Assembly: GCA_016213785.1 (NCBI GenBank)
Contig: JACQZQ010000095.1
Coordinates: forward strand, 1 to 56,742
From: Acidobacteriota bacterium
GTDB lineage: Bacteria; Acidobacteriota; Blastocatellia; Chloracidobacteriales; JADJPF01
Length of the DNA stretch: 56,742 bases
Direction of reading: 5' to 3'
This document shows, one piece after another, positions 1 to 56,742 of the stretch. The notes under the pieces are model-generated. The model made no database searches. It was not told where the DNA came from and worked only from the letters and a program-made list of their open reading frames with translations. Each line of letters begins with the position of its first letter. The stretch's first letter is position 1. Both the position numbers and the translations under genes were made by a program.

Positions 1-60
1 CTTCATATAATCATCCACAAATATGTAGATTTTTAGCATCTCTTCTTTTATCTTTTCCAT
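1..60 (-). CDS. IS982-like transposase, N-terminal fragment (runs off the window)
   Basis: On the minus strand an ATG at 60 is preceded by a good ribosome binding site (AAAGGA, about 7 bases upstream). It opens a frame that continues past position 1. The 20 visible residues (MEKIKEEML... then IFVDDYMK) resemble the start of IS982-type transposases, which begin with a short helix followed by an 'xxVDDF' motif. Only the very N-terminus is visible, so the family call is tentative. The neighbouring plus-strand transposase remnant at 121-342 supports a mobile-element setting, and this element may have inserted into it. Confidence 0.4.
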   Translation of the reverse strand, partial: MEKIKEEMLKIYIFVDDYMK

Positions 61-63
61 GTT

Positions 64-114
64 GGTCGTCCTTTGGTGTTATTTTTTTGCTTACACCTTT
101 TTACTTGGACGACC
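64..114. repeat. Imperfect hairpin near the junction of two IS remnants
   Basis: GGTCGTCC at 64-71 pairs with GGACGACC at 107-114, and inside it GGTGT at 75-79 pairs with ACACC at 93-97. The structure lies between the minus-strand IS982-like start and the plus-strand ISL3-like remnant. It is plausibly part of the terminal region of the inserted element. No target duplication can be defined because the other end is outside the window. Confidence 0.4.
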
Positions 115-120
115 CTTGTT

Positions 121-342
121 TTTCAACTCCAGACTGAGATTTTCTTAACGACACTTGATAATTGGATTGATGAAATTACCAATTTCTTCCTTGACCGTAA
201 TAGTAGTGCTTTTGTTGAAGGTCTCAATAATAAAATTAAAGTTCTTAAACGTCGTTGCTATTGCATCTTCAATTTATCTCATCTTTTTCAACGTATTTTT
301 CTTGATTTAGTTGGTTATGATTTCTTTTCTTCTTCTTACTAG
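121..342 (+). pseudogene. ISL3-type transposase, C-terminal remnant
   Basis: About 74 codons survive. They contain the characteristic C-terminal block of ISL3/IS204-type DDE transposases: 'FVEGLNNKIKVLKRRCY' followed by 'HLFQRIFLDLVGY'. This includes the catalytic-region Glu of the 'FVEG' motif. The catalytic Asp residues and the N-terminal zinc-binding part are missing, so the copy cannot be active. The frame upstream of about position 115 reads into sequence belonging to the neighbouring element, consistent with truncation by an insertion there. Confidence 0.65.
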
Positions 343-660
343 ATATTGTGGCCTTTACGCCAATTATCAATGAGCCATGTTTTTCCAACCACAAATGCTC
401 TCCTATTGATTTTCGTTTTTCTCAAAAACTTATTATCTATAGTTTGAGCATTTGTTCCATTCTTTTGTGGTTTGATTTAGGTATGTACATACATCTATCT
501 AATAACGGTAATTACATCGCCAATTTCATTGTAATACGACCATAAAAATGTCCCAACATTAAACAAGTTTTTCTAAAGTATGGAATGGGGAAAAGAGTTT
601 AAATCTATATAATCTAAACATCATAAATTAACTTGAAATAGTGCCAAATACCTTGATTTT
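343..660. other. Intergenic stretch with no supported gene
   Basis: This lies between the transposase remnant and the 721-aa gene. A 65-codon open frame with a GTG start exists at 348-545, but it has low-complexity hydrophobic content, no ribosome binding site and no recognisable domain. It is probably residual IS sequence. No clear promoter or terminator was found. Confidence 0.5.
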
Positions 661-2826
661 ATGAAAACACAATATTACTGTCTTTTAGAAAATGATAAGA
701 ACCTAGCTAAAACACCTGTTAAACTACAAATGACAAATGATGAGACTACTAAAATCTTAGAGAATAATATTTTAGAGCTAGCTAATGTGGCGGCTTGGGC
801 TAATACACATACTTTCCATCAAGCTATGAAACTAGCCTTCTTTCTAATACCTATCAAAAAAATAGCAGCACAAATCACACAGGAAGCTATTAATTTAGCA
901 AAAATTAAAAGTAGTGAAAAAAAGGCGCATCGTAAAAGATGGTTTACTGAAAATAAATATCAAGATGGTGGAGGGCCTAGTGGTCTACTGATGCATGAAA
1001 ATCAATTTATCCAAACTATGATTTATCAAGAAGCAGAAAAGTATGAAAAATATCAAGAAGGTATTATTACAAAGGATTATATTGATTTAATACAATCTCA
1101 AGCTAATAGCAATGCTGATGAGTTACTTGAATTACTATCTAAATTACCTATGAAACAAACAGACTGGATTATTAGATATTTAAAAACAATTGTACAAAAT
1201 TCTAATAACGTTTCAGCAGATTTAATTACAGCTATAGCTTGTTTGGTTTGTAATTTCCAACCAAAAGATGCTGCAACTCTGCATGCTTTCTTTGAAGCTA
1301 TTTCACCTAACTATTGTAGTAAACGGAAATTATTACTAATGAATAGATTAATAAATCGCTTTCCTCTCTTAAAAGTTTGTAAGCAAGATGGAAAACAAAC
1401 CTATTTCTATGGTCAAGAACAAGTTAATAGCAAATGGTCTAGTTTAGTAGAAACTTTTTTTGCTAAAACAGTACCTTGGGGAACTAGGTGTGGAGATGCT
1501 ACTCAACACACAACATTACCTATGAAAGACAAGATAAAAAAACTAATTAGTGTTTTTACGAAAAATTATATCCTTGAAAAAGATCATAAACAAATGTCAT
1601 ATTTGCATGCTATTGTTTGTCCAGATTGTTTCCTAAAGCTGATTTTTGAGGTTAGATTTGATTGTCCAAGAGAAAAACTAACATTGCCAATCTTTTTAGC
1701 AGAAAATGACGCAAATTCAGATAATGGTGAATTAGATCCAAATAATAATCCAGAGCCAAACCTAGGTAGAGAACTAGAATTAACACAAATAGAGCTAGAA
1801 GACCTTGCAGACTCATCATCAAAGTATTTAAGTAAAGAAATAGAACGTCGTAATAACATATCAATAAAAAAAATCTCAATTCTCTTAGATGGACAACCAC
1901 AACCCATCTTAATAGATAAAAAAGAGCAGACTGTTTGGGATCTTACTCAAAATAAACTAGTTTGGCTTACACTTAAAGAAAACTCTAGTTTACCTAAAAT
2001 AGTTTCTTGGGATAAGGAAGGTCTTTTAATAATTGGGCTATTAGAACTAAATAGCAAAGCAATTAGAGATTCTTGGCAGCATAAGTTATTAGGGTGGAAG
2101 AACGATCATATTATCTTACCTAACAACAATAAAATAAACCTTGCTATAAAACTAATCGAAAATGAAAACGGAGAAGAATTTTTTATTGGTGCAACATATG
2201 AAGATTTAACTAAAAATAACCTCTTTAATAATATAAGTTTTTCTAATTGGCAAACTTCAAGGCAACAATTAGCTACGGTTTGTTTATTATTCTTAGTTTT
2301 ATTTGGTAGTGTTTTCATTTGGAGAAAGACTATTAACCCAGTAGAGCTTACCAATAATGTAAATCCTATTTCTTTACCATCAATAAAACCTACTTTAAGA
2401 GGGAAAGTAATTACAACACTTTTACCAGTAAAAACTGACTTAGACGATCCTAAGGAGTTAAATAAGAATAAGATTGCTTTTAATTTTTATCCTAAAAAAG
2501 ACAACAAAAACGATCTAAATAAAATCGACGAGCTATTAAAATTAGAGATTCCAAATAATATCAATACTATGGAGATTTTCTTTGCTATTAAGAATTTTTC
2601 TAACTATGAACAATATCTTGTAGTTATAGAAACAACTGAACCAAAGCCTATTTCAGTATGGAAACAAGCAATAACTAGACAAAAAAATAAATTCCCGCTT
2701 TCTGTTTCTGTTTCATTAGATGTGCTCCACAACCAAGAATATAATTTAATAATAAAAAGAATTGATAATAATGGTATGGAGAAAGAACTAGAAAGATATA
2801 ATTTTATCATGGCACATTCTAATTAA
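661..2826 (+). CDS. Unknown 721-aa single-pass membrane protein of the CHAT/subtilisin locus
   Basis: I do not recognise a named family. The N-terminal part is helical. Residues about 54-80 (FHQAMKLAFFLIP... ITQEAINLA) faintly resemble a sigma-factor region 2 core, but this is weak. A Cys pair (CPDC, around residue 320) and another Cys near 278 could bind metal. An acidic, Asn-rich linker near 360-380 is followed by a second folded region. One transmembrane helix spans residues 537-554 and is followed by RK. The last 165 residues look beta-rich. There is no signal peptide, so most of the protein should be cytoplasmic with a C-terminal domain across the membrane. It ends 9 bp from the convergent CHAT gene. 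A membrane regulator or effector of that locus is an inference only. Confidence 0.5.
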   Translation: MKTQYYCLLENDKNLAKTPVKLQMTNDETTKILENNILELANVAAWANTHTFHQAMKLAFFLIPIKKIAAQITQEAINLAKIKSSEKKAHRKRWFTENKYQDGGGPSGLLMHENQFIQTMIYQEAEKYEKYQEGIITKDYIDLIQSQANSNADELLELLSKLPMKQTDWIIRYLKTIVQNSNNVSADLITAIACLVCNFQPKDAATLHAFFEAISPNYCSKRKLLLMNRLINRFPLLKVCKQDGKQTYFYGQEQVNSKWSSLVETFFAKTVPWGTRCGDATQHTTLPMKDKIKKLISVFTKNYILEKDHKQMSYLHAIVCPDCFLKLIFEVRFDCPREKLTLPIFLAENDANSDNGELDPNNNPEPNLGRELELTQIELEDLADSSSKYLSKEIERRNNISIKKISILLDGQPQPILIDKKEQTVWDLTQNKLVWLTLKENSSLPKIVSWDKEGLLIIGLLELNSKAIRDSWQHKLLGWKNDHIILPNNNKINLAIKLIENENGEEFFIGATYEDLTKNNLFNNISFSNWQTSRQQLATVCLLFLVLFGSVFIWRKTINPVELTNNVNPISLPSIKPTLRGKVITTLLPVKTDLDDPKELNKNKIAFNFYPKKDNKNDLNKIDELLKLEIPNNINTMEIFFAIKNFSNYEQYLVVIETTEPKPISVWKQAITRQKNKFPLSVSVSLDVLHNQEYNLIIKRIDNNGMEKELERYNFIMAHSN

Positions 2827-2835
2827 GATAAGCCT

Positions 2836-5800
2836 TTAGCGATTTGAGGCTGAACCACCTAGTAAAGCAAAAGCACCCCAAATAATAGGTGAGTTATATT
2901 TTGGGTTTTGGCTAGTAATAAATTCTTTTTGAGTGTTACATAAGGCTTCTAGACTGTTTTGACCAAGTATCTTTTTCTGGTGAAATTTAATAAAAAATTC
3001 TGCTGACATTTCGTCATCTACCTGCCATGAACTAGCTATTACAGTAGGAACTCTTGCAGCTAAAAATGAGCGAGCTAAACTAATAATACCTTCGCCAAGC
3101 TTAGTTTGCCCGCTACCAGTATGACAAGATGATAATATGGCTAAACGTGTTTTAGTAAAATTGTATTTGTGTAACTCATAAGCATACATAGCGCTATTAT
3201 TAACTGAAGGTTGTAGATGATTACTTGATGCAAAAACTAAATAGGAGTAGAGAGGAAAGACTTTATTTTCTACACCATGACCAGCAAAATGGATAGTGCT
3301 ATAATTCTTAGCATTTCTAAAAAATGCTGCTTTAGTAGCCTTTTTATTAAGAATCAAAGCAAAACTTACAATCTGGCTTTTAGTATCAAGCTCATATATA
3401 TTTTTTACTTCCTGAACTTCTTTAGAAACAAAATTGAGATCTTGTAAATCAGGAAAAATATCTTTATCAACAATAGAATTCCCAATAATTAATATACTTT
3501 TGTCGTCATTTTTTAATAATTCCTTATCTTTAATTAAACATTGTATAAATATTGTTGCACTAGGTGCATGAGTCATTGACCAATCTTGAATTAAATAGCG
3601 TCCTGTTTGGGGGTTACTTAATATAGAAAAAGGAATATTATTCAATGACTTATCAGCAACTATAACTAGATTAGCTGAAGAAGGAAGATGTTTGCTTAAA
3701 GGGCTAATTACCAATTTATAAAGCTGCTTAGATGATACTGTTAGAGAATTATCTTGGTCATTGGTTTCTATGGAATCTCTTATTTTTTTCACTAATTGAT
3801 CTATATTGTTTTGCTCAGTTGTTATTTTGACTAAATCAATTTTATACTTGCTAACTACCCAAGCAAGTGTTTGGTGTTGCATAACAGAATACTCAATAAT
3901 AGTAGTATTTGTAGGTAAAATTTTTTGTATTTCTAAAATAGAAAAAGGTGAAGCAGGGGTGTTAGAACTATCTTTAGTTAAAGGACTAGAGGTGTTAATA
4001 AGCTCTAAAAGGCTTCTAGCTCTTGCTTTTTCTAAATAATTAAATGCCTCTTTTATATTGTTTTCTGCTATTTGCATCTCTACCATTTGCTCATAAATGG
4101 ATTGTGATTCTTCAAAAAAAGACATCCTTTGACTCTGTTCAGAAATATTTTCTCTTTGTTTTTCAAATTCAAATATCCCTTTAGCTAGATTATTTAATGC
4201 TAGTTTTTTATTGCCTAAAACCCTATGTGCTTTAGCAAGCGATTGATAAATATGCGTCAAATAATACTTATCAGAGTGCTTTTTATAGCTATTTAATGAG
4301 AGGGAAAAAAGCTTTATAGCCTCTTTAGGATCATCTATTAGTTTATAACTTCCTTCAATAATATTTATATTCTCTTGAATTAGGCACCTATCTTTAGATT
4401 CTGTAATACTATTAAAATAAATTTTAGCATTGTTAAAATCATTAAAAGCAGATTGTTTATCACCTAAAAAATAATAAGCTAAACTACGTCTAAGTAAAGT
4501 AATTGAACTGACTACATTGGTTTTAAGACTTGTAGATAGTGAAACAGCTTCATTATGAAAGTAAAAAGCAGATTGTGGCTGTGATAATTTTTGTAATTGG
4601 CTGCCTATACCAGCCAAAAATAATGCTTTTCTAGCACTGCCGCCAGAATAGTTACTTAAAGAAGATAAAGCTTTTTTTTGATGAAAAAATATTTCTTCTT
4701 TGTCATTTATTTGGCTTAATATTTCAGAAATAACAAAATGCGACGAGGCCACCCCTTCTAAATCCCCACAACTTTCAAAATAGCTTAAGGCTTTATTCTG
4801 AGAGCCAAAAGCCAAAGCTGATTGAAATAATTGCCCTTGAAAACTTCCAATATTACGCCAAATAAGTCCTAGTAAATAAGGATAGCTGTGTTTTTCTGCT
4901 ATTAATAATATTTTCTCTAATTTGTTCAAAGCTTGAGGAAGATATCTTTCCTGTCTAGTAGTAAGCAAAGTAATTAAAATTTCCCCAGCCTCATCGTTTA
5001 ACTTTATGAACAAATTTAATGCATTTGCAATTTCTATGTCCATAGAAGTACTTTGATAATTTTCAAGCGTTTTACTGGCTTTTTGGTAAAGAAGATATGC
5101 TTTAGCTAAATCAGTCAAGTTATTCTGAGAAGGCTTATTTGATGAACATATATCAATAGTTTTTATTAAGTCATTAATTAGCATATCTTTTTGCTTTACA
5201 AACAGATTATGTCCTATTTGTCTAATTAACCAAAGTACTTCATAAGAGGTTTTAGTGTCATTAGCAAGATAAGAGTTAGCCCAATTAGGCAGCAGTTCAG
5301 TTAAAGCATAAATTCTAGCTTGATGAGGGGAAATAGAGACTAAATATTCAATTTTTTTAATGGCATTTGGTAAAGAGATATTAACTTTTTTGATTTCTTG
5401 CCCCAAATTCTCTGAAGTTAAATTGGGTTTACTATCCAATGCCATTAAATAGAAATTGATTTCCCTTAACCAATTTTTATCTTTTTCTTTTTTTAAATAA
5501 ACTTCCCAAGCTAGTCTAGCCTGCAAAGGTAAATAGATATTGTCTAAGAATAGAGAACGGTTAAATAAAGCTTCTAGTAGGTTTGGATCGATACTTAAAG
5601 CTGAGTCTGCCAAGGAAAGAGCCTGAATAATATCTGAGAAACCTTCTTCTGTTTTGCTACCTCGAATAAAATAAGTTACTGCCAAGTTATTTACTAGACA
5701 TGGGTTTCTAGGAAAAAGTCCTAAGTCTTTTTCCAACAGAGTAATTTGGTTTGTTATTTCTTCTATGGAAGAAAAAGGTTGGCGGAGTTCAGTAATATTT

Positions 5801-6084
5801 TTAGCATTACAACAGTCATAACAAAGCCTAGGCTCAACAGATATAACAATGTTAGGTTGTTTTTTTATCTCTACTGGGAATTCTGGTTGAACATTATTGA
5901 GAGTTTTTGTTGTTATTTGCCAAGTTATAGCTATTGTTAGCAATAAAGCTAATGGTAAAAAAAGTGTTTTTGCTGATTTTGAGAATAAAAAAAGAATACC
6001 TATTTTTAAAGAAAACTCATAGTTTTTTCTTGAGAAAAACAAGTTACTGGCAAAAATTTTTCTAAAAAGAGTCATAAAATACAC
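2836..6084 (-). CDS. Membrane-anchored TPR-CHAT family cysteine protease
   Basis: This is a CHAT-domain protein, a caspase-related clan CD peptidase fold, with a long TPR-like helical region. Counting from the GTG at 6084, a transmembrane helix lies at about 39-57. TPR-type repeats fill roughly 110-700. The CHAT domain occupies about 740-1082. The catalytic pair is visible: His936 in 'HFAGHG' and Cys987 in 'LSSCHTG', followed by 'GEGIISLARSFLAARVPTV' and the terminal 'WGAFALLGG'. An ATG at 6075 (residue 4) is an equally good start; neither has a strong ribosome binding site. It follows the subtilisin gene by 22 bp on the same strand, so they are probably co-transcribed. TPR-CHAT proteins elsewhere cleave partner proteins when triggered; here the target is unknown. 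Confidence 0.85.
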   Translation of the reverse strand: MYFMTLFRKIFASNLFFSRKNYEFSLKIGILFLFSKSAKTLFLPLALLLTIAITWQITTKTLNNVQPEFPVEIKKQPNIVISVEPRLCYDCCNAKNITELRQPFSSIEEITNQITLLEKDLGLFPRNPCLVNNLAVTYFIRGSKTEEGFSDIIQALSLADSALSIDPNLLEALFNRSLFLDNIYLPLQARLAWEVYLKKEKDKNWLREINFYLMALDSKPNLTSENLGQEIKKVNISLPNAIKKIEYLVSISPHQARIYALTELLPNWANSYLANDTKTSYEVLWLIRQIGHNLFVKQKDMLINDLIKTIDICSSNKPSQNNLTDLAKAYLLYQKASKTLENYQSTSMDIEIANALNLFIKLNDEAGEILITLLTTRQERYLPQALNKLEKILLIAEKHSYPYLLGLIWRNIGSFQGQLFQSALAFGSQNKALSYFESCGDLEGVASSHFVISEILSQINDKEEIFFHQKKALSSLSNYSGGSARKALFLAGIGSQLQKLSQPQSAFYFHNEAVSLSTSLKTNVVSSITLLRRSLAYYFLGDKQSAFNDFNNAKIYFNSITESKDRCLIQENINIIEGSYKLIDDPKEAIKLFSLSLNSYKKHSDKYYLTHIYQSLAKAHRVLGNKKLALNNLAKGIFEFEKQRENISEQSQRMSFFEESQSIYEQMVEMQIAENNIKEAFNYLEKARARSLLELINTSSPLTKDSSNTPASPFSILEIQKILPTNTTIIEYSVMQHQTLAWVVSKYKIDLVKITTEQNNIDQLVKKIRDSIETNDQDNSLTVSSKQLYKLVISPLSKHLPSSANLVIVADKSLNNIPFSILSNPQTGRYLIQDWSMTHAPSATIFIQCLIKDKELLKNDDKSILIIGNSIVDKDIFPDLQDLNFVSKEVQEVKNIYELDTKSQIVSFALILNKKATKAAFFRNAKNYSTIHFAGHGVENKVFPLYSYLVFASSNHLQPSVNNSAMYAYELHKYNFTKTRLAILSSCHTGSGQTKLGEGIISLARSFLAARVPTVIASSWQVDDEMSAEFFIKFHQKKILGQNSLEALCNTQKEFITSQNPKYNSPIIWGAFALLGGSASNR

Positions 6085-6106
6085 TATTCTTATAGAACTT
6101 CAAAAA

Positions 6107-7069
6107 TTAGTCTAGGGTTATTTCGTTAGTTAATTTAATTGCCTTTAAACAATCTATTAAGCCTGAACCAACACATACAGCATTATAAGGCAATGGAGTG
6201 CAAGATTTTCTTATTATTTTCTGAACTTGTTGTGGTGTAAGAGTAGGATATTTAGCAATTAATAGTGCAGCTAAACCAGCAACTTGAGCCGCAGCCCCAC
6301 TAGTTCCCCACCACTCTTTTACTTCATAATGTTGTCCCCAAAGAACTTCTCCATAAGTTGGAGCAACACAGTCTGGTTTAATAGTATTTTTTGCAAACTG
6401 TCCAGGCCCACGGCTACTATCTCTATGCCCAAATCCATAGCCTTTTTTAGGGAATTTATCCAAGCAATTATTTTCATCTACTGTACCAACACAAATAACT
6501 TCATCCAGAGAATTCGCCCCCCAAATGGAGTTTTTATGGTCACTAGTTTTATTACCACAACGTAGAACATGGTTATTGCCAGCAGGAAAAACAACTACTA
6601 TTCCTCTGCTAACAGCATATCTAATCATTTTTAGAAAAGGTGCATTAAAATCCTGGTTTATAGCTTGTTCTTTAGAAACACCATAGGAATTGTTTATCAC
6701 AAGTCTATCAATTTTTTTGCTCTCAACTAAATTAATCAAATACTCATAAATTAAACAAAGTTGCTGTTCCTCAAAATTTGTTTGGCAAGAAATCAGTTTA
6801 GCACCAGGAGCTACTCCATTATAACGTCCACCATGTTCTGTAGTAGCAGCAGCAATAGAACCTACCATTGATCCATGACCTACTTTATCATTCCAAGCAC
6901 TAGAGTAAGAAGGCCAACTATATTTGGATCTTTTCCAAATGGGAAACTCTAACATATCGCTAATTCCTGTATCTACAATGGCAATATGAACGCCTTTACC
7001 TTGACTAATTAGCCAACTTCTATCTGCTTTTATATGAGTAGTAACACCAGCTAGGTTAATCGCTTTCAT
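6107..7069 (-). CDS. Subtilisin-like serine protease (S8 family), cytoplasmic type
   Basis: All catalytic residues are present. From the ATG at 7069 they are Asp33 (AIVDTG), His65 (GHGSMVG), the oxyanion Asn165 (PAGNN) and Ser257 (GTSGAAAQVAG). The start is chosen because AAAGGAAAG lies upstream of that ATG; the frame stays open to a TTG at 7102, adding 11 residues. At about 320 aa it is a minimal catalytic domain. There is no signal peptide and no obvious inhibitory propeptide, so it should act inside the cell or need a partner for export. It sits directly upstream of the CHAT protease and downstream of the unknown 292-aa gene. Two different proteases in one transcription unit suggest a proteolytic cascade. 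Confidence 0.9.
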   Translation of the reverse strand: MKAINLAGVTTHIKADRSWLISQGKGVHIAIVDTGISDMLEFPIWKRSKYSWPSYSSAWNDKVGHGSMVGSIAAATTEHGGRYNGVAPGAKLISCQTNFEEQQLCLIYEYLINLVESKKIDRLVINNSYGVSKEQAINQDFNAPFLKMIRYAVSRGIVVVFPAGNNHVLRCGNKTSDHKNSIWGANSLDEVICVGTVDENNCLDKFPKKGYGFGHRDSSRGPGQFAKNTIKPDCVAPTYGEVLWGQHYEVKEWWGTSGAAAQVAGLAALLIAKYPTLTPQQVQKIIRKSCTPLPYNAVCVGSGLIDCLKAIKLTNEITLD

Positions 7070-7102
7070 AATATAATAAAGTCTTTCCTTTACTCTAGAC
7101 AA

Positions 7103-7262
7103 AATACCTAGAGTAAAGAAAAGTACATAATACTAGTCCAAAGTTTTGTTTATTAAAATGGAAGGCTAAGCTGTTGAAAAGTAACTAGCATAGACAATAT
7201 ATAACTACCATATTGACTAATTTTTTAGTTTTAACTTTTAATTTATAGTAGCTTTAACTTGG
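7103..7262. other. 160-bp gap between the 292-aa gene and the protease gene
   Basis: There is no open frame or strong hairpin here. The gap is long enough for a second promoter in front of the protease genes, but none is convincing by eye. Confidence 0.3.
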
Positions 7263-8141
7263 CTATGCATTAGGGTCAGGGTTGTAAATAATAGAGGCAC
7301 ATAATAAAGGTTTAGGATATTCTGGTCCAATTGCGCTTCTAGCAGGTATTCGTGGTATAGATGGGTATTGCTTAGCAATTAAATATGCTAATTCAAAATC
7401 TATAGTATTTTCTGGATCATCCATTTTTACAGCCTCTAAACCTTCTGGAGGAATGTTAGAAATAGACAACTCTAGTTTTTCCCCATTTTGAGGAGAAAAA
7501 ACTAAACTCTGTTTAGTCCTTTTAGAAAATATTTCCACTTCATTAGAATCAATTTCTACCTCGTACATAGTACAAGAAGCTATCTTTTGTTTATGTTTGT
7601 TTGTGCTAGGACTAGGAGCAAAATAATATTCATCTGTAGAAATATACTCTGTTGGATTTGTGCCTATAGAACCCGTTGTTAACTGCAATCTTGCTGCTAT
7701 ACCAACTGTATTTAAGGTTTCTTCTTCAAGAAAACATTCCTCTTTAACAGCTAACCCCCCTATTTCTGGATAAATATTTTTTGTTGAAGGGACTAAATAA
7801 AAATTCTTTTTATCTTTTGTGTCTAACACTTTTAAGCTATCTTGTGGTAAAACTTTACCATTAACCCTTATTTCTAAATCATCTCCATTAAACGTCCATT
7901 GACCTCTTGATGAACTATTTTCAGAATTTGATTGAATAAGGAAAAAAGGCTGGTTTTCACTTAAAACCAAATCGGCTAAACTAAATTTTATAGCAGGCAC
8001 ATGTGATACATGATGAACACCACTAGAAGCAACCCCAGGAGCACGAGCATCTATAAGAAATACTCGCATAGATTTATCTAACTTTGTGTTAGGAACAAAA
8101 GCACATAAACCAAAAAACTTTATTTGTAATTTGAAACTCAT
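7263..8141 (-). CDS. Unknown 292-aa soluble protein of the CHAT/subtilisin locus
   Basis: The family is not recognised. The start is well supported by AAGGAGAAAA upstream of the ATG at 8141. The protein begins with a hydrophobic beta-like segment (KLQIKFFGLCAFVPN) that is not a typical signal peptide. It continues with an alternating hydrophobic/polar pattern that suggests a beta-rich fold, including a central Gly/Thr region (RLQLTTGSIGTNPT). There is no transmembrane segment. It is the first gene of the minus-strand run and is divergent from the ECF sigma factor, sharing its upstream region. A sensor, substrate or inhibitor role for the two downstream proteases is possible but unsupported by any motif. 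Confidence 0.55.
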   Translation of the reverse strand: MSFKLQIKFFGLCAFVPNTKLDKSMRVFLIDARAPGVASSGVHHVSHVPAIKFSLADLVLSENQPFFLIQSNSENSSSRGQWTFNGDDLEIRVNGKVLPQDSLKVLDTKDKKNFYLVPSTKNIYPEIGGLAVKEECFLEEETLNTVGIAARLQLTTGSIGTNPTEYISTDEYYFAPSPSTNKHKQKIASCTMYEVEIDSNEVEIFSKRTKQSLVFSPQNGEKLELSISNIPPEGLEAVKMDDPENTIDFELAYLIAKQYPSIPRIPARSAIGPEYPKPLLCASIIYNPDPNA

Positions 8142-8434
8142 AGTTATATTTTCTCCTTTTGGCTTTTACTTAGAAAACTTAGTTACTTAATATACCTATC
8201 TATAACTCTAAATATCAAAATGTAAAGCTTTAGAACGGCAATAAAATCTTAAAGTTAACTGAATTGAGAAGATTTCATCTTTTTTAACTACTTTCTTCTA
8301 TATAAGAAAACGTTGATAGTTATAAAATCCCCTGATATTTTTACCAAAAAGATTTAGACTTATGACAACAAAGTTTTAATAAGAATCTCAAAATAGTTGT
8401 AATAAGAACTTAAACTAATATAAAAGGAATGCTT
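8142..8434. promoter_or_regulatory. Divergent intergenic region between the 292-aa gene and the ECF sigma gene
   Basis: About 290 bp of very AT-rich DNA lie between two divergent start codons, each with a good ribosome binding site. Promoters for both directions must lie here. I could not pick a convincing -35/-10 pair. If the sigma factor controls its neighbours, its recognition site should be in this stretch. Confidence 0.4.
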
Positions 8435-8986
8435 ATGTTTGTAGAAATCACAAATCTTATAAAAAAATGGCAAGAAGGAAATATCGAAGCAAGAAACCAG
8501 CTCTTTGAGCAGGTTAACAATGAGCTTAGACAAATAGCTGTAAGCAAACTACACCAATTCAATAATGAAGTATTATTACAGCCAACACTGTTAGTTAATG
8601 AAACTTTTATAAAGATGGTCAATCAACAAGAACTTAATATTAATGATCGCAAACATTTTTTTGCTATTGCAGCAATAGTTATATTTCAAACTATTTGCGA
8701 TTATAAAAGACAAGAAATAGCATTAAAACGAGGTGGAGAATTACAAAAAGTTTCTTTTTCTGGTATAGAGTTGGCTGTGCCAAACCTGGAAATGGACTTT
8801 ATTGCTTTAGAAGAAGCTTTAAATGAGCTTGCCAAAAAAGATGAACGTGCTGTAAATGTTTTCTTATTAAAAAATTTATTAGGTCTTACAATAAAAGAAA
8901 TTTGTGAAACAGTTAACCTTAGTCATTCTGTAGTGGAAACAGATCTGCGTTTTGCAAAAGCTTGGTTAAAGAACAAATTATCTTAA
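8435..8986 (+). CDS. ECF-type RNA polymerase sigma factor
   Basis: A small sigma factor of about 183 aa of the ECF type common in Acidobacteria and Planctomycetes. It starts with the typical 'EITNLIKKWQEGNIEARNQL' kind of N-terminus (region 1.2/2). Region 2 includes 'LQPTLLVNETFIKM', and 'DYKRQEIALKRGGELQKVS' leads into the linker. Region 4 has the helix-turn-helix 'LTIKEICETVNLSHSVVE'. The ATG at 8435 is preferred over the one at 8429 because AAAAGGA lies six bases before it. No anti-sigma factor with a zinc-binding motif is adjacent. The divergent 292-aa/subtilisin/CHAT genes are its likely targets. Confidence 0.88.
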   Translation: MFVEITNLIKKWQEGNIEARNQLFEQVNNELRQIAVSKLHQFNNEVLLQPTLLVNETFIKMVNQQELNINDRKHFFAIAAIVIFQTICDYKRQEIALKRGGELQKVSFSGIELAVPNLEMDFIALEEALNELAKKDERAVNVFLLKNLLGLTIKEICETVNLSHSVVETDLRFAKAWLKNKLS

Positions 8987-9024
8987 TACTTTATACTTCT
9001 TTATTTCCAAAAAAAGTACATTAT

Positions 9025-9068
9025 AAATAACTCACCTTATACACAACCTAAATAACGAGAATGCAAAA
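9025..9068 (+). repeat. 44-bp inverted repeat, left copy flanking the serine hydrolase
   Basis: This sequence matches the reverse complement of 10523-10566 at 39 of 44 positions by hand alignment. The shared parts include AAATAACTCAC and AACCTAAATAACGAGAAT. The two copies bracket exactly one gene (9190-10416), so this is either a repeat family or the ends of a small mobile unit. Confidence 0.8.
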
Positions 9069-9189
9069 TGGGTAATTTTTTGTAGGACTTTAATCTTCCC
9101 AAAATCTAAGAGTAAAGATAAAGTAAATGTAATAATAATCTATAATCTATAGTCAATATTGTCGAACTTTTAATATAAGATAAAATAAG

Positions 9190-10416
9190 ATGTATAAATT
9201 AATTGCACAGATTAAAAAACTTAGTAAATGGCAAACATTAGTTAAACTTAGTATTGTAGTTTTAGCTATAGGCTCTTTGGCTATTGTTGTTATATGGCCT
9301 TTTAGTAAATCGGCTAAGCCTAAAATTAAGTGGTCACCTAATATGGCCTTTGCTATTCCTACAATAACAGACGATGGATGGGAAAAAGAAGACTTAGCTA
9401 AAGCAGGTTTTAACAGCCCAAATTTCTACAAGTTCCTTGAAGAACTAATAAATGAAGAAACCAATATACATAGTCTTATCGTTGAGCGAAATGGTAAATT
9501 AGTAGCAGAACTCTATCAAAAAGGAACAGATAAAAAGGTAAATAGTTTATTTAGCCAAGAGATAGATTTTAGCCCAACCGTTTTACATGACACACGCTCT
9601 GTTGGCAAGAGTATAATTAGTTTGCTAGTAGGAATTGCTAAGCAGCAAGGTAAAATCAACAACTTACAGACTCCTGTTATTGATTTTTACCCAGAATACA
9701 AAGATTTGGCAGTTGCAAAACTTAAACTAATTACATTAGAGCATTTGTTGACGATGAGTAGTGGGTTTGAATGGAATGAAGGTGGAGAAGGGGCTAACGA
9801 TGAACATCGTCTTATGTGGAAATGGTCGCCATACTATTACGTACTAAATCGCCCTATTCAATTTCCTCCAGGCCAGCAATTTAACTATAATAGTGGTGGG
9901 ACAGCACTACTAGCAGATGTAGTAACAAAAACTACTAGCATTTCTTGGGAAGAGTATGCAAATAAATTCTTATTTGAACCTTTGAAAATTAAAGAGTTAG
10001 AATGGGTGAAGGATTTTCATGGTCGTCCTATGGCATATACTGGACTTCGTATGCGTCCTAGGGATATGGCTAAGATTGGTCGATTGGTCTTAAATCATGG
10101 GCAGTGGCAAGGAAAACAAATTGTTTCACAAGATTGGATAAAACAATCATTAAAACCAAGATTAAGGACTGGGTTTGATGATATAGAATATGGCTATCAG
10201 TGGTGGGTAGGAACGCTTGAATGGAAAGGAAAGAATCTTCAATGGGGAGCAGCTTTTGGAAATGGTAGCCAACGTTTGTTTGTAGTTCCTGATCTAGACA
10301 TCACTATTGTTATAACAGCAGGTGCTTATGATGATATAAAGGTAGCTCGTCGTGTTAATAAATTCTTTAAAGATATAATTTCTACAGTAGAAGACAGTCA
10401 AATAACCAACCAATAA
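9190..10416 (+). CDS. Membrane-anchored serine hydrolase of the class C beta-lactamase/NylB family
   Basis: A 408-aa protein of the class C beta-lactamase-related superfamily (COG1680), closest in style to 6-aminohexanoate-dimer hydrolases (NylB). An uncleaved N-terminal membrane anchor lies at about 19-37. The S-x-x-K nucleophile motif is Ser137-Val-Gly-Lys140 inside 'TRSVGKS'. The Tyr motif is Tyr233-Asn-Ser235 inside 'FNYNSGGTALL'. A C-terminal 'WGAAFGNGSQR' is in the position of the KTG-like third motif. It should face the periplasm and hydrolyse an amide or ester; the real substrate cannot be told from sequence. The gene is alone on its strand and bracketed by inverted repeats. The upstream ribosome binding site is weak. 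Confidence 0.85.
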   Translation: MYKLIAQIKKLSKWQTLVKLSIVVLAIGSLAIVVIWPFSKSAKPKIKWSPNMAFAIPTITDDGWEKEDLAKAGFNSPNFYKFLEELINEETNIHSLIVERNGKLVAELYQKGTDKKVNSLFSQEIDFSPTVLHDTRSVGKSIISLLVGIAKQQGKINNLQTPVIDFYPEYKDLAVAKLKLITLEHLLTMSSGFEWNEGGEGANDEHRLMWKWSPYYYVLNRPIQFPPGQQFNYNSGGTALLADVVTKTTSISWEEYANKFLFEPLKIKELEWVKDFHGRPMAYTGLRMRPRDMAKIGRLVLNHGQWQGKQIVSQDWIKQSLKPRLRTGFDDIEYGYQWWVGTLEWKGKNLQWGAAFGNGSQRLFVVPDLDITIVITAGAYDDIKVARRVNKFFKDIISTVEDSQITNQ

Positions 10417-10470
10417 TTAAAAACAACCTAGAACTAATGCTATTAATTTTCTAAATAATATTAGTTAGTT

Positions 10471-10487
10471 ACTCACATTAGGCATAA
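10471..10487 (+). repeat. Partial third copy of the hydrolase-flanking repeat
   Basis: ACTCACATTAGGCATAA is a perfect 17-bp inverted match to 10545-10561, 57 bp further on, which is part of the right 44-bp copy. The two can form a long-loop hairpin downstream of the hydrolase stop codon. Confidence 0.75.
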
Positions 10488-10522
10488 AAATCCAACTTTC
10501 AACAACTTACAAAAGCTACCTT

Positions 10523-10566
10523 TTTTGTATTCTCGTTATTTAGGTTATGCCTAATGTGAGTTATTT
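10523..10566 (-). repeat. 44-bp inverted repeat, right copy flanking the serine hydrolase
   Basis: Reverse-complement counterpart of 9025-9068, with five mismatches. See that entry. It lies between the convergent hydrolase and slipin genes. Confidence 0.8.
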
Positions 10567-10618
10567 TCTAAAAAGATTTATAAAAAGATCTAAAAGCATT
10601 TTGCCCTAGAATAGCTTT

Positions 10619-10654
10619 AAAAATTTTAAGAAAAGTAACTTCTTAAAAATTTTT
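10619..10654 (-). terminator. AT-rich hairpin at the end of the slipin gene
   Basis: AAAAATTTTAAGAA at 10619-10632 pairs with TTCTTAAAAATTTTT at 10640-10654 (one bulged A) over a 7-base loop. It overlaps the slipin stop codon. The stem contains almost no GC, so termination strength is uncertain. Confidence 0.35.
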
Positions 10655-11473
10655 CAGCAGAGTTTCTTTTTGCTCTTCTAATCTTGGTTCAGCAAACGGC
10701 TTACTCCTAAGTAAGTTACCTATTCCATCAAGAGCTTTAGTTGCGCCTTGAGCAGCACTTATAAAGTCTGAAGGCATTAAAATAATAGTAGTGCTATTAT
10801 TTTCTGCACCAACTTCTGACACCATTTGCATACGCCTTAACTCTAATGCTCCAGGAAATTGGGCAACTTGTTGAGAAGCAAGAGCAAGTTTTTCTGAAGC
10901 CTCAAATTCTGCTTCGGCTTTAATAATACGAGCGCGTTTTTCACGTACTGCTTCAGCTTCACGAGCCATTGCCCTTTGCATTCCAGCAGGAATTTCAACT
11001 TCTTTCATTTCTACCATTTCTACTTTAATACCCCAAGAAGCAGTAGAAGAATCAACAATACTACGTAATTGAGCATTTATCTTATCTCTTTCCTTTAGCA
11101 CTTCATCTAAAGGATGCTGTCCAATTACATTACGTAAACTACTTTGAGCAATTTGATGGACGGCTGTGCGATAATTGCTAATATTGATTATTGCTCTAGC
11201 AGGATCAACTACTTTATACCAAAGTGCGGCATCAACACGAATTGTAACACTATCTTTAGTAATGGTTTCTTGTTGTTCAAGAGCCATAGTATTAGTTCTA
11301 ATATCAATCTTAAATTGCCATTCTATTAAAGGAATTAGCCAGTAAAGACCTGGCCCTTTGACACCACTAAAACGCCCTAACCGAAAGACTATTCCGCGTT
11401 CATATTCTTGAGCTATTCTTATACCAGATAAAACGATCACAAACATAATTAAAAAGATTATTGGAATATACAT
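10643..11473 (-). CDS. Slipin (stomatin-like SPFH/band 7 protein)
   Basis: A 276-aa protein of the bacterial slipin family. A single hydrophobic N-terminal segment (1-20) anchors it. The SPFH domain follows: 'QEYERGIVFRLGR', 'GPGLYWLIP', 'TKDSVTIRVDAALWYKV', 'SLRNVIGQHPLDEVL' and 'WGIKVEMVEMKEVEIP'. An Ala/Glu-rich coiled coil follows at about 165-205. Such proteins oligomerise in membrane microdomains and often partner with a membrane NfeD-type protein. No nfeD or membrane protease gene is next to it here. The start has a good AAGGAGA site. It forms a single-gene unit. Confidence 0.92.
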   Translation of the reverse strand: MYIPIIFLIMFVIVLSGIRIAQEYERGIVFRLGRFSGVKGPGLYWLIPLIEWQFKIDIRTNTMALEQQETITKDSVTIRVDAALWYKVVDPARAIINISNYRTAVHQIAQSSLRNVIGQHPLDEVLKERDKINAQLRSIVDSSTASWGIKVEMVEMKEVEIPAGMQRAMAREAEAVREKRARIIKAEAEFEASEKLALASQQVAQFPGALELRRMQMVSEVGAENNSTTIILMPSDFISAAQGATKALDGIGNLLRSKPFAEPRLEEQKETLLKNF

Positions 11474-12020
11474 AAATCAAGTCTCCTTAGTTAATAATTA
11501 TAAAAATTAGTATTAAACCAATAGAACTGTATAGTTACACTTAAATAACTATGTTAGTTTTAATTGGCAAGTAACCAGTAAAAACTATTAATTGTTAAGA
11601 CTTAATTTTTTTGTGGGAAGGGAGTTTTTTAGTTAAAGAGATAAATTTTAGGGTAAACATTTTCCGCGCTCCTTTGAAAATTAGGTTAAAAGAAACGTCG
11701 GAAAGGCAAGGAGAAGCTATTTATGAAGAGATAGTTTTTTTCAATGCCTTCCGTTATAGGCCGACGAGGTTAGCTGACGGACTCGGACTCGGAAGTGCCC
11801 TACAAGTTTGATTAATTTTAACTATTTTAACTAACGCTAATTAACAATTAACCTAGCCTGATTCGCCCCGCAAAATAACTTTTAAAAGCTATTTTGTTTT
11901 GGTTCCCCCGTATTTATTTTTCAAAATAAAATTAGGCCGTTTTTGTGATTAAAATTTTACGCCTGTTTTATCTAAGGTCAAGAGATCTTACCATTTTATT
12001 TAAGGACTCTTTCTTAGAAC
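11474..12020. other. 547-bp gene-free region with nested stem structures
   Basis: There is no convincing coding frame; a TTG-started 66-codon frame at 11611-11811 has no family or ribosome binding site. On the plus strand three nested stems can be drawn: CGTCGG 11696-11701 with CCGACG 11761-11766, AAGGCA 11703-11708 with TGCCTT 11745-11750, and AAGCTAT 11714-11720 with ATAGTTT 11731-11737. A tandem GGACTC repeat follows at about 11779-11790. A 26-bp near-palindrome lies at 11871-11896, followed by TTTT. This local segment is more GC-rich than its surroundings. It could be an unrecognised structured RNA or a decayed repeat. Confidence 0.4.
11696..11766 (+). ncRNA. Possible structured RNA of unknown class
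   Basis: The three nested helices described for the surrounding region make a compact 71-nt hairpin with an asymmetric internal loop. It matches none of the RNA classes I know (6S, SRP, RNase P, common riboswitches). Either strand could be the transcribed one. No promoter was identified, so the call is speculative. Confidence 0.25.
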
Positions 12021-13184
12021 TTAGCCCATAGCTACTAAACTTGCTCCAGCACAGGGTGTTGCTAGATAAACTTCAGCTTTAACTCCAGTTTGTTTATAAT
12101 ATTGTTCTTTAATAGTTTCTGCTATAGTTTGTGCACTTTGTTTTTCTACTAAATTTACAGTGCAACCTCCAAACCCAGCGCCAGTTAAACGAGCGCCAAA
12201 AACTCCTTTTTGTTGACGAGCAATTTTTACCATTGTGTCAAGTTCTATAGAGCTAACTTCATAAAGTGATCTCAAACTCTCATGGGATTCATTCATTAAA
12301 ATACCTAATCCCGCTAAATCATCTCTTGCTGCTGCTTCTACTGCTGCTAAAACCCTAGCATTTTCACTAATTACATGTTTTGCTCGTTTAAATAGATAAA
12401 AAGGAAGCTGTTTTTCTGCTTGAGCAAGTTCTATTAAAGATACATCTCTAAAAGAGTTATAAGATTTTTTATGTATTTTGCCTAATTCAACAAGCATTTT
12501 ATTACATTCTGCTTTACGTTCATTATAAGCTGAATTACTTAACTCTCGTGATTTCATAGTATTACAAATTAAAATAGCAGCATTTTCAGGCAATAAAATA
12601 TATTCATAAGCTAAAGTAAAACAATCAATTAAAAGGGCGTGATTTGCTTTGGCTAAAGCAATAACAAAATGATCCATAATTCCGCTTTCCACGCCACAGA
12701 ATAGATTTTCTCCCTTTTGGCATAATTTAGCTAACTCAATTTTATCTAATTTTAAGCCACCTAGTGCTTCTACTAAAATCCCTGTAGCTACAAGTAGTGC
12801 TGCGGATGAAGAAAGTCCTGCTCCAATAGGTATATTTCCGCCTATTACCGCATTAAAGCCAGGAAAGGAATGTCTATTACGTTTAATTAAAGCAATTATG
12901 CTACGAGGATAATTATTCCAAGCCCCTAAACTATCAGGTCTTATATCAAAAAGTGAAAATTTTACTTCCTCATTCCCTTTATCTAAAGCAACTAGATTTA
13001 CTTGATCATCTATTCTAGGACTAGCTGCAATCATCACCTCATTACCAATTGCCATAGGCAAAACATAACCATTATTATAGTCAGTATGTTCACCAATTAA
13101 GTTAACCCGTCCAGGTGCACGAACTATTAGAGTAGGTTTATGTCTATAGATTTTTTCAAAAGCAGCTAAAATTTTTTCTTTCAT
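12021..13184 (-). CDS. galK: Galactokinase
   Basis: A GHMP-family kinase that phosphorylates alpha-D-galactose at C1 in the Leloir pathway. Signature motifs are all present: the galactose-binding 'GRVNLIGEHTDYNNG' (26-39), the ATP-binding 'GAGLSSSAAL' (121-130), the catalytic Asp171 in 'GIMDHF', and the C-terminal GHMP motif 'ARLTGAGFGG'. At 387 aa it has the normal length. Its ATG overlaps the stop of galT (ATGA), so the two are translationally coupled. It is cytoplasmic. galE and a galactose transporter are absent from the window. Confidence 0.96.
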   Translation of the reverse strand: MKEKILAAFEKIYRHKPTLIVRAPGRVNLIGEHTDYNNGYVLPMAIGNEVMIAASPRIDDQVNLVALDKGNEEVKFSLFDIRPDSLGAWNNYPRSIIALIKRNRHSFPGFNAVIGGNIPIGAGLSSSAALLVATGILVEALGGLKLDKIELAKLCQKGENLFCGVESGIMDHFVIALAKANHALLIDCFTLAYEYILLPENAAILICNTMKSRELSNSAYNERKAECNKMLVELGKIHKKSYNSFRDVSLIELAQAEKQLPFYLFKRAKHVISENARVLAAVEAAARDDLAGLGILMNESHESLRSLYEVSSIELDTMVKIARQQKGVFGARLTGAGFGGCTVNLVEKQSAQTIAETIKEQYYKQTGVKAEVYLATPCAGASLVAMG

Positions 13185-14275
13185 ACCATATTTTCCCCAC
13201 TAGTGTTTTTTCGTAATTCTTTTGCTTTTTCTTCTGCTTGAGAGTCATTAAGAAAAACTCCACAGCCTGCTTCTACTCCAGCTAAATATTTTAGTTTATC
13301 TTGAGTTCTATAAGGAGGATAAAATTCTATATGAAAATGGTAAAAGTCATAGTTTTTTCCATCAGTAGGTCTTTGGTGCATAAGCATTATGTAGGGAAAG
13401 GGCTTTTGCCAGAGCTTATCAAAACAGTCAAGTAACCCTTTTAGCAAACGAGCAAGTAAATTACACTCTTTGAAATTAAAATCTGTTATTGCACTAACAT
13501 GGCGTTTAGAATAAATATGTGTTTCATAAGGCCAACGAGCATAAAAAGGAATAAATGCTAAAAAAGCCTCATTTTCAATTACTATACGCTCTTGATGGGT
13601 AGTTTCTTTTTCTAGGATTTTACAAAATAAACACTCCTGATATTTTACCCAATGTTTTTCTACTGCTCTTAATTCACGTTCAGGAATTGGCGGTATAAAA
13701 GGAAAAGCATAAATTTGTCCATGCGGATGAGGCAAGGTTACTCCTATTTCACGTCCTTTATTTTCAAAAATATAAACATATTTAACATGTTCTTGTGCTC
13801 CAAGTTCTGCAAAACGATCTTTCCAAGCCTCTATTAAATTCTCAATTTCTAAAATAGATAAGTTAGCTAAAGTTGCCTGATGATCAGGAGAATAAACAAC
13901 TACTTCACATTCTCCTTGAGCCGAAGTATTTAAGTAAAAGTCATCTTTTATTGGCTCAACACAATTGGCTGTAAAAGCAGGAAATTTATTTTGAAATACA
14001 GCTACTTCATAATTTGCTAAAGGAATTTCTGTAATAAATTCGCCTTCTTTAGTTACACAAAGAGGACAAAAATTATCAGGAGGAAAAAAAGTTCGGCTCT
14101 GACGCTGTGTTGCAACTCCTACCCATTCTTCTAAGACTGGATTCCAACGAAGTTCGTTATTTATAGGGGAACTCTCTACTCCTAGATTATTTTCTAATAA
14201 ACTAACAGTAGTTGGTTTTTGCCAATATAAAATTAAATAACGTCCATCACTTTTTCTTAGATACTGTTTATACAT
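13181..14275 (-). CDS. galT: Galactose-1-phosphate uridylyltransferase
   Basis: A HIT-superfamily enzyme that exchanges UMP between UDP-glucose and galactose-1-phosphate. The active-site motif is His183-Pro-His185-Gly-Gln187 ('LPHPHGQIYAFP'), with His185 as the nucleophile. A structural zinc site is suggested by Cys70 and Cys73 ('FCPLC'), and the C-terminal 'HFHIEFYPP' is conserved. It lies 8 bp after the unknown 445-aa gene and overlaps galK by 4 bp. The start ATG lacks a clear ribosome binding site, which fits translational coupling to the preceding gene. It ends in TGA, showing TGA is an ordinary stop in this genome. Confidence 0.95.
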   Translation of the reverse strand: MYKQYLRKSDGRYLILYWQKPTTVSLLENNLGVESSPINNELRWNPVLEEWVGVATQRQSRTFFPPDNFCPLCVTKEGEFITEIPLANYEVAVFQNKFPAFTANCVEPIKDDFYLNTSAQGECEVVVYSPDHQATLANLSILEIENLIEAWKDRFAELGAQEHVKYVYIFENKGREIGVTLPHPHGQIYAFPFIPPIPERELRAVEKHWVKYQECLFCKILEKETTHQERIVIENEAFLAFIPFYARWPYETHIYSKRHVSAITDFNFKECNLLARLLKGLLDCFDKLWQKPFPYIMLMHQRPTDGKNYDFYHFHIEFYPPYRTQDKLKYLAGVEAGCGVFLNDSQAEEKAKELRKNTSGENMV

Positions 14276-14283
14276 AGCTAATA

Positions 14284-15621
14284 TTATTCCAAAATTAACT
14301 TATGCAAGCCTTGATGAATTATGGTTTTCTCAGCAAAATTATCTATTTCTACTGCAAGAAAATTAGCTAAGATATCACGAAGTTTTTTATCATACATTAA
14401 GGTAATATCTATGCCATCTATTGGACGGCTGACTTCAGCACGTTCTAGTACTAAATTCATTTCTCTTTGACATTCCATATAAAGTGAGAGCTTTTTACGT
14501 TCCAAAAGAAGATAATTAATAAGAATATAAATTACAATTTCAAAATCATTTTTAGCAAGTTTTCTAGAAATTCTTATCTCATCGCTTGCAAAAAACTTAA
14601 ACGCTTGTTCAAGATATTTTTGTTCTCTTATTTGCTCACTTTCGTTTTTATTAAATAACCTTATTATATTTTCTTTTTCATCTACACTACTAAAAATGTT
14701 AACTAAGTCTTGTCTTATTTTTTCCTTTTGAGTAGCATCTCTTTCGTCTAAGACTGGACAAACTAAGTCTAAGAATTGTAACTCCATAGATAATTCATTA
14801 GCAAAAACAGAGCTATTTTCTCCTTGTGGGTAAAGAATTTTAAAAAACTTTGCTAACTTATTTTCTGGTAAAGAGAAATAGAAAATAACAGGAAAGAAAT
14901 TATCTAATAAAACTACTTTTTCTGCTTGTGTTATATAATGAAAATACCTTTCTAAACTAGGGATTAATGTAATTTTTGTAGAATTATCTACCTGGTTATT
15001 TAAAAGTAATTTAAGTAATTCTTTAATTTGGTTTGGAGTTCCAGCACAAACTTCCCAAGGCCCAATAAAGAGTTTTTCATTTTCTACAAAAAGGTAAAAG
15101 TTTTCTGCATCAATCACCGTGTCTTTTTTATATCGTCCCATTACTAAACGCTTAGTTAACATTACCTGAGCAGCATTCACTAAGCCTAAAGCAGCTTTAT
15201 GAATAGTTGCTACAAAAGCAGGCAATTCGCCATCAGCAAAAGCATCTTTAGCCTTATAAAATAAATAAGAAGGCATTAAATAACCAGCAATTGCTAGTTT
15301 ATAAAGATCTAGAAGAGAAATTTGATCTAAAGATTTTTCTGATATATGAAAACTACGTAGGCAAGTAAAAGAGTTAAGAATTTCCTCCCAATGATTATTA
15401 ATCTGCTTAAGGGCTGAGACATTCATAGGCTTAAAATGCTTATGGCGACTGCCTGCATAAGGGCATTCCACTAATTCCATTGCTACATCTGTATGAAATT
15501 CAAAAGGGGCTTTATTTTCTCCTAATAAACGGTTTTCATTATCTCGAAATTTAGCTTCTAGGTTCATTAGCAAAGACAAATGAACCCCTTCTGGGGCTTT
15601 AAGGTGATCGCTTATAGTCAT
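14284..15621 (-). CDS. Unknown 445-aa protein upstream of galT-galK
   Basis: The family is not recognised. It has no signal peptide or transmembrane helix and is predicted cytoplasmic and mainly helical. A short conserved-looking block lies near the N-terminus (residues about 38-66: PFEFHTDVAMELVECPYAGSRH). The rest contains Leu/Lys-rich helices and 'FLAVEIDNFAEKTIIHQGLH' at the end. It is the first gene of a three-gene run with galT and galK, 8 bp before galT, so a link to sugar metabolism is possible but rests only on position. Confidence 0.6.
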   Translation of the reverse strand: MTISDHLKAPEGVHLSLLMNLEAKFRDNENRLLGENKAPFEFHTDVAMELVECPYAGSRHKHFKPMNVSALKQINNHWEEILNSFTCLRSFHISEKSLDQISLLDLYKLAIAGYLMPSYLFYKAKDAFADGELPAFVATIHKAALGLVNAAQVMLTKRLVMGRYKKDTVIDAENFYLFVENEKLFIGPWEVCAGTPNQIKELLKLLLNNQVDNSTKITLIPSLERYFHYITQAEKVVLLDNFFPVIFYFSLPENKLAKFFKILYPQGENSSVFANELSMELQFLDLVCPVLDERDATQKEKIRQDLVNIFSSVDEKENIIRLFNKNESEQIREQKYLEQAFKFFASDEIRISRKLAKNDFEIVIYILINYLLLERKKLSLYMECQREMNLVLERAEVSRPIDGIDITLMYDKKLRDILANFLAVEIDNFAEKTIIHQGLHKLILE

Positions 15622-15736
15622 AAATGTAGGTTTATCCTAAAAAGATGTGAAGAGTATTTAGAGATACTATTCTATGGGTTTTTAATCAATAAAATAAAGG
15701 CTTTTAAGAATAAACTGTTAAGAGTTGCTAAAAACA

Positions 15737-15762
15737 GTTGGTAATAGGTAAAGTTGGTAATA
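15737..15762. repeat. Short direct repeat in the divergent promoter region
   Basis: GTTGGTAATA occurs at 15737-15746 and again at 15753-15762, 16 bp apart, in the region between the divergent 445-aa gene and the Gly-rich repeat protein gene. The spacing is compatible with a tandem operator, but no regulator is known. Confidence 0.35.
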
Positions 15763-15859
15763 TTATTACGCAACTAATTGAAATTTGAAACCGATAATTT
15801 AACAAATCCCACAATCAGCTTTAAGAATAATGTCCTTAATATAAATTTTGGAGCTAGTA

Positions 15860-17419
15860 ATGGTTAATCAAATCAATAATGGATCAGGTATTCGCCCTTT
15901 ATATACAGACTCATTATCCTCAACAACTAACAAAACTAAATCTACTCAAACAAATACAACTCCCTCTACAACTACAAGCGAAGCTATATCAGGTAAACTA
16001 GGAAAAACTGGTGAATTAGACCTAGGTGCAAGCGTAATAGCTCGTCAACTCCAATCAGAAACAGATAATAAAGTCTCTAACACTGCTAGTAAGACTCTGG
16101 ATCAAGCAAGCGGTGAGAAAAAAGGCTGCTGCTCTTTTTGTCGTGGCAAAGGCTCTCAAGGCCAAGCTAATCGCGGCGGTTATGGTATTGGTGGCGGCTA
16201 TGGTATCGGCGGTGGCTACGGCATTGGTGGCGGCTATGGTATCGGCGGTGGCTACGGCATTGGTGGCGGCTATGGTATCGGCGGTGGCTACGGCATTGGC
16301 GGCGGCTATGGAATAGGTGGCGGCTATGGTATCGGCGGCGGCTACGGCATTGGCGGCGGCTATGGTATCGGCGGTGGCTATGGTATTGGTGGCGGCTATG
16401 GTATCGGTGGTGGAGTAAATATTGATCCAAATGCTAAAAGCGGTTCTTTTGGCTTAGTTGCATATCCTCCTCAATCAGCACTTGATAAAGCAAGTAGCAA
16501 AATAGCTAGCTTAAGTGGTGCAGATAAAGCTACTTTTAATGCATTAAGCAATACAGATAAAGGTTTAGTAAAAAGAGCACTTGATTTACATCCAAATGCT
16601 AGCACTAGCGATATACTTGGTTATGTAAAAAATGGTAATTTCTCTAAATTACCAGCTGATCAAAAAGGCTTAGCATTAAATGTTATTGCTACGGTCTCTG
16701 CTCAAATCTCAGCGCAACCTACTAATAAAATTGCCCGTAACACTCTAGATAATTTTGTTAAAGGCACAATTGACTTAAATTTTATTAAAGACGATCCACA
16801 ATTATTTGGTGAAGCTGATGTAAAAGGTAAAATTAACTTAAATATTGATAATCCAGCAATTAACGCTGCTAATGGTTATACTGAAAATGTTGATGCTTAT
16901 AAAGCTTTAATAGGTACTTTAGCTCATGAAGTAGGTCACTTAGACCATAATATGATTGATCGTGGGAGCCTTAAGTTCCAAGGTGAAAAATATGATGATG
17001 CTAATTTAGCTGCAATGCTACTTGATGAATATAGCGCTCAATTTACAGGGATTATGGCAGCACAAAATCGTATGCCTACCCCAACAGAAATGAAAGATTT
17101 CTGGAGAACTTTAGTTGGTCGTTCAGCTAAAGATACTGGAGCAGCTTATTATAACGAACTCTCAGCCGCACGTAGTCGCTCAGGTCGCTTTGATCAAGTA
17201 ACCAATGATATTCATAGTTTACTTAGTAATAATCGTCTAGTTCCTCCTCAAGAACTACGAGATCGTTTACTTAATAAATTAGATTTTAGTGTTACAAAAT
17301 GGCAGTCAAAAGATTCTACTTTAACTGATACTAAATATCTAAATGCAATGGATGATACTAAACTAGATAACAAATTAGAGGAAAAACCAGCAAGTTTTTT
17401 TAGTAAACTTTTTGGTTAA
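15860..17419 (+). CDS. GGYGIG-repeat protein with C-terminal HExxH metallopeptidase domain
   Basis: The start is the ATG at 15860 with GGAG seven bases before it, giving 519 aa. Regions in order are: a Ser/Thr-rich, disordered N-terminus without a signal peptide; a Cys cluster 'GCCSFCRGKG' near residue 93; thirteen perfect copies of the hexapeptide GGYGIG (residues about 106-183); and a C-terminal globular domain. That domain has the zinc motif His356-Glu-Val-Gly-His360 and a candidate third ligand Glu390 in 'LLDEYSAQF', as in gluzincin-type proteases. The repeat DNA alternates two codon versions in 36-bp units, a sign of recent expansion. A strong terminator follows. It could be a secreted or injected protease, since there is no Sec signal, but this is inference. 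Confidence 0.7.
   Translation: MVNQINNGSGIRPLYTDSLSSTTNKTKSTQTNTTPSTTTSEAISGKLGKTGELDLGASVIARQLQSETDNKVSNTASKTLDQASGEKKGCCSFCRGKGSQGQANRGGYGIGGGYGIGGGYGIGGGYGIGGGYGIGGGYGIGGGYGIGGGYGIGGGYGIGGGYGIGGGYGIGGGYGIGGGYGIGGGVNIDPNAKSGSFGLVAYPPQSALDKASSKIASLSGADKATFNALSNTDKGLVKRALDLHPNASTSDILGYVKNGNFSKLPADQKGLALNVIATVSAQISAQPTNKIARNTLDNFVKGTIDLNFIKDDPQLFGEADVKGKINLNIDNPAINAANGYTENVDAYKALIGTLAHEVGHLDHNMIDRGSLKFQGEKYDDANLAAMLLDEYSAQFTGIMAAQNRMPTPTEMKDFWRTLVGRSAKDTGAAYYNELSAARSRSGRFDQVTNDIHSLLSNNRLVPPQELRDRLLNKLDFSVTKWQSKDSTLTDTKYLNAMDDTKLDNKLEEKPASFFSKLFG
16174..16410 (+). repeat. 13 tandem 18-bp coding repeats (GGYGIG)
   Basis: Thirteen in-frame 18-bp units encode GGYGIG. Neighbouring units alternate TATGGTATCGG-type and TACGGCATTGG-type versions over much of the array, so the true duplication unit is often 36 bp. 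The block is distinctly more GC-rich than the rest of the window. Copy number probably varies between strains. Confidence 0.95.
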
Positions 17420-17446
17420 ACCTTTTAGTTAAGTAAAATAAAGCTT

Positions 17447-17499
17447 GAAAAAGCTGTGGGTTGTGCGTTAAAAGTATAACCCACAGCTTTTTCTTTTTC
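17447..17499 (+). terminator. Strong intrinsic terminator after the repeat-protein gene
   Basis: GAAAAAGCTGTGGGTT (17447-17462) pairs perfectly with AACCCACAGCTTTTTC (17478-17493) over a 15-base loop. A T-rich tract follows. It lies 28 bp after the stop codon and just ahead of the next gene's ribosome binding site, so the 184-aa gene may be reached only by read-through or from its own promoter. Confidence 0.85.
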
Positions 17500-17510
17500 T
17501 GGAGCAATTT

Positions 17511-18065
17511 ATGTCTATTGAAAATGTTATTTTAGCCCATGCTGAAGAGAAAAAACCTCGTTTTGCTGGGCGTATGGCACTAAGTGAATTACCTATCAAT
17601 GACTTGCCTAGGGAATTAAGACATTTTTCTATTGAAGTTGATGGAATTATTGACTATTTACCAATGCATTATTTAGTTACAGGAGATAGTTTTTATAGCT
17701 CACTTGATAAAGGTGATTTTGCTAATATCTTAGAATATTTTCAACTACTTGACTCTGTAGACTTAACAGCTATGGAAGTAGCACAACTCTATTTATTATT
17801 AGAATTTCCTTCTCGTGGTAGAGTTATTTTACTAGGAGTAAGAGACTTAGAATTACCTTTTAATATGCCTGCTGAAGTAAAAACTCAATTAGGTGAAATC
17901 ATTGCACCACCTGTTTTACATAGAAATTCTGATACTGCCCAATGTGCTTTTTATTTATTTAATGGGCGTGAAGGTATTCTAGAAGAAGTCTTAATAGAAG
18001 TTACTAGAGAATATAAAATTAACCATGGTATTTATCCAATAGCTAATTTATGGGCTAATAATTAG
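17511..18065 (+). CDS. Unknown 184-aa cytoplasmic protein
   Basis: No recognised family. The start is supported by TGGAG about 7 bases upstream. The sequence is soluble, mixed alpha/beta and acidic, with 'RFAGRMALSELPINDLPRE' near the N-terminus and 'CAFYLFNGREGILEEVLIEV' near the C-terminus. It has no signal peptide or membrane helix. It sits directly behind the terminator of the GGYGIG metallopeptidase gene and before a small zinc-ribbon membrane protein. A partner or immunity role for the upstream protein would be a guess. Confidence 0.55.
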   Translation: MSIENVILAHAEEKKPRFAGRMALSELPINDLPRELRHFSIEVDGIIDYLPMHYLVTGDSFYSSLDKGDFANILEYFQLLDSVDLTAMEVAQLYLLLEFPSRGRVILLGVRDLELPFNMPAEVKTQLGEIIAPPVLHRNSDTAQCAFYLFNGREGILEEVLIEVTREYKINHGIYPIANLWANN

Positions 18066-18113
18066 TTTAATTATTTATAAATATTAATAATTTCAAATAA
18101 TTATAATTTTTTC

Positions 18114-18551
18114 ATGAACAAATTAACTAACCTACGAATTCATACTGAATCTTTGCCAATTCGTTGTGAAGTCTGCCATCAAACAGACTGTTTTAATCCA
18201 GATCAAAATTGGTGTTCACGTTGTAAAGGGCTTAGCAGCAAAGTTCAACTATCACCAAAAGAATTTTTTATTAAAATTACTTTTCAAACTGTTAAAGAAG
18301 TAATTTTAGGGTTAATGAAACTAGGCTTTATGACAGGTGGGATTATGTTCTTACTCTTAGGCTTTATTTGGTTTACTCTTGCAGAACCATCTGATGCTTT
18401 TTTAGTCCTAGCTGTTCTAGCTTTAGCTACAGGTTTATTAGGTGCATTAATATTTGCAACAGTATTTTTATTAGGCATTATTACCTTAAATACTATTGAA
18501 AACCTTAAGTGGCGTTTTGCTGGTAAACAACACCCAATAAAACAAGTTTGA
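18114..18551 (+). CDS. Small membrane protein with N-terminal zinc ribbon
   Basis: A 145-aa protein. The N-terminus carries 'RCEVCHQTDCFNPDQNWCSRC' type spacing, that is two CxxC pairs plus an extra Cys, typical of a treble-clef or zinc-ribbon fold (about residues 18-38). Two long hydrophobic stretches follow (about 62-86 and 95-128), probably two or three membrane helices, then a basic tail. No enzymatic motif is seen. Such zinc-ribbon membrane proteins are widespread and mostly uncharacterised. It ends with TGA. Confidence 0.6.
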   Translation: MNKLTNLRIHTESLPIRCEVCHQTDCFNPDQNWCSRCKGLSSKVQLSPKEFFIKITFQTVKEVILGLMKLGFMTGGIMFLLLGFIWFTLAEPSDAFLVLAVLALATGLLGALIFATVFLLGIITLNTIENLKWRFAGKQHPIKQV

Positions 18552-18604
18552 TAGAGTTACAAAAAGTCTAAAATTGCTATTTTTAAATAAATCGAGGCTT
18601 AAAA

Positions 18605-19351
18605 ATGAATTTAGATCCATTACCTGTTGATGCTCTAGCTGTTGGAGCACACCCTGATGATATTGAGTTAGTTGTAGGAGGCACATTACTAAAACTACAC
18701 TCCTTAGGCTATAAAACTGCTGTACTTGATATGACTTGTGGAGAAATGGGAACAAGAGGTTCTGCTGAAATTCGCGCTCAAGAAGCTCTAGCAGCAGCAA
18801 AAGTATTAAAATTAACTGCTAGAGAAAATCTAGGTTTACCCGATAGCAAAGTTTGGTGTGATGAAGGCTCACGGACAAAAATGGTTCGTGCACTACGTAG
18901 GTTTCGCCCTAAAGTAGTTTTTACTCATTATTGGGATGATCCACACCCAGATCATGCTCATATTGCACAAATTGTTCGCGAAGCAGCCTATCTTTCAGGG
19001 CTTGCAAAATACGATGTGGAAAGTGGTCAAGCCCGCTATCGCCCCTCAGCTATTGCTCATTTTATGTTTCCCCGTACAGTTATACCAACTTTTGTAGTTG
19101 ATATTAGTGAATTTGTACAAGATAAAATGGCAGCAATTCACTGTTACAAATCCCAACTCTATGATCCAAATAGTCAAGAATTAGAAACTAATATTAGCAA
19201 TAGTGGTTTTCTAGGCCGTGTGGATGCTCGTCAACGCTTCTATGGTGGCTTAATTAGCGTTGAAAATGGAGAAGCTTTTGTAGTCAAAGAGGCGCTTAAT
19301 ATTGCTGACCCAATAGCTTTACTAACTCGCGATATGAATATGTATTCATAA
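18605..19351 (+). CDS. bshB1: BshB1-like N-acetylglucosaminyl-malate deacetylase (bacillithiol biosynthesis)
   Basis: A LmbE/PIG-L family zinc deacetylase of 248 aa. The metal-binding 'GAHPDD' lies at residues 14-19 and a second His pair is in 'DDPHPDHAHI'. The whole sequence has the BshB1 layout, including 'TCGEMGTRGS', 'RENLGLPDS' and 'AIHCYKSQLYDP'. BshB1 removes the acetyl group from GlcNAc-malate in bacillithiol synthesis. bshA and bshC are not in the window, so the pathway call relies on family resemblance. A GAGG site precedes the ATG. The ABC ATPase gene follows after 25 bp. Confidence 0.85.
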   Translation: MNLDPLPVDALAVGAHPDDIELVVGGTLLKLHSLGYKTAVLDMTCGEMGTRGSAEIRAQEALAAAKVLKLTARENLGLPDSKVWCDEGSRTKMVRALRRFRPKVVFTHYWDDPHPDHAHIAQIVREAAYLSGLAKYDVESGQARYRPSAIAHFMFPRTVIPTFVVDISEFVQDKMAAIHCYKSQLYDPNSQELETNISNSGFLGRVDARQRFYGGLISVENGEAFVVKEALNIADPIALLTRDMNMYS

Positions 19352-19376
19352 CACAACCTAAGCCTAAGAGGTAGAT

Positions 19377-20921
19377 ATGAATGAAAATGTTGAATATGCA
19401 GTAGAGATGCGAAATATTACCAAGTGTTTTGGCTCCTTAACAGCTAATGATAAGGTCAGCTTAAAAGTGCGTAAAGGCTCGATACACGCTATTGTAGGGG
19501 AAAATGGTGCAGGTAAAAGCACTATAATGAATGTGCTTTATGGATTTTATCGCGCTGATGAAGGTGAGATTTTAATTAATAATCAACCAAGCAAAATTAA
19601 TTCAACACACGATGCTATAGCTTTAGGCCTAGGAATGGTACATCAACATTTTATGTTGGCTGGAGCGCTAAGTGTAACAGAAAATATTATTTTAGGCTCA
19701 GAGCCTACATCTGGCCCAATGATTGATTATAAAGCCGCCAAAGAAAAAATTAAGTCTATTTCCTCTCAGTATGGACTACAGGTTAACCCTGAAAAAATAG
19801 TAGAAAATTTATCTGTAGGCGAAGAACAACGTGTAGAGATCTTAAAAACTCTTTATCGTGGAGCAAAAATCCTAATATTAGACGAACCCACAGCAGTTCT
19901 TACCCCTCAAGAGACAGAAGAGTTTTTTACTATTCTACGCGCACTTAAAAATCAAGGTAAGACTATAATTATTATTACTCATAAACTTGCTGAAGTATTG
20001 GCGATTTCTGAAAAAGTAACTGTTATGCGCTTAGGCAAAGTAGTTGGCGAAGTTGAAACTAAAAACACTTCTGCCGAAGAATTAGCTAAATTAATGGTAG
20101 GACGTGAAGTACTTCTTAGGATTGATAAATCACAATATGGTAAACCTAGAGAAGAAAATATATTAAGTATTAAGAATCTTTCATTAAGTGATACATATGG
20201 AGCTAACTTATTAAGCGATATAAGTTTTGACATTAAGGCAGGTGAAGTCTTTGGTATTGCAGGAGTTGAGGGTAATGGACAAACCGAACTTGTTGAAGTC
20301 TTGTCTGGTCTGCGCCCTCCCTCTACAGGAACAATAGCATTACAAGGGCAAGATATTACTGCCTGTAATTCACGACAAGCAAAAGAGTTACATATTGGAC
20401 ATATTCCTGAAGATCGACATAAAAGAGGGCTACTACTTAATTCGCCTCTTACAGAAAATGCTATTTTAGGACTCCAAAATAATACTAAATTAGTTGGCTG
20501 GCCCTTACTTAAGGAGAATCAAATTACATCACATACTAAAAAACTTATTCAAGAATTTGATGTTAGACCGCCTGACCCTGATATTGCTGTTAGAGGGCTT
20601 TCTGGAGGAAATCAACAAAAACTAATTATTGCTCGCGAGTTTTCAATAGCACCAAAGTTTCTAATTGCCTCTCAGCCCACAAGAGGTGTAGATATTGGAG
20701 CAATAGAGTTTATTTATAAAAAAATACTGGAGTTAAAAGCTAGCGGAGCGGCTGTATTATTAGTTTCAGCAGAACTAGACGAGGTATTTTCCTTAAGTGA
20801 TCGTGTAGCAGTGTTATATGAAGGAAAAATAGTAGGAATTGTTGAACCAGAAAAGATTTCTCAACAAGAAATAGGTTTAATGATGACTGGGGGTAAAAAA
20901 TCCCAAACCTCTAAAACATAA
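19377..20921 (+). CDS. Tandem-domain ABC transporter ATPase (sugar/nucleoside importer type)
   Basis: A 514-aa protein with two fused ABC ATPase domains, as in simple-sugar and BMP-type nucleoside importers. The first domain has a complete Walker A, 'GENGAGKST' (41-49), the signature 'LSVGEEQR', and '[14 protein letters not shown]'. The second has a degenerate Walker A ('GVEGNGQTE') but a good signature 'LSGGNQQKL' and '[11 protein letters not shown]'. That asymmetry is normal for this family. The usual two permease genes and binding-protein gene are not adjacent: the next gene is an unrelated small membrane protein. It is likely co-transcribed with bshB1. Confidence 0.9.
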
Positions 20922-21094
20922 ATATCCACATAAGCATCTAAAATATTTCAAAATATAATTTTATGAAACAAATAGCTGCGATTTCTCAAAAAATCCCTAT
21001 AAACTTTTAGAAAATATAGAAAGCGGCTTTAACTCTATTTTTACTAGTAACTAATTTTAGCCTAAAGAACTGTTAAGCAATAATAAGCAATAAA

Positions 21095-21478
21095 ATGAAC
21101 TCTTATTTACTAATAGCTTCAATAATTACATTCCTCCTTGGTTTAGTACATTCAGTATTAGGCGAGATAATGATTTTACGGCATCTCCCTAATGTAGAAG
21201 GTTTTCCTCCTATAGCAAAAAGCAAACGCCTTCCAAAATGGACTATAAGAATTACTTGGCATATAACTACTATTCTAGGTTGGGCTATTGCTATAATTCT
21301 TGCTTACTTTTCTCAATACAATCCCTTAGATAACAATCAATTATTTATAATCAAAGTTCTAGATATTGCTTTTTTTGCTTCTTTTGTTGTTTCCCTAATA
21401 GGAACCAGAGCACGTCACCCTTCTTGGATTGCTTTTCTTATTCTGGCTTTACTCTGTTTAAGAGTCAGTATTGGATAA
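21095..21478 (+). CDS. Small four-helix membrane protein of unknown function
   Basis: A 127-aa protein, almost entirely hydrophobic, with about four transmembrane helices. The pattern 'LGLVHSVLGEIMILRHL' at the start and 'TIRITWHITTILGWAIA' in the middle, each with a His in or near a helix, recurs in a family of uncharacterised small bacterial membrane proteins. No function is known to me. It is separated from the ABC gene by 173 bp and convergent to recJ. Confidence 0.6.
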   Translation: MNSYLLIASIITFLLGLVHSVLGEIMILRHLPNVEGFPPIAKSKRLPKWTIRITWHITTILGWAIAIILAYFSQYNPLDNNQLFIIKVLDIAFFASFVVSLIGTRARHPSWIAFLILALLCLRVSIG

Positions 21479-21524
21479 ACCCAAAAAACTATAGCAAGGA
21501 CTAGAGGGTTAAAGATTTTGAGCA

Positions 21525-21554
21525 AAATACTGATAAATACTGATAAATACTGAT
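21525..21554. repeat. Three tandem copies of a 10-bp unit
   Basis: AAATACTGAT is repeated three times without gaps in the convergent intergenic space between the 127-aa membrane protein and recJ. It is probably a slippage-prone microsatellite; no function is evident. Confidence 0.85.
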
Positions 21555-21658
21555 AAAGGAATGGGTAGGAGGAAAGACTAGAGAGTTTTAATTTTTAACC
21601 TTAGATTTTGGCATTAGCATTGATATTTAATAGGTCAGTACCAAAATTTGATTAGTAT

Positions 21659-23419
21659 TTAGTTAAGCCTATGAAGATCATCTATATTAAGTTGTGGTTT
21701 TTGAGAACCATTCCAGTCATTTATCTCTAGTTTGCCTAATATCATTAGATTAGTGCCTACACGAAGTTGGTCATAAAGATCTGAGTGATGCCACCAAATA
21801 GCTTCTAGAGAAGGGCCTTTGCCTGCTATACGCATACGCAAATGTTTATTAGCTATGATTTTTATCTCAATTAACCGTCCTTTAATAACAAATGATGGTC
21901 GTGGATTTTCTATTCCATGAGGTTCAAGTAAAGCTAAAGTCCTTATTAAATCTAGATTAATATCTGTTGGGTTTAATTCACCTTCATAAATTCTAGTATG
22001 AATTAAATCTTCCTTAGTTAAGATAGTCTGAGCATAGGCATTAATACGCTTACGGAGTAGATTAAGATTTTCTACTTTTAATGAAAACCCTGCTGCGGCA
22101 GTATGTCCACCATACTTAAGCAAAATACCATCAGAAACAGCTTCTAGAGCTTGAACAATATTAAGAGCTTTAATGCTACGTGCTGAGCCATGTGCAATAC
22201 CATCACGGATTGAGCAAATAAGCGCAGGACGGCCATAACGCTCAACAATTTTAGAGGCAGCAATTCCTACTACACCTTGATGCCAACCATCTTCATGCTC
22301 GCCACCAAAAACATAAACGAGATCTTGGGAGTCTTCAATTTCAATTTTCTTAAGTATTTGTTCTACTAACCATTGTTGAACAGCTTGTCTTTGGCGATTA
22401 AGTTCATCTATTTGTGAAGCCATTACCCAAGCATCTTCTTTGCTTGCAGCATCTAATAGGGATACAACTTGTAGTGTACTTCCATCCATACGCCCAGCCG
22501 CATTAATACGAGGGCCTAACTTAAAGCCTAGGTCATAGCTTGAAATTTTGTGGTTTTGTAGCCCAGAAATTGTTAGTAAAGCCTCAAGTCCTTTGTTAGT
22601 CGAACCACTACTAAGACCACGCAAGCCTGCTTGAACAATTGCTCGGTTTGAATAGCTATTTAATGGAACCATATCCGAAATAGTACCAATAGCCACAAGT
22701 TTACATAGAGACTGCAAAATAGCATCTTGTTTACTATGACCATTAAGTAGGACTTTGGTTAATTGAAGAGAAATCCCACAAGCGGCTAAATCTTTTTCTG
22801 GATAAGTACAACCAGCTTGTTTAGGGCATAAAACAATTGCATCCTCAGGAGCACGACTACCTAAAATTGTATGGTGGTCAATACAAATTCCTGTTATGCC
22901 TTTTTCTTTTGCCATTGCCCATTCAGAATGGGCTGTAATACCAATATCTACAGAAATTAATATTTTTACTCCTTCAGCCGCAGCTTTTTCTATAATTCCT
23001 GGGTTTAAGCCATAGCCATCTTTTTCACGGTCTGGGACATGGTAGGAAATATTTTTAGCTGTAGCTGGGTTAATAAGCCTAAACGCTTGTAATAAAGTAA
23101 TTAAGCCTGTTGTTCCATCACAATCATAATCGCCAACAATTCTAATTGGAGTACCTTCTTGTAAGGCTTTTAATATAGTTACTTCTGCCCTATCCATATT
23201 TAGCATTGTTGTAGGATCAGGAATTTTGCTAAGAGAGGTAGAGATAAATTGTTGTGCTTGAGATACTTCTGTAAGGCCTCGCCAAACTAGAGCACGGCCT
23301 ACAATAGGATGTATATGTAGTTTATTACTTAATTCTCTAGCTTTAACTTCATTAACATTTGCCGCACGCCAACGACAACCTGTAATTGAGAGTCCAGAGA
23401 TTTCTTCTATATTTTGCAT
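21659..23419 (-). CDS. recJ: Single-stranded-DNA-specific exonuclease RecJ
   Basis: A DHH-family 5'-3' single-strand exonuclease used in recombination and mismatch repair. Motifs include 'VGDYDCDGTT' (95-104), 'ISVDIGIT', Asp-His-His at 181-183, and the DHHA1 domain's 'HGSARS' and 'KYGGHTAAAGFS'. The length of 586 aa is normal. The C-terminal OB-like domain is present ('GTNLMILGKLEINDW'). The ATG at 23419 lacks a clear ribosome binding site. Tandem repeats lie between its end and the convergent gene. Confidence 0.95.
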   Translation of the reverse strand: MQNIEEISGLSITGCRWRAANVNEVKARELSNKLHIHPIVGRALVWRGLTEVSQAQQFISTSLSKIPDPTTMLNMDRAEVTILKALQEGTPIRIVGDYDCDGTTGLITLLQAFRLINPATAKNISYHVPDREKDGYGLNPGIIEKAAAEGVKILISVDIGITAHSEWAMAKEKGITGICIDHHTILGSRAPEDAIVLCPKQAGCTYPEKDLAACGISLQLTKVLLNGHSKQDAILQSLCKLVAIGTISDMVPLNSYSNRAIVQAGLRGLSSGSTNKGLEALLTISGLQNHKISSYDLGFKLGPRINAAGRMDGSTLQVVSLLDAASKEDAWVMASQIDELNRQRQAVQQWLVEQILKKIEIEDSQDLVYVFGGEHEDGWHQGVVGIAASKIVERYGRPALICSIRDGIAHGSARSIKALNIVQALEAVSDGILLKYGGHTAAAGFSLKVENLNLLRKRINAYAQTILTKEDLIHTRIYEGELNPTDINLDLIRTLALLEPHGIENPRPSFVIKGRLIEIKIIANKHLRMRIAGKGPSLEAIWWHHSDLYDQLRVGTNLMILGKLEINDWNGSQKPQLNIDDLHRLN

Positions 23420-23528
23420 TTTGGCATTGTAACGGAAAAGACTCTCTAAAGATAGATTTTATTTCCTATTAATAAGGGTATACGGTTATTTATTAGTTAT
23501 TTGCAGTTCTTTAAGCTTCTCTAAAGTA

Positions 23529-24401
23529 TTAGCGTTGGTTTTTAAGATTAAAATTATACCTAATCAAAGCACGACAGCTAATAGGGGTATCTTCAAGAAG
23601 TGCAGGCTCAAATTTAAGTTCTTTAGCGGCCATAATTGCAGATTCTTCTAGACCAAACCCTGCCCAATGGATTACTTCAATATTTCCAATGTTTCCGTCT
23701 TTACGTAAGACTATTTCTAGTTCAACTATTGCAGAAACCCCCATTTTGCGTGCCATTTCAGTGTAAAGAGGAGGCTTACGCGAAGTAAATTCTGGTAGGT
23801 CAAATTTTTCTGCTAGTTTAGACCCTTCAATAGGAATCTCTATTGCTTCAGCATCTTGAGGATCAACTTTAGGTATATCAAACTCTGCTTCTAAAGCAGT
23901 TAGGACATTCTTTTTATAGCTTGGAATTTTATTTATTAGCTCTTTTGCGATTTCTTCTTTTGCTAAATCAAGAGTTGGTTGTTTAATTTCAATAAAATCA
24001 AATAGTATTAGTTTACCACTCTTTGAATTAACAAAAGCTAGTGCTAAAAAACCTTCACCATAAAGCGTTGCACCAACATCAGCGCGTTCAACTATTTTGC
24101 TTTTTAATACTAAAAAGGTGTCAACTCCTAGAGCTTGCCCTAAATTTCTAGCTTCTTTAGTGCTTAAGTTCATTTCATTAGGAAACTTAAGGTTTTTAGT
24201 AATAGTTTTTGTTAAATTTATATCTTGGAGATTAAAACCGTTTTGAGAAAGGGTTTTAGTTAAATTAGAGGAAAGTGTTTCGCTTTGAGAATCTTGATAT
24301 AAAATAGCTAAAGAAGTGCTTTCTGTTTGAGCTTTTAGAGATGGGCTACTAAGAATTAAGCAAAATAGAAAAAAGAAAAAAACTAAAACCGTTCTCATCA
24401 A
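23529..24401 (-). CDS. Secreted protein with TonB C-terminal domain
   Basis: A 290-aa protein with a clear signal peptide (hydrophobic 4-20, cleavage probably after 'SLKA'). The middle region (about 25-150) looks like a periplasmic alpha/beta domain. The last ~90 residues are a TonB C-terminal domain: 'RKPPLYTEMARKMGVSAIVELEIVLRKDG' spacing, then 'GLEESAIMAAKELKFEPA' and a final basic tail. It lacks the usual uncleaved anchor and Pro-rich spacer of a true TonB, so it is more likely a TonB-C-fold periplasmic protein than the energy transducer. It follows mazG on the same strand. Confidence 0.75.
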   Translation of the reverse strand: MMRTVLVFFFFLFCLILSSPSLKAQTESTSLAILYQDSQSETLSSNLTKTLSQNGFNLQDINLTKTITKNLKFPNEMNLSTKEARNLGQALGVDTFLVLKSKIVERADVGATLYGEGFLALAFVNSKSGKLILFDFIEIKQPTLDLAKEEIAKELINKIPSYKKNVLTALEAEFDIPKVDPQDAEAIEIPIEGSKLAEKFDLPEFTSRKPPLYTEMARKMGVSAIVELEIVLRKDGNIGNIEVIHWAGFGLEESAIMAAKELKFEPALLEDTPISCRALIRYNFNLKNQR

Positions 24402-24444
24402 AAACCTCTGGTACTAGTAATAGCCCAAAATTAAAAGGCTGGGG

Positions 24445-25245
24445 TTAAATTTCAGGGTTTTCTAGCTTTTTAGCCTGTTGCCAATAACTTTCCATCTCCT
24501 CTAGATTACTTTCGCTAGGAGTTTTACCTTTAGCAGCTAATGAATCTTCAATAAAAGCAAAGCGTCGTCGGAATTTACGATTAGCACCTTTAAGAGCGCT
24601 TTCTGGGTCAACGTTAAGCAACCGAGCGATATTAACAGCCATAAAAAGCAAGTCTCCTACTTCATCAGCAATAGCTTTTTCGTTATCTGCTTTTTCAATT
24701 TCAGTTTTTAGTTCTGAAATTTCTTCAGAAAGCTTATCAAAGCAATCCTTTACACTAGGCCAATCAAAATGTACTCTTGCAACTCGGCTAGTCATTTGAA
24801 AAGCTTCCATTAATGCAGGCATTGAAGTAGAGACATTATCTAGCATAGAGCTTTTTTTCTTGCCAGAAGCAGCCTTTTCAGCAGCCTTTATAGCTTCCCA
24901 ATTACGTAATACTTCGGCTGAGCTACTTGCTTCTTCATCTCCAAAAACATGAGGATGACGGCGAATCATTTTGTCATGGACTTTTTCAATTACATCTTTG
25001 ATAGTAAAACGCTCTGTTTCGCTAGCTATTTGTGAGTGAAAAACTACTTGTAAAAGTAAATCACCTAGTTCAGAACTTAATTCCTTATCATCATTTTCTT
25101 CAATAGCTTCAATTACTTCATAAGCTTCCTCTAAAAGCATTGGTTTAAGGCTATTATGGGTTTGCTCTCTATCCCAAGGGCAACCTCCTGGACTACGTAG
25201 TTTATTAATTACCTCTACAAGCTGATCAAAAGTTGGACGGTTCAA
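24445..25245 (-). CDS. mazG: Nucleoside triphosphate pyrophosphohydrolase MazG
   Basis: A two-domain all-alpha NTP pyrophosphohydrolase that converts NTPs to NMPs and pyrophosphate. The metal-binding EExxE...ExxD motif is Glu39, Glu40, Glu43, Glu59 and Asp62. The typical 'SPGGCPWDREQTHNSL' lies upstream and 'DEVGDLLFMAVNIAR' marks the second domain. The start is a TTG at 25245 with an excellent AAGGAG site six bases before it. The length of 266 aa is normal. It is cytoplasmic and housekeeping, and is followed by the TonB-C gene after 43 bp. Confidence 0.95.
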   Translation of the reverse strand: MNRPTFDQLVEVINKLRSPGGCPWDREQTHNSLKPMLLEEAYEVIEAIEENDDKELSSELGDLLLQVVFHSQIASETERFTIKDVIEKVHDKMIRRHPHVFGDEEASSSAEVLRNWEAIKAAEKAASGKKKSSMLDNVSTSMPALMEAFQMTSRVARVHFDWPSVKDCFDKLSEEISELKTEIEKADNEKAIADEVGDLLFMAVNIARLLNVDPESALKGANRKFRRRFAFIEDSLAAKGKTPSESNLEEMESYWQQAKKLENPEI

Positions 25246-25305
25246 AAGCTACTCCTTATTTATTGAATTTTAAGCAAAACATTTTAATCTAAAAATTTAT
25301 TTTAG

Positions 25306-25953
25306 CTAAGCTGACTGAGAAAAACGACGGGCATATTTACCAATAATAGGTATTTCCCACACTTCGTTATTATAAGCTTTATACATTGCTACAATATGTA
25401 AAGCTAGTGTTATAAGTCCAAGAATTGAACTTAGTCCAATAGTTGCTAAAAAAGAAAGCCCAATAAATACTGCTCCTGCATCATCACCAACAGCAGCACC
25501 AATAGCTATTGTAGAAAACCAAGCAATTACTATTATAAAAGTAAATACTGTAGCCATCAAAGAAAGCAAAACAGATTGAATAGCATGGAAACGTAGAAAA
25601 AAGCTAGTCCTAGGTTCAGTTGCAAGAAAAGCAACTGATGCTATCAAATTAATTGCAAAAAGTGGCATATAACAAAGCAGTCCAGCTAAGGAAAAGTCTA
25701 GCGATAGTAGCTGTGTTTTACTAGGTTGTTGATAGGCTGATTGATAGCCCTGAGGATAGGCTGATTTTTGGTAATTTTGTTGATAACCATATGGCGGTTG
25801 TTGGTAATCAGGTTGTTGATATGGCGATTGATAAGGTTGTTGGTATGGTGATTGATAAGGCTGTTGATAAGCATCTTGCTGATTTGGTTGGTTTGAATCT
25901 TGATTAGGGTTTTGGCGAGGGTCTTGATAGGGCTGGTAAGGATTATTAGACAT
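25306..25953 (-). CDS. Tic20/DUF4870-like membrane protein with Gln/Tyr/Pro-rich N-terminus
   Basis: A 215-aa protein. The first ~78 residues are low-complexity with repeated 'QQPYQSPY' units and are likely disordered. The rest has three to four membrane helices with the DUF4870/Tic20-like signature 'FLRFHAIQSVLLS' between helices and 'WEIPIIGKYA' at the end. The function of the bacterial family is unknown. A repeated Q-P-Y tail of this sort is often found fused to small membrane proteins and may self-associate. It forms a probable unit with mazG. Confidence 0.75.
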   Translation of the reverse strand: MSNNPYQPYQDPRQNPNQDSNQPNQQDAYQQPYQSPYQQPYQSPYQQPDYQQPPYGYQQNYQKSAYPQGYQSAYQQPSKTQLLSLDFSLAGLLCYMPLFAINLIASVAFLATEPRTSFFLRFHAIQSVLLSLMATVFTFIIVIAWFSTIAIGAAVGDDAGAVFIGLSFLATIGLSSILGLITLALHIVAMYKAYNNEVWEIPIIGKYARRFSQSA

Positions 25954-26098
25954 AGTGTTACTCCATTATGCAAAATAAAAGGCTTCTAGATTATAGCCTG
26001 AAAAAGTTTTTCTCAGAAGTGCTTATCTAGTGTTGTTTTATATTAAGTTCTATGTCACACTTAAGCCTAATCACTATCTTCATTCCTAAGGAAAATCC

Positions 26099-26623
26099 AT
26101 GGCAAAACTAGATAACACTACACTAGAAAAAAGTGTCTCTGGAATAAATTTGCAAGGCGATACCTTACGTAAAGAATTAAAAATAACAAACTTAAATCTA
26201 TTAGTATTTTTACGTCACTTTGGATGACCTTTTTGCCGAGAAACTGTTAAAGATCTACGTCAACTAGCAAAAGATAAAAATTATCCTCCAATTTTATTTT
26301 TCGGGCAGGGTAGTGTTTTAGAAACAAAAGAATTCTTTGACAGTTTTTGGCCTGAGGCTAGGGCAGTCTCAGATAAGGAACATATCTTTTATCAGTCTTT
26401 TGGATTAAAACAAGCTACACTCTCTACAATGCTTACTCCTATTGCTTGGGTACGAGTGGCTCAAACAGCATTAAAGGGAAATTTCGTAGGCAAATTTGTA
26501 GGCGATATTTGGATGATGCCAGGAATTTTTTTAATAAAAAATGAAAACATTATTTGGCAACATGATTTTCAGCATGCTGGAGATCATCCAGACTTTGCAA
26601 AAATTCCACAACAAATAAAATAG
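26099..26623 (+). CDS. Peroxiredoxin-like (AhpC/TSA) protein, probable selenoprotein with in-frame TGA
   Basis: The frame runs 174 codons from the ATG at 26099 (AAGGA seven bases before) to the TAG at 26621, with one in-frame TGA at 26225-26227 (codon 43). The sequence around it is 'FLRHFG-TGA-PFCRET', exactly where relatives carry the redox-active Cys of 'HFGCPFCRE'. The remainder is intact: 'PPILFFGQGS', 'WPEARAVSD', 'KGNFVGKFVGD', 'WMMPGIFL' and 'HAGDHPDF'. TGA ends galT and other genes here, so it is not a reassigned sense codon. A U-x-x-C motif is expected in SelL/Prx-like2-type selenoproteins. A weak hairpin (CTGTT 26244-26248 with AACTAG 26262-26267) lies where a bacterial SECIS would be. 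The alternative is a nonsense mutation. Confidence 0.75.
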
Positions 26624-26654
26624 TCTTAGTTTATGACTAGCTAGGAAAAAGTTT

Positions 26655-27617
26655 ATGAAAAACTATTGGGCAATTGCCATTGTTATAGTTATTAGCCTTA
26701 CCGTTTTCTTACCTAATTACTCATTAAAAAGCAATAATTTGACTAGTATGTTTACTAGCTCAGCTAATGATAACCCTAACGCAGCTAAACTAGAAGCTAA
26801 AACCTATGAGTTTGAAACCCTAACCCTTAACGCATCAGCAAAAGAAGTACGAAGAAATAAAGCTCAGGCAAGCTATTATAGTGAAGAGCTTGGTGATGGG
26901 GTTAAACTTGATATGGTAAAAATACCTGGTGGAGTATTTTTAATGGGTTCAGATGGGAAAGAACATGGGAGAAGTAAAAATGAAGGTCCCCAACATAAAG
27001 TAAAGATTTCTGATTTCTATATTGGTAAATTTGAAGTAACCCAAGCACAATGGAAAAACATAATGAGCGATAATCCTTCGCGTTATAAAGGGGATGATTT
27101 ACCTGTAGATAGTGTGTCTTGGGAAAATGCAATAAAATTCTGTCAAAGGTTATCAAAAATTACTGGTAGAGAATATAGACTCCCAAGCGAAGCAGAATGG
27201 GAATATGCCTGTCGTGCTGGTACAACAACCCCATTTGCCTTTGGCGAGACAATACTTTCAAACATCGTTAACTATGATGGAACTCCTTACCCTATAAAAT
27301 TAAATATTTTAGGCGCATATCGAGGAAAAACTTTACCTGTAGGTAGTTTTGGAATAGCAAACTCTTTTGGGCTTTATGATATGCATGGAAATGTTTGGGA
27401 ATGGTGTTTAGACCTCTATCATGATAACTACTCTAATGCTCCTACTAATGGTCAAGCCTGGGAAACTGGTACAGATTCTAAGCGGGTAGTTCGTGGAGGT
27501 AGTTTCTTTTTAAGCGCTTATATAAGCCGTTCTGCTTATCGTACTGGATATAACCCTGATGAATATTTAGATTGTTTTGGGTTTCGTGTAGTTTGTCTTC
27601 CAGATAAAGTCTACTAA
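26655..27617 (+). CDS. SUMF1/formylglycine-generating-enzyme-like domain protein
   Basis: A 320-aa protein with an N-terminal hydrophobic anchor or signal (5-23) and a full FGE-sulfatase (SUMF1) domain: 'MVKIPGGVFLMGSD', 'FYIGKFEVTQAQW', 'LPVDSVSWENAIKFCQ', 'YRLPSEAEWEYACRAGT', 'DMHGNVWEWC', 'RVVRGGSF' and 'FGFRVV'. True formylglycine-generating enzymes carry catalytic Cys residues just after the RGGS motif. Here that stretch ('RGGSFFLSAYISRSAYR') has none, so this is probably a non-catalytic or binding member. It lies 31 bp behind the putative selenoprotein and may share its transcript. Confidence 0.85.
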   Translation: MKNYWAIAIVIVISLTVFLPNYSLKSNNLTSMFTSSANDNPNAAKLEAKTYEFETLTLNASAKEVRRNKAQASYYSEELGDGVKLDMVKIPGGVFLMGSDGKEHGRSKNEGPQHKVKISDFYIGKFEVTQAQWKNIMSDNPSRYKGDDLPVDSVSWENAIKFCQRLSKITGREYRLPSEAEWEYACRAGTTTPFAFGETILSNIVNYDGTPYPIKLNILGAYRGKTLPVGSFGIANSFGLYDMHGNVWEWCLDLYHDNYSNAPTNGQAWETGTDSKRVVRGGSFFLSAYISRSAYRTGYNPDEYLDCFGFRVVCLPDKVY

Positions 27618-27675
27618 GTGATTAACCTATTTATTTTGTAAAACTTAACTAACCCTGTCTATTAAGTTAAGATAA

Positions 27676-30600
27676 TTAAGACTTAGGGTTAGGAGTTTTT
27701 ATTTCATTTTCAATCTGAACAATTAATTCATAAACATTTCTAGTAGCCTGGAAAAAGTTTTTTCCATCTTCTTTACCATTAAAACCTGCTCTTAATTTTG
27801 CAACGATTTTTTCAGATGATTTAAGTGTGGTCAAAGCTTCAGGTAATTTTCCTAAATTATAAAGACATCTTGCTTTTCCTAGTAAAATACTCCATAACCG
27901 ATATTTAAATTTAATATAAGTAGCTATTTCTTCTGCTTCGCTATAGGCTTTTAAGGCTTCTTCAGTATCTCCTGCTAGTTCTTGAACTTCTCCTAAAGTC
28001 TCTAGTGTTACCATTCTTTCAGGAAATTCTCCAAAGGTTTTTAATAAATTAATGGATTGTTTTATTTGTGTAACTGCATCCTCATAATCCCCGCGAAGAG
28101 CCGCTATTTTAGCTAAACCACGTCTAGTTATTAAAGCTGAGGGTCTTTCACCAACTTCTAGAGCTAAGATCAAAGCGCGTTCTAAGACTTCTTCGGATTT
28201 TTCAATGTTTAGGTTTGTATCTAAAAGATAACTCCTACCTAAAGTGGAGTTAAAATAAACCTCACCCAACCGCCATCCAATTTGTCTAGAGAGTGCAACT
28301 CCTTCTTTATAAATTTTTTCAATCTTTTCATGTTGATAAGAATATAAAAAAATAAGCCCTAGCATTGTGTATGCTCGGCATTCAAAGATCTTATCACCAG
28401 ATTTTTTAAGCAGTGTAATTGCATTATTAGCAACAGAATATCCTGCTTGATAATCACCTAAGAGAAATAAAAGTAGCCCTTTAAAGATTTGAGCTTGAGC
28501 AAGTAAATATTCTTGTCCCATTTCTTCGGCCAGACTACAAGCTTTATTTATATCTTCTAAAGAATCAGTGTAAGGCGCACCTCGGGTTTTAGCTCTTCCT
28601 GATTGTAGATATAACTGATGTTGCCAAAACTTGTCTTTTGATGTTTTTGCAGCTAGTAAACCTTTTTCTGCCCAGTTAATAATGTCTGTAAAGCGGCCAG
28701 TATACCAACCTAAGTGGCATAGCGTAGCACAGCTTTGAGCAATTAATAGATGGCTTTGTTTCTTTTCAGCAAGTGTTAAAGCCGTTTGAGCTTCTTCTAA
28801 AGCAAGGTCTAATTTTCCTAAGTAACATAAGGCAAAAGCATAGCTATTTTTTATTTTAATAACTAAATCAAGATCTGAATCTTTTAGATCGCTAGTTTCT
28901 TCTAGTGCAGTAGTAGCTTCTGATATTAATTCTCCTAATTTTACAACCTCACCCCAAGCAGCTTGTTCACAAGATTGTTCTATTGCTTGTTGACCAAAAA
29001 CAAAGGTCTCTTGCCATTCTCCAGCAGCATGATAGTGATAAGTAAGAGTACTAAAACTTTGTTTTACTCTAGTACGATAAAATTCTTTTATTACCAAAGC
29101 AGCACGAGCATGCAAGCGTTTCTTTTGTCTTTTAGTTAAAGAATTATATAGCACATCTCTTAGAGCGCTGCTTTGAAAGCGGTATTCATCTATCTTTGAG
29201 CTACGTTCTTCATAGACTAAATGCTCTTTTTCAGCCGCTACTAGTAGTTTTTCTAGTTTCTCCTCATCTATTTCTACTAATCTAGCTAATAAATCAAAGC
29301 TAAAACTATCACCAAGTACTGAAGCTTGTTTAAGTAGTTCTTTTAGCTCATCAGAACATTTTTCTATTTTATAAAGCAATGCTGTTTCAATAGTATCAGG
29401 TAGCGCTAAACTCTCTAATGCTTCGCAATGCCACCAATTACTTACTAAATGTATTTTACCTGCTTGTACTAAAAGACGTAATACTTCATTTAAGTAATAA
29501 ACATTACCATTAGTTATTTTATATATATAATTTAGTTCTTTATCAGAAATTTCTATTTGATAAAATACTGCATCAAAATAAGCACGGGTTTCTGCAAGCG
29601 ATAAGGGTTTTAAGTCAATTATTTCAAAATGGGTATAGCGGTTTTGTCTAGAAAACCACTCCCATAACATACTTCCAGTACGATTAATCTCTACTGAATT
29701 AGATGCTGCAATCATCAGCATTTTACTAGATAGGTTATTTCTTAATAAATAGCCTATTAATTCTAAACTTAATTCATTAGCCCAATGTAAATTATCAAGT
29801 AAAAGCACCAAGCTTTTTTCTTTAATTAAGTTTTTTAGTATTTCGCTAACAGTATCAAAAATATGCCACTTATCTGTTTCAGAGATAATCCCAGAATTTT
29901 GACCTAATATTTCCTTAGGTAAAGTTAGATTATAACGAGCTTTTATCCTAGCATTAACACGTTTTGCTAAACCTCCTTCTTCGTCCATTAAAGAATCATC
30001 AAAGCGAAAGCCTACTAAACTAGCAAGCATTGGTAAAATCCATTGATAAGGTTGGGCAAAATTATCTTGTTCAAAAAGGTTAATTATAGTAACTAAAACA
30101 TTTTGTTGGTTAGCTAATTCTTGAAAACGATTAAGTAAAGAGCTTTTACCGCTACCATTATCACCTAATATAACAGCAGGTCTAATTTGTTGTTTACCTA
30201 ATTTATAGAGTTCTGTTTGAAAAAATTGTAATTCTTTATCACGGCCAATAAATTGCTCATACTGTGGGGCAAGGTTTTGCATAGCCCCTGCAAACTTTCT
30301 ATTTACACCAGACCTATTCATTTGATTAAAGGGTGATTCTAGGTTTGTATAAGTTCTACGATTAGCTTTAGGCTCTATAGTATTTAAGTTAAGCTCATCT
30401 CTTAGGCTAATTAATTCTCCTAGAATTACTTGCATTGATTGATAACGAGCTTTAGGAGACTTTTGTAGCATTCTAAGTACTATAGCTCTTAGCTTAGGTG
30501 AAATATTATTAGGCAGTGGAGGAGTAGGAACTACAGCAACGCTCATTAGTATTTGCACTAGAGAGTTACCATCAAAAGCAAGTTTTCCTGTTAATAACTC

Positions 30601-31251
30601 ATAACAAACAGCACCAAAAGAAAAAATATCTGATCTAAAATCTATTTCTTCTCCCTTAGCTTGTTCAGGAGACATATAGTTAGGTGTCCCCATAATTATT
30701 CCTGCTTGTGTCTTAAAACCAGCTTCACTACCTAAAATAGTTGCGCTATGGCTTTCAGATACTTTTGCAAGACCAAAATCCAAGACTTTTAGTAAACCAT
30801 CTGTGCGTAAAATAAAATTTTCTAATTTTAAGTCACGATGAACTATTCCATTCTGATGAGCTACATTTAAGGCTTGAGTAGCTTGAATAGCGACATTAAA
30901 AAAATCTTTTAGCTCTAATGGCCCATTACTAATTATTTCTCGCAAAGTCTTACCTTCAACAAACTCGGTTGCAATAAATAGCTGATCATTAAAAATACCA
31001 ATCTCATATACAGTAATAATATTAGGGTGACTTAATGCTGAGACAGTGCGAGATTCTCTAGAAAAGCGTGCTCTATGTTCAGGGTCATTGCTAAGTTCTT
31101 TTGATAAAAGCTTAATTGCCGTTAAACGTTCTATTTGTGTATCTTTAGCTAAATAAACTTCTCCTACACCACCATAGCCAATTAAGCGAATAATCTCATA
31201 TTTTCCAGCAATAACTGCCCCTGGAGCTAATTCTTTTGTACTTGGCTCCAT
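27676..31251 (-). CDS. Ser/Thr protein kinase fused to AAA ATPase and TPR sensor region
   Basis: A 1191-aa cytoplasmic signalling protein. The protein kinase domain spans about 18-285: the Gly loop 'GYGGVGE' (25-31), Lys47, 'HRDLKLEN' (138-145), Asp158-Phe-Gly and 'GTPNYMSPEQ'. A STAND/AAA-type ATPase follows, with Walker A 'GDNGSGKSS' (363-371) and Walker B-like 'VLLLDNLHW'. TPR-like helical repeats fill the rest (about 700-1190). This is the architecture of bacterial kinase/MalT-like regulators. There is no DNA-binding domain at the end. The start has a GAGGGG site. It is 25 bp downstream of the alpha/beta hydrolase gene and probably in the same operon. Confidence 0.92.
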   Translation of the reverse strand: MEPSTKELAPGAVIAGKYEIIRLIGYGGVGEVYLAKDTQIERLTAIKLLSKELSNDPEHRARFSRESRTVSALSHPNIITVYEIGIFNDQLFIATEFVEGKTLREIISNGPLELKDFFNVAIQATQALNVAHQNGIVHRDLKLENFILRTDGLLKVLDFGLAKVSESHSATILGSEAGFKTQAGIIMGTPNYMSPEQAKGEEIDFRSDIFSFGAVCYELLTGKLAFDGNSLVQILMSVAVVPTPPLPNNISPKLRAIVLRMLQKSPKARYQSMQVILGELISLRDELNLNTIEPKANRRTYTNLESPFNQMNRSGVNRKFAGAMQNLAPQYEQFIGRDKELQFFQTELYKLGKQQIRPAVILGDNGSGKSSLLNRFQELANQQNVLVTIINLFEQDNFAQPYQWILPMLASLVGFRFDDSLMDEEGGLAKRVNARIKARYNLTLPKEILGQNSGIISETDKWHIFDTVSEILKNLIKEKSLVLLLDNLHWANELSLELIGYLLRNNLSSKMLMIAASNSVEINRTGSMLWEWFSRQNRYTHFEIIDLKPLSLAETRAYFDAVFYQIEISDKELNYIYKITNGNVYYLNEVLRLLVQAGKIHLVSNWWHCEALESLALPDTIETALLYKIEKCSDELKELLKQASVLGDSFSFDLLARLVEIDEEKLEKLLVAAEKEHLVYEERSSKIDEYRFQSSALRDVLYNSLTKRQKKRLHARAALVIKEFYRTRVKQSFSTLTYHYHAAGEWQETFVFGQQAIEQSCEQAAWGEVVKLGELISEATTALEETSDLKDSDLDLVIKIKNSYAFALCYLGKLDLALEEAQTALTLAEKKQSHLLIAQSCATLCHLGWYTGRFTDIINWAEKGLLAAKTSKDKFWQHQLYLQSGRAKTRGAPYTDSLEDINKACSLAEEMGQEYLLAQAQIFKGLLLFLLGDYQAGYSVANNAITLLKKSGDKIFECRAYTMLGLIFLYSYQHEKIEKIYKEGVALSRQIGWRLGEVYFNSTLGRSYLLDTNLNIEKSEEVLERALILALEVGERPSALITRRGLAKIAALRGDYEDAVTQIKQSINLLKTFGEFPERMVTLETLGEVQELAGDTEEALKAYSEAEEIATYIKFKYRLWSILLGKARCLYNLGKLPEALTTLKSSEKIVAKLRAGFNGKEDGKNFFQATRNVYELIVQIENEIKTPNPKS

Positions 31252-31276
31252 AACCCCTCAAATTTAGATAGGTAAA

Positions 31277-32161
31277 CTAACGTAAAAAATCTTTTAATAT
31301 TCGATTAAATTCTTTTGCTTTTTCTATTTGTGGAACATGTCCACATTTAGTAATAATTTTTAGCTCTGTTCTAGGAATACTTTCAGCAAATTGATGAGCA
31401 AACTTTATTGGCATTAACTCATCATGCTCTCCCCATAAAAGTAAGGTATTAGCCTTTATTTCGTGTAATTTTCCATTTAACCATTCACTAGGATCTTTTG
31501 CAGATTCAATTACTTTTTCTATCGTAGAATGACTAGCATCTAAACTACGTACCAAATAGCTAATCATAACACTAAATTGGTTTGTGTAACGAAGTTTGTC
31601 ATAGAAGCACATAGAAAGAAAAGCCTTTATTTCCCTAGCTGTGCGTGGGGCAAACTTAGTATTTTCTAGTTTTTCACGAAGTTCAGGCCAAGGTTCTAAT
31701 CCCGCACTTCCAACTAAAACTAATCGCTCTATAAGCTCTGGCCGTTTTAAGGCAAGCCGTGCCCCAATCCAACCACCAAGAGAGTTTCCTACTAAATCTA
31801 TATTACTTAAGTTTAGATAGGATAAAAATTCTTCTATATAGTCTACAAAATCTGTAACTCGATAAGCAAGTGCTGGCTTATCTGAACGTCCATGTCCAAT
31901 ATGATCTATTGCAATTACCCTAAATTGCTTAGAAAAAGCAGGGATAGTCATTAGCCAACTTAGAGAATTTGATCCCAGTCCATGTAGTAAAACCAGTGGT
32001 CTTCCCTCTCCTATATCTTGATACCAAATCCTATGACCACGAATTTTTACTGACTTAGAAATTTGTGTACGCGGAGTTTGATCTATACCATTACGATAAT
32101 AAATTAAACGCCCTACCATATCGGTAGCTAAATCAATCATTTTTGTTTTTACTTCTTGCAT
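31277..32161 (-). CDS. Alpha/beta hydrolase
   Basis: A 294-aa alpha/beta-fold hydrolase with a complete triad: Ser127 in 'GNSLGG', Asp247 in 'LLWGEHDELMP' and His275 in 'KCGHVPQIE'. The oxyanion loop 'LLHGLGSNSLSW' is at 58-69 and 'DHIGHGRSDKP' follows the second strand. The substrate is unknown; the fold includes esterases, C-C hydrolases and haloperoxidases. A start at residue 8 (Met) is also possible. It precedes the kinase/ATPase gene, but a functional link is not evident. Confidence 0.88.
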   Translation of the reverse strand: MQEVKTKMIDLATDMVGRLIYYRNGIDQTPRTQISKSVKIRGHRIWYQDIGEGRPLVLLHGLGSNSLSWLMTIPAFSKQFRVIAIDHIGHGRSDKPALAYRVTDFVDYIEEFLSYLNLSNIDLVGNSLGGWIGARLALKRPELIERLVLVGSAGLEPWPELREKLENTKFAPRTAREIKAFLSMCFYDKLRYTNQFSVMISYLVRSLDASHSTIEKVIESAKDPSEWLNGKLHEIKANTLLLWGEHDELMPIKFAHQFAESIPRTELKIITKCGHVPQIEKAKEFNRILKDFLR

Positions 32162-32306
32162 AGGCTATTTTACTTATATCTGCTAGTTTTACTTAATAGA
32201 CTTGATATTTTAATAGTAAATATAACATAACATCCTAAAAATTTTATTTGACCAAAGCGCCAAGAAAATTTTTTCTAAAGTTTTTTTATTTTTTTTCAAA
32301 AATAAC

Positions 32307-32335
32307 TTGATTTTAGTGTATCGCTGTACTACACT
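32307..32335 (+). promoter_or_regulatory. Candidate sigma-70 promoter for the pseudopilin-like gene
   Basis: TTGATT (32307-32312) and TACACT (32330-32335) are separated by 17 bp. The spacer contains GTGTA, which forms an inverted repeat with TACAC. Two more TAATACAC direct copies follow at about 32337-32353. The repeated TACAC units could be operator half-sites. Confidence 0.4.
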
Positions 32336-32424
32336 TCTAATACACTAATACACCAAATTAAATCTTTGTTGTAATCAGATTTTAACTTAGAAAAAATAGC
32401 TTAATAAGGAGTGTTAAAAAATTT

Positions 32425-32988
32425 ATGAAAAAATATATTACCAGCATTATCTTAGGTTTAACTTTAGTTGGCGGTTTTGCTATCAATAAAACTAATGCTA
32501 ATAGTGTTAATAATAACTTGGCTAAAATAATAGAGGCTTCAACTACTAATACTTTAGATCTAGAAGAGATAAAGAAAAATGAGCAATCAGCACTAGAAAT
32601 AATACGGCTATTTCACTCTGCACAAATGACTCACCAAGCAGGTCAAGGAAATGGAAACTTTACAAGTATTCAAGAGCTTTTTCTTATTGGCTATATAGAT
32701 GGTTCTGTTGCTAATGCTGCGGGTTGTCCTAAAATGAAACAAACTGAATATAATGAGGTTTGTAAAGGCAATGGAGAAGCTAGAAGAGGCTATAAATTTC
32801 AGCTAGTTCATCAAAAAGCTGAAAAAGATAAACCTAGCACTTTTGCAGCAGTCGCTATTCCAGTAATTGCTATAGGAGAGAATATGACAGGCCGAATAAG
32901 CCTTTTTGTAGATGAAAGTGGTGTAATTCGCTATTCGGATGATCCAAATGTTATTGCTAATGCTAAGTCAAAATACGTAGGGCAATAA
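32425..32988 (+). CDS. Secreted pseudopilin-like protein
   Basis: A 187-aa protein with a signal peptide (hydrophobic 6-19, cleavage probably near 'NANS'). The mature part resembles small Acidobacteria secreted proteins of pilin-like fold: 'SALEIIRLFHSAQMTHQAGQGNGNFTSIQELF', then a loop with two Cys ('GCPK...EVCKG', possible disulfide), 'GYKFQLVHQ', 'FAAVAIPV' and a C-terminal 'SLFVDESGVIRYSDDP'. It lacks a clear type IV prepilin cleavage site, so it is a relative rather than a proven pilin. It has AAGGAG upstream and a strong terminator behind it. Confidence 0.7.
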   Translation: MKKYITSIILGLTLVGGFAINKTNANSVNNNLAKIIEASTTNTLDLEEIKKNEQSALEIIRLFHSAQMTHQAGQGNGNFTSIQELFLIGYIDGSVANAAGCPKMKQTEYNEVCKGNGEARRGYKFQLVHQKAEKDKPSTFAAVAIPVIAIGENMTGRISLFVDESGVIRYSDDPNVIANAKSKYVGQ

Positions 32989-33028
32989 ATTTCTTTTCCT
33001 ATTATGTATTTAATAAAAATACTACTAA

Positions 33029-33056
33029 CCCCAACTTGCTAAAGTTGGGGTTTTAT
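33029..33056 (+). terminator. Intrinsic terminator after the pseudopilin-like gene
   Basis: CCCCAACTT (33029-33037) and AAGTTGGGG (33042-33050) form a perfect 9-bp stem with a 4-base loop, followed by TTTTATTT. The minus-strand gene at 33053 ends here too, so it may serve both directions. Confidence 0.9.
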
Positions 33057-33487
33057 TTATCTGGTCTAGCCGTAACAAAATAATATTTACTATCTTTTAT
33101 ACCTATAGGAATAGTAACTTCTTTAGTAGTTTTAGTGTTTTCAAATTTTACTTTTAGAACCTTTGTTACTTTTAAGTTAGTTCTATATTTTTTTCCTTCA
33201 AGTATAAAAGGGTTATATTCTTGTAAAGGGGCTTTAGCAACTCTAATACTAGTTATTTTGTAATCAAGGTAGCGTTTATGATTATTAAAAACAGACTTTT
33301 TTATTTTTTCATCAACTCCATCCCAATAATAAAGCGCTAGGACAGCATCTATATTTTTCTGACTATGTGCCTGTTTATAATCATATATAAGTTTATCTAA
33401 AGCAGGCTCAGAAGTATTAGCTATAATAACTTGTTTTATTAAAAACAAACTAATTAGAAAAATAACTAATAAATATTTTAAGTGCAT
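33053..33487 (-). CDS. Secreted 144-aa protein, possibly NTF2-like
   Basis: The N-terminus (5-22) is a hydrophobic signal sequence. The following region 'LDKLIYDYKQAHSQKNIDAVLALYYWDGVDEKIK' has the helix-plus-aromatic pattern of small NTF2/SnoaL-like domains, and beta-strand-like segments finish the protein. The family assignment is tentative. There is no obvious ribosome binding site at the ATG. It is convergent with the pseudopilin-like gene, sharing its terminator region. Confidence 0.55.
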   Translation of the reverse strand: MHLKYLLVIFLISLFLIKQVIIANTSEPALDKLIYDYKQAHSQKNIDAVLALYYWDGVDEKIKKSVFNNHKRYLDYKITSIRVAKAPLQEYNPFILEGKKYRTNLKVTKVLKVKFENTKTTKEVTIPIGIKDSKYYFVTARPDK

Positions 33488-33520
33488 AAATATACAATAC
33501 TACTTAATTAATCTATATTT

Positions 33521-34312
33521 CTAAGCCCTATAACCACCATCAATTACAAGATCTGTCCCTGTTACAAACTTACTTTCATCCGAAGCTAAATATAAAATTG
33601 CTTGGGCAATTTCTTCAGCTTGGGCAAATCTTTTTAGTGGAACAGGCTTAGCCATTGCTTGCCAAAAAGCATCATCATTAATTTTTTTATCTTTTAATTT
33701 TTGCCAAAAATCTGTTGATTGCCAAATTGCAGTAATAACACCACCAGGTGAAACACTATTAACACGAATATTATCACCTGCTACTTCCAAAGCTACACAT
33801 CTAGAGAGCATTTGCACAGCCGTTTTACTTGCACAATAAGCTCCTCCTCCTGCAAGAGCCTTAATACCTGCGGCTGAAGCAATATTAATAATGCTACCTC
33901 CACTGCCTTTTTTCATAGCAGTTACACAATATTTTAATCCTAAAAAAACGCCATCAAGGTTTATTGATAAAACTTTTCGCCAATTTTCAAGCGACATATC
34001 TTCACAATTGCCTGTTAGCGCAATGCCTGCATTATTAACTAAAATATCTAGTTTTTCCCATTTAGAAAGAATATCCTGACTAATACTTTGCCAAGTTTCT
34101 TCATTTACTACATCTTGATGATAAGCAGTGGCTTGCCCACCAAAAGCTAAAATTTCATCTCTAGTTGTTTCTACTGTAGCTAGATTAATATCACTAACAG
34201 CAACCTTTGCACCTTCTTGAGCTAACATTAAGGCGGTTGCCTTACCTATACCCGAACCAGCCCCAGTAATAAAAGCTACTTTGTCTTTAACACGTTCTAG
34301 TTTTTGACTCAT
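33521..34312 (-). CDS. Short-chain dehydrogenase/reductase (SDR)
   Basis: A classical NAD(P)-dependent oxidoreductase. The cofactor motif is 'TGAGSGIGKA', 'NNAGIA' is present, the catalytic Ser lies in 'IINIASAAG' and Tyr-x-x-x-Lys is in 'YCASKTA'. The C-terminal 'GTDLVIDGGYRA' is typical. The start is the ATG at 34312 with AGGTGA upstream; a GTG at 34321 would add three residues. Acidic Asp at the end of the second strand ('VAVSDIN') suggests NAD rather than NADP. The substrate cannot be told. It is a single gene unit. Confidence 0.92.
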   Translation of the reverse strand: MSQKLERVKDKVAFITGAGSGIGKATALMLAQEGAKVAVSDINLATVETTRDEILAFGGQATAYHQDVVNEETWQSISQDILSKWEKLDILVNNAGIALTGNCEDMSLENWRKVLSINLDGVFLGLKYCVTAMKKGSGGSIINIASAAGIKALAGGGAYCASKTAVQMLSRCVALEVAGDNIRVNSVSPGGVITAIWQSTDFWQKLKDKKINDDAFWQAMAKPVPLKRFAQAEEIAQAILYLASDESKFVTGTDLVIDGGYRA

Positions 34313-34474
34313 TATTTTCACCTGATTATTAAATTCTTGGATATTTTTAATTGATTAAGTGCCATTCTAGCTAATATTTTTCCTGCAAGTAACTTAATTT
34401 GGCTACGTTCTAAGAGCCAAGAAATTAAAATTGAAATAAACCTTTTTTTGGTTTTTAAGGAGAAGCTTTATTTT

Positions 34475-35200
34475 ATGAGTATACAAAGCACTTTTTTAAC
34501 TAAATCTACTAATGAAACCCTTCCTATCTCTCCTAATAGCAAAACTACTGATACTAAGCGCAATCAAACAAGTATTCTCTCCCCTTTTGAACAAATAGCA
34601 TTGCAATGGTTAGTCAAACGCCTACCTAGTTGGGTAAACCCCGATCACCTTTCAATAATAGGGCTTTTAGCAATGTTACTAGCTGGTATAGGTTATTTTT
34701 TTAGCAAAGGAAATATTGAGTTTTTACACTTAGTTAATTTTTGTCTAGCGCTAAATTGGTTTGGTGACAGTCTAGACGGTACTTTAGCACGTTATCGCAA
34801 TAAACAACGCCCTAAGTATGGTTTCTATGTAGATCATATAATAGACACTTTTGGAATGCTATTTTTAATGGTTGGTTTAATAATGTCTGGTTTTATCTCT
34901 GAAAGAGTTGGATTAGGTATTTTAATTGTCTACTTTATGCTTTCCATTAATTCATATCTAGCAGCCTATTCGCTAAATGTGTTTTCTATTTCTTTTTGGA
35001 AATTTAGTCCAACTGAACTAAGAATTTTACTTGCAATAGGTAATCTTGCTCTCTTTAAGTTTGAGTATTGTAAATTATTTGGACAAAAATACTTACTTTA
35101 TGATGTTGGTGGGATTGTAAGCATTATAGGAATGAGTGCAATGCTAATAGTTTCAACTATTAAAAATACCAAAGCGCTTTATGAGAAGGAGCGAGTTTAA
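34475..35200 (+). CDS. CDP-alcohol phosphatidyltransferase family protein
   Basis: An integral membrane enzyme of about 241 aa that would transfer a phosphoalcohol from a CDP-activated donor. The family signature DG(x)2AR(x)8-9G(x)3D(x)3D is present, starting at 'DSLDGTLARYR' and ending at 'DHIID'. About six membrane helices follow or surround it. The ATG at 34475 is chosen because AAGGAG lies 12 bases upstream; a longer frame starts at a TTG. The next gene (GtrA family) begins at the last base of its stop (TAATG), so the two are translationally coupled. The acceptor is unknown; phospholipid or phosphonolipid synthesis is possible. Confidence 0.85.
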   Translation: MSIQSTFLTKSTNETLPISPNSKTTDTKRNQTSILSPFEQIALQWLVKRLPSWVNPDHLSIIGLLAMLLAGIGYFFSKGNIEFLHLVNFCLALNWFGDSLDGTLARYRNKQRPKYGFYVDHIIDTFGMLFLMVGLIMSGFISERVGLGILIVYFMLSINSYLAAYSLNVFSISFWKFSPTELRILLAIGNLALFKFEYCKLFGQKYLLYDVGGIVSIIGMSAMLIVSTIKNTKALYEKERV

Positions 35201-35640
35201 TGCTTAAACTGCCCCCCAATAAACTAAAAGTCTCTTGGATATGGAATTGGTGTAAATTTAATTTAGTAGGACTCTTAGGTGTAGCGCTTCAACTATCTCT
35301 ATCAAGGCTTTTTGCTGCTATAAATCTAGACTATCTATTAGCTACATTTATAGCAGTAGAAATCACTATACTTCATAATTTTTACTGGCATGAGCATTGG
35401 ACTTGGAGAGAGCAAACGCTTAAATCTAACCATTTTTTTGATAAGCTCTTTCGTTTAGTCAAATTTAACTCTACAACAGGAGCAATTTCTTTAATTGGAA
35501 ATTTAGTTTTAATGAAGTTTTTTGTTGGAGCTTTTCACTTACCTATAACTTTTGCAAATCTTTTAGCTATTATAAGTTGCTCTACATTAAATTTTTTAGT
35601 TAGCCATAGAGTTGTCTTTCGCAACCATCAAACCGTGTAA
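35200..35640 (+). CDS. GtrA-family membrane protein
   Basis: A 146-aa protein with four membrane helices and the GtrA/DPMS-accessory pattern: 'FNLVGLLGVALQLSL' at the start, 'EITILHNFYWHEHWTWRE' in the middle and 'NFLVSHRVVFR' at the end. GtrA proteins are thought to help flip lipid-linked sugars or other prenyl-phosphate intermediates. Its ATG overlaps the stop of the CDP-alcohol phosphatidyltransferase, so the pair probably act on a common lipid substrate. Confidence 0.88.
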   Translation: MLKLPPNKLKVSWIWNWCKFNLVGLLGVALQLSLSRLFAAINLDYLLATFIAVEITILHNFYWHEHWTWREQTLKSNHFFDKLFRLVKFNSTTGAISLIGNLVLMKFFVGAFHLPITFANLLAIISCSTLNFLVSHRVVFRNHQTV

Positions 35641-35696
35641 AAATAGACTAATAAACTAACTTTAATCATTTATTAATTTTGTGTATAGCAAATAAG

Positions 35697-35741
35697 AAAA
35701 CCTAAGCAATATATCCTTTCACATATTTCTTAGGTTTTTTT
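35697..35741. terminator. Bidirectional terminator between gtrA-like and uspA-like genes
   Basis: AAAACCTAAG (35697-35706) pairs with CTTAGGTTTT (35729-35738) over a 22-base loop. T-rich and A-rich flanks occur on both sides, so it can stop transcription from both convergent genes. Confidence 0.65.
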
Positions 35742-35760
35742 GTAAGCCTAGTTGCTAAAA

Positions 35761-36222
35761 CTATGCTACGGCTTTAACCACATTAGCTTTAGCTTGCACA
35801 ATTTCTACTGAACATTTTGCATGAGAAGCAACATATGAAGATACTGAACCAAGAATTAATTTCCCTATTGCTCCACGACCATGAGAGCCTACAATTATTA
35901 AATCTGCCTTCCAGTTTTCAGCTTCTCTAACAATTAGTTTTTTTGGAGATCCTTCTAAAATTTCACCAGTAATAGCGAATTTTTCACCAAGGCTTTCTAA
36001 TAATTTTGTGGTTGCCTTATCCATAATAGCTCTTGATTCTTTACGCTCCTGTACTAAAGCTTCTAAGCGAACCCCATAAAATATAGGATCAGGCCAATCT
36101 GAAATTACATGAACAACGTTTAAGGCTCTTATTTCAGTACCTTCAGGCCAAGATCGCATTGCTACTTCATCAATAGCAACATCACTAAAAGTAGAACCAT
36201 CTATTGCTAATAGGACTTTCAT
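35761..36222 (-). CDS. Universal stress protein (UspA family)
   Basis: A 153-aa cytoplasmic protein. It starts 'MKVLLAIDGSTFSD' and has the ATP-binding motif G-x2-G-x9-G-[ST] in 'GSHGRGAIGKLILGSVS' followed by 'VASHAKCSVEIV'. It should bind ATP and form dimers. The ribosome binding site AGGAGG is near-perfect. It is alone in its unit. Confidence 0.95.
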   Translation of the reverse strand: MKVLLAIDGSTFSDVAIDEVAMRSWPEGTEIRALNVVHVISDWPDPIFYGVRLEALVQERKESRAIMDKATTKLLESLGEKFAITGEILEGSPKKLIVREAENWKADLIIVGSHGRGAIGKLILGSVSSYVASHAKCSVEIVQAKANVVKAVA

Positions 36223-36352
36223 ATTTTCCTCCTAAGGTAGTTAGTAGTAATTTTTAACCTTTACTAATCTTTAACCTCTCTTAAGCAAGATTTGTGCCTA
36301 TTTAGAAACTTAGAAAATCAATAGATTACAATAGATTACAAATACAAGTTTT

Positions 36353-36751
36353 TTAGATAACCTTATTGTTTGAAATAAGTTTTAGTATTTCCTCTCTACT
36401 TTTAATTTTATCGTTATAACCTTTTTCTCCATAAGGCTCTAAATTATCAAGCCATAAATTTAATTGCTCATTTAGCTCTTCTTTTATGTTAGTAGTTTCT
36501 TTAGGCTTAATTTCATCCAAAACTTCAAAAACAAAAGCATTTTCACTTAGTTTATTCCAATCTTCTTGAAGGCTTTTACTTTTATGGCTACCCATCTTTA
36601 GTTGAAACCTATTGCTATTTATGATCCCTTGTAGATTTAGAGCAGACCCAATATATATTTTTCCATTAATAGTGTTGCGGATTTGATAGATCCCCATTTG
36701 TATTTCTTGTTGTTGATAATCTTTTTTTAAGTCTTTATTACTTTTCTTCAT
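36353..36751 (-). CDS. GIY-YIG nuclease domain protein
   Basis: A 132-aa protein with the GIY-YIG signature 'GIYQIRNTINGKIYIGSA' at about 20-37. The conserved Arg of the family would then be in the 'HKSKSLQEDW' area but is not certain, and the catalytic Glu may lie in 'NEQLNLWLDNL'. The layout resembles stand-alone GIY-YIG proteins found as single genes in many bacteria and phages. No DNA-binding domain is attached. GAGGGAAAT precedes the ATG. It lies behind pyrG-directed genes on the same strand but is separated by a gap of 40 bp from the end of pyrG. Confidence 0.7.
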   Translation of the reverse strand: MKKSNKDLKKDYQQQEIQMGIYQIRNTINGKIYIGSALNLQGIINSNRFQLKMGSHKSKSLQEDWNKLSENAFVFEVLDEIKPKETTNIKEELNEQLNLWLDNLEPYGEKGYNDKIKSREEILKLISNNKVI

Positions 36752-36791
36752 ATTTCCCTCTATTATTAGAGAATTAAAAGACTTTATTAAT

Positions 36792-38501
<1,710 letters not shown>

Positions 38502-38557
38502 TTATTTTATTTTTTCGCAACAATAACTCTCTCTTGGACAAAGACATAGCTCTGTTG

Positions 38558-39376
38558 CTACGGTAGTTCTCTTGTTTTTATAAATTCTCTTGCTTTTTCT
38601 AAATCGGCTAAAGTATCAATTCCAATAGACTTATCTTTAACCTCTATTACTTGAATACGATAGCCTGTTTCTAAAGCTCGTAGTTGTTCTAAAGATTCCT
38701 CTTTTTCTAGTGGACTACGAGGCCAGCTAGTAAATTTAAGTAAAAATTCTTTTCTATAAACATAAAGCCCAGTATGCTTAAAATATTGGCCTAATTCAGT
38801 ATAGTGATTTTCCATTTCTACAAGCATTGTTTGAGGGTCAAAACAAGCCTTTCCTAATGCTGCAAACCGAGGAAAAGGTATTGGAGCACGAGAAAAATAA
38901 AGAGCATCACCTTGAGCATTTTTAACTACTTTTACTATATTAGGGTTAAAAATATCCTCTAATTTATCAATAAGCTCGCAAGTTGTACTCATCATTAGGC
39001 TTTTATCTAATAATAATGGCTCAACGGCTTTATCAATCGTAGCTGGCTCAATTAAAGGTTCATCTCCTTGGACATTAACAATAATTTCTGAGTCTAGATT
39101 CTGAGCAACTTCGGCAATACGGTCTGTTCCTGTTTGGTGTTTGTCAGAAGTTATAACAGCAGTGCCACCAAAATTTTTAATGATCGTTTCAATTCGGCTA
39201 TCATCAGTAGCTACAATCACTTGGTCAACTAATTTAGCGCAAGAAGTACGCTCATAAACATGCTGGATAATTGATTTACCACCTAAATCGAGTAAGAGTT
39301 TTGCAGCTAGTCTTGTAGAAGCATAGCGGGCTGGAATAATTGCGGTAACTTTTATTTGATTTTTTTGCTCTCCCAT
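38558..39376 (-). CDS. kdsB: 3-deoxy-manno-octulosonate cytidylyltransferase
   Basis: A 272-aa nucleotidyltransferase that makes CMP-Kdo from CTP and Kdo for lipopolysaccharide. Motifs: 'AIIPARYASTRLAAKLLLDLGGKSII' pattern near the N-terminus, 'VATDD', 'TGTDRIAEVA', 'VNVQGDEPLI', 'YFSRAPIPF' and 'HTGLYVYRKEFL'. The upstream site is weak. Its CTP need fits its position before pyrG. It implies an outer membrane with Kdo-containing LPS. Confidence 0.95.
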   Translation of the reverse strand: MGEQKNQIKVTAIIPARYASTRLAAKLLLDLGGKSIIQHVYERTSCAKLVDQVIVATDDSRIETIIKNFGGTAVITSDKHQTGTDRIAEVAQNLDSEIIVNVQGDEPLIEPATIDKAVEPLLLDKSLMMSTTCELIDKLEDIFNPNIVKVVKNAQGDALYFSRAPIPFPRFAALGKACFDPQTMLVEMENHYTELGQYFKHTGLYVYRKEFLLKFTSWPRSPLEKEESLEQLRALETGYRIQVIEVKDKSIGIDTLADLEKAREFIKTRELP

Positions 39377-39439
39377 AATGGGATTTCAGGGTATAAAAAA
39401 GTGTTAAGACTGTCAAGGCTCTAAAGCAGAGACTAAAGC

Positions 39440-39479
39440 TAGTTAAATTTCTTGGATTATAGTCCAAGAAATTTAACTA
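39440..39479 (-). terminator. Perfect 17-bp hairpin after the TonB receptor gene
   Basis: TAGTTAAATTTCTTGGA (39440-39456) and TCCAAGAAATTTAACTA (39463-39479) pair with no mismatch over a 6-base loop. It starts 12 bp beyond the receptor's stop codon on the minus strand. No clear T run follows, so it may be an mRNA 3'-end stabiliser as well as a terminator. Confidence 0.65.
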
Positions 39480-39491
39480 AGGCCTTAACAA

Positions 39492-42400
39492 CTAGAAAAT
39501 TAACTTAATACCAAATTGAATGACTCTTGGGCCACCTTCTCCAAGCTTAGGATTTCCAGCAGAAATATCAGGAGTTTCTCCAATTGCTCCAAAACCTGAG
39601 CTATCAAATTGAACATTAGGCAATCCAAAATTTGGATGATTAAAAATATTAAATATTTCTGCACGAAATTGTATTGCTAACTTTTCGCTAATTTTAGTAC
39701 GCTTATTTATTGAAAAATCAGCAACATTAAACCTTGGGCCAATAATAGTATTTCGCCCAGCAGTCCCAAATGTTCCTGTACGAGGTAAGGAAAAAGCTTT
39801 TGTATTAAAAAATGAGTTTACTTTCTCAAGCCCTGAATTAGGATCACTAACTGCGTTTGGACGGTCATTAAAATTCCCTACCCCGCTTACATCAGTAGAT
39901 AAAAATGCTGTAGCAGGAAATCCAGTTGATAAAGTATAGATTCCGCTCAGTTGCCAGCCTTCTGTAACAGCTTTTGGTAGGCGATTTAGCAACTTAGGAA
40001 GAAAGTTTAGCTCATAAACAAAATTAAATGTAAATCTATTCTTTATATCAAAATTTGACACTGAACGCTCTGCACGTAAATTATTGCTATCTTGAGGAAA
40101 TGATACACCTCTAGTGCCTGAAAAAATACCATTTGAAGCATCATCAATAGATTTAGAGTAAGTATAAGAGAGGAAAAAATCTAAGCCATTTGAAAAGCGT
40201 TGTCTAACAAAAGTCTGTAACGCATGATAATTAGAATTAGCTGTTGTTTCTAGGTAATTAATAGAGCTAAATTGTGGAAACTGTGTATTAAATGGTCTAC
40301 GGCTTTGACGTGTTGCTATTGGGCCTGGTGTTGGTTGATTAATATCTCTTAAACGAAATAGCCTAGTTCCCGTTGAGCCTACATAAGAAATTTGTAGTAC
40401 AGTATTAGCTCTAACAGCATATTGAACATTTAAGTTAAAATTCTGACTGTAAGGAGTACGTAATTTTCTATCAACAGCAAATAAAGGTGCTGCGGCCACA
40501 GCATTAATGCTAGCACTAGTAAATATAGGGATATTAAGGCCAAAAGGTACTCTAGCAGTAGGAGCAAAGTTTACAGTAAATGTTCCTAGTCCAGCAATAG
40601 GATTAGTCCCAACACTACCAGCAGCAAAACCTTGAGATAAAAAAAAATCTTGAGACAAAGCATCATAGAAAATCCCATAGCCGCCCCTAATAATTAGCCT
40701 ATTTTTTCCATGAAAATCATAAGCAAATCCTATTCTTGGAGCAAAATTATTATGATCAGGCTCATATAATTCTGATAAACCCGTTGCTCCAACACGAACT
40801 AAACCTAAATTAGGGACAAAGTTTGAAAGTCTATCGTTTTCATCAGAAAATACTCCTACATACTCATATCTAATTCCATAGTTAAGGGTTAGGTTACGGC
40901 GGATTTTCCAATCATCTTGGAAGAAGAAAGCAAAAGTATTATTAAAAGTGTCTCTTCTAGTTGCACCTCGGGCAATTGTGGTATTAGTTGGAACAGCTAT
41001 GCCTGCAAGAAAATTTGCTAAGTTGCTAAAATCAATTCTTCCTCGGGAAAAAGTATCATTAAAAGAGTTAACTATTGCTCGGCGATATTCTCCACCTATT
41101 TTATATGTATGAGAACCGCTAATTAATGTAAAGTTATCAACTAGCTGAAATGCGCTACTAACACGGCCACGAGGTACATTTGTTGGTGCTCCTAGGCTTG
41201 TAAACCCAGCAAGTGTAATAGTTGGAAGTCCTCCTGTAGAACCTGTAATTAAACCTATTGAAGCAGGATCAAAGCCTTTATCTAAAGGTGAAAAGTCTTG
41301 AAAAAATCGATTGTATCCAACTCTAGTTTCATTAAGTATATTATTACCAAAAAGTTGCACCAAATTCAAGCCTACTAATTGAACTCTAGTAGGGACTACG
41401 GTTTGGTATTGTGAAAGAGGAGAACCAAATCCACTAGTTAAAGGAAAAATTTGCATTCCATCACCAAAAACATAGCGTCCACTAAGGTTTAGATTTTCCC
41501 TTATCTTATGATCGATTTTAACTAAGAAATTATCACTATCATTAATATTATTAGAGCTAAAAGCAAAATTATTACGTGCTCCAGGATTATTTTCTGAAGG
41601 AAATAGCTTAAGTAGCACAGTAGAAAGAGGATTTTCTCTTCTTCCCATAGAATTATTAGCGGCTCTTGCATTAACAATATCTGAAGCACTCGGTACAACT
41701 ACGGCCAAAGGTGAGTTAGCCCTTTCTCTTTGGCCTTCAAAACCAAAAAAGAAAAAAGTGCGATTACGAATAATTGGCCCGCCCACTACACCACCAAAAT
41801 TATTATTCTTAAATTCTCCTTTAGTTGCACCTGGAATAGTTTCAAAAAAGTTTCTTGCATCAAAGTTATCATTTCTTAAAAACTCATATAAGCTACCATG
41901 AAAATCATTAGTGCCAGATTTAACTACAATGTTAAAAACGGCTCCTGAGTTTCTACCATATTCTGCTGCACCTTGTAGCTGTAAGCTAAATTCTGCCAGT
42001 GCATCAATAGGAACAAGGGTTGCGGGTGCACCTGTAACACCACCTTGATTAAATGATGGTTGATTACGAAAAGAATCATTATTATCTATACCATCAATAA
42101 GAAATATATTAGCTTTTTCTCTTTGTCCATTTACGGTTAATGAGCCTAAAGATCCACGTGGTGAACGAGGAGAAACACCAGGGACTAAAGTTGTTAGACG
42201 GCGAAAATCTCTACCATTTAAAGGAAGTCCATCTATTTGCTGGTTATTAATGGTTTCTGTTAATTGGCTACTTGATGATTGAAGTACAGGCGCAGTAGCT
42301 CCAGTAATAATAATAACTTGCTGGCTAGCTCTAACTTGTAGATTTAATTCTAGTTGTGTTTCTACACCTACATCAATTTTTACTTGTTTGCGTGTAGTAG

Positions 42401-42683
42401 AAGCAAAATTTTCTGAGTCTATAGATATTGAGTAATAACCTGGGGGTAGCTCAGGAACAACAAAATTTCCATTATCTGAAGAAACTACTTCTCGCTTAAT
42501 TCCAGTAGCTTCATTTTCAATAACTATTGAAATTCCACCAATAACAGCACCTTCAGGATCCCTAACAGAACCTACTAAACGTCCTGCAAATGATTGCGAG
42601 TAACCTTCTTTAATTAAGCAAAAAAATAGAAGTAAAATTACTAATATCTGTCGAAAAAATACGATTCGGGGCGTTTTTTTCAT
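39492..42683 (-). CDS. Oar-like TonB-dependent outer-membrane receptor
   Basis: A 1063-aa outer-membrane protein. It has a signal peptide (about 1-29, 'KEGYSQS'), then a carboxypeptidase-regulatory-like beta-sandwich ('GRLVGSVRDPEGAVIGGISIVI' pattern, about 33-115), a plug domain (about 120-250, 'GRDFRRLTTLVPGVSPRS', 'NIFLIDGIDNND') and a large beta-barrel ending with Phe. This is the Oar-like class, greatly expanded in Acidobacteria, with unknown substrates. The start has TAGGAG upstream of the ATG. It is a single-gene unit between tmRNA and kdsB. Confidence 0.93.
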   Translation of the reverse strand: MKKTPRIVFFRQILVILLLFFCLIKEGYSQSFAGRLVGSVRDPEGAVIGGISIVIENEATGIKREVVSSDNGNFVVPELPPGYYSISIDSENFASTTRKQVKIDVGVETQLELNLQVRASQQVIIITGATAPVLQSSSSQLTETINNQQIDGLPLNGRDFRRLTTLVPGVSPRSPRGSLGSLTVNGQREKANIFLIDGIDNNDSFRNQPSFNQGGVTGAPATLVPIDALAEFSLQLQGAAEYGRNSGAVFNIVVKSGTNDFHGSLYEFLRNDNFDARNFFETIPGATKGEFKNNNFGGVVGGPIIRNRTFFFFGFEGQRERANSPLAVVVPSASDIVNARAANNSMGRRENPLSTVLLKLFPSENNPGARNNFAFSSNNINDSDNFLVKIDHKIRENLNLSGRYVFGDGMQIFPLTSGFGSPLSQYQTVVPTRVQLVGLNLVQLFGNNILNETRVGYNRFFQDFSPLDKGFDPASIGLITGSTGGLPTITLAGFTSLGAPTNVPRGRVSSAFQLVDNFTLISGSHTYKIGGEYRRAIVNSFNDTFSRGRIDFSNLANFLAGIAVPTNTTIARGATRRDTFNNTFAFFFQDDWKIRRNLTLNYGIRYEYVGVFSDENDRLSNFVPNLGLVRVGATGLSELYEPDHNNFAPRIGFAYDFHGKNRLIIRGGYGIFYDALSQDFFLSQGFAAGSVGTNPIAGLGTFTVNFAPTARVPFGLNIPIFTSASINAVAAAPLFAVDRKLRTPYSQNFNLNVQYAVRANTVLQISYVGSTGTRLFRLRDINQPTPGPIATRQSRRPFNTQFPQFSSINYLETTANSNYHALQTFVRQRFSNGLDFFLSYTYSKSIDDASNGIFSGTRGVSFPQDSNNLRAERSVSNFDIKNRFTFNFVYELNFLPKLLNRLPKAVTEGWQLSGIYTLSTGFPATAFLSTDVSGVGNFNDRPNAVSDPNSGLEKVNSFFNTKAFSLPRTGTFGTAGRNTIIGPRFNVADFSINKRTKISEKLAIQFRAEIFNIFNHPNFGLPNVQFDSSGFGAIGETPDISAGNPKLGEGGPRVIQFGIKLIF

Positions 42684-42810
42684 AACGGTCTCCTAAGTTG
42701 TAGAAATTATAGAGGTTTTAATTTATATAATTAAATTAAATTGATAATGGAGTTGATTTATTATGCAATGAAGTGAGTAGCGTTTTCTAGAAATAAATAT
42801 TAATAATTAA

Positions 42811-42842
42811 AATTTATTTTTAATTTATTTTTAATTTATTTT
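42811..42842. repeat. Three tandem copies of an 11-bp AT unit
   Basis: AATTTATTTTT is repeated almost three times between the TonB receptor start and the tmRNA 3' end. It is probably slippage; no function is evident. Confidence 0.8.
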
Positions 42843-42856
42843 AATAGGGTTAGAAA

Positions 42857-43213
42857 TGGAGGTGAAGGGAATCGAACCCTTGTCCGAAGACCTTTGACGG
42901 CAGAATCTACATGTGTATTCACTTCCTATTAGTTTTCATTACTTATAACAGTGGAAGAGACAAGCATTATAAGTAACTAGCTCAGTATTTCTTGTCGCTT
43001 GACCCTGATCACAATCAAGTGACTCAGCCCGCTAAAGTGACGTTTTCAAGCTATCCACGGGCGAGATAACCTAAAAACGCTAGCTGATCAATTAAGCAGC
43101 TAGAGCTAATTGCTGCGTGTTTGCAGTTAATTTTTCTATGCAGTTTACGGGTTACATAGTTCCCGACATGCATCTACACATCTCATGAATCCCCGTCGAA
43201 GCCTGTCACCCCC
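42857..43213 (-). ncRNA. ssrA: Transfer-messenger RNA (tmRNA)
   Basis: The 5' end reads GGGGGTGACAGGCTTCGACG and the 3' end has the T arm GGTTCGATTCCC and CACCTCCA. GGGGGTG at the 5' end pairs with CACCTCC near the 3' end as a 7-bp acceptor stem including one G-U. The terminal CCA is not encoded, so it must be added. The tag frame at 43124-43092 (GCA resume codon) encodes ANTQQLALAA followed by TAA, ending in the usual LALAA degradation signal. The end points may be off by a base or two. tmRNA rescues stalled ribosomes with SmpB, whose gene is not in the window. Confidence 0.96.
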
Positions 43214-43232
43214 AAGGATAGAGAAGCCCTTG

Positions 43233-43262
43233 ATACTAGCAGTAACCTTAAAGTTACGTCAA
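43233..43262 (-). promoter_or_regulatory. Probable ssrA promoter
   Basis: On the minus strand TTGACG (43262-43257) and TAGTAT (43238-43233) are spaced by 18 bp. The -10 ends about 19 bases before the mature 5' end, which would leave a short leader to be removed by RNase P. Confidence 0.65.
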
Positions 43263-43523
43263 GCTAAGAATTACACCTAAAAGCTATAATTTATATTTTA
43301 TGCTGACTTTTAATTAGTCATAACTCTTTACCTTTTAACTACTATATCACCCGCTTATCGACTAACATAACCACTTAAAAGATTTTTTATATCCAAATAC
43401 CAGATTTTCCTTAATAATTTATTATTGTAAATAAATAAAATTATATTTATAAAAGTTTACAATAATTTTACTTCACTACAGAAAAATACTAGGGATATAT
43501 AAATTTATATTAGGAGAAAGATC
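43263..43523. other. Upstream region between ssrA and the phosphonate genes
   Basis: About 260 bp of very AT-rich DNA with no open frame. It must hold the promoter of the phosphonate operon, but no single -35/-10 pair stands out. A good AGGAG ribosome binding site lies at its end. Confidence 0.4.
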
Positions 43524-44492
43524 ATGTCTCTTGCTGCCAAAAAAACTACTCGGTTAAAACAACTAATCCAAAGCTCAGAAACTAAGTTTATAATGGAAGC
43601 CCATAATGGTTTAAGCGCTAAAATAGTTGAAGAGGCTGGTTTTGAAGGTATTTGGGCAAGCGGTTTGTCTATTTCTGCCACTTTAGGTCTAAGAGATTCA
43701 AATGAAGCAAGTTGGACTCAAGTTTTAGAAGTAGTAGAATTTATGAGTGATGTTACTAGTATTCCTATTTTACTTGATGGTGATACAGGCTATGGAAATT
43801 TTAATTCATTTCGTCGCTTAGTAAAAAAATTAGAACAACGAAATATTGCTGGTGTATGTATTGAGGACAAAGTTTTTCCTAAAAATAATAGTTTTGTAAG
43901 AGGAAATCGCCAAGTTTTAGCCGATATAAATGAGTTTTGTGGCAAAATTCAAGCAGGTAAAGACTCTCAAAATTGCCCTGATTTTGTCATAGTAGCAAGA
44001 GTAGAGGCTTTTATAGCTAAACTAGGCTTAAAAGAAGCATTAAAACGTGCAGAAGCCTATCGTAAGGCTGGTGCAGATGCAATTTTAATTCATAGCGCCT
44101 TAGATAATGCAAGCGAAGTCCTAGCATTTAAAGAAGAATGGGCTAATCGTTTGCCTGTGGTTATAGTACCTACTAAATATTATAAAACACCCACAGAGGT
44201 TTTTTGTAAAGCGGGTTTTTCGTTAGTAATTTGGGCTAATCATCTTATGCGTTCTGCTATTACTTCTATGCAAGAAACGGCTAGGACAATTTTTATACAA
44301 CAAAGTTTATCTTTTGTAGAAGGAAAAATAGCAGGTCTTGATGAAGTTTTTAGACTTCAAAATGAAGCTGAATTAACTGAAGCCGAAAAACATTACTTAA
44401 AAATTAAAGAATCTAAAATTAGAAAAGCCAAAAACTCTAGCCTTATTAAAGAGCAAAATACAAAAACTTTATCAAATATGGTAATAAATTAA
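43524..44492 (+). CDS. pepM: Phosphoenolpyruvate phosphomutase
   Basis: A 322-aa enzyme of the isocitrate lyase/PEP mutase family that rearranges phosphoenolpyruvate to phosphonopyruvate, the first step of nearly all phosphonate biosynthesis. The diagnostic motif [11 protein letters not shown] is at 114-124 and the magnesium-binding 'LLDGDTGYG' at 83-91. The N-terminal '[24 protein letters not shown]' pattern is typical. It has an AGGAGAAAG site. It is followed after 27 bp by the phosphonopyruvate decarboxylase. The C-terminal ~30 residues are Lys-rich and probably disordered. Confidence 0.96.
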
Positions 44493-44519
44493 TCTCTTGA
44501 TTATAAAAGGATTAAGAAA

Positions 44520-45656
44520 ATGATTAGCTCAGAACTTTTTGTTAACCAATTACAAAACTTGGGCTTTGGCCTCTTTACAGGCGTTCCCTGTTCATTTCTT
44601 AGCCCATTAATTAATTATGTTATTGATAGCCCATCACTTAACTATGTTGGGGCAGCTAATGAAGGAGATGCCGTAGCCATAGCAACAGGCAGTGAACTTG
44701 CTGGTATTCATAGTGTTGTAATGATGCAAAATTCTGGACTTGGTAATGCTTTTAATCCCTTAACTTCTCTTAATGCAATATTTCACCTCCCTGTGCTTTT
44801 AATTGTAACTTGGCGTGCTGAGCCAGGAAGCGAGTTAGATGAGCCTCAACATGAGCTTATGGGGCAAATTACATTAAAATCCCTTGAGCTAATAAATATT
44901 GCTTGGGATTATTGCCCTGAGCAAGATAACCAGATTGAAACTACTTTATATAAAGCTATTACCCATATGTCAGAAACAGGACGTCCTTTTGCTTTAGTAG
45001 CAAGAAAAAACTCTTTTGCTCCATATAAACTAAAAACTAAGCTCTCTACTAAAGCTATTTTAAGAGAAAATCTTTCTAATACTAATAGTATTACTCCTCT
45101 ACCAACAAGATCTCAGGTCTTAAAAGTAGTGCAAGAAAAAGCTCAAGGCCAAGATGCAATAATAGCTACAACTGGCTTTACTGGACGCGCTCTTTATGCT
45201 TTATCAGACTTAGAGAATCAATTTTATATGGTAGGTTCAATGGGGTGTGCATCTAGTTTAGGTTTAGGTTTAGCGATTTCTAAGCCAGATAAAAAAGTAA
45301 TAGTAGTTGATGGGGATGGTGCGGCATTAATGAGGCTTGGAGCGTTAACAACAATTGGGTATGAGTCACCTAAAAATCTTGTCCACTTGCTACTAGACAA
45401 TGAAATGCACGAATCTACAGGCGGACAATCAACAGTTTCTCACTCAATAGATTTTGCTTTAATAGCTCAAGCTAGTGGATATAGAAAAGTAGTTAGGGCT
45501 TATTCTTTGGAAGATATAGCTTTAGCGCTTAAAGAGTCAAATGAGCTTACTTTTATTTACGCAAAAATTTCTTCTGAGGAAACCAAAAACTTGCCTCGAC
45601 CAACAGTTAAACCGCCTGAAGTAGCTAAACGTTTTAGCCTTTGGCTAAATAAATAA
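44520..45656 (+). CDS. ppd: Phosphonopyruvate decarboxylase
   Basis: A 378-aa thiamine-diphosphate enzyme that pulls the pathway forward by decarboxylating phosphonopyruvate to phosphonoacetaldehyde. The catalytic Glu48 lies in 'AANEGDAVAIATG', 'GVPCSFL' is near the N-terminus, and the ThDP/Mg motif is in 'VVDGDGAALMRLG' near residue 265. Both alpha (pyr) and beta (PP) halves are in one chain. Spacing of 27 bp to pepM and 40 bp to phnW indicates one operon. Confidence 0.95.
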   Translation: MISSELFVNQLQNLGFGLFTGVPCSFLSPLINYVIDSPSLNYVGAANEGDAVAIATGSELAGIHSVVMMQNSGLGNAFNPLTSLNAIFHLPVLLIVTWRAEPGSELDEPQHELMGQITLKSLELINIAWDYCPEQDNQIETTLYKAITHMSETGRPFALVARKNSFAPYKLKTKLSTKAILRENLSNTNSITPLPTRSQVLKVVQEKAQGQDAIIATTGFTGRALYALSDLENQFYMVGSMGCASSLGLGLAISKPDKKVIVVDGDGAALMRLGALTTIGYESPKNLVHLLLDNEMHESTGGQSTVSHSIDFALIAQASGYRKVVRAYSLEDIALALKESNELTFIYAKISSEETKNLPRPTVKPPEVAKRFSLWLNK

Positions 45657-45696
45657 ACTACTAACTCTAGCTAATATATTATCTTAGGAGAAAACA

Positions 45697-46794
45697 GTGA
45701 GTTCACCTAAAACTATAAAACTACTTAACCCTGGCCCAGTTACACTTACAAACCAAGTTCGCCAAGCACTTTTAAGAGAAGATATTTGTCATCGTGAAAG
45801 CGAATTTTCTTTACTCCAATCTAGTATTAGGTCAGAACTTGTTAGAGTTTATAAAGAAGCAGAAAAAGACTATACTGCTGTATTAATCACTGGTTCAGGT
45901 ACAGCAGCAGTTGAATCAATGGTAAGTTCACTTGTCCCTAAAACCTCTAAAGCTTTAGTAATGGTTAATGGGGCTTATGGTGAACGAATGGTTAATATGC
46001 TTACTGTGCAAGGAAAAGAGGTTTATATTGCTCGCTCTGATTGGACTCAAGATATAAATTTAGAGCTAGCTGAAACGCTACTTAAAGAAAACCCTGAAAT
46101 TACCCATGTATTGGCAGTCCATCATGAGACTACAACAGGACGCTTAAATGATATTCCATCACTTGCAAAACTTTGCCGTAAATATCACAAAAACTTGCTT
46201 TTAGATGCTGTCTCTAGTTTTGCAGGTGAAGAAATTCATTTTAATGAGTGGAATTTAGAAGCCTGTGCCGCTACAGCAAATAAATGTTTGCATGGAGTAC
46301 CTGGGATTTCTTTTGTAATAGTGCGTAAAGATTCGTTAGAGAAAAAAGAATCTGCGGCAACAAGCATTTATCTTGATTTATTTCGCCATTTTCAAGAACA
46401 AAATAAAAATTCAACCGCTTTTACTCCTGCAATTCAAGTTTGTTATGCCTTAAGTGAAGCACTTAAAGAACTTGAATCTTTAGGCGGTTGGCAGATACGT
46501 CACTCTTATTATAAAACTCTTGCTAAAAAAATCTTCCAAGGCTTAAGAGATTTAGGTGTTAAAACTCTTTTAGAAATAGATTCTCCATCCTCTGTGGTTT
46601 TAACGGCTTATCAAGTACCTAAAAATCATGCTTACAAAGACCTCCATGATTTTATTAAATCTCAGGGCTATGTAATTTATTCTGGCTTAGGTAAATTTAG
46701 CAGTGATATTTTCCGAATTTCTACAATGGGTGATTTTAATCATAACGACGCAAAACATTTGTTATCTGTATTTAAAGAGTTTTTAGAACAGTAA
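45697..46794 (+). CDS. phnW: 2-aminoethylphosphonate aminotransferase
   Basis: A 365-aa class V PLP aminotransferase. It starts with GTG and an AGGAG site. Lys196 in 'ATANKCLHG' is the Schiff-base residue, with 'LLNPGPVTLTNQV' at the N-terminus and 'LLDAVSSF' before the Lys. In degradation PhnW makes phosphonoacetaldehyde; next to pepM and ppd it should run in reverse and make 2-aminoethylphosphonate. There is no phosphonatase (phnX) or C-P lyase gene nearby, which supports the biosynthetic role. Confidence 0.93.
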   Translation: MSSPKTIKLLNPGPVTLTNQVRQALLREDICHRESEFSLLQSSIRSELVRVYKEAEKDYTAVLITGSGTAAVESMVSSLVPKTSKALVMVNGAYGERMVNMLTVQGKEVYIARSDWTQDINLELAETLLKENPEITHVLAVHHETTTGRLNDIPSLAKLCRKYHKNLLLDAVSSFAGEEIHFNEWNLEACAATANKCLHGVPGISFVIVRKDSLEKKESAATSIYLDLFRHFQEQNKNSTAFTPAIQVCYALSEALKELESLGGWQIRHSYYKTLAKKIFQGLRDLGVKTLLEIDSPSSVVLTAYQVPKNHAYKDLHDFIKSQGYVIYSGLGKFSSDIFRISTMGDFNHNDAKHLLSVFKEFLEQ

Positions 46795-46832
46795 ATTATA
46801 GGATAAAATTTTACATACCTAGGAATATGACT

Positions 46833-47693
46833 ATGACAGGACTATTAATAGTATTAGCATCAGCTTTTTTACATGTAATAGTTCACTTAGTTCTTAAGCT
46901 AGCTAAAAATCCTACTGCTTTTTTATGGTGGATGTGGTTTTGGGCAATAGTCTTGTTTTTTCCTGTTTTACTATTTACTTGGCACCCTATTCCGTTAAAA
47001 GTTTGGTTAGTAATTATATTAAGTGCTGGTTTTGGAGCACTTTACTATAAATCTATTGCTGAAGCTTACAAAATAGGAGAATTATCAACAATTTATCCTC
47101 TAGCTCGTGGGACGGCTCCAATATTTCTTTTATTTTGGTCAGTATTGCTTTTAGAAGAACGCCCTTCTTGGGGAGGAATATTTGGGATAAGTTTAATCGC
47201 TTTTGGGCTTTATACTATTAATTTACCTAAAATAGGCGCTTGGAAGGAAATTTTCCAGGCATTAGAAAAACCTGCTGCTCGTTGGGCATTACTTGCAGGA
47301 CTTTGTACATCGCTTTATACAACCTGCGATAAATTTGCTGTTGGTTTTGTTTCTCCTCTTCTCTACACATATTTAACAATGTTTTTAACCTTAATCTACT
47401 TAACTCCAGGAACACTTAAGTCACTTGGAAAAGACGGTTTATTCCAAGAATTAAAACTTTGTTGGTCAAAAAGTATTCTAGCTGGAATTTTAGCAATGTC
47501 TATCTACATAATGCTGCTTTGGGTAATGCAAAAGGGTATGCCCGCAAGCTATGTAGGTGCAACTAGAGAAATAAGCGTTGTTTTAGCAGCAATTGTTGGC
47601 ACATTGATATTAAAAGAACAGGGCACAAAAATGAAATTAATAGGCTCAAGTCTAATTGCTAGTGGAGTTGGGACAATTGCTCTACTTGGCTAA
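46833..47693 (+). CDS. EamA-family drug/metabolite transporter
   Basis: About 286 aa with ten predicted membrane helices in two EamA repeats. Conserved family pattern: 'LSTIYPLARGTAPIFLLFWSVLLLEERPSW' type block in the first half and 'ASYVGATREISVVLAAIVGTLILKEQ' in the second. The ATG at 46833 has AGGA eight bases upstream and is preferred over the one at 46827. Its place between phnW and the methyltransferase suggests export or import of an aminophosphonate, but direction and substrate are not shown. Confidence 0.88.
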   Translation: MTGLLIVLASAFLHVIVHLVLKLAKNPTAFLWWMWFWAIVLFFPVLLFTWHPIPLKVWLVIILSAGFGALYYKSIAEAYKIGELSTIYPLARGTAPIFLLFWSVLLLEERPSWGGIFGISLIAFGLYTINLPKIGAWKEIFQALEKPAARWALLAGLCTSLYTTCDKFAVGFVSPLLYTYLTMFLTLIYLTPGTLKSLGKDGLFQELKLCWSKSILAGILAMSIYIMLLWVMQKGMPASYVGATREISVVLAAIVGTLILKEQGTKMKLIGSSLIASGVGTIALLG

Positions 47694-47742
47694 ACTATGA
47701 TTATTAAATAAGTTACTAAATTATATAAATTAGGAGTAAAAA

Positions 47743-48546
47743 ATGGAAAACTCTACTCAAATGCAACCAATACAACCATCTGAAGAAGTTAATCGTTATA
47801 CTCGTCGTAGCATTCTACGCTCAGAAGAAATGTATGGAACTGGGTTTCAAAGCCCTGGCAGTATTACAATGGTAGAAAATTTCTGCAAACGCTTAGGCTT
47901 AGAAAATAAAATTAAAATCCTTGATATAGGAAGTGGTTTAGGCGGAGCTTGCTTTTATTTTGCAGAGAATTATGATGCAACTGTTCTTGGCCTAGATATT
48001 GCTCAAGCAATGGTGGAAATTAGCACAGAACGAAAAATAGAAAAAAACTTAGATAAAGTTAGCTTCCTTTATGGAGATATTAAAGATGTTGAATTAGAAC
48101 CAAATTCTTTTGACCTTGTTTGGACAAGAGACTGTATTCTTTATGTAGAAGAAAAACTAAAAGTTTGGCAACAGGCTTATAAGTTCTTAAAACCTGGTGG
48201 AAAACTTTTTATCACAGATTTTTGCCGTAAAAAAGAAACACTTTCTACAGAATTTTCTAATTACTTAGAGCAATGCAGCTATTATTTACAAAGTGTTGAT
48301 GATTATAGTCAAACTCTTGAAAACGTTGGTTTGACAGTCTTATCTAAAGAAGATATCACTGACACTTTTATTAGCTGTTTACAAAAAGAATTAGATAATC
48401 TAAATAGTAGAAAATCAGACTTTTTAACAAAATATACTCAAGATGATTATGATTATTTAGATACTCGTTGGAAAAACAAAATTAAATTCTGTAAAGATGG
48501 GGATTTTCGTTGGGGTTTATTTATTGCTCAAAAACCCACTTTATAG
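47743..48546 (+). CDS. Phosphoethanolamine N-methyltransferase-like enzyme
   Basis: A 267-aa SAM-dependent methyltransferase. SAM motif I is 'ILDIGSGLGG' (59-68), followed by 'GLDIA' with Asp85 at the ribose position, and 'LKPGGKLFITDFCR' is motif III. The pre-motif 'YGTGFQSPGS' (31-40), 'WTRDCILYVEEK', 'SVDDYSQTLENVGL', 'DTFISCLQKELD' and the final 'RWGLFIAQKP' all match the layout of plant, nematode and Plasmodium phosphoethanolamine methyltransferases. In this cluster the isosteric 2-aminoethylphosphonate is the natural candidate substrate. An AGGAG site lies ahead of the ATG. It is the last gene of the run. Confidence 0.85.
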   Translation: MENSTQMQPIQPSEEVNRYTRRSILRSEEMYGTGFQSPGSITMVENFCKRLGLENKIKILDIGSGLGGACFYFAENYDATVLGLDIAQAMVEISTERKIEKNLDKVSFLYGDIKDVELEPNSFDLVWTRDCILYVEEKLKVWQQAYKFLKPGGKLFITDFCRKKETLSTEFSNYLEQCSYYLQSVDDYSQTLENVGLTVLSKEDITDTFISCLQKELDNLNSRKSDFLTKYTQDDYDYLDTRWKNKIKFCKDGDFRWGLFIAQKPTL

Positions 48547-48660
48547 GGCTTTTGAGTAGCAAATTAGTAGCATAAATTTTTTTATTAAATCACGTTCTAT
48601 TTTATTTTCATGCCAAAAATGCAAAGTAAAAAAAGTTTGGTCAGCTTTTATTTTCTCCAT
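48541..48660 (-). CDS. Possible small gene or gene remnant
   Basis: A 39-codon frame on the minus strand (ATG at 48660, stop at 48541, overlapping the methyltransferase end by 6 bp). The frame stays open upstream to about 48725 without another ATG. The product looks protein-like rather than random ('FFTLHFWHENKIERDLIKKF'), suggesting the C-terminal remnant of a larger protein. There is no good ribosome binding site. Low confidence. Confidence 0.2.
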   Translation of the reverse strand: MEKIKADQTFFTLHFWHENKIERDLIKKFMLLICYSKAL

Positions 48661-48834
48661 AACAACCTTTAAGTTAATATTTTGAATATTTGATAAGGGT
48701 AGCTTAATTTTTGGGTTACTTGAAGTTTATTTTTATTTAGGTAAAAAACTTCTTGACTAAAAATCCTACCTAAGATATTTCTTGTCTTTCAAATATTTTT
48801 TCGCTTTTATTTTTACTCTTTAAAGGTTTACTTT

Positions 48835-51141
48835 ATGAGCTTGCATATTTTTGGTATTCGCCATCATGGCCCAGGATCGGCTCGCAGCCTACTAAACAGC
48901 TTAAAGGCACTTGCTCCAGATATAATTTTAGTAGAAGGCCCTCCAGATGCTTCTGAAGTTCTACATTTGGCTAAGCATACTGACATGAAACCTCCTATAG
49001 CAATTTTGTTATATGTGCCAGATGACCCAAGTCGTGCTGTTTATTACCCTTTTGCAGTTTTTTCCCCTGAATGGCAAGCTATAACTTATGGGCTAAAAAA
49101 TGATTTACCTGTACGTTTTATGGATTTACCCCAAACTCACCGTTTAGCAACACCTCCTGTAGAACAATTAGTTGCCTCTTTAACTAACATTAAACAAGAC
49201 CCTTTAGGATGGTTGGCTGAAGCGGCTGGTTATCAAGATGGGGAGCGATGGTGGGAGCATATGATAGAGCATCGTCGCAATAGTACTGATATTTTTGAAG
49301 CAGTACTTGAAGCAATGAGCGAACTACGTAGTTCTGATTTAGTTAATGACCAACCTAAGCTAGAGACTCCACAAGAAAATGCCCAACAAGAAGTTGAATC
49401 TAAAGAACCTCAAGTGACTCTGCCAACCTTGGGCGAAGCTCATAGAGAAGCCTATATGCGCCAAAGCATTCGTTTAGCACAAAAAGAAGGCTACAGAAAA
49501 ATTGCTGTTATATGTGGAGCTTGGCACGCACCTGCATTAAAAGAACCTGAAAATATAAAAGAAGTAAAGGAACTAGCTAAAAGCGATAGCACACTACTTA
49601 AGGCTTTGCCTAAAGTAAAAATTCAAGCTACTTGGGTTCCTTGGACGCATGGGAGGCTTTCTTATTTTTCAGGCTACGGGGCTGGAATAGAATCTCCTGG
49701 ATGGTATCACCACCTTTGGACAAATAATAAATCCTCTGCTACACAAATAGTAATTCGCTGGATGGCAAAGGTTGCTCATTTTCTTAGAAAAGAAGATTTA
49801 GACGTTTCCGCAGCACATATAATTGAAGGTGTAAGACTAGCCGAAGCCCTTGCATCATTAAGAGATCGCCCTCTACCTAGTTTGCAAGAAATTAATGAAG
49901 CTATTCAAACAGTGTTTTGTTTTGGTAGCGATTTACCATTACAACTTGTTCATAAGAAACTAATTGTTGGAGAAGAATTAGGAGAAATTCCAGAAGAAAC
50001 TCCTATGACTCCAATTCAACAAGATCTAAATAAAGAGCAAAAACGCCTACGTCTCCCAATAGAAGTAAATGCTAAAACTCTAGACCTAGACTTACGTAAA
50101 GAAAATGAGCTTGCCCGTAGTCATTTATTACACCGTTTATCTATCCTAAATATTCCTTGGGGACAAATACAACATAGCGGGAATGCACGAGGAACTTTTC
50201 ATGAAATTTGGAAACTTGAATGGCAACCAGATTTTTCTATTAGAGTTATTGAAGCTGGAATTTGGGGAAATAATATCCATGATGCAACTACAGCTTATGT
50301 ATGTGACCAAGCAAATAAGGCTGGCGATCTTCCTGCTATAACCAAGCTAGTAGATCATACTTTACTAGCTAATTTACCTACAGCAGTAGAACATGTTTTA
50401 AGAAAGCTACAAGAAAAAGCATCTCTAGCAAATGATGTAACTCATTTAATGGCAGCACTTCCGCCCTTAGCACAAGTAATGCGTTATGGAAATGTAAGAA
50501 AAACCGACTCTGAGAGTGTAGGCCAAATAGTTGATGAGCTAATTACACGTGTTTGTGTTGGACTACCAAATGCTTGTTTTTCCCTTAACGATGATGCAGC
50601 AGCACAAATGTATGAGCATATAGTAAAAACTAATCAGGTAGTTAACTTACTCCAAAAAGAGGAGCATAATAAGTCTTGGTGCAGTACACTTAGACAGCTA
50701 GTAGACAAACCATTTTTACATGGTTTAATTGCAGGTCGAGCTTGTCGTTTATTATATGATATTAAAGAGTTTAATGTAGAAGAGACAGCTAATCATATGA
50801 GCTTAGCGCTTTCAGTAGCAAGCGATCCTGTTCAATCAGCCTCATGGATAGAAGGGTTTCTTAAAGATAGTGGACTCTTACTAGTCCATGACATAAAACT
50901 ATGGCAAGTCTTGGATGTTTGGGTATCATCGCTTAAAGAAGAAGCTTTTACAATCCTACTACCTCTACTACGCCGCACATTTTCAACATTTGAAAAAGCT
51001 GAGCGAAGACAAATAGGAGAATTAGCTAAAAAAGGTGGTACAAAAGCAAGCCTTCGTAAAAGCGCCCCAAAGGAGTTTGACCAAGTTAGAGCAGAATCAA
51101 CATTACCTGTACTAGCAAAACTACTAGGATTAAACCTATAA
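48835..51141 (+). CDS. DUF5682 family protein
   Basis: A 768-aa protein with the DUF5682 layout: 'MSLHIFGIRHHGPGSARSL' at the start, 'DIILVEGPPDA', 'CGAWHAPAL' near residue 226 and a long helical C-terminal half. In other bacteria this family is encoded next to a MoxR-type AAA ATPase and a VWA-domain protein. The VWA partner follows here after 16 bp, but no MoxR gene is in the window. Its activity is unknown. A possible haem- or metal-binding role of the conserved His residues is speculation. Confidence 0.85.
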   Translation: MSLHIFGIRHHGPGSARSLLNSLKALAPDIILVEGPPDASEVLHLAKHTDMKPPIAILLYVPDDPSRAVYYPFAVFSPEWQAITYGLKNDLPVRFMDLPQTHRLATPPVEQLVASLTNIKQDPLGWLAEAAGYQDGERWWEHMIEHRRNSTDIFEAVLEAMSELRSSDLVNDQPKLETPQENAQQEVESKEPQVTLPTLGEAHREAYMRQSIRLAQKEGYRKIAVICGAWHAPALKEPENIKEVKELAKSDSTLLKALPKVKIQATWVPWTHGRLSYFSGYGAGIESPGWYHHLWTNNKSSATQIVIRWMAKVAHFLRKEDLDVSAAHIIEGVRLAEALASLRDRPLPSLQEINEAIQTVFCFGSDLPLQLVHKKLIVGEELGEIPEETPMTPIQQDLNKEQKRLRLPIEVNAKTLDLDLRKENELARSHLLHRLSILNIPWGQIQHSGNARGTFHEIWKLEWQPDFSIRVIEAGIWGNNIHDATTAYVCDQANKAGDLPAITKLVDHTLLANLPTAVEHVLRKLQEKASLANDVTHLMAALPPLAQVMRYGNVRKTDSESVGQIVDELITRVCVGLPNACFSLNDDAAAQMYEHIVKTNQVVNLLQKEEHNKSWCSTLRQLVDKPFLHGLIAGRACRLLYDIKEFNVEETANHMSLALSVASDPVQSASWIEGFLKDSGLLLVHDIKLWQVLDVWVSSLKEEAFTILLPLLRRTFSTFEKAERRQIGELAKKGGTKASLRKSAPKEFDQVRAESTLPVLAKLLGLNL

Positions 51142-51157
51142 GAGAAAGTGGTTATTT

Positions 51158-52312
51158 ATGGAACAAATAGATGAAAGATTACGACGATGGAGATTAATTT
51201 TAGGTGGTGAAGAAGATGGAACAGGTTGTAAATTAAGCGGTCAAGATATTGGAATTGATAAATCTCTAAATGCTCTTTATGGTAATGAGGCTGAAAGAAG
51301 AGGTGGTTTAGGGGCCTCTGCACCTAAAGTTGCACGGTGGCTAGGAGATATTCGCAGTTACTTTCCTTCTTCAATAGTAAAAGTAATGCAGAAAGATGCA
51401 CTTGAACGGCTTAACTTAAAAAGCCTTCTTTTAGAACCTGAGATGATGGAAAATGTTGAGCCTGATGTAAATATGGCAGCTAACCTTTTAGCATTAAAAG
51501 ACATAATGCCTGCAAAAGCTAAAGATACAGCTAGAATAGTAGTTCGTCGTGTAGTAGAAGAACTAGAGCGGAAACTAGCAAACCACTTACGTCAAGCTGT
51601 AATAGGAAGCCTTAATAAAGCTAGCCGTAATCGTCGCCCGCGTCATAAAGAAATTGATTGGAACCGAACTATTAAAGCTAACCTTAAACATTATCAAGCC
51701 AGCCATAAAACAATTATTCCAGAAACGCGCATTGGTTATGGTCGTAAAAGAAGCTCGCTTAGGGATATAATCTTATGTATTGATCAAAGCGGCTCAATGG
51801 GAACATCTGTAGTTTATTCAGGGGTTTTTGGTGCTGTGCTAGCGTCTTTACCTGCGGTAAATACTCGGATGGTAGTTTTTGACACTGCTGTAGTAGATTT
51901 GTCTGAAGACCTACAAGACCCCATAGACTTACTTTTTGGCGTTCAGCTTGGAGGTGGAACAGACATTAACCGTGCTCTAAAATATTGCCAAAGCTTAATC
52001 CGCCGACCAGAAGAGACTATTTTAATATTAATTAGCGATCTCTACGAAGGTGGAAATAATAAAGAGATGTTAAAAAGAGTAGCTAACATTGCATCTTCAG
52101 GAGTGCAATTTATTGCATTACTTGCATTAAATGACGAAGGTGCACCTTATTATGACCATAGAAATGCAGAAATAATGGCAAGTTTTGGAGTCCCTTCTTT
52201 TGCCTGCACCCCAAATCTTTTTCCTGATTTAATGGCAGCAGCAATAAATAAACAAGATATTAACCAATGGGCAGCAGCAAACGAAATTGTTACTAGTAGA
52301 AAAACCAGCTAG
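51158..52312 (+). CDS. VWA-domain protein
   Basis: A 384-aa protein. The N-terminal ~190 residues are helical. The C-terminal VWA domain has the metal-binding MIDAS motif: Asp-x-Ser-x-Ser in 'CIDQSGSMG', Thr in 'LGGGTDINRAL' and Asp in 'LILISDLYEGG'. It is 16 bp downstream of DUF5682 and 5 bp before the frame of the ECF sigma gene. VWA proteins of this type work with MoxR ATPases as chaperone-like complexes; the ATPase is absent here. Confidence 0.88.
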   Translation: MEQIDERLRRWRLILGGEEDGTGCKLSGQDIGIDKSLNALYGNEAERRGGLGASAPKVARWLGDIRSYFPSSIVKVMQKDALERLNLKSLLLEPEMMENVEPDVNMAANLLALKDIMPAKAKDTARIVVRRVVEELERKLANHLRQAVIGSLNKASRNRRPRHKEIDWNRTIKANLKHYQASHKTIIPETRIGYGRKRSSLRDIILCIDQSGSMGTSVVYSGVFGAVLASLPAVNTRMVVFDTAVVDLSEDLQDPIDLLFGVQLGGGTDINRALKYCQSLIRRPEETILILISDLYEGGNNKEMLKRVANIASSGVQFIALLALNDEGAPYYDHRNAEIMASFGVPSFACTPNLFPDLMAAAINKQDINQWAAANEIVTSRKTS

Positions 52313-52344
52313 ACATTTTGCTAACTAACATATTATGGAAAATT

Positions 52345-52932
52345 ATGGAAAACAATTTTTCAGAACCCGAAGAAATAACCTTACTTTTAACAAAGTGGAG
52401 ACAAGGCGATAAGCAAGCTTTGGATAAACTGGTTGATTTGGTTTATGCAAAACTACATAAAATAGCCCAAAACCAACTATCTCAACAAAACCCTAACCAT
52501 ACTTTACAGCCTACTGCGCTTATCAATGAAGCGTATTTGAGACTAGCAAATTGGCAGTCAATTGATTGGAAAAATCGCGCTCAATTTCTAGCAGTTACAG
52601 CAAAAATAATGCGTAATATCTTAGTAGATTATGCTAGAAAAAATTTAACTACTAAGCGAGGTGGAGCAAGATATAAAATTTCTCTTGATCAAATAACAGA
52701 TAAAGCTAAACAAGAAGAAATAGACCTAGTAGTCTTAGATGATGCATTAACTCGTTTATCTAACATAGATCCTCTACAAAGTAAGATTGTAGAGTTACGC
52801 TATTTTGCTGGTTTAAGCCTAGAAGAAACAGCCGAAGCCCTTGATATATCGGCTCGAACCGTTAGTAGAGAATGGACATTAGCTAAGTTTTGGCTATTCA
52901 ATGAATTAGATAATTTAAAAAAATCTCCTTAA
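52345..52932 (+). CDS. ECF-type RNA polymerase sigma factor
   Basis: About 195 aa, of the same ECF class as the one at 8435: 'EEITLLLTKWRQGDKQALDKL' at the start, 'HTLQPTALINEAYLRL' in region 2, 'NILVDYARKNLTTKRGGAR' and region 4 'LSLEETAEALDISARTVSREW'. The ATG at 52345 is chosen with GGA six bases before it; a TTG at 52318 would extend it. It is 51 bp ahead of a Ser/Thr kinase gene. Sigma factor/kinase pairs of this sort are common in Acidobacteria and Planctomycetes. Confidence 0.9.
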   Translation: MENNFSEPEEITLLLTKWRQGDKQALDKLVDLVYAKLHKIAQNQLSQQNPNHTLQPTALINEAYLRLANWQSIDWKNRAQFLAVTAKIMRNILVDYARKNLTTKRGGARYKISLDQITDKAKQEEIDLVVLDDALTRLSNIDPLQSKIVELRYFAGLSLEETAEALDISARTVSREWTLAKFWLFNELDNLKKSP

Positions 52933-52983
52933 AATCTTGCAATTTTTTGGCAAAAAGTTTCTAGAAATCGCGCTTTAAAAAAT

Positions 52984-54063
52984 ATGAAAAATGAAAATTG
53001 GCAACAGGTTAAACAATTATTAGCTCAAGCATTGGAAAAAGACCCATCCCTGCGCGATGAGTTTTTGACAGAAGTTTGCAAATCTAACTTAGAAATTAAA
53101 AAAGAAGTAATGGCGTTACTAGCGCATGAAGAACAAGTAGTGGGGTTTCTTTCCACTCCTTTGATAAAAGCTCCTTTAGTACAAGGGCCTCTACAAAGCC
53201 AATTAAATCAACAAAGTGCAAAACCTAGAAGTTTAGAGGAAATGTTAATAAGTTTAATTGGAGAAACACTTGATGATAAGTACAAAATAGAAGAACAACT
53301 TGGTCAAGGTGGAATGGGAGCAGTTTTTAAGGCTACTCATTTAGGTACAGATCGCACTGTAGCGCTTAAAGTTATTAACCCTCAACTTATGACTAACGGT
53401 GACTTTGTTGAGCGCTTTAAGCGAGAGGCAAAAGCAGCAGGGCGACTCTCTCATCCAAATGTTGTTAATGTTACAGACTTTGGATTTACTAGGATTGGAG
53501 TAGACAATATAGCCTACCTAGTAATGGAATACCTTAATGGTTTTACCCTAGCAAGTATTTTAGCAAAAAAGAAAACACTACCTTTAGAATTTGTTGTAGA
53601 CATTATTGAGCAAACCTGTTTAGCCGTAGAACTTGCACATAAACAAGGGATAATTCATCGAGACTTAAAGCCTGATAACATTTGGCTAGAGCCAAATGAG
53701 CGTGGAGGATATAACGTAAAAGTCCTAGATTTTGGAGTAGCTAAACTAAAAAATAATACTAGAGATAGCCAAGAAAAAAAAACTTCACTTAATTTAGTAA
53801 ATGATACTAAAAACTTAGGTTTAGCAGAAAATGACTCCTTTTCCTCTACTTTAATAAAAGGGCTTAATAATCTTAATAATAATTCATTAACACTATCTTA
53901 CAATAATTGTTATTCAGATAAGTGTTCCATAAACCCTGCAATTACAGAAATTATTAAAAAATATGACACTCAAGAAGATTTGCTTCCACAAACAAATGTA
54001 GATACTTGGCTTACTGGAGTAGGAATAATTGTTGGAACACCCACTTATATGTCACCTGAATAA
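52984..54063 (+). CDS. Ser/Thr protein kinase, N-terminal part ending at a premature TAA
   Basis: The N-terminal 'NWQQVKQLLAQALEKDP' helical domain is typical of kinases paired with ECF sigma factors. The kinase domain starts at about residue 100: 'LGQGGMGAVFKA', 'VALKVI', 'HRDLKPDN' (225-232) and Asp249-Phe-Gly. The activation segment is unusually long: about 110 residues from DFG to 'SPE' (357-359) against the usual 25-35. At codon 360, where kinases have Gln in 'MSPEQ', there is TAA. The frame continues unchanged into the next ORF ('CQGLELDARSDIYSLGVILYKML'). A CAA to TAA change explains it. Alone this part lacks the C-lobe and should be inactive. Confidence 0.85.
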   Translation: MKNENWQQVKQLLAQALEKDPSLRDEFLTEVCKSNLEIKKEVMALLAHEEQVVGFLSTPLIKAPLVQGPLQSQLNQQSAKPRSLEEMLISLIGETLDDKYKIEEQLGQGGMGAVFKATHLGTDRTVALKVINPQLMTNGDFVERFKREAKAAGRLSHPNVVNVTDFGFTRIGVDNIAYLVMEYLNGFTLASILAKKKTLPLEFVVDIIEQTCLAVELAHKQGIIHRDLKPDNIWLEPNERGGYNVKVLDFGVAKLKNNTRDSQEKKTSLNLVNDTKNLGLAENDSFSSTLIKGLNNLNNNSLTLSYNNCYSDKCSINPAITEIIKKYDTQEDLLPQTNVDTWLTGVGIIVGTPTYMSPE

Positions 54064-56601
54064 TGCCAAGGCTTAGAATTAGATGCAAGATCAGATATCT
54101 ACAGCTTAGGTGTTATTCTTTATAAAATGCTATCTGGGGAAACTCCTTTTAAGGGTGATATCCACCAAGTAATGGTTCAACATGTAAATGTTACAGCACC
54201 TAACTTAAAAGAAAAATGCCCAAAGCTCTCCAAAACAATAACAGATCTCGTTATGTCAGCTTTATCAAAAAAGGTAGAAAATCGCCCAGTTAGTGCAATA
54301 GCTCTTTCTATTGCATTAAAAGCAGCTTTAGAAGGTGAAGCACCTATTTTAAGCCAAGCTGTAGATTTATTTAGAAGTAACTTTGTTAAAATTTTCCGTG
54401 TTTCAACTCTAATAAATCTACCTATAATTTTATTTAATGCAATTTTGATTGGTTTACTTCAACAAAATCCAACTGTGTTACCAGGCTTCAAGTATTTTTC
54501 TGTTTTATGGTGGTTATTGCCTTTACTAATTACACTTTTTGCTACAAAGCTTAATATAGCAGCATTTGCCCCTCTTATAAGTGAAATCTATAAAAATAAA
54601 ACTATAGATATTTCTATCAAAGAAATGCTCGTTAATCTAAAAAGAAATCTCCTTAAGCTAGTTATTACTACTGGGCATGAAAGCTTAGCCGTTTTTAGTA
54701 ACCTCATTAAATTTATTGTTCCTGGATTTAGAAAACATATTGAGTTGCTAATGTCGTCTTATGTTGTAGCTATAGAAAAACTAGATGGAAAGTTAGCCCT
54801 AGAGCGTTCTAGCAAACTAATCAAGCCTGTAAGGTCTTTAACCCTAAGTATTGAGCTTAGGCGTTTAACTACTTGTTTTACGATATTTTTTCTTTCATTT
54901 TTACCTTTTTGTTTAGACGAGTTAATTGATTTTTCTCAACCAAACTCCTCTTCTATAAGAATGTTCTTTTTTATAAGAATAGATATCATACAATTCTATG
55001 CAATAGCCTTTGTTTGGGCAGTTCTTATTCCTGGACTAATTGCCATATTGATTCAACCTGTTATTGCATTGGCATTTTTGCAGATTTACATCAAAAGTCG
55101 TTATATTTTAGGAGAGCCAATAAACAACATAAGCACTCTAGCAAAAACTGAAACTTATATGCCAAAGTATCCTTTAAGGAAAAATAGAAGTAAGTTAGTT
55201 TTAGCAAGCCTAATAATTGTAACACTTTTACTGTCAAGTATTTCTTATACTTTATTTGTCTCACCGCCAGAAATAGTAGAAGTAAAATTACCAGAAATAG
55301 AAAAAATCCCAGACTCAGAAAATGCTTGGGTTGAATATAGGCTAGCCCTTGGAGAGTTAGTAAAAACATCTTTGTTGGATAGTGTAGCTGTTTCTGATTT
55401 TTCTTTAGAAGACTTTGATTTAAAAAATTTTTTGGCTCACCCCAAATTATTTCAAGTTTTATCAAAAAATTATGAGGATTTTTATAATCAGATAACAAAT
55501 GCTTCTAAATTAACAGAGCAACAAAAAAACGTTTTAGACAATTACAAAACTGCTATAACCTATCTCTTAGCAGCAACCAAGAAACCTAAAGCCAAATACT
55601 ATAGCGAAATAAATGGTGATATTGAAAATATAAACCTTCGAAGTTTAATGTGTTTAGCCTGTATTACTTTAGCACAATCTCACCGTCTAATACTCGAAGG
55701 TAAAGAACAAGAAGCTATTAACATAATCCTAGCAGTTTATAAACTTTCAACAGATATTATGTCAGAACCTTATGTTCCGTCAGTAAATTATCTAATTGGT
55801 AATATGGTGCAAGGAAGAACTATTAAAGTTTTGCTTCTATGGCTTAATAACAATATAATTACTCAAGAAGATTATCTAAAGTTAATAAAAAAGATGGAAC
55901 TATTAGAAGCTAATACTATCTCTCCTACAGAAATAGTACTTAATAGTAGTTTAGATTTTGAGAGAGAGATGAGGAGGTATTTAGTAAATTATAAATTTGG
56001 TGAAAATTTGTCCTACCCACTATATAGGTTGAGAGAGTTAAAACCATTTTATGGTCTTCGTTTAAGAATTTATCATTTCCTTACTAAAAGTTATAAAAAC
56101 AATATAAAAAATTTGTCTTATGAGATAAAAAAATATAATTTTGTAAAAATAAAACACCAATCAGAAAATTTAGAAAAACAATTCTATTATCCTCCCACTT
56201 TGGAAAAGCTTATAGCAAAGGAAGTTTTCCAATACTCAAGTACTTTTTATAACTATGCAAGCCTTAGAACCTTTTATATGTTTCAATCTGTTACTTCAGT
56301 TTGGAAAAGCTTTGCTGTTTGTCTTGCTTACAAAAAAGCTAATGGTCACTTTCCTTCAAGTCTAGAAGAAGCTTTTGCTAATACAGGTATTTCTATTCCT
56401 ATTGATCCTGTTACATCTAAACCTATTCGTTACCGCTTAGAAAAAGGAGTTCCAGTTGTTTGGTTTGCGGGATATGATGGAGTTGATGACGAAGGAAAAA
56501 TTAGTTCTGACTATAACAATTATGGTAGGAATTTATCTGGGCAAGATTGGATATTTCGTTTTGGCGAAATGCCATTTCTTTATGCTCCAACTAAAAAGTA
56601 A
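54064..56601 (+). CDS. Ser/Thr kinase C-terminal part, in frame after the TAA
   Basis: This is the continuation of the same gene: 'ARSDIYSLGVILY' (kinase subdomain IX), 'LSKTITDLVMSALSKKVENRPVS', then a membrane region with several helices (about 'TLINLPIILFNAILIGLL', 'LLPLLITLFATKLNIAAFA', 'LIPGLIAILIQPVIALAFL'), a further helix near 55200-55250, and a ~440-aa C-terminal domain. The first internal ATG is at 54127. No ribosome binding site supports independent translation. The reading frame remains open for 846 codons, so the interruption is recent, or is a sequencing error or is read through. The membrane part fits a receptor-kinase design. Confidence 0.75.
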   Translation, partial: CQGLELDARSDIYSLGVILYKMLSGETPFKGDIHQVMVQHVNVTAPNLKEKCPKLSKTITDLVMSALSKKVENRPVSAIALSIALKAALEGEAPILSQAVDLFRSNFVKIFRVSTLINLPIILFNAILIGLLQQNPTVLPGFKYFSVLWWLLPLLITLFATKLNIAAFAPLISEIYKNKTIDISIKEMLVNLKRNLLKLVITTGHESLAVFSNLIKFIVPGFRKHIELLMSSYVVAIEKLDGKLALERSSKLIKPVRSLTLSIELRRLTTCFTIFFLSFLPFCLDELIDFSQPNSSSIRMFFFIRIDIIQFYAIAFVWAVLIPGLIAILIQPVIALAFLQIYIKSRYILGEPINNISTLAKTETYMPKYPLRKNRSKLVLASLIIVTLLLSSISYTLFVSPPEIVEVKLPEIEKIPDSENAWVEYRLALGELVKTSLLDSVAVSDFSLEDFDLKNFLAHPKLFQVLSKNYEDFYNQITNASKLTEQQKNVLDNYKTAITYLLAATKKPKAKYYSEINGDIENINLRSLMCLACITLAQSHRLILEGKEQEAINIILAVYKLSTDIMSEPYVPSVNYLIGNMVQGRTIKVLLLWLNNNIITQEDYLKLIKKMELLEANTISPTEIVLNSSLDFEREMRRYLVNYKFGENLSYPLYRLRELKPFYGLRLRIYHFLTKSYKNNIKNLSYEIKKYNFVKIKHQSENLEKQFYYPPTLEKLIAKEVFQYSSTFYNYASLRTFYMFQSVTSVWKSFAVCLAYKKANGHFPSSLEEAFANTGISIPIDPVTSKPIRYRLEKGVPVVWFAGYDGVDDEGKISSDYNNYGRNLSGQDWIFRFGEMPFLYAPTKK

Positions 56602-56718
56602 TGGGGAGCAATACCCGTTTATGACTAATTTATAAGCCAAGTTTAACGGAAGTAAAGATTGCAAGAAAGAAGGATAACTGTTTACCTAAAGAAAATTAAC
56701 AAAGAGGGTGTAAGAAAA

Positions 56719-56742
56719 ATGGTAGCAGTGATAAACTTACAA
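56719..56742 (+). CDS. Possible start of a further gene (truncated by the window end)
   Basis: ATG at 56719 followed by GTAGCAGTGATAAACTTACAA (MVAVINLQ) with GAGGGTG about 10 bases upstream. Only eight codons are visible, so the assignment is tentative and no product can be named. Confidence 0.25.

Follow-up and report, generated by a model that had tools for sequence, protein, structure and literature searches.

A highly probable selenocysteine codon by descent, followed by a degraded SECIS hairpin, in a SelL-related redox gene of an acidobacterium

A peroxiredoxin-like gene in an Acidobacteriota genome is interrupted by a single in-frame TGA, placed exactly at the catalytic cysteine of an HFGCPFC motif. 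Does this codon specify selenocysteine, and is it still decoded? The gene lies in a contig stretch of 56,742 nucleotides, the whole of which is referred to here as the window. The features discussed below are the following.

26099..26623, plus strand: gene of a SelL-related/PRXL2 (AhpC-TSA_2) redox protein, 174 codons with one internal TGA, stop codon TAG
26225..26227, plus strand: TGA, codon 43, very probably a selenocysteine codon by descent, the U of RHFGUPFC (homologue alignment and tree)
26234..26236, plus strand: TGC, Cys46, presumed from the family to be the resolving cysteine of the UxxC motif
26243..26260, plus strand: site of the orthologous SECIS hairpin, ACTGTTAAAGATCTACGT in the window and AGCGTAAAGGATTTACGC in orthologues, with 4 of 7 pairs left
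26655..27617, plus strand: downstream gene with an FGE-sulfatase domain, a landmark that is syntenic in the sister species G001

The gene runs in one frame from ATG 26099 to the TAG at 26621-26623, and TGA at codon 43 is its sole interruption. The translation around this codon is ...LLVFLRHFGUPFCRETVKDLR..., and the 131 codons 3' of the UGA are free of stops and frameshifts in the window copy. An earlier note, made from the letters of the window alone, had the frame and coordinates right, and the good ribosome binding site it described was found as an AAGGAA-type sequence just 5' of the ATG. It also described TGA as a normal stop elsewhere in the window, with galT as the example. A galT-like ORF (13181-14275, minus strand) does end in TGA, but it is the only one to do so among 37 window ORFs of at least 180 amino acids, 27 of which end in TAA and nine in TAG. 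UGA is seldom used as a stop in this window, which has 34% GC. Standard annotation, taking UGA as a stop, would truncate the gene at this codon.

With U read as C, the protein exceeds the curated cut-off of the Pfam family AhpC-TSA_2 and reaches 136.4 bits with NCBIfam NF040769 (SelL-related redox protein; cut-off 120), covering nearly the full model; no NCBIfam peroxiredoxin equivalog attains its cut-off with it. An AlphaFold2 model built on 30 aligned relatives shows a confident peroxiredoxin-like fold (pLDDT 94.6, pTM 0.91), in which U43 and C46 are flanked by strand 32-37 and helix 44-56, the redox motif sitting where the helix begins. Human prostamide/prostaglandin F synthase (PRXL2B) is the best PDB match both by sequence (E 8e-5) and by fold (E 2.4e-7, TM-score 0.69), with PrxQ-type peroxiredoxins also among the best fold matches. 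The top PDB entry is the human enzyme mutated at both cysteines (C44S/C47S), and the Cys44 and Cys47 named in its title have the same spacing as U43 and C46 of the window protein. PRXL2B is, however, a cysteine enzyme with 20% identity to the window protein, and PrxQ/BCP peroxiredoxins share the overall fold at lower sequence similarity.

SelL (selenoprotein L), after which NF040769 is named, is a Prx-like protein found in fish and in other organisms living in water. It contains two Sec residues, two apart (PMC3316567). A redox-active Sec in a UxxC/UxxU-type site is common to SelL and the SelL-related window protein. The two differ in that SelL has two Sec residues (UxxU) and a SECIS in the 3' UTR, whereas the window gene has a single TGA, giving one Sec and one Cys (UPFC), and a bacterial SECIS site inside the coding region. 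Lists of the prokaryotic selenoproteome include a peroxiredoxin-like selenoprotein of the AhpC/TSA family (cd02970/PF13911) with the motif UxxS (PMC13188914, PMC9312934), which shares with the window protein the Pfam family AhpC-TSA_2 and the position of Sec at the head of the motif; the listed motif UxxS differs from the UxxC of the window, and from the UxxP and UxxA of the homologues L044 and L061. The window protein is thus a member of a known selenoprotein family, SelL-related rather than SelL proper, which bears out the SelL/Prx-like2-type assignment of the earlier note. Since Sec-containing AhpC-TSA_2 proteins (UxxS) and SelL already stand in published inventories, the kind is known and the member is new. 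A literature search for 'SelL-related' found nothing.

The product would be a SelL-related/PRXL2 redox enzyme with a thioredoxin fold and with selenocysteine 43 as its nucleophile, which SelB and tRNA-Sec would insert at the UGA. By analogy with the family, Sec43 would be expected to react with a peroxide or disulfide substrate and Cys46 to act as the resolving thiol on the selenenyl intermediate, the cycle passing through a Se-S bond; a reductant of thioredoxin type would then regenerate the enzyme. In L044 (UVFP) and L061 (UTFA) the second cysteine of the motif is replaced; these are one-Sec types lacking a local resolving Cys and would need an outside thiol.

The genome is equipped for selenocysteine insertion. 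All four components that the earlier note proposed to look for, selA, selB, selC (tRNA-Sec) and selD, were found: SelA, SelB, SelD and a tRNA-Sec with anticodon TCA each pass the curated threshold. The SelD gene has an in-frame TGA of its own (CGGUASK) and is of the selenocysteine type. At least four Sec genes are present, namely the window gene, SelD and two paralogues of the window gene (L011:1501-1929 and L013:1501-1917) with the motif HFGULLC. L011 has a hydrophobic N-terminal segment, which suggests export or a membrane anchor.

We surveyed 162 genomes of the class, found a match in 27 and checked 28 copies, the window copy included. The codon aligned to codon 43 is TGA or TGC/TGT in 28 of 28. 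In the TGA copies, TGA is the only stop within the aligned span, the exceptions being a pseudogene in G001 and one copy that reaches its own terminal stop. Five orthologues, related to the window genome at order or class level (G161, G013, G004, G156 and G012), have TGA, and those of seven genomes of the genus g5 have TGC/TGT; both sets are 46-51% identical to the window protein. TGA occupies codon 43 also in the two paralogues of the same genome and in 11 more remote homologues, which belong to three further families. The Cys copies are nested inside the Sec clade on the tree (support 100/98 and 99/94), and the tree accordingly places the Cys form as derived within that clade. The exchange of Cys and Sec among homologues that had been put forward as a check thus occurs at exactly this codon, and TGA 26225-26227 can be regarded with high confidence as a selenocysteine codon by descent. 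The g5 genomes with Cys copies keep selA. Their loci (L040, L041, L043, L045, L047, L048 and L049, from G005-G011) mark a genus where Sec has been replaced by Cys and SelD has no TGA, as in its family f2; TGA is absent from SelD in 10 of 10 f2 genomes tested and present in all other families tested.

The signal expected downstream of such a codon is clear in the orthologues. The five Sec orthologues contain a near-identical hairpin, GCGUAAAGGAUUUACGC (with GCGUAAUGG in one of them), 16 nt past the TGA. Where the amino acid is conserved, codons are identical in all five orthologues at five of five columns in the hairpin and at 1 of 38 elsewhere (p = 6e-6), and this concentration of codon identity indicates that the hairpin RNA itself has been under selection. 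In the GC-rich orthologues a hairpin search alone is not significant (0.06-0.17), and the evidence there is codon identity. Of the seven pairs, Sec orthologues form six or seven, Cys copies three to five, and the window copy four. The window gene encodes VKDLR unchanged, as GTT AAA GAT CTA CGT, and has lost its pairs mostly through synonymous changes.

The weak stem-loop 17-40 nt downstream that the earlier note offered as a SECIS did not hold up. The minimum free energy of the 51 nt from the window TGA is -5.1 kcal/mol, no lower than expected by chance (z = -0.16). We searched for hairpins with our own implementation of the published bacterial SECIS loop and spacing rules, rather than with bSECISearch, over a range of 16-37 nt. 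The best SECIS-like hairpin of the window gene reaches -0.4 kcal/mol, which 40% of synonymous recodings equal or better, and no hairpin in the window copy conforms to the bacterial rules, whereas those of the orthologues and of the genome's three other Sec genes conform to them or come close. The same search gives -8.3, -7.2 and -5.8 kcal/mol (0.3%, 1.3% and 2% of recodings) for the two paralogues and SelD, whose hairpins have the loop AGUU in common. A hairpin of -8.6 kcal/mol in a 50-nt window was rejected, as it lies about 50 nt or more past the UGA, outside the range. Wider stretches of the window gene are no more structured than synonymous recodings. Plain free energy against recodings separates even good SECIS genes poorly, and the SECIS argument rests therefore on the constrained hairpin search, the identity of synonymous codons and the pair counts. 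By these measures the ancestral SECIS is clear in the orthologues and degraded in the window copy. The review that gives the bacterial rules states that some selenoprotein genes do not conform to them.

The absence of a credible SECIS in the window copy makes present-day decoding uncertain. The comparison closest to hand is one genome, the fragmented 840-contig assembly of G001, the only other genome of the genus. Its syntenic copy (L010:1501-1755) is a pseudogene that keeps the TGA but contains two TAG codons and is about 100 residues short at its C-terminus, next to a conserved FGE-sulfatase gene. We scored the residues at consensus columns, defined by agreement among four or more of the five Sec orthologues. 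After the UGA the window protein keeps 17 of 18 and the G001 copy 9 of 18 (p = 0.007); before it they keep 13 and 14 of 17, with no difference. The ratio of divergence after the UGA to divergence before it is 0.84 in the window copy, the lowest of six Sec copies, and shows no rise. Synonymous divergence between the window and G001 is about 0.66; synonymous sites are saturated against the distant orthologues, and dN/dS against these was not used. The 17 retained residues and the unraised divergence argue that the part after the UGA has been selected as protein in the window lineage since its split from G001, despite the weakening of the hairpin. On this evidence, either decoding goes on with a weak signal or its loss is very recent. 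Because the protein after the UGA remains constrained, we consider it rather probable that the codon is still decoded today, at some level, via the weakened signal. Given the weakened signal, loss of the gene has probably begun and is still at an early stage. A bolder reading, to which we give somewhat less than even odds, is that UGA is decoded as Sec though the canonical SECIS is gone, SelB accepting a minimal or non-standard signal in this one of the genome's Sec genes.

The main competitor to decoding through a weakened signal is a variant of it that differs in present function. The gene would be a recently dead selenoprotein gene, with an ancestral Sec and a decayed SECIS, at which SelB is inactive and translation ends with residue 42; the recency of the loss alone would then account for the intact remainder of the frame. 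The number of pairs left in the window is one also seen among Cys copies, good hairpins exist in the genome's other Sec genes, and the sister copy is a pseudogene, all of which suits a dead gene. An open frame of 131 codons past the UGA, the retention of 17 of 18 consensus residues across a synonymous distance of about 0.66 from G001 and divergence no faster after the UGA than before speak against it, and we hold it less probable than continued decoding. Readthrough by other means, in which a suppressor or near-cognate tRNA supplies Cys, Trp or some different amino acid, would explain constraint past the UGA with no need of a SECIS, but UGA terminates the galT-like ORF, a dedicated tRNA-Sec is encoded in the genome, and the clear SECIS of the orthologues makes Sec the ancestral reading; such readthrough is very improbable. 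A chance nonsense mutation or sequencing error, though a single base change would make TGA from TGT or TGC, can be dismissed for practical purposes, given TGA at codon 43 in 18 intact homologues of several families, orthologues and two paralogues of the same genome among them, and given the derived position of the Cys form.

Bacterial selenoprotein loss is as a rule inferred only in retrospect. Within one class, the continued or recently ended use of selenocysteine proposed for the window gene falls into a run of successive states: five genomes have Sec and an intact SECIS, the window has Sec and an intact protein but a decayed SECIS, the sister species has a broken gene, and a genus that retains selA has Cys in place of Sec. 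The case gains interest from having SECIS decay, a pseudogene and the change from Sec to Cys side by side in a single bacterial class. A 2026 review describes documented bacterial Sec-to-Cys substitutions as rare and mainly confined to FdhA and SelD (PMC13188914), which makes the g5 replacement a useful extra case. If decoding does continue, the window gene would test the minimum signal that SelB requires.

Follow-up and report, generated by a model that had tools for sequence, protein, structure and literature searches.

In the phosphoethanolamine N-methyltransferase (PMT) PfPMT, residues Tyr19, Tyr27, Tyr160, Tyr175 and Tyr181 are crucial for phosphobase binding, whereas Arg179 and Lys247 supply charge and Tyr19 and His132 form the catalytic dyad (PMC6705855). 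On the phosphonate side, bacterial trimethyl-2-aminoethylphosphonate is already known from the dehydrofosmidomycin (dfm) pathway and from TmpA catabolism. The dfm pathway of Streptomyces lavendulae runs via N,N,N-trimethyl-2-aminoethylphosphonate (PMC9296572), and the N-methylated and trimethylated forms of 2-aminoethylphosphonate (AEP) reportedly occur as common natural products, for which bacteria have dedicated degraders (PMC10590968). A nucleotidyltransferase of the PntC kind is found in about two-thirds of phosphonate clusters, and the switch between the AEP-specific cytidylyltransferase PntC and the phosphocholine-specific LicC occurred mainly by a change in pocket size (PMC6697681). This switch would parallel the retargeting of a PMT to AEP that is proposed below, as an analogy rather than as proof.

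Locus structure and AEP biosynthesis genes

The window (the whole stretch of DNA that was analysed, 56,742 nucleotides) contains five intact genes, all located on the + strand and separated, in order, by gaps of 27, 40, 32 and 49 bp. The features of the locus are as follows:

43513-43517, + strand: Shine-Dalgarno-like AGGAG of pepM (direct sequence reading)
43524-44492, + strand: pepM/aepX, stand-alone phosphoenolpyruvate (PEP) mutase, 322 aa (TIGR02320, 385 bits, cut-off 319.6)
44520-45656, + strand: ppd/aepY, phosphonopyruvate decarboxylase, 378 aa (TIGR03297, 422 bits, cut-off 312.5)
45697-46794, + strand: phnW/aepZ, 2-aminoethylphosphonate aminotransferase, 365 aa, GTG start (TIGR03301, 374.5 bits, cut-off 360.8; NF010006, 307 bits, also above cut-off)
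46827-47693, + strand: EamA/DMT-family transporter, 288 aa (PF00892, 82.5 bits)
47732-47736, + strand: Shine-Dalgarno-like AGGAG of the methyltransferase gene (direct sequence reading)
47743-48546, + strand: PMT-family SAM-dependent methyltransferase (MT), 267 aa, with a changed substrate pocket (phmmer, AF2, Foldseek and tree)

Both AGGAG motifs are situated 6 nt upstream of the respective start codon (within TTAGGAG). The gene preceding pepM is divergent (39492-42683, - strand), and its product, which we take to be an Oar-like TonB protein, fits Acidobacteriota. The first gene past MT begins at 48835, 288 bp downstream. Scans for promoters and terminators returned site numbers no higher than those in shuffles, so that the case for an operon is based on gene spacing and orientation; judged by these, the five genes form a real operon. 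GC content was considered as a sign of recent transfer and discarded, the operon (about 34-36%) being the same as its surroundings in this respect.

Family calls for PepM, Ppd and PhnW were made with the curated NCBIfam equivalog cut-offs. PepM carries the EDKxxxKxNS motif of PEP mutases, could be aligned over its full length with ten other PepMs and is 62-67% identical to the PepM domains of Pseudomonadota PepM-nucleotidyltransferase fusions. As a prediction from sequence, synthesis of AEP by pepM-ppd-phnW is well supported. With curated-family support for each step, PepM would convert PEP to phosphonopyruvate, Ppd would decarboxylate phosphonopyruvate to phosphonoacetaldehyde, and PhnW would transaminate phosphonoacetaldehyde to AEP. 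The original prediction had described pepM, ppd and phnW as complete and tightly spaced, with an EamA transporter between phnW and the methyltransferase gene, and had concluded that AEP should be made; the intact frames, the gaps of 27 and 40 bp, the PF00892 match and the adjacency of three genes that each exceed their NCBIfam cut-off bear this out.

The methyltransferase and its substrate pocket

The top PDB matches of MT were all PMTs (phmmer, E 1e-61 to 1e-38; AtPMT1, 9.7e-62; PfPMT, 2.1e-41), with alignments spanning residues 15-265 of 267, and MT is 33-38% identical end to end to PfPMT, the C-terminal domain of AtPMT1/2 and HcPMT2. When its AF2 model (pLDDT 93.5, pTM 0.90) was used as a Foldseek query, ranks 1-21 were all occupied by PMT structures. 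In a PMSF tree of 33 rows, MT was placed on a long branch (1.42) inside a 15-row PMT clade (support 100/100), its nearest neighbours being PMTs of Planctomycetota and Desulfobacteraceae (support 94/92). The predicted membership of MT in the PMT clade is thus supported by its sequence.

Pocket residues are given in PfPMT numbering. MT keeps the SAM motifs, Tyr19, Ser37, Asp128, Tyr175, Tyr181 and Lys247 and shows the changes Gln18>Arg, Tyr27>Ser, Ile36>Gln, His132>Tyr, Tyr160>Phe and Arg179>Cys. The Tyr19-His132 dyad is incomplete, with Tyr19 present and His132 replaced by Tyr134 of MT, as is the set of phosphobase ligands, of which Tyr175, Tyr181 and Lys247 are kept and Tyr27, Tyr160 and Arg179 are lost. 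Gln18, Tyr27, His132 and Tyr160 are invariant in 14/14 other PMTs compared; Arg179 is Thr in two Isosphaeraceae-type PMTs. MT departs at 7 of the 27 columns that are invariant among the 14 other PMTs, and four of these seven lie in the pocket. Among the other PMTs, between zero and four invariant columns are changed per sequence, and none of these columns lies in the pocket (counted with MT among the comparison rows and with the four pocket columns uncounted, which the residue table shows to be unchanged). Taken alone, the enrichment of MT changes in the pocket relative to the remaining invariant columns does not reach significance (Fisher p 0.20). As the variant is represented by a single sequence, conservation of its pocket signature is not demonstrable.

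AEP has the backbone P-C-C-N and phosphoethanolamine the backbone P-O-C-C-N. Being one atom shorter and devoid of the ester oxygen, AEP is not the phosphoethanolamine isostere assumed previously, a description that is imprecise and wrong in detail, and a rebuilt pocket is to be expected of an enzyme acting on it. The full motif set of PMTs that had been ascribed to MT did not hold up either: the SAM motifs, Tyr19 and Asp128 are present, but His132, Tyr27, Tyr160 and Arg179 are replaced. Loss of Arg179 and His132 could mean that the substrate is neither a free phosphomonoester nor a free phosphonate, or that activity is weakened.

Distribution of the gene arrangement

TIGR02320 was searched in 1,315 sampled genomes (396 from the window's phylum, 295 from the genus of a Streptomyces, 378 from the phylum to which Endozoicomonas belongs and 246 from that of Isosphaeraceae), and about 9.5 kb either side of 90 pepM loci were read where contigs allowed. 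A PMT beside pepM was found at 0/90 other loci in these 1,315 genomes, the best generic methyltransferase scoring 59 bits, whereas PMTs reach 200 bits or more; a PMT-like neighbour was absent from all 26 Streptomyces pepM loci read. A dfm-type Streptomyces cluster was also considered as the source of a PMT-like comparator and set aside, as no such methyltransferase was found. The survey of pepM neighbourhoods for PMT-like genes that had been suggested with the original prediction therefore came out negative. Of its claim that no bacterial pathway of this kind had been described, the part concerning the gene order stands (0/90 neighbourhoods), whereas the trimethyl-AEP intermediate had already been described (PMC9296572). 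No publication joining PMT and pepM was found in the literature searched, and the presence of a PMT-type enzyme within a pepM operon seems to be new, its uniqueness applying to the genomes searched.

Relatives of MT at E 1e-20 were confined to its own genome in scans of 58 relatives and 396 genomes of the phylum, six candidates per genome being scored in one of both sets, and no PMT relative was retrieved from plasmid and phage collections. PEP mutase above the cut-off was present in 0/16 genomes, among them those of ten listed bacterial PMTs; three weak matches in this search (140-144 bits) are most likely other superfamily members. The lack of a PEP mutase above cut-off in the genomes of the listed bacterial PMTs supports the reading that MT is a retargeted PMT. 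PepM itself was detected in 12/396 sampled genomes of the window's phylum, and since the other eleven all lie outside the window's class, the operon was probably acquired from elsewhere.

Proposed function and relation to known systems

We consider it probable that the five-gene operon makes AEP and then N-methylates it. The chances appear evenly balanced for the narrower proposal that MT is a dedicated AEP N-methyltransferase, derived from PMTs by pocket rebuilding, and that the operon constitutes a stand-alone route to phosphonocholine (trimethyl-AEP) or to mono- or dimethyl-AEP. Judged by genomic context, AEP or one of its derivatives is the favoured candidate for the methyl acceptor, because MT is encoded in the same operon, its pocket is changed where other PMTs are constant, and the best match to a choline/ethanolamine kinase in the host genome (25 bits) stays below the Pfam cut-off of 29. 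Retargeting is further supported by the tight co-directional spacing, the ribosome-binding site (RBS) and the PMT clade and fold. The pocket retains Asp128 and Tyr19 on the amine side and Lys247 and two Tyr residues on the phosphate side, has lost Arg179, the hydroxyls of Tyr160 and Tyr27 and the dyad residue His132, and has gained Arg18. MT would most likely use SAM to add one to three methyl groups to the AEP nitrogen, and the EamA protein, whose best NCBIfam match is TIGR03340 (phn_DUF6, 112 bits, below the 288-bit cut-off), would probably move the product across the membrane.

Alternatively, the target of MT may be something other than the nitrogen of free AEP, namely an AEP-derived conjugate or a different phosphonate (AEP lipid, CMP-AEP or phosphonate O-methylation). 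Loss of Arg179 would cut positive charge at the phosphate site, and the closest PepMs are found in probable phosphonolipid operons with phosphocholine-cytidylyltransferase-family and CDP-alcohol phosphatidyltransferase genes. We nevertheless regard this alternative as unlikely, since the operon contains neither a nucleotidyltransferase nor a CDP-alcohol phosphatidyltransferase gene, and its PepM is unfused. A PntC encoded elsewhere in the host genome was considered and dismissed: a PntC-domain query reached 31 bits at best, to a sugar-nucleotidyltransferase-like protein, CMP activation not being strictly excluded by this. None of the host CDP-alcohol phosphatidyltransferases is close to those of pepM loci, and the one encoded at 34448-35200, considered as a phosphonolipid maker, was rejected for its weak similarity to these enzymes and its distance of 8 kb. 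With no PntC-type enzyme fused, adjacent or clear in the genome, the operon more probably yields a free small molecule, possibly exported, than a lipid or glycan headgroup.

It is quite improbable that MT is an ordinary PMT which converts phosphoethanolamine to phosphocholine and merely provides a second headgroup gene beside the AEP genes. Its PMT fold and clade and the retention of the SAM motifs and of some acceptor residues would agree with such a role, but four to five otherwise (nearly) invariant acceptor residues are changed, the gene lies inside the pepM operon with its own RBS, and the host genome is devoid of a choline/ethanolamine kinase above cut-off. One of the bacterial PMT genes (L015) overlaps a choline/ethanolamine kinase gene, which is the arrangement expected of the phosphoethanolamine route. 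Finally, the replacement of the dyad His132 by Tyr and the long branch (1.42) might point to a PMT paralogue that is in decay or impaired in catalysis, with plain AEP exported by EamA as the product, but the intact and wholly alignable 267-aa frame, the good RBS, the retained SAM motifs, Asp128 and Tyr19 and the confident AF2 fold make this very improbable.

If MT indeed methylates AEP, the operon would be a source of the N-methylated AEPs that bacteria catabolise and would represent an assigned AEP-methylation route with a retargeted PMT as its last enzyme; we know of no assigned route to these compounds outside the dehydrofosmidomycin cluster. Following the PntC/LicC pair, it would also provide a second case in which phosphocholine chemistry was turned into phosphonate chemistry.

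Compared to known systems, MT has the clade, the fold, the SAM motifs and Tyr19/Asp128/Tyr175/Tyr181/Lys247 in common with PfPMT, the C-terminal domain of AtPMT1/2 and HcPMT2, from which it differs by Q18R, Y27S, I36Q, H132Y, Y160F and R179C and by its position in a pepM operon. Bacterial PMTs such as L015 belong to the same family but have a canonical pocket and reside in genomes in which no pepM was found. The dfm pathway, compared here at the level of its reactions, is a phosphonate route via trimethyl-AEP, as is proposed for the window; there DfmD, a 2-oxoglutarate dioxygenase, rearranges this compound to an antibiotic, whereas no dioxygenase gene is present among the five operon genes (profile scan) or apparent among their neighbours (ORF list inspected by eye). 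The AEP operons on plasmids of Mycetohabitans and Roseomonas encode the closest PepMs (62-67%) and share the pepM-ppd-phnW core. With their phosphocholine-cytidylyltransferase-family and CDP-alcohol phosphatidyltransferase genes, they look like loci for phosphonolipid synthesis, and PepMs of this type are mostly fused to a nucleotidyltransferase, whereas the window encodes a stand-alone PepM accompanied by EamA and MT instead.

Other genes of the window

The gene for a CDP-alcohol phosphatidyltransferase is followed immediately by one for a GtrA-like membrane protein (34448-35640), the pair being located 8 kb ahead of pepM. A small GIY-YIG-like protein is encoded at 36353-36751, adjoining the CTP synthase gene (36792-38489). 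At 52984-56601, one Ser/Thr kinase is apparently encoded in two ORFs (52984-54063 and 54127-56601); either a frameshifting or nonsense mutation or misassembly could account for the split.

Frame preceding pepM in Streptomyces

At the Streptomyces pepM locus L132, a 649-aa frame (7517-9463) precedes pepM by 9 bp on the same strand. Its C-terminal domain is a generic methyltransferase and not PMT-like.

Bacterial PMT loci

The Endozoicomonas PMT (L011, 9899-10768) carries an N-terminal hydrophobic stretch resembling a signal sequence or a membrane anchor. On the marine proteobacterial contig L015 (TMED61; 5500-10744), the canonical PMT gene overlaps a choline/ethanolamine kinase gene. Close upstream of this pair are an EamA gene and one for a protein resembling dimethylglycine dehydrogenase. 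This gene set is a predicted bacterial phosphoethanolamine route of plant-like type.
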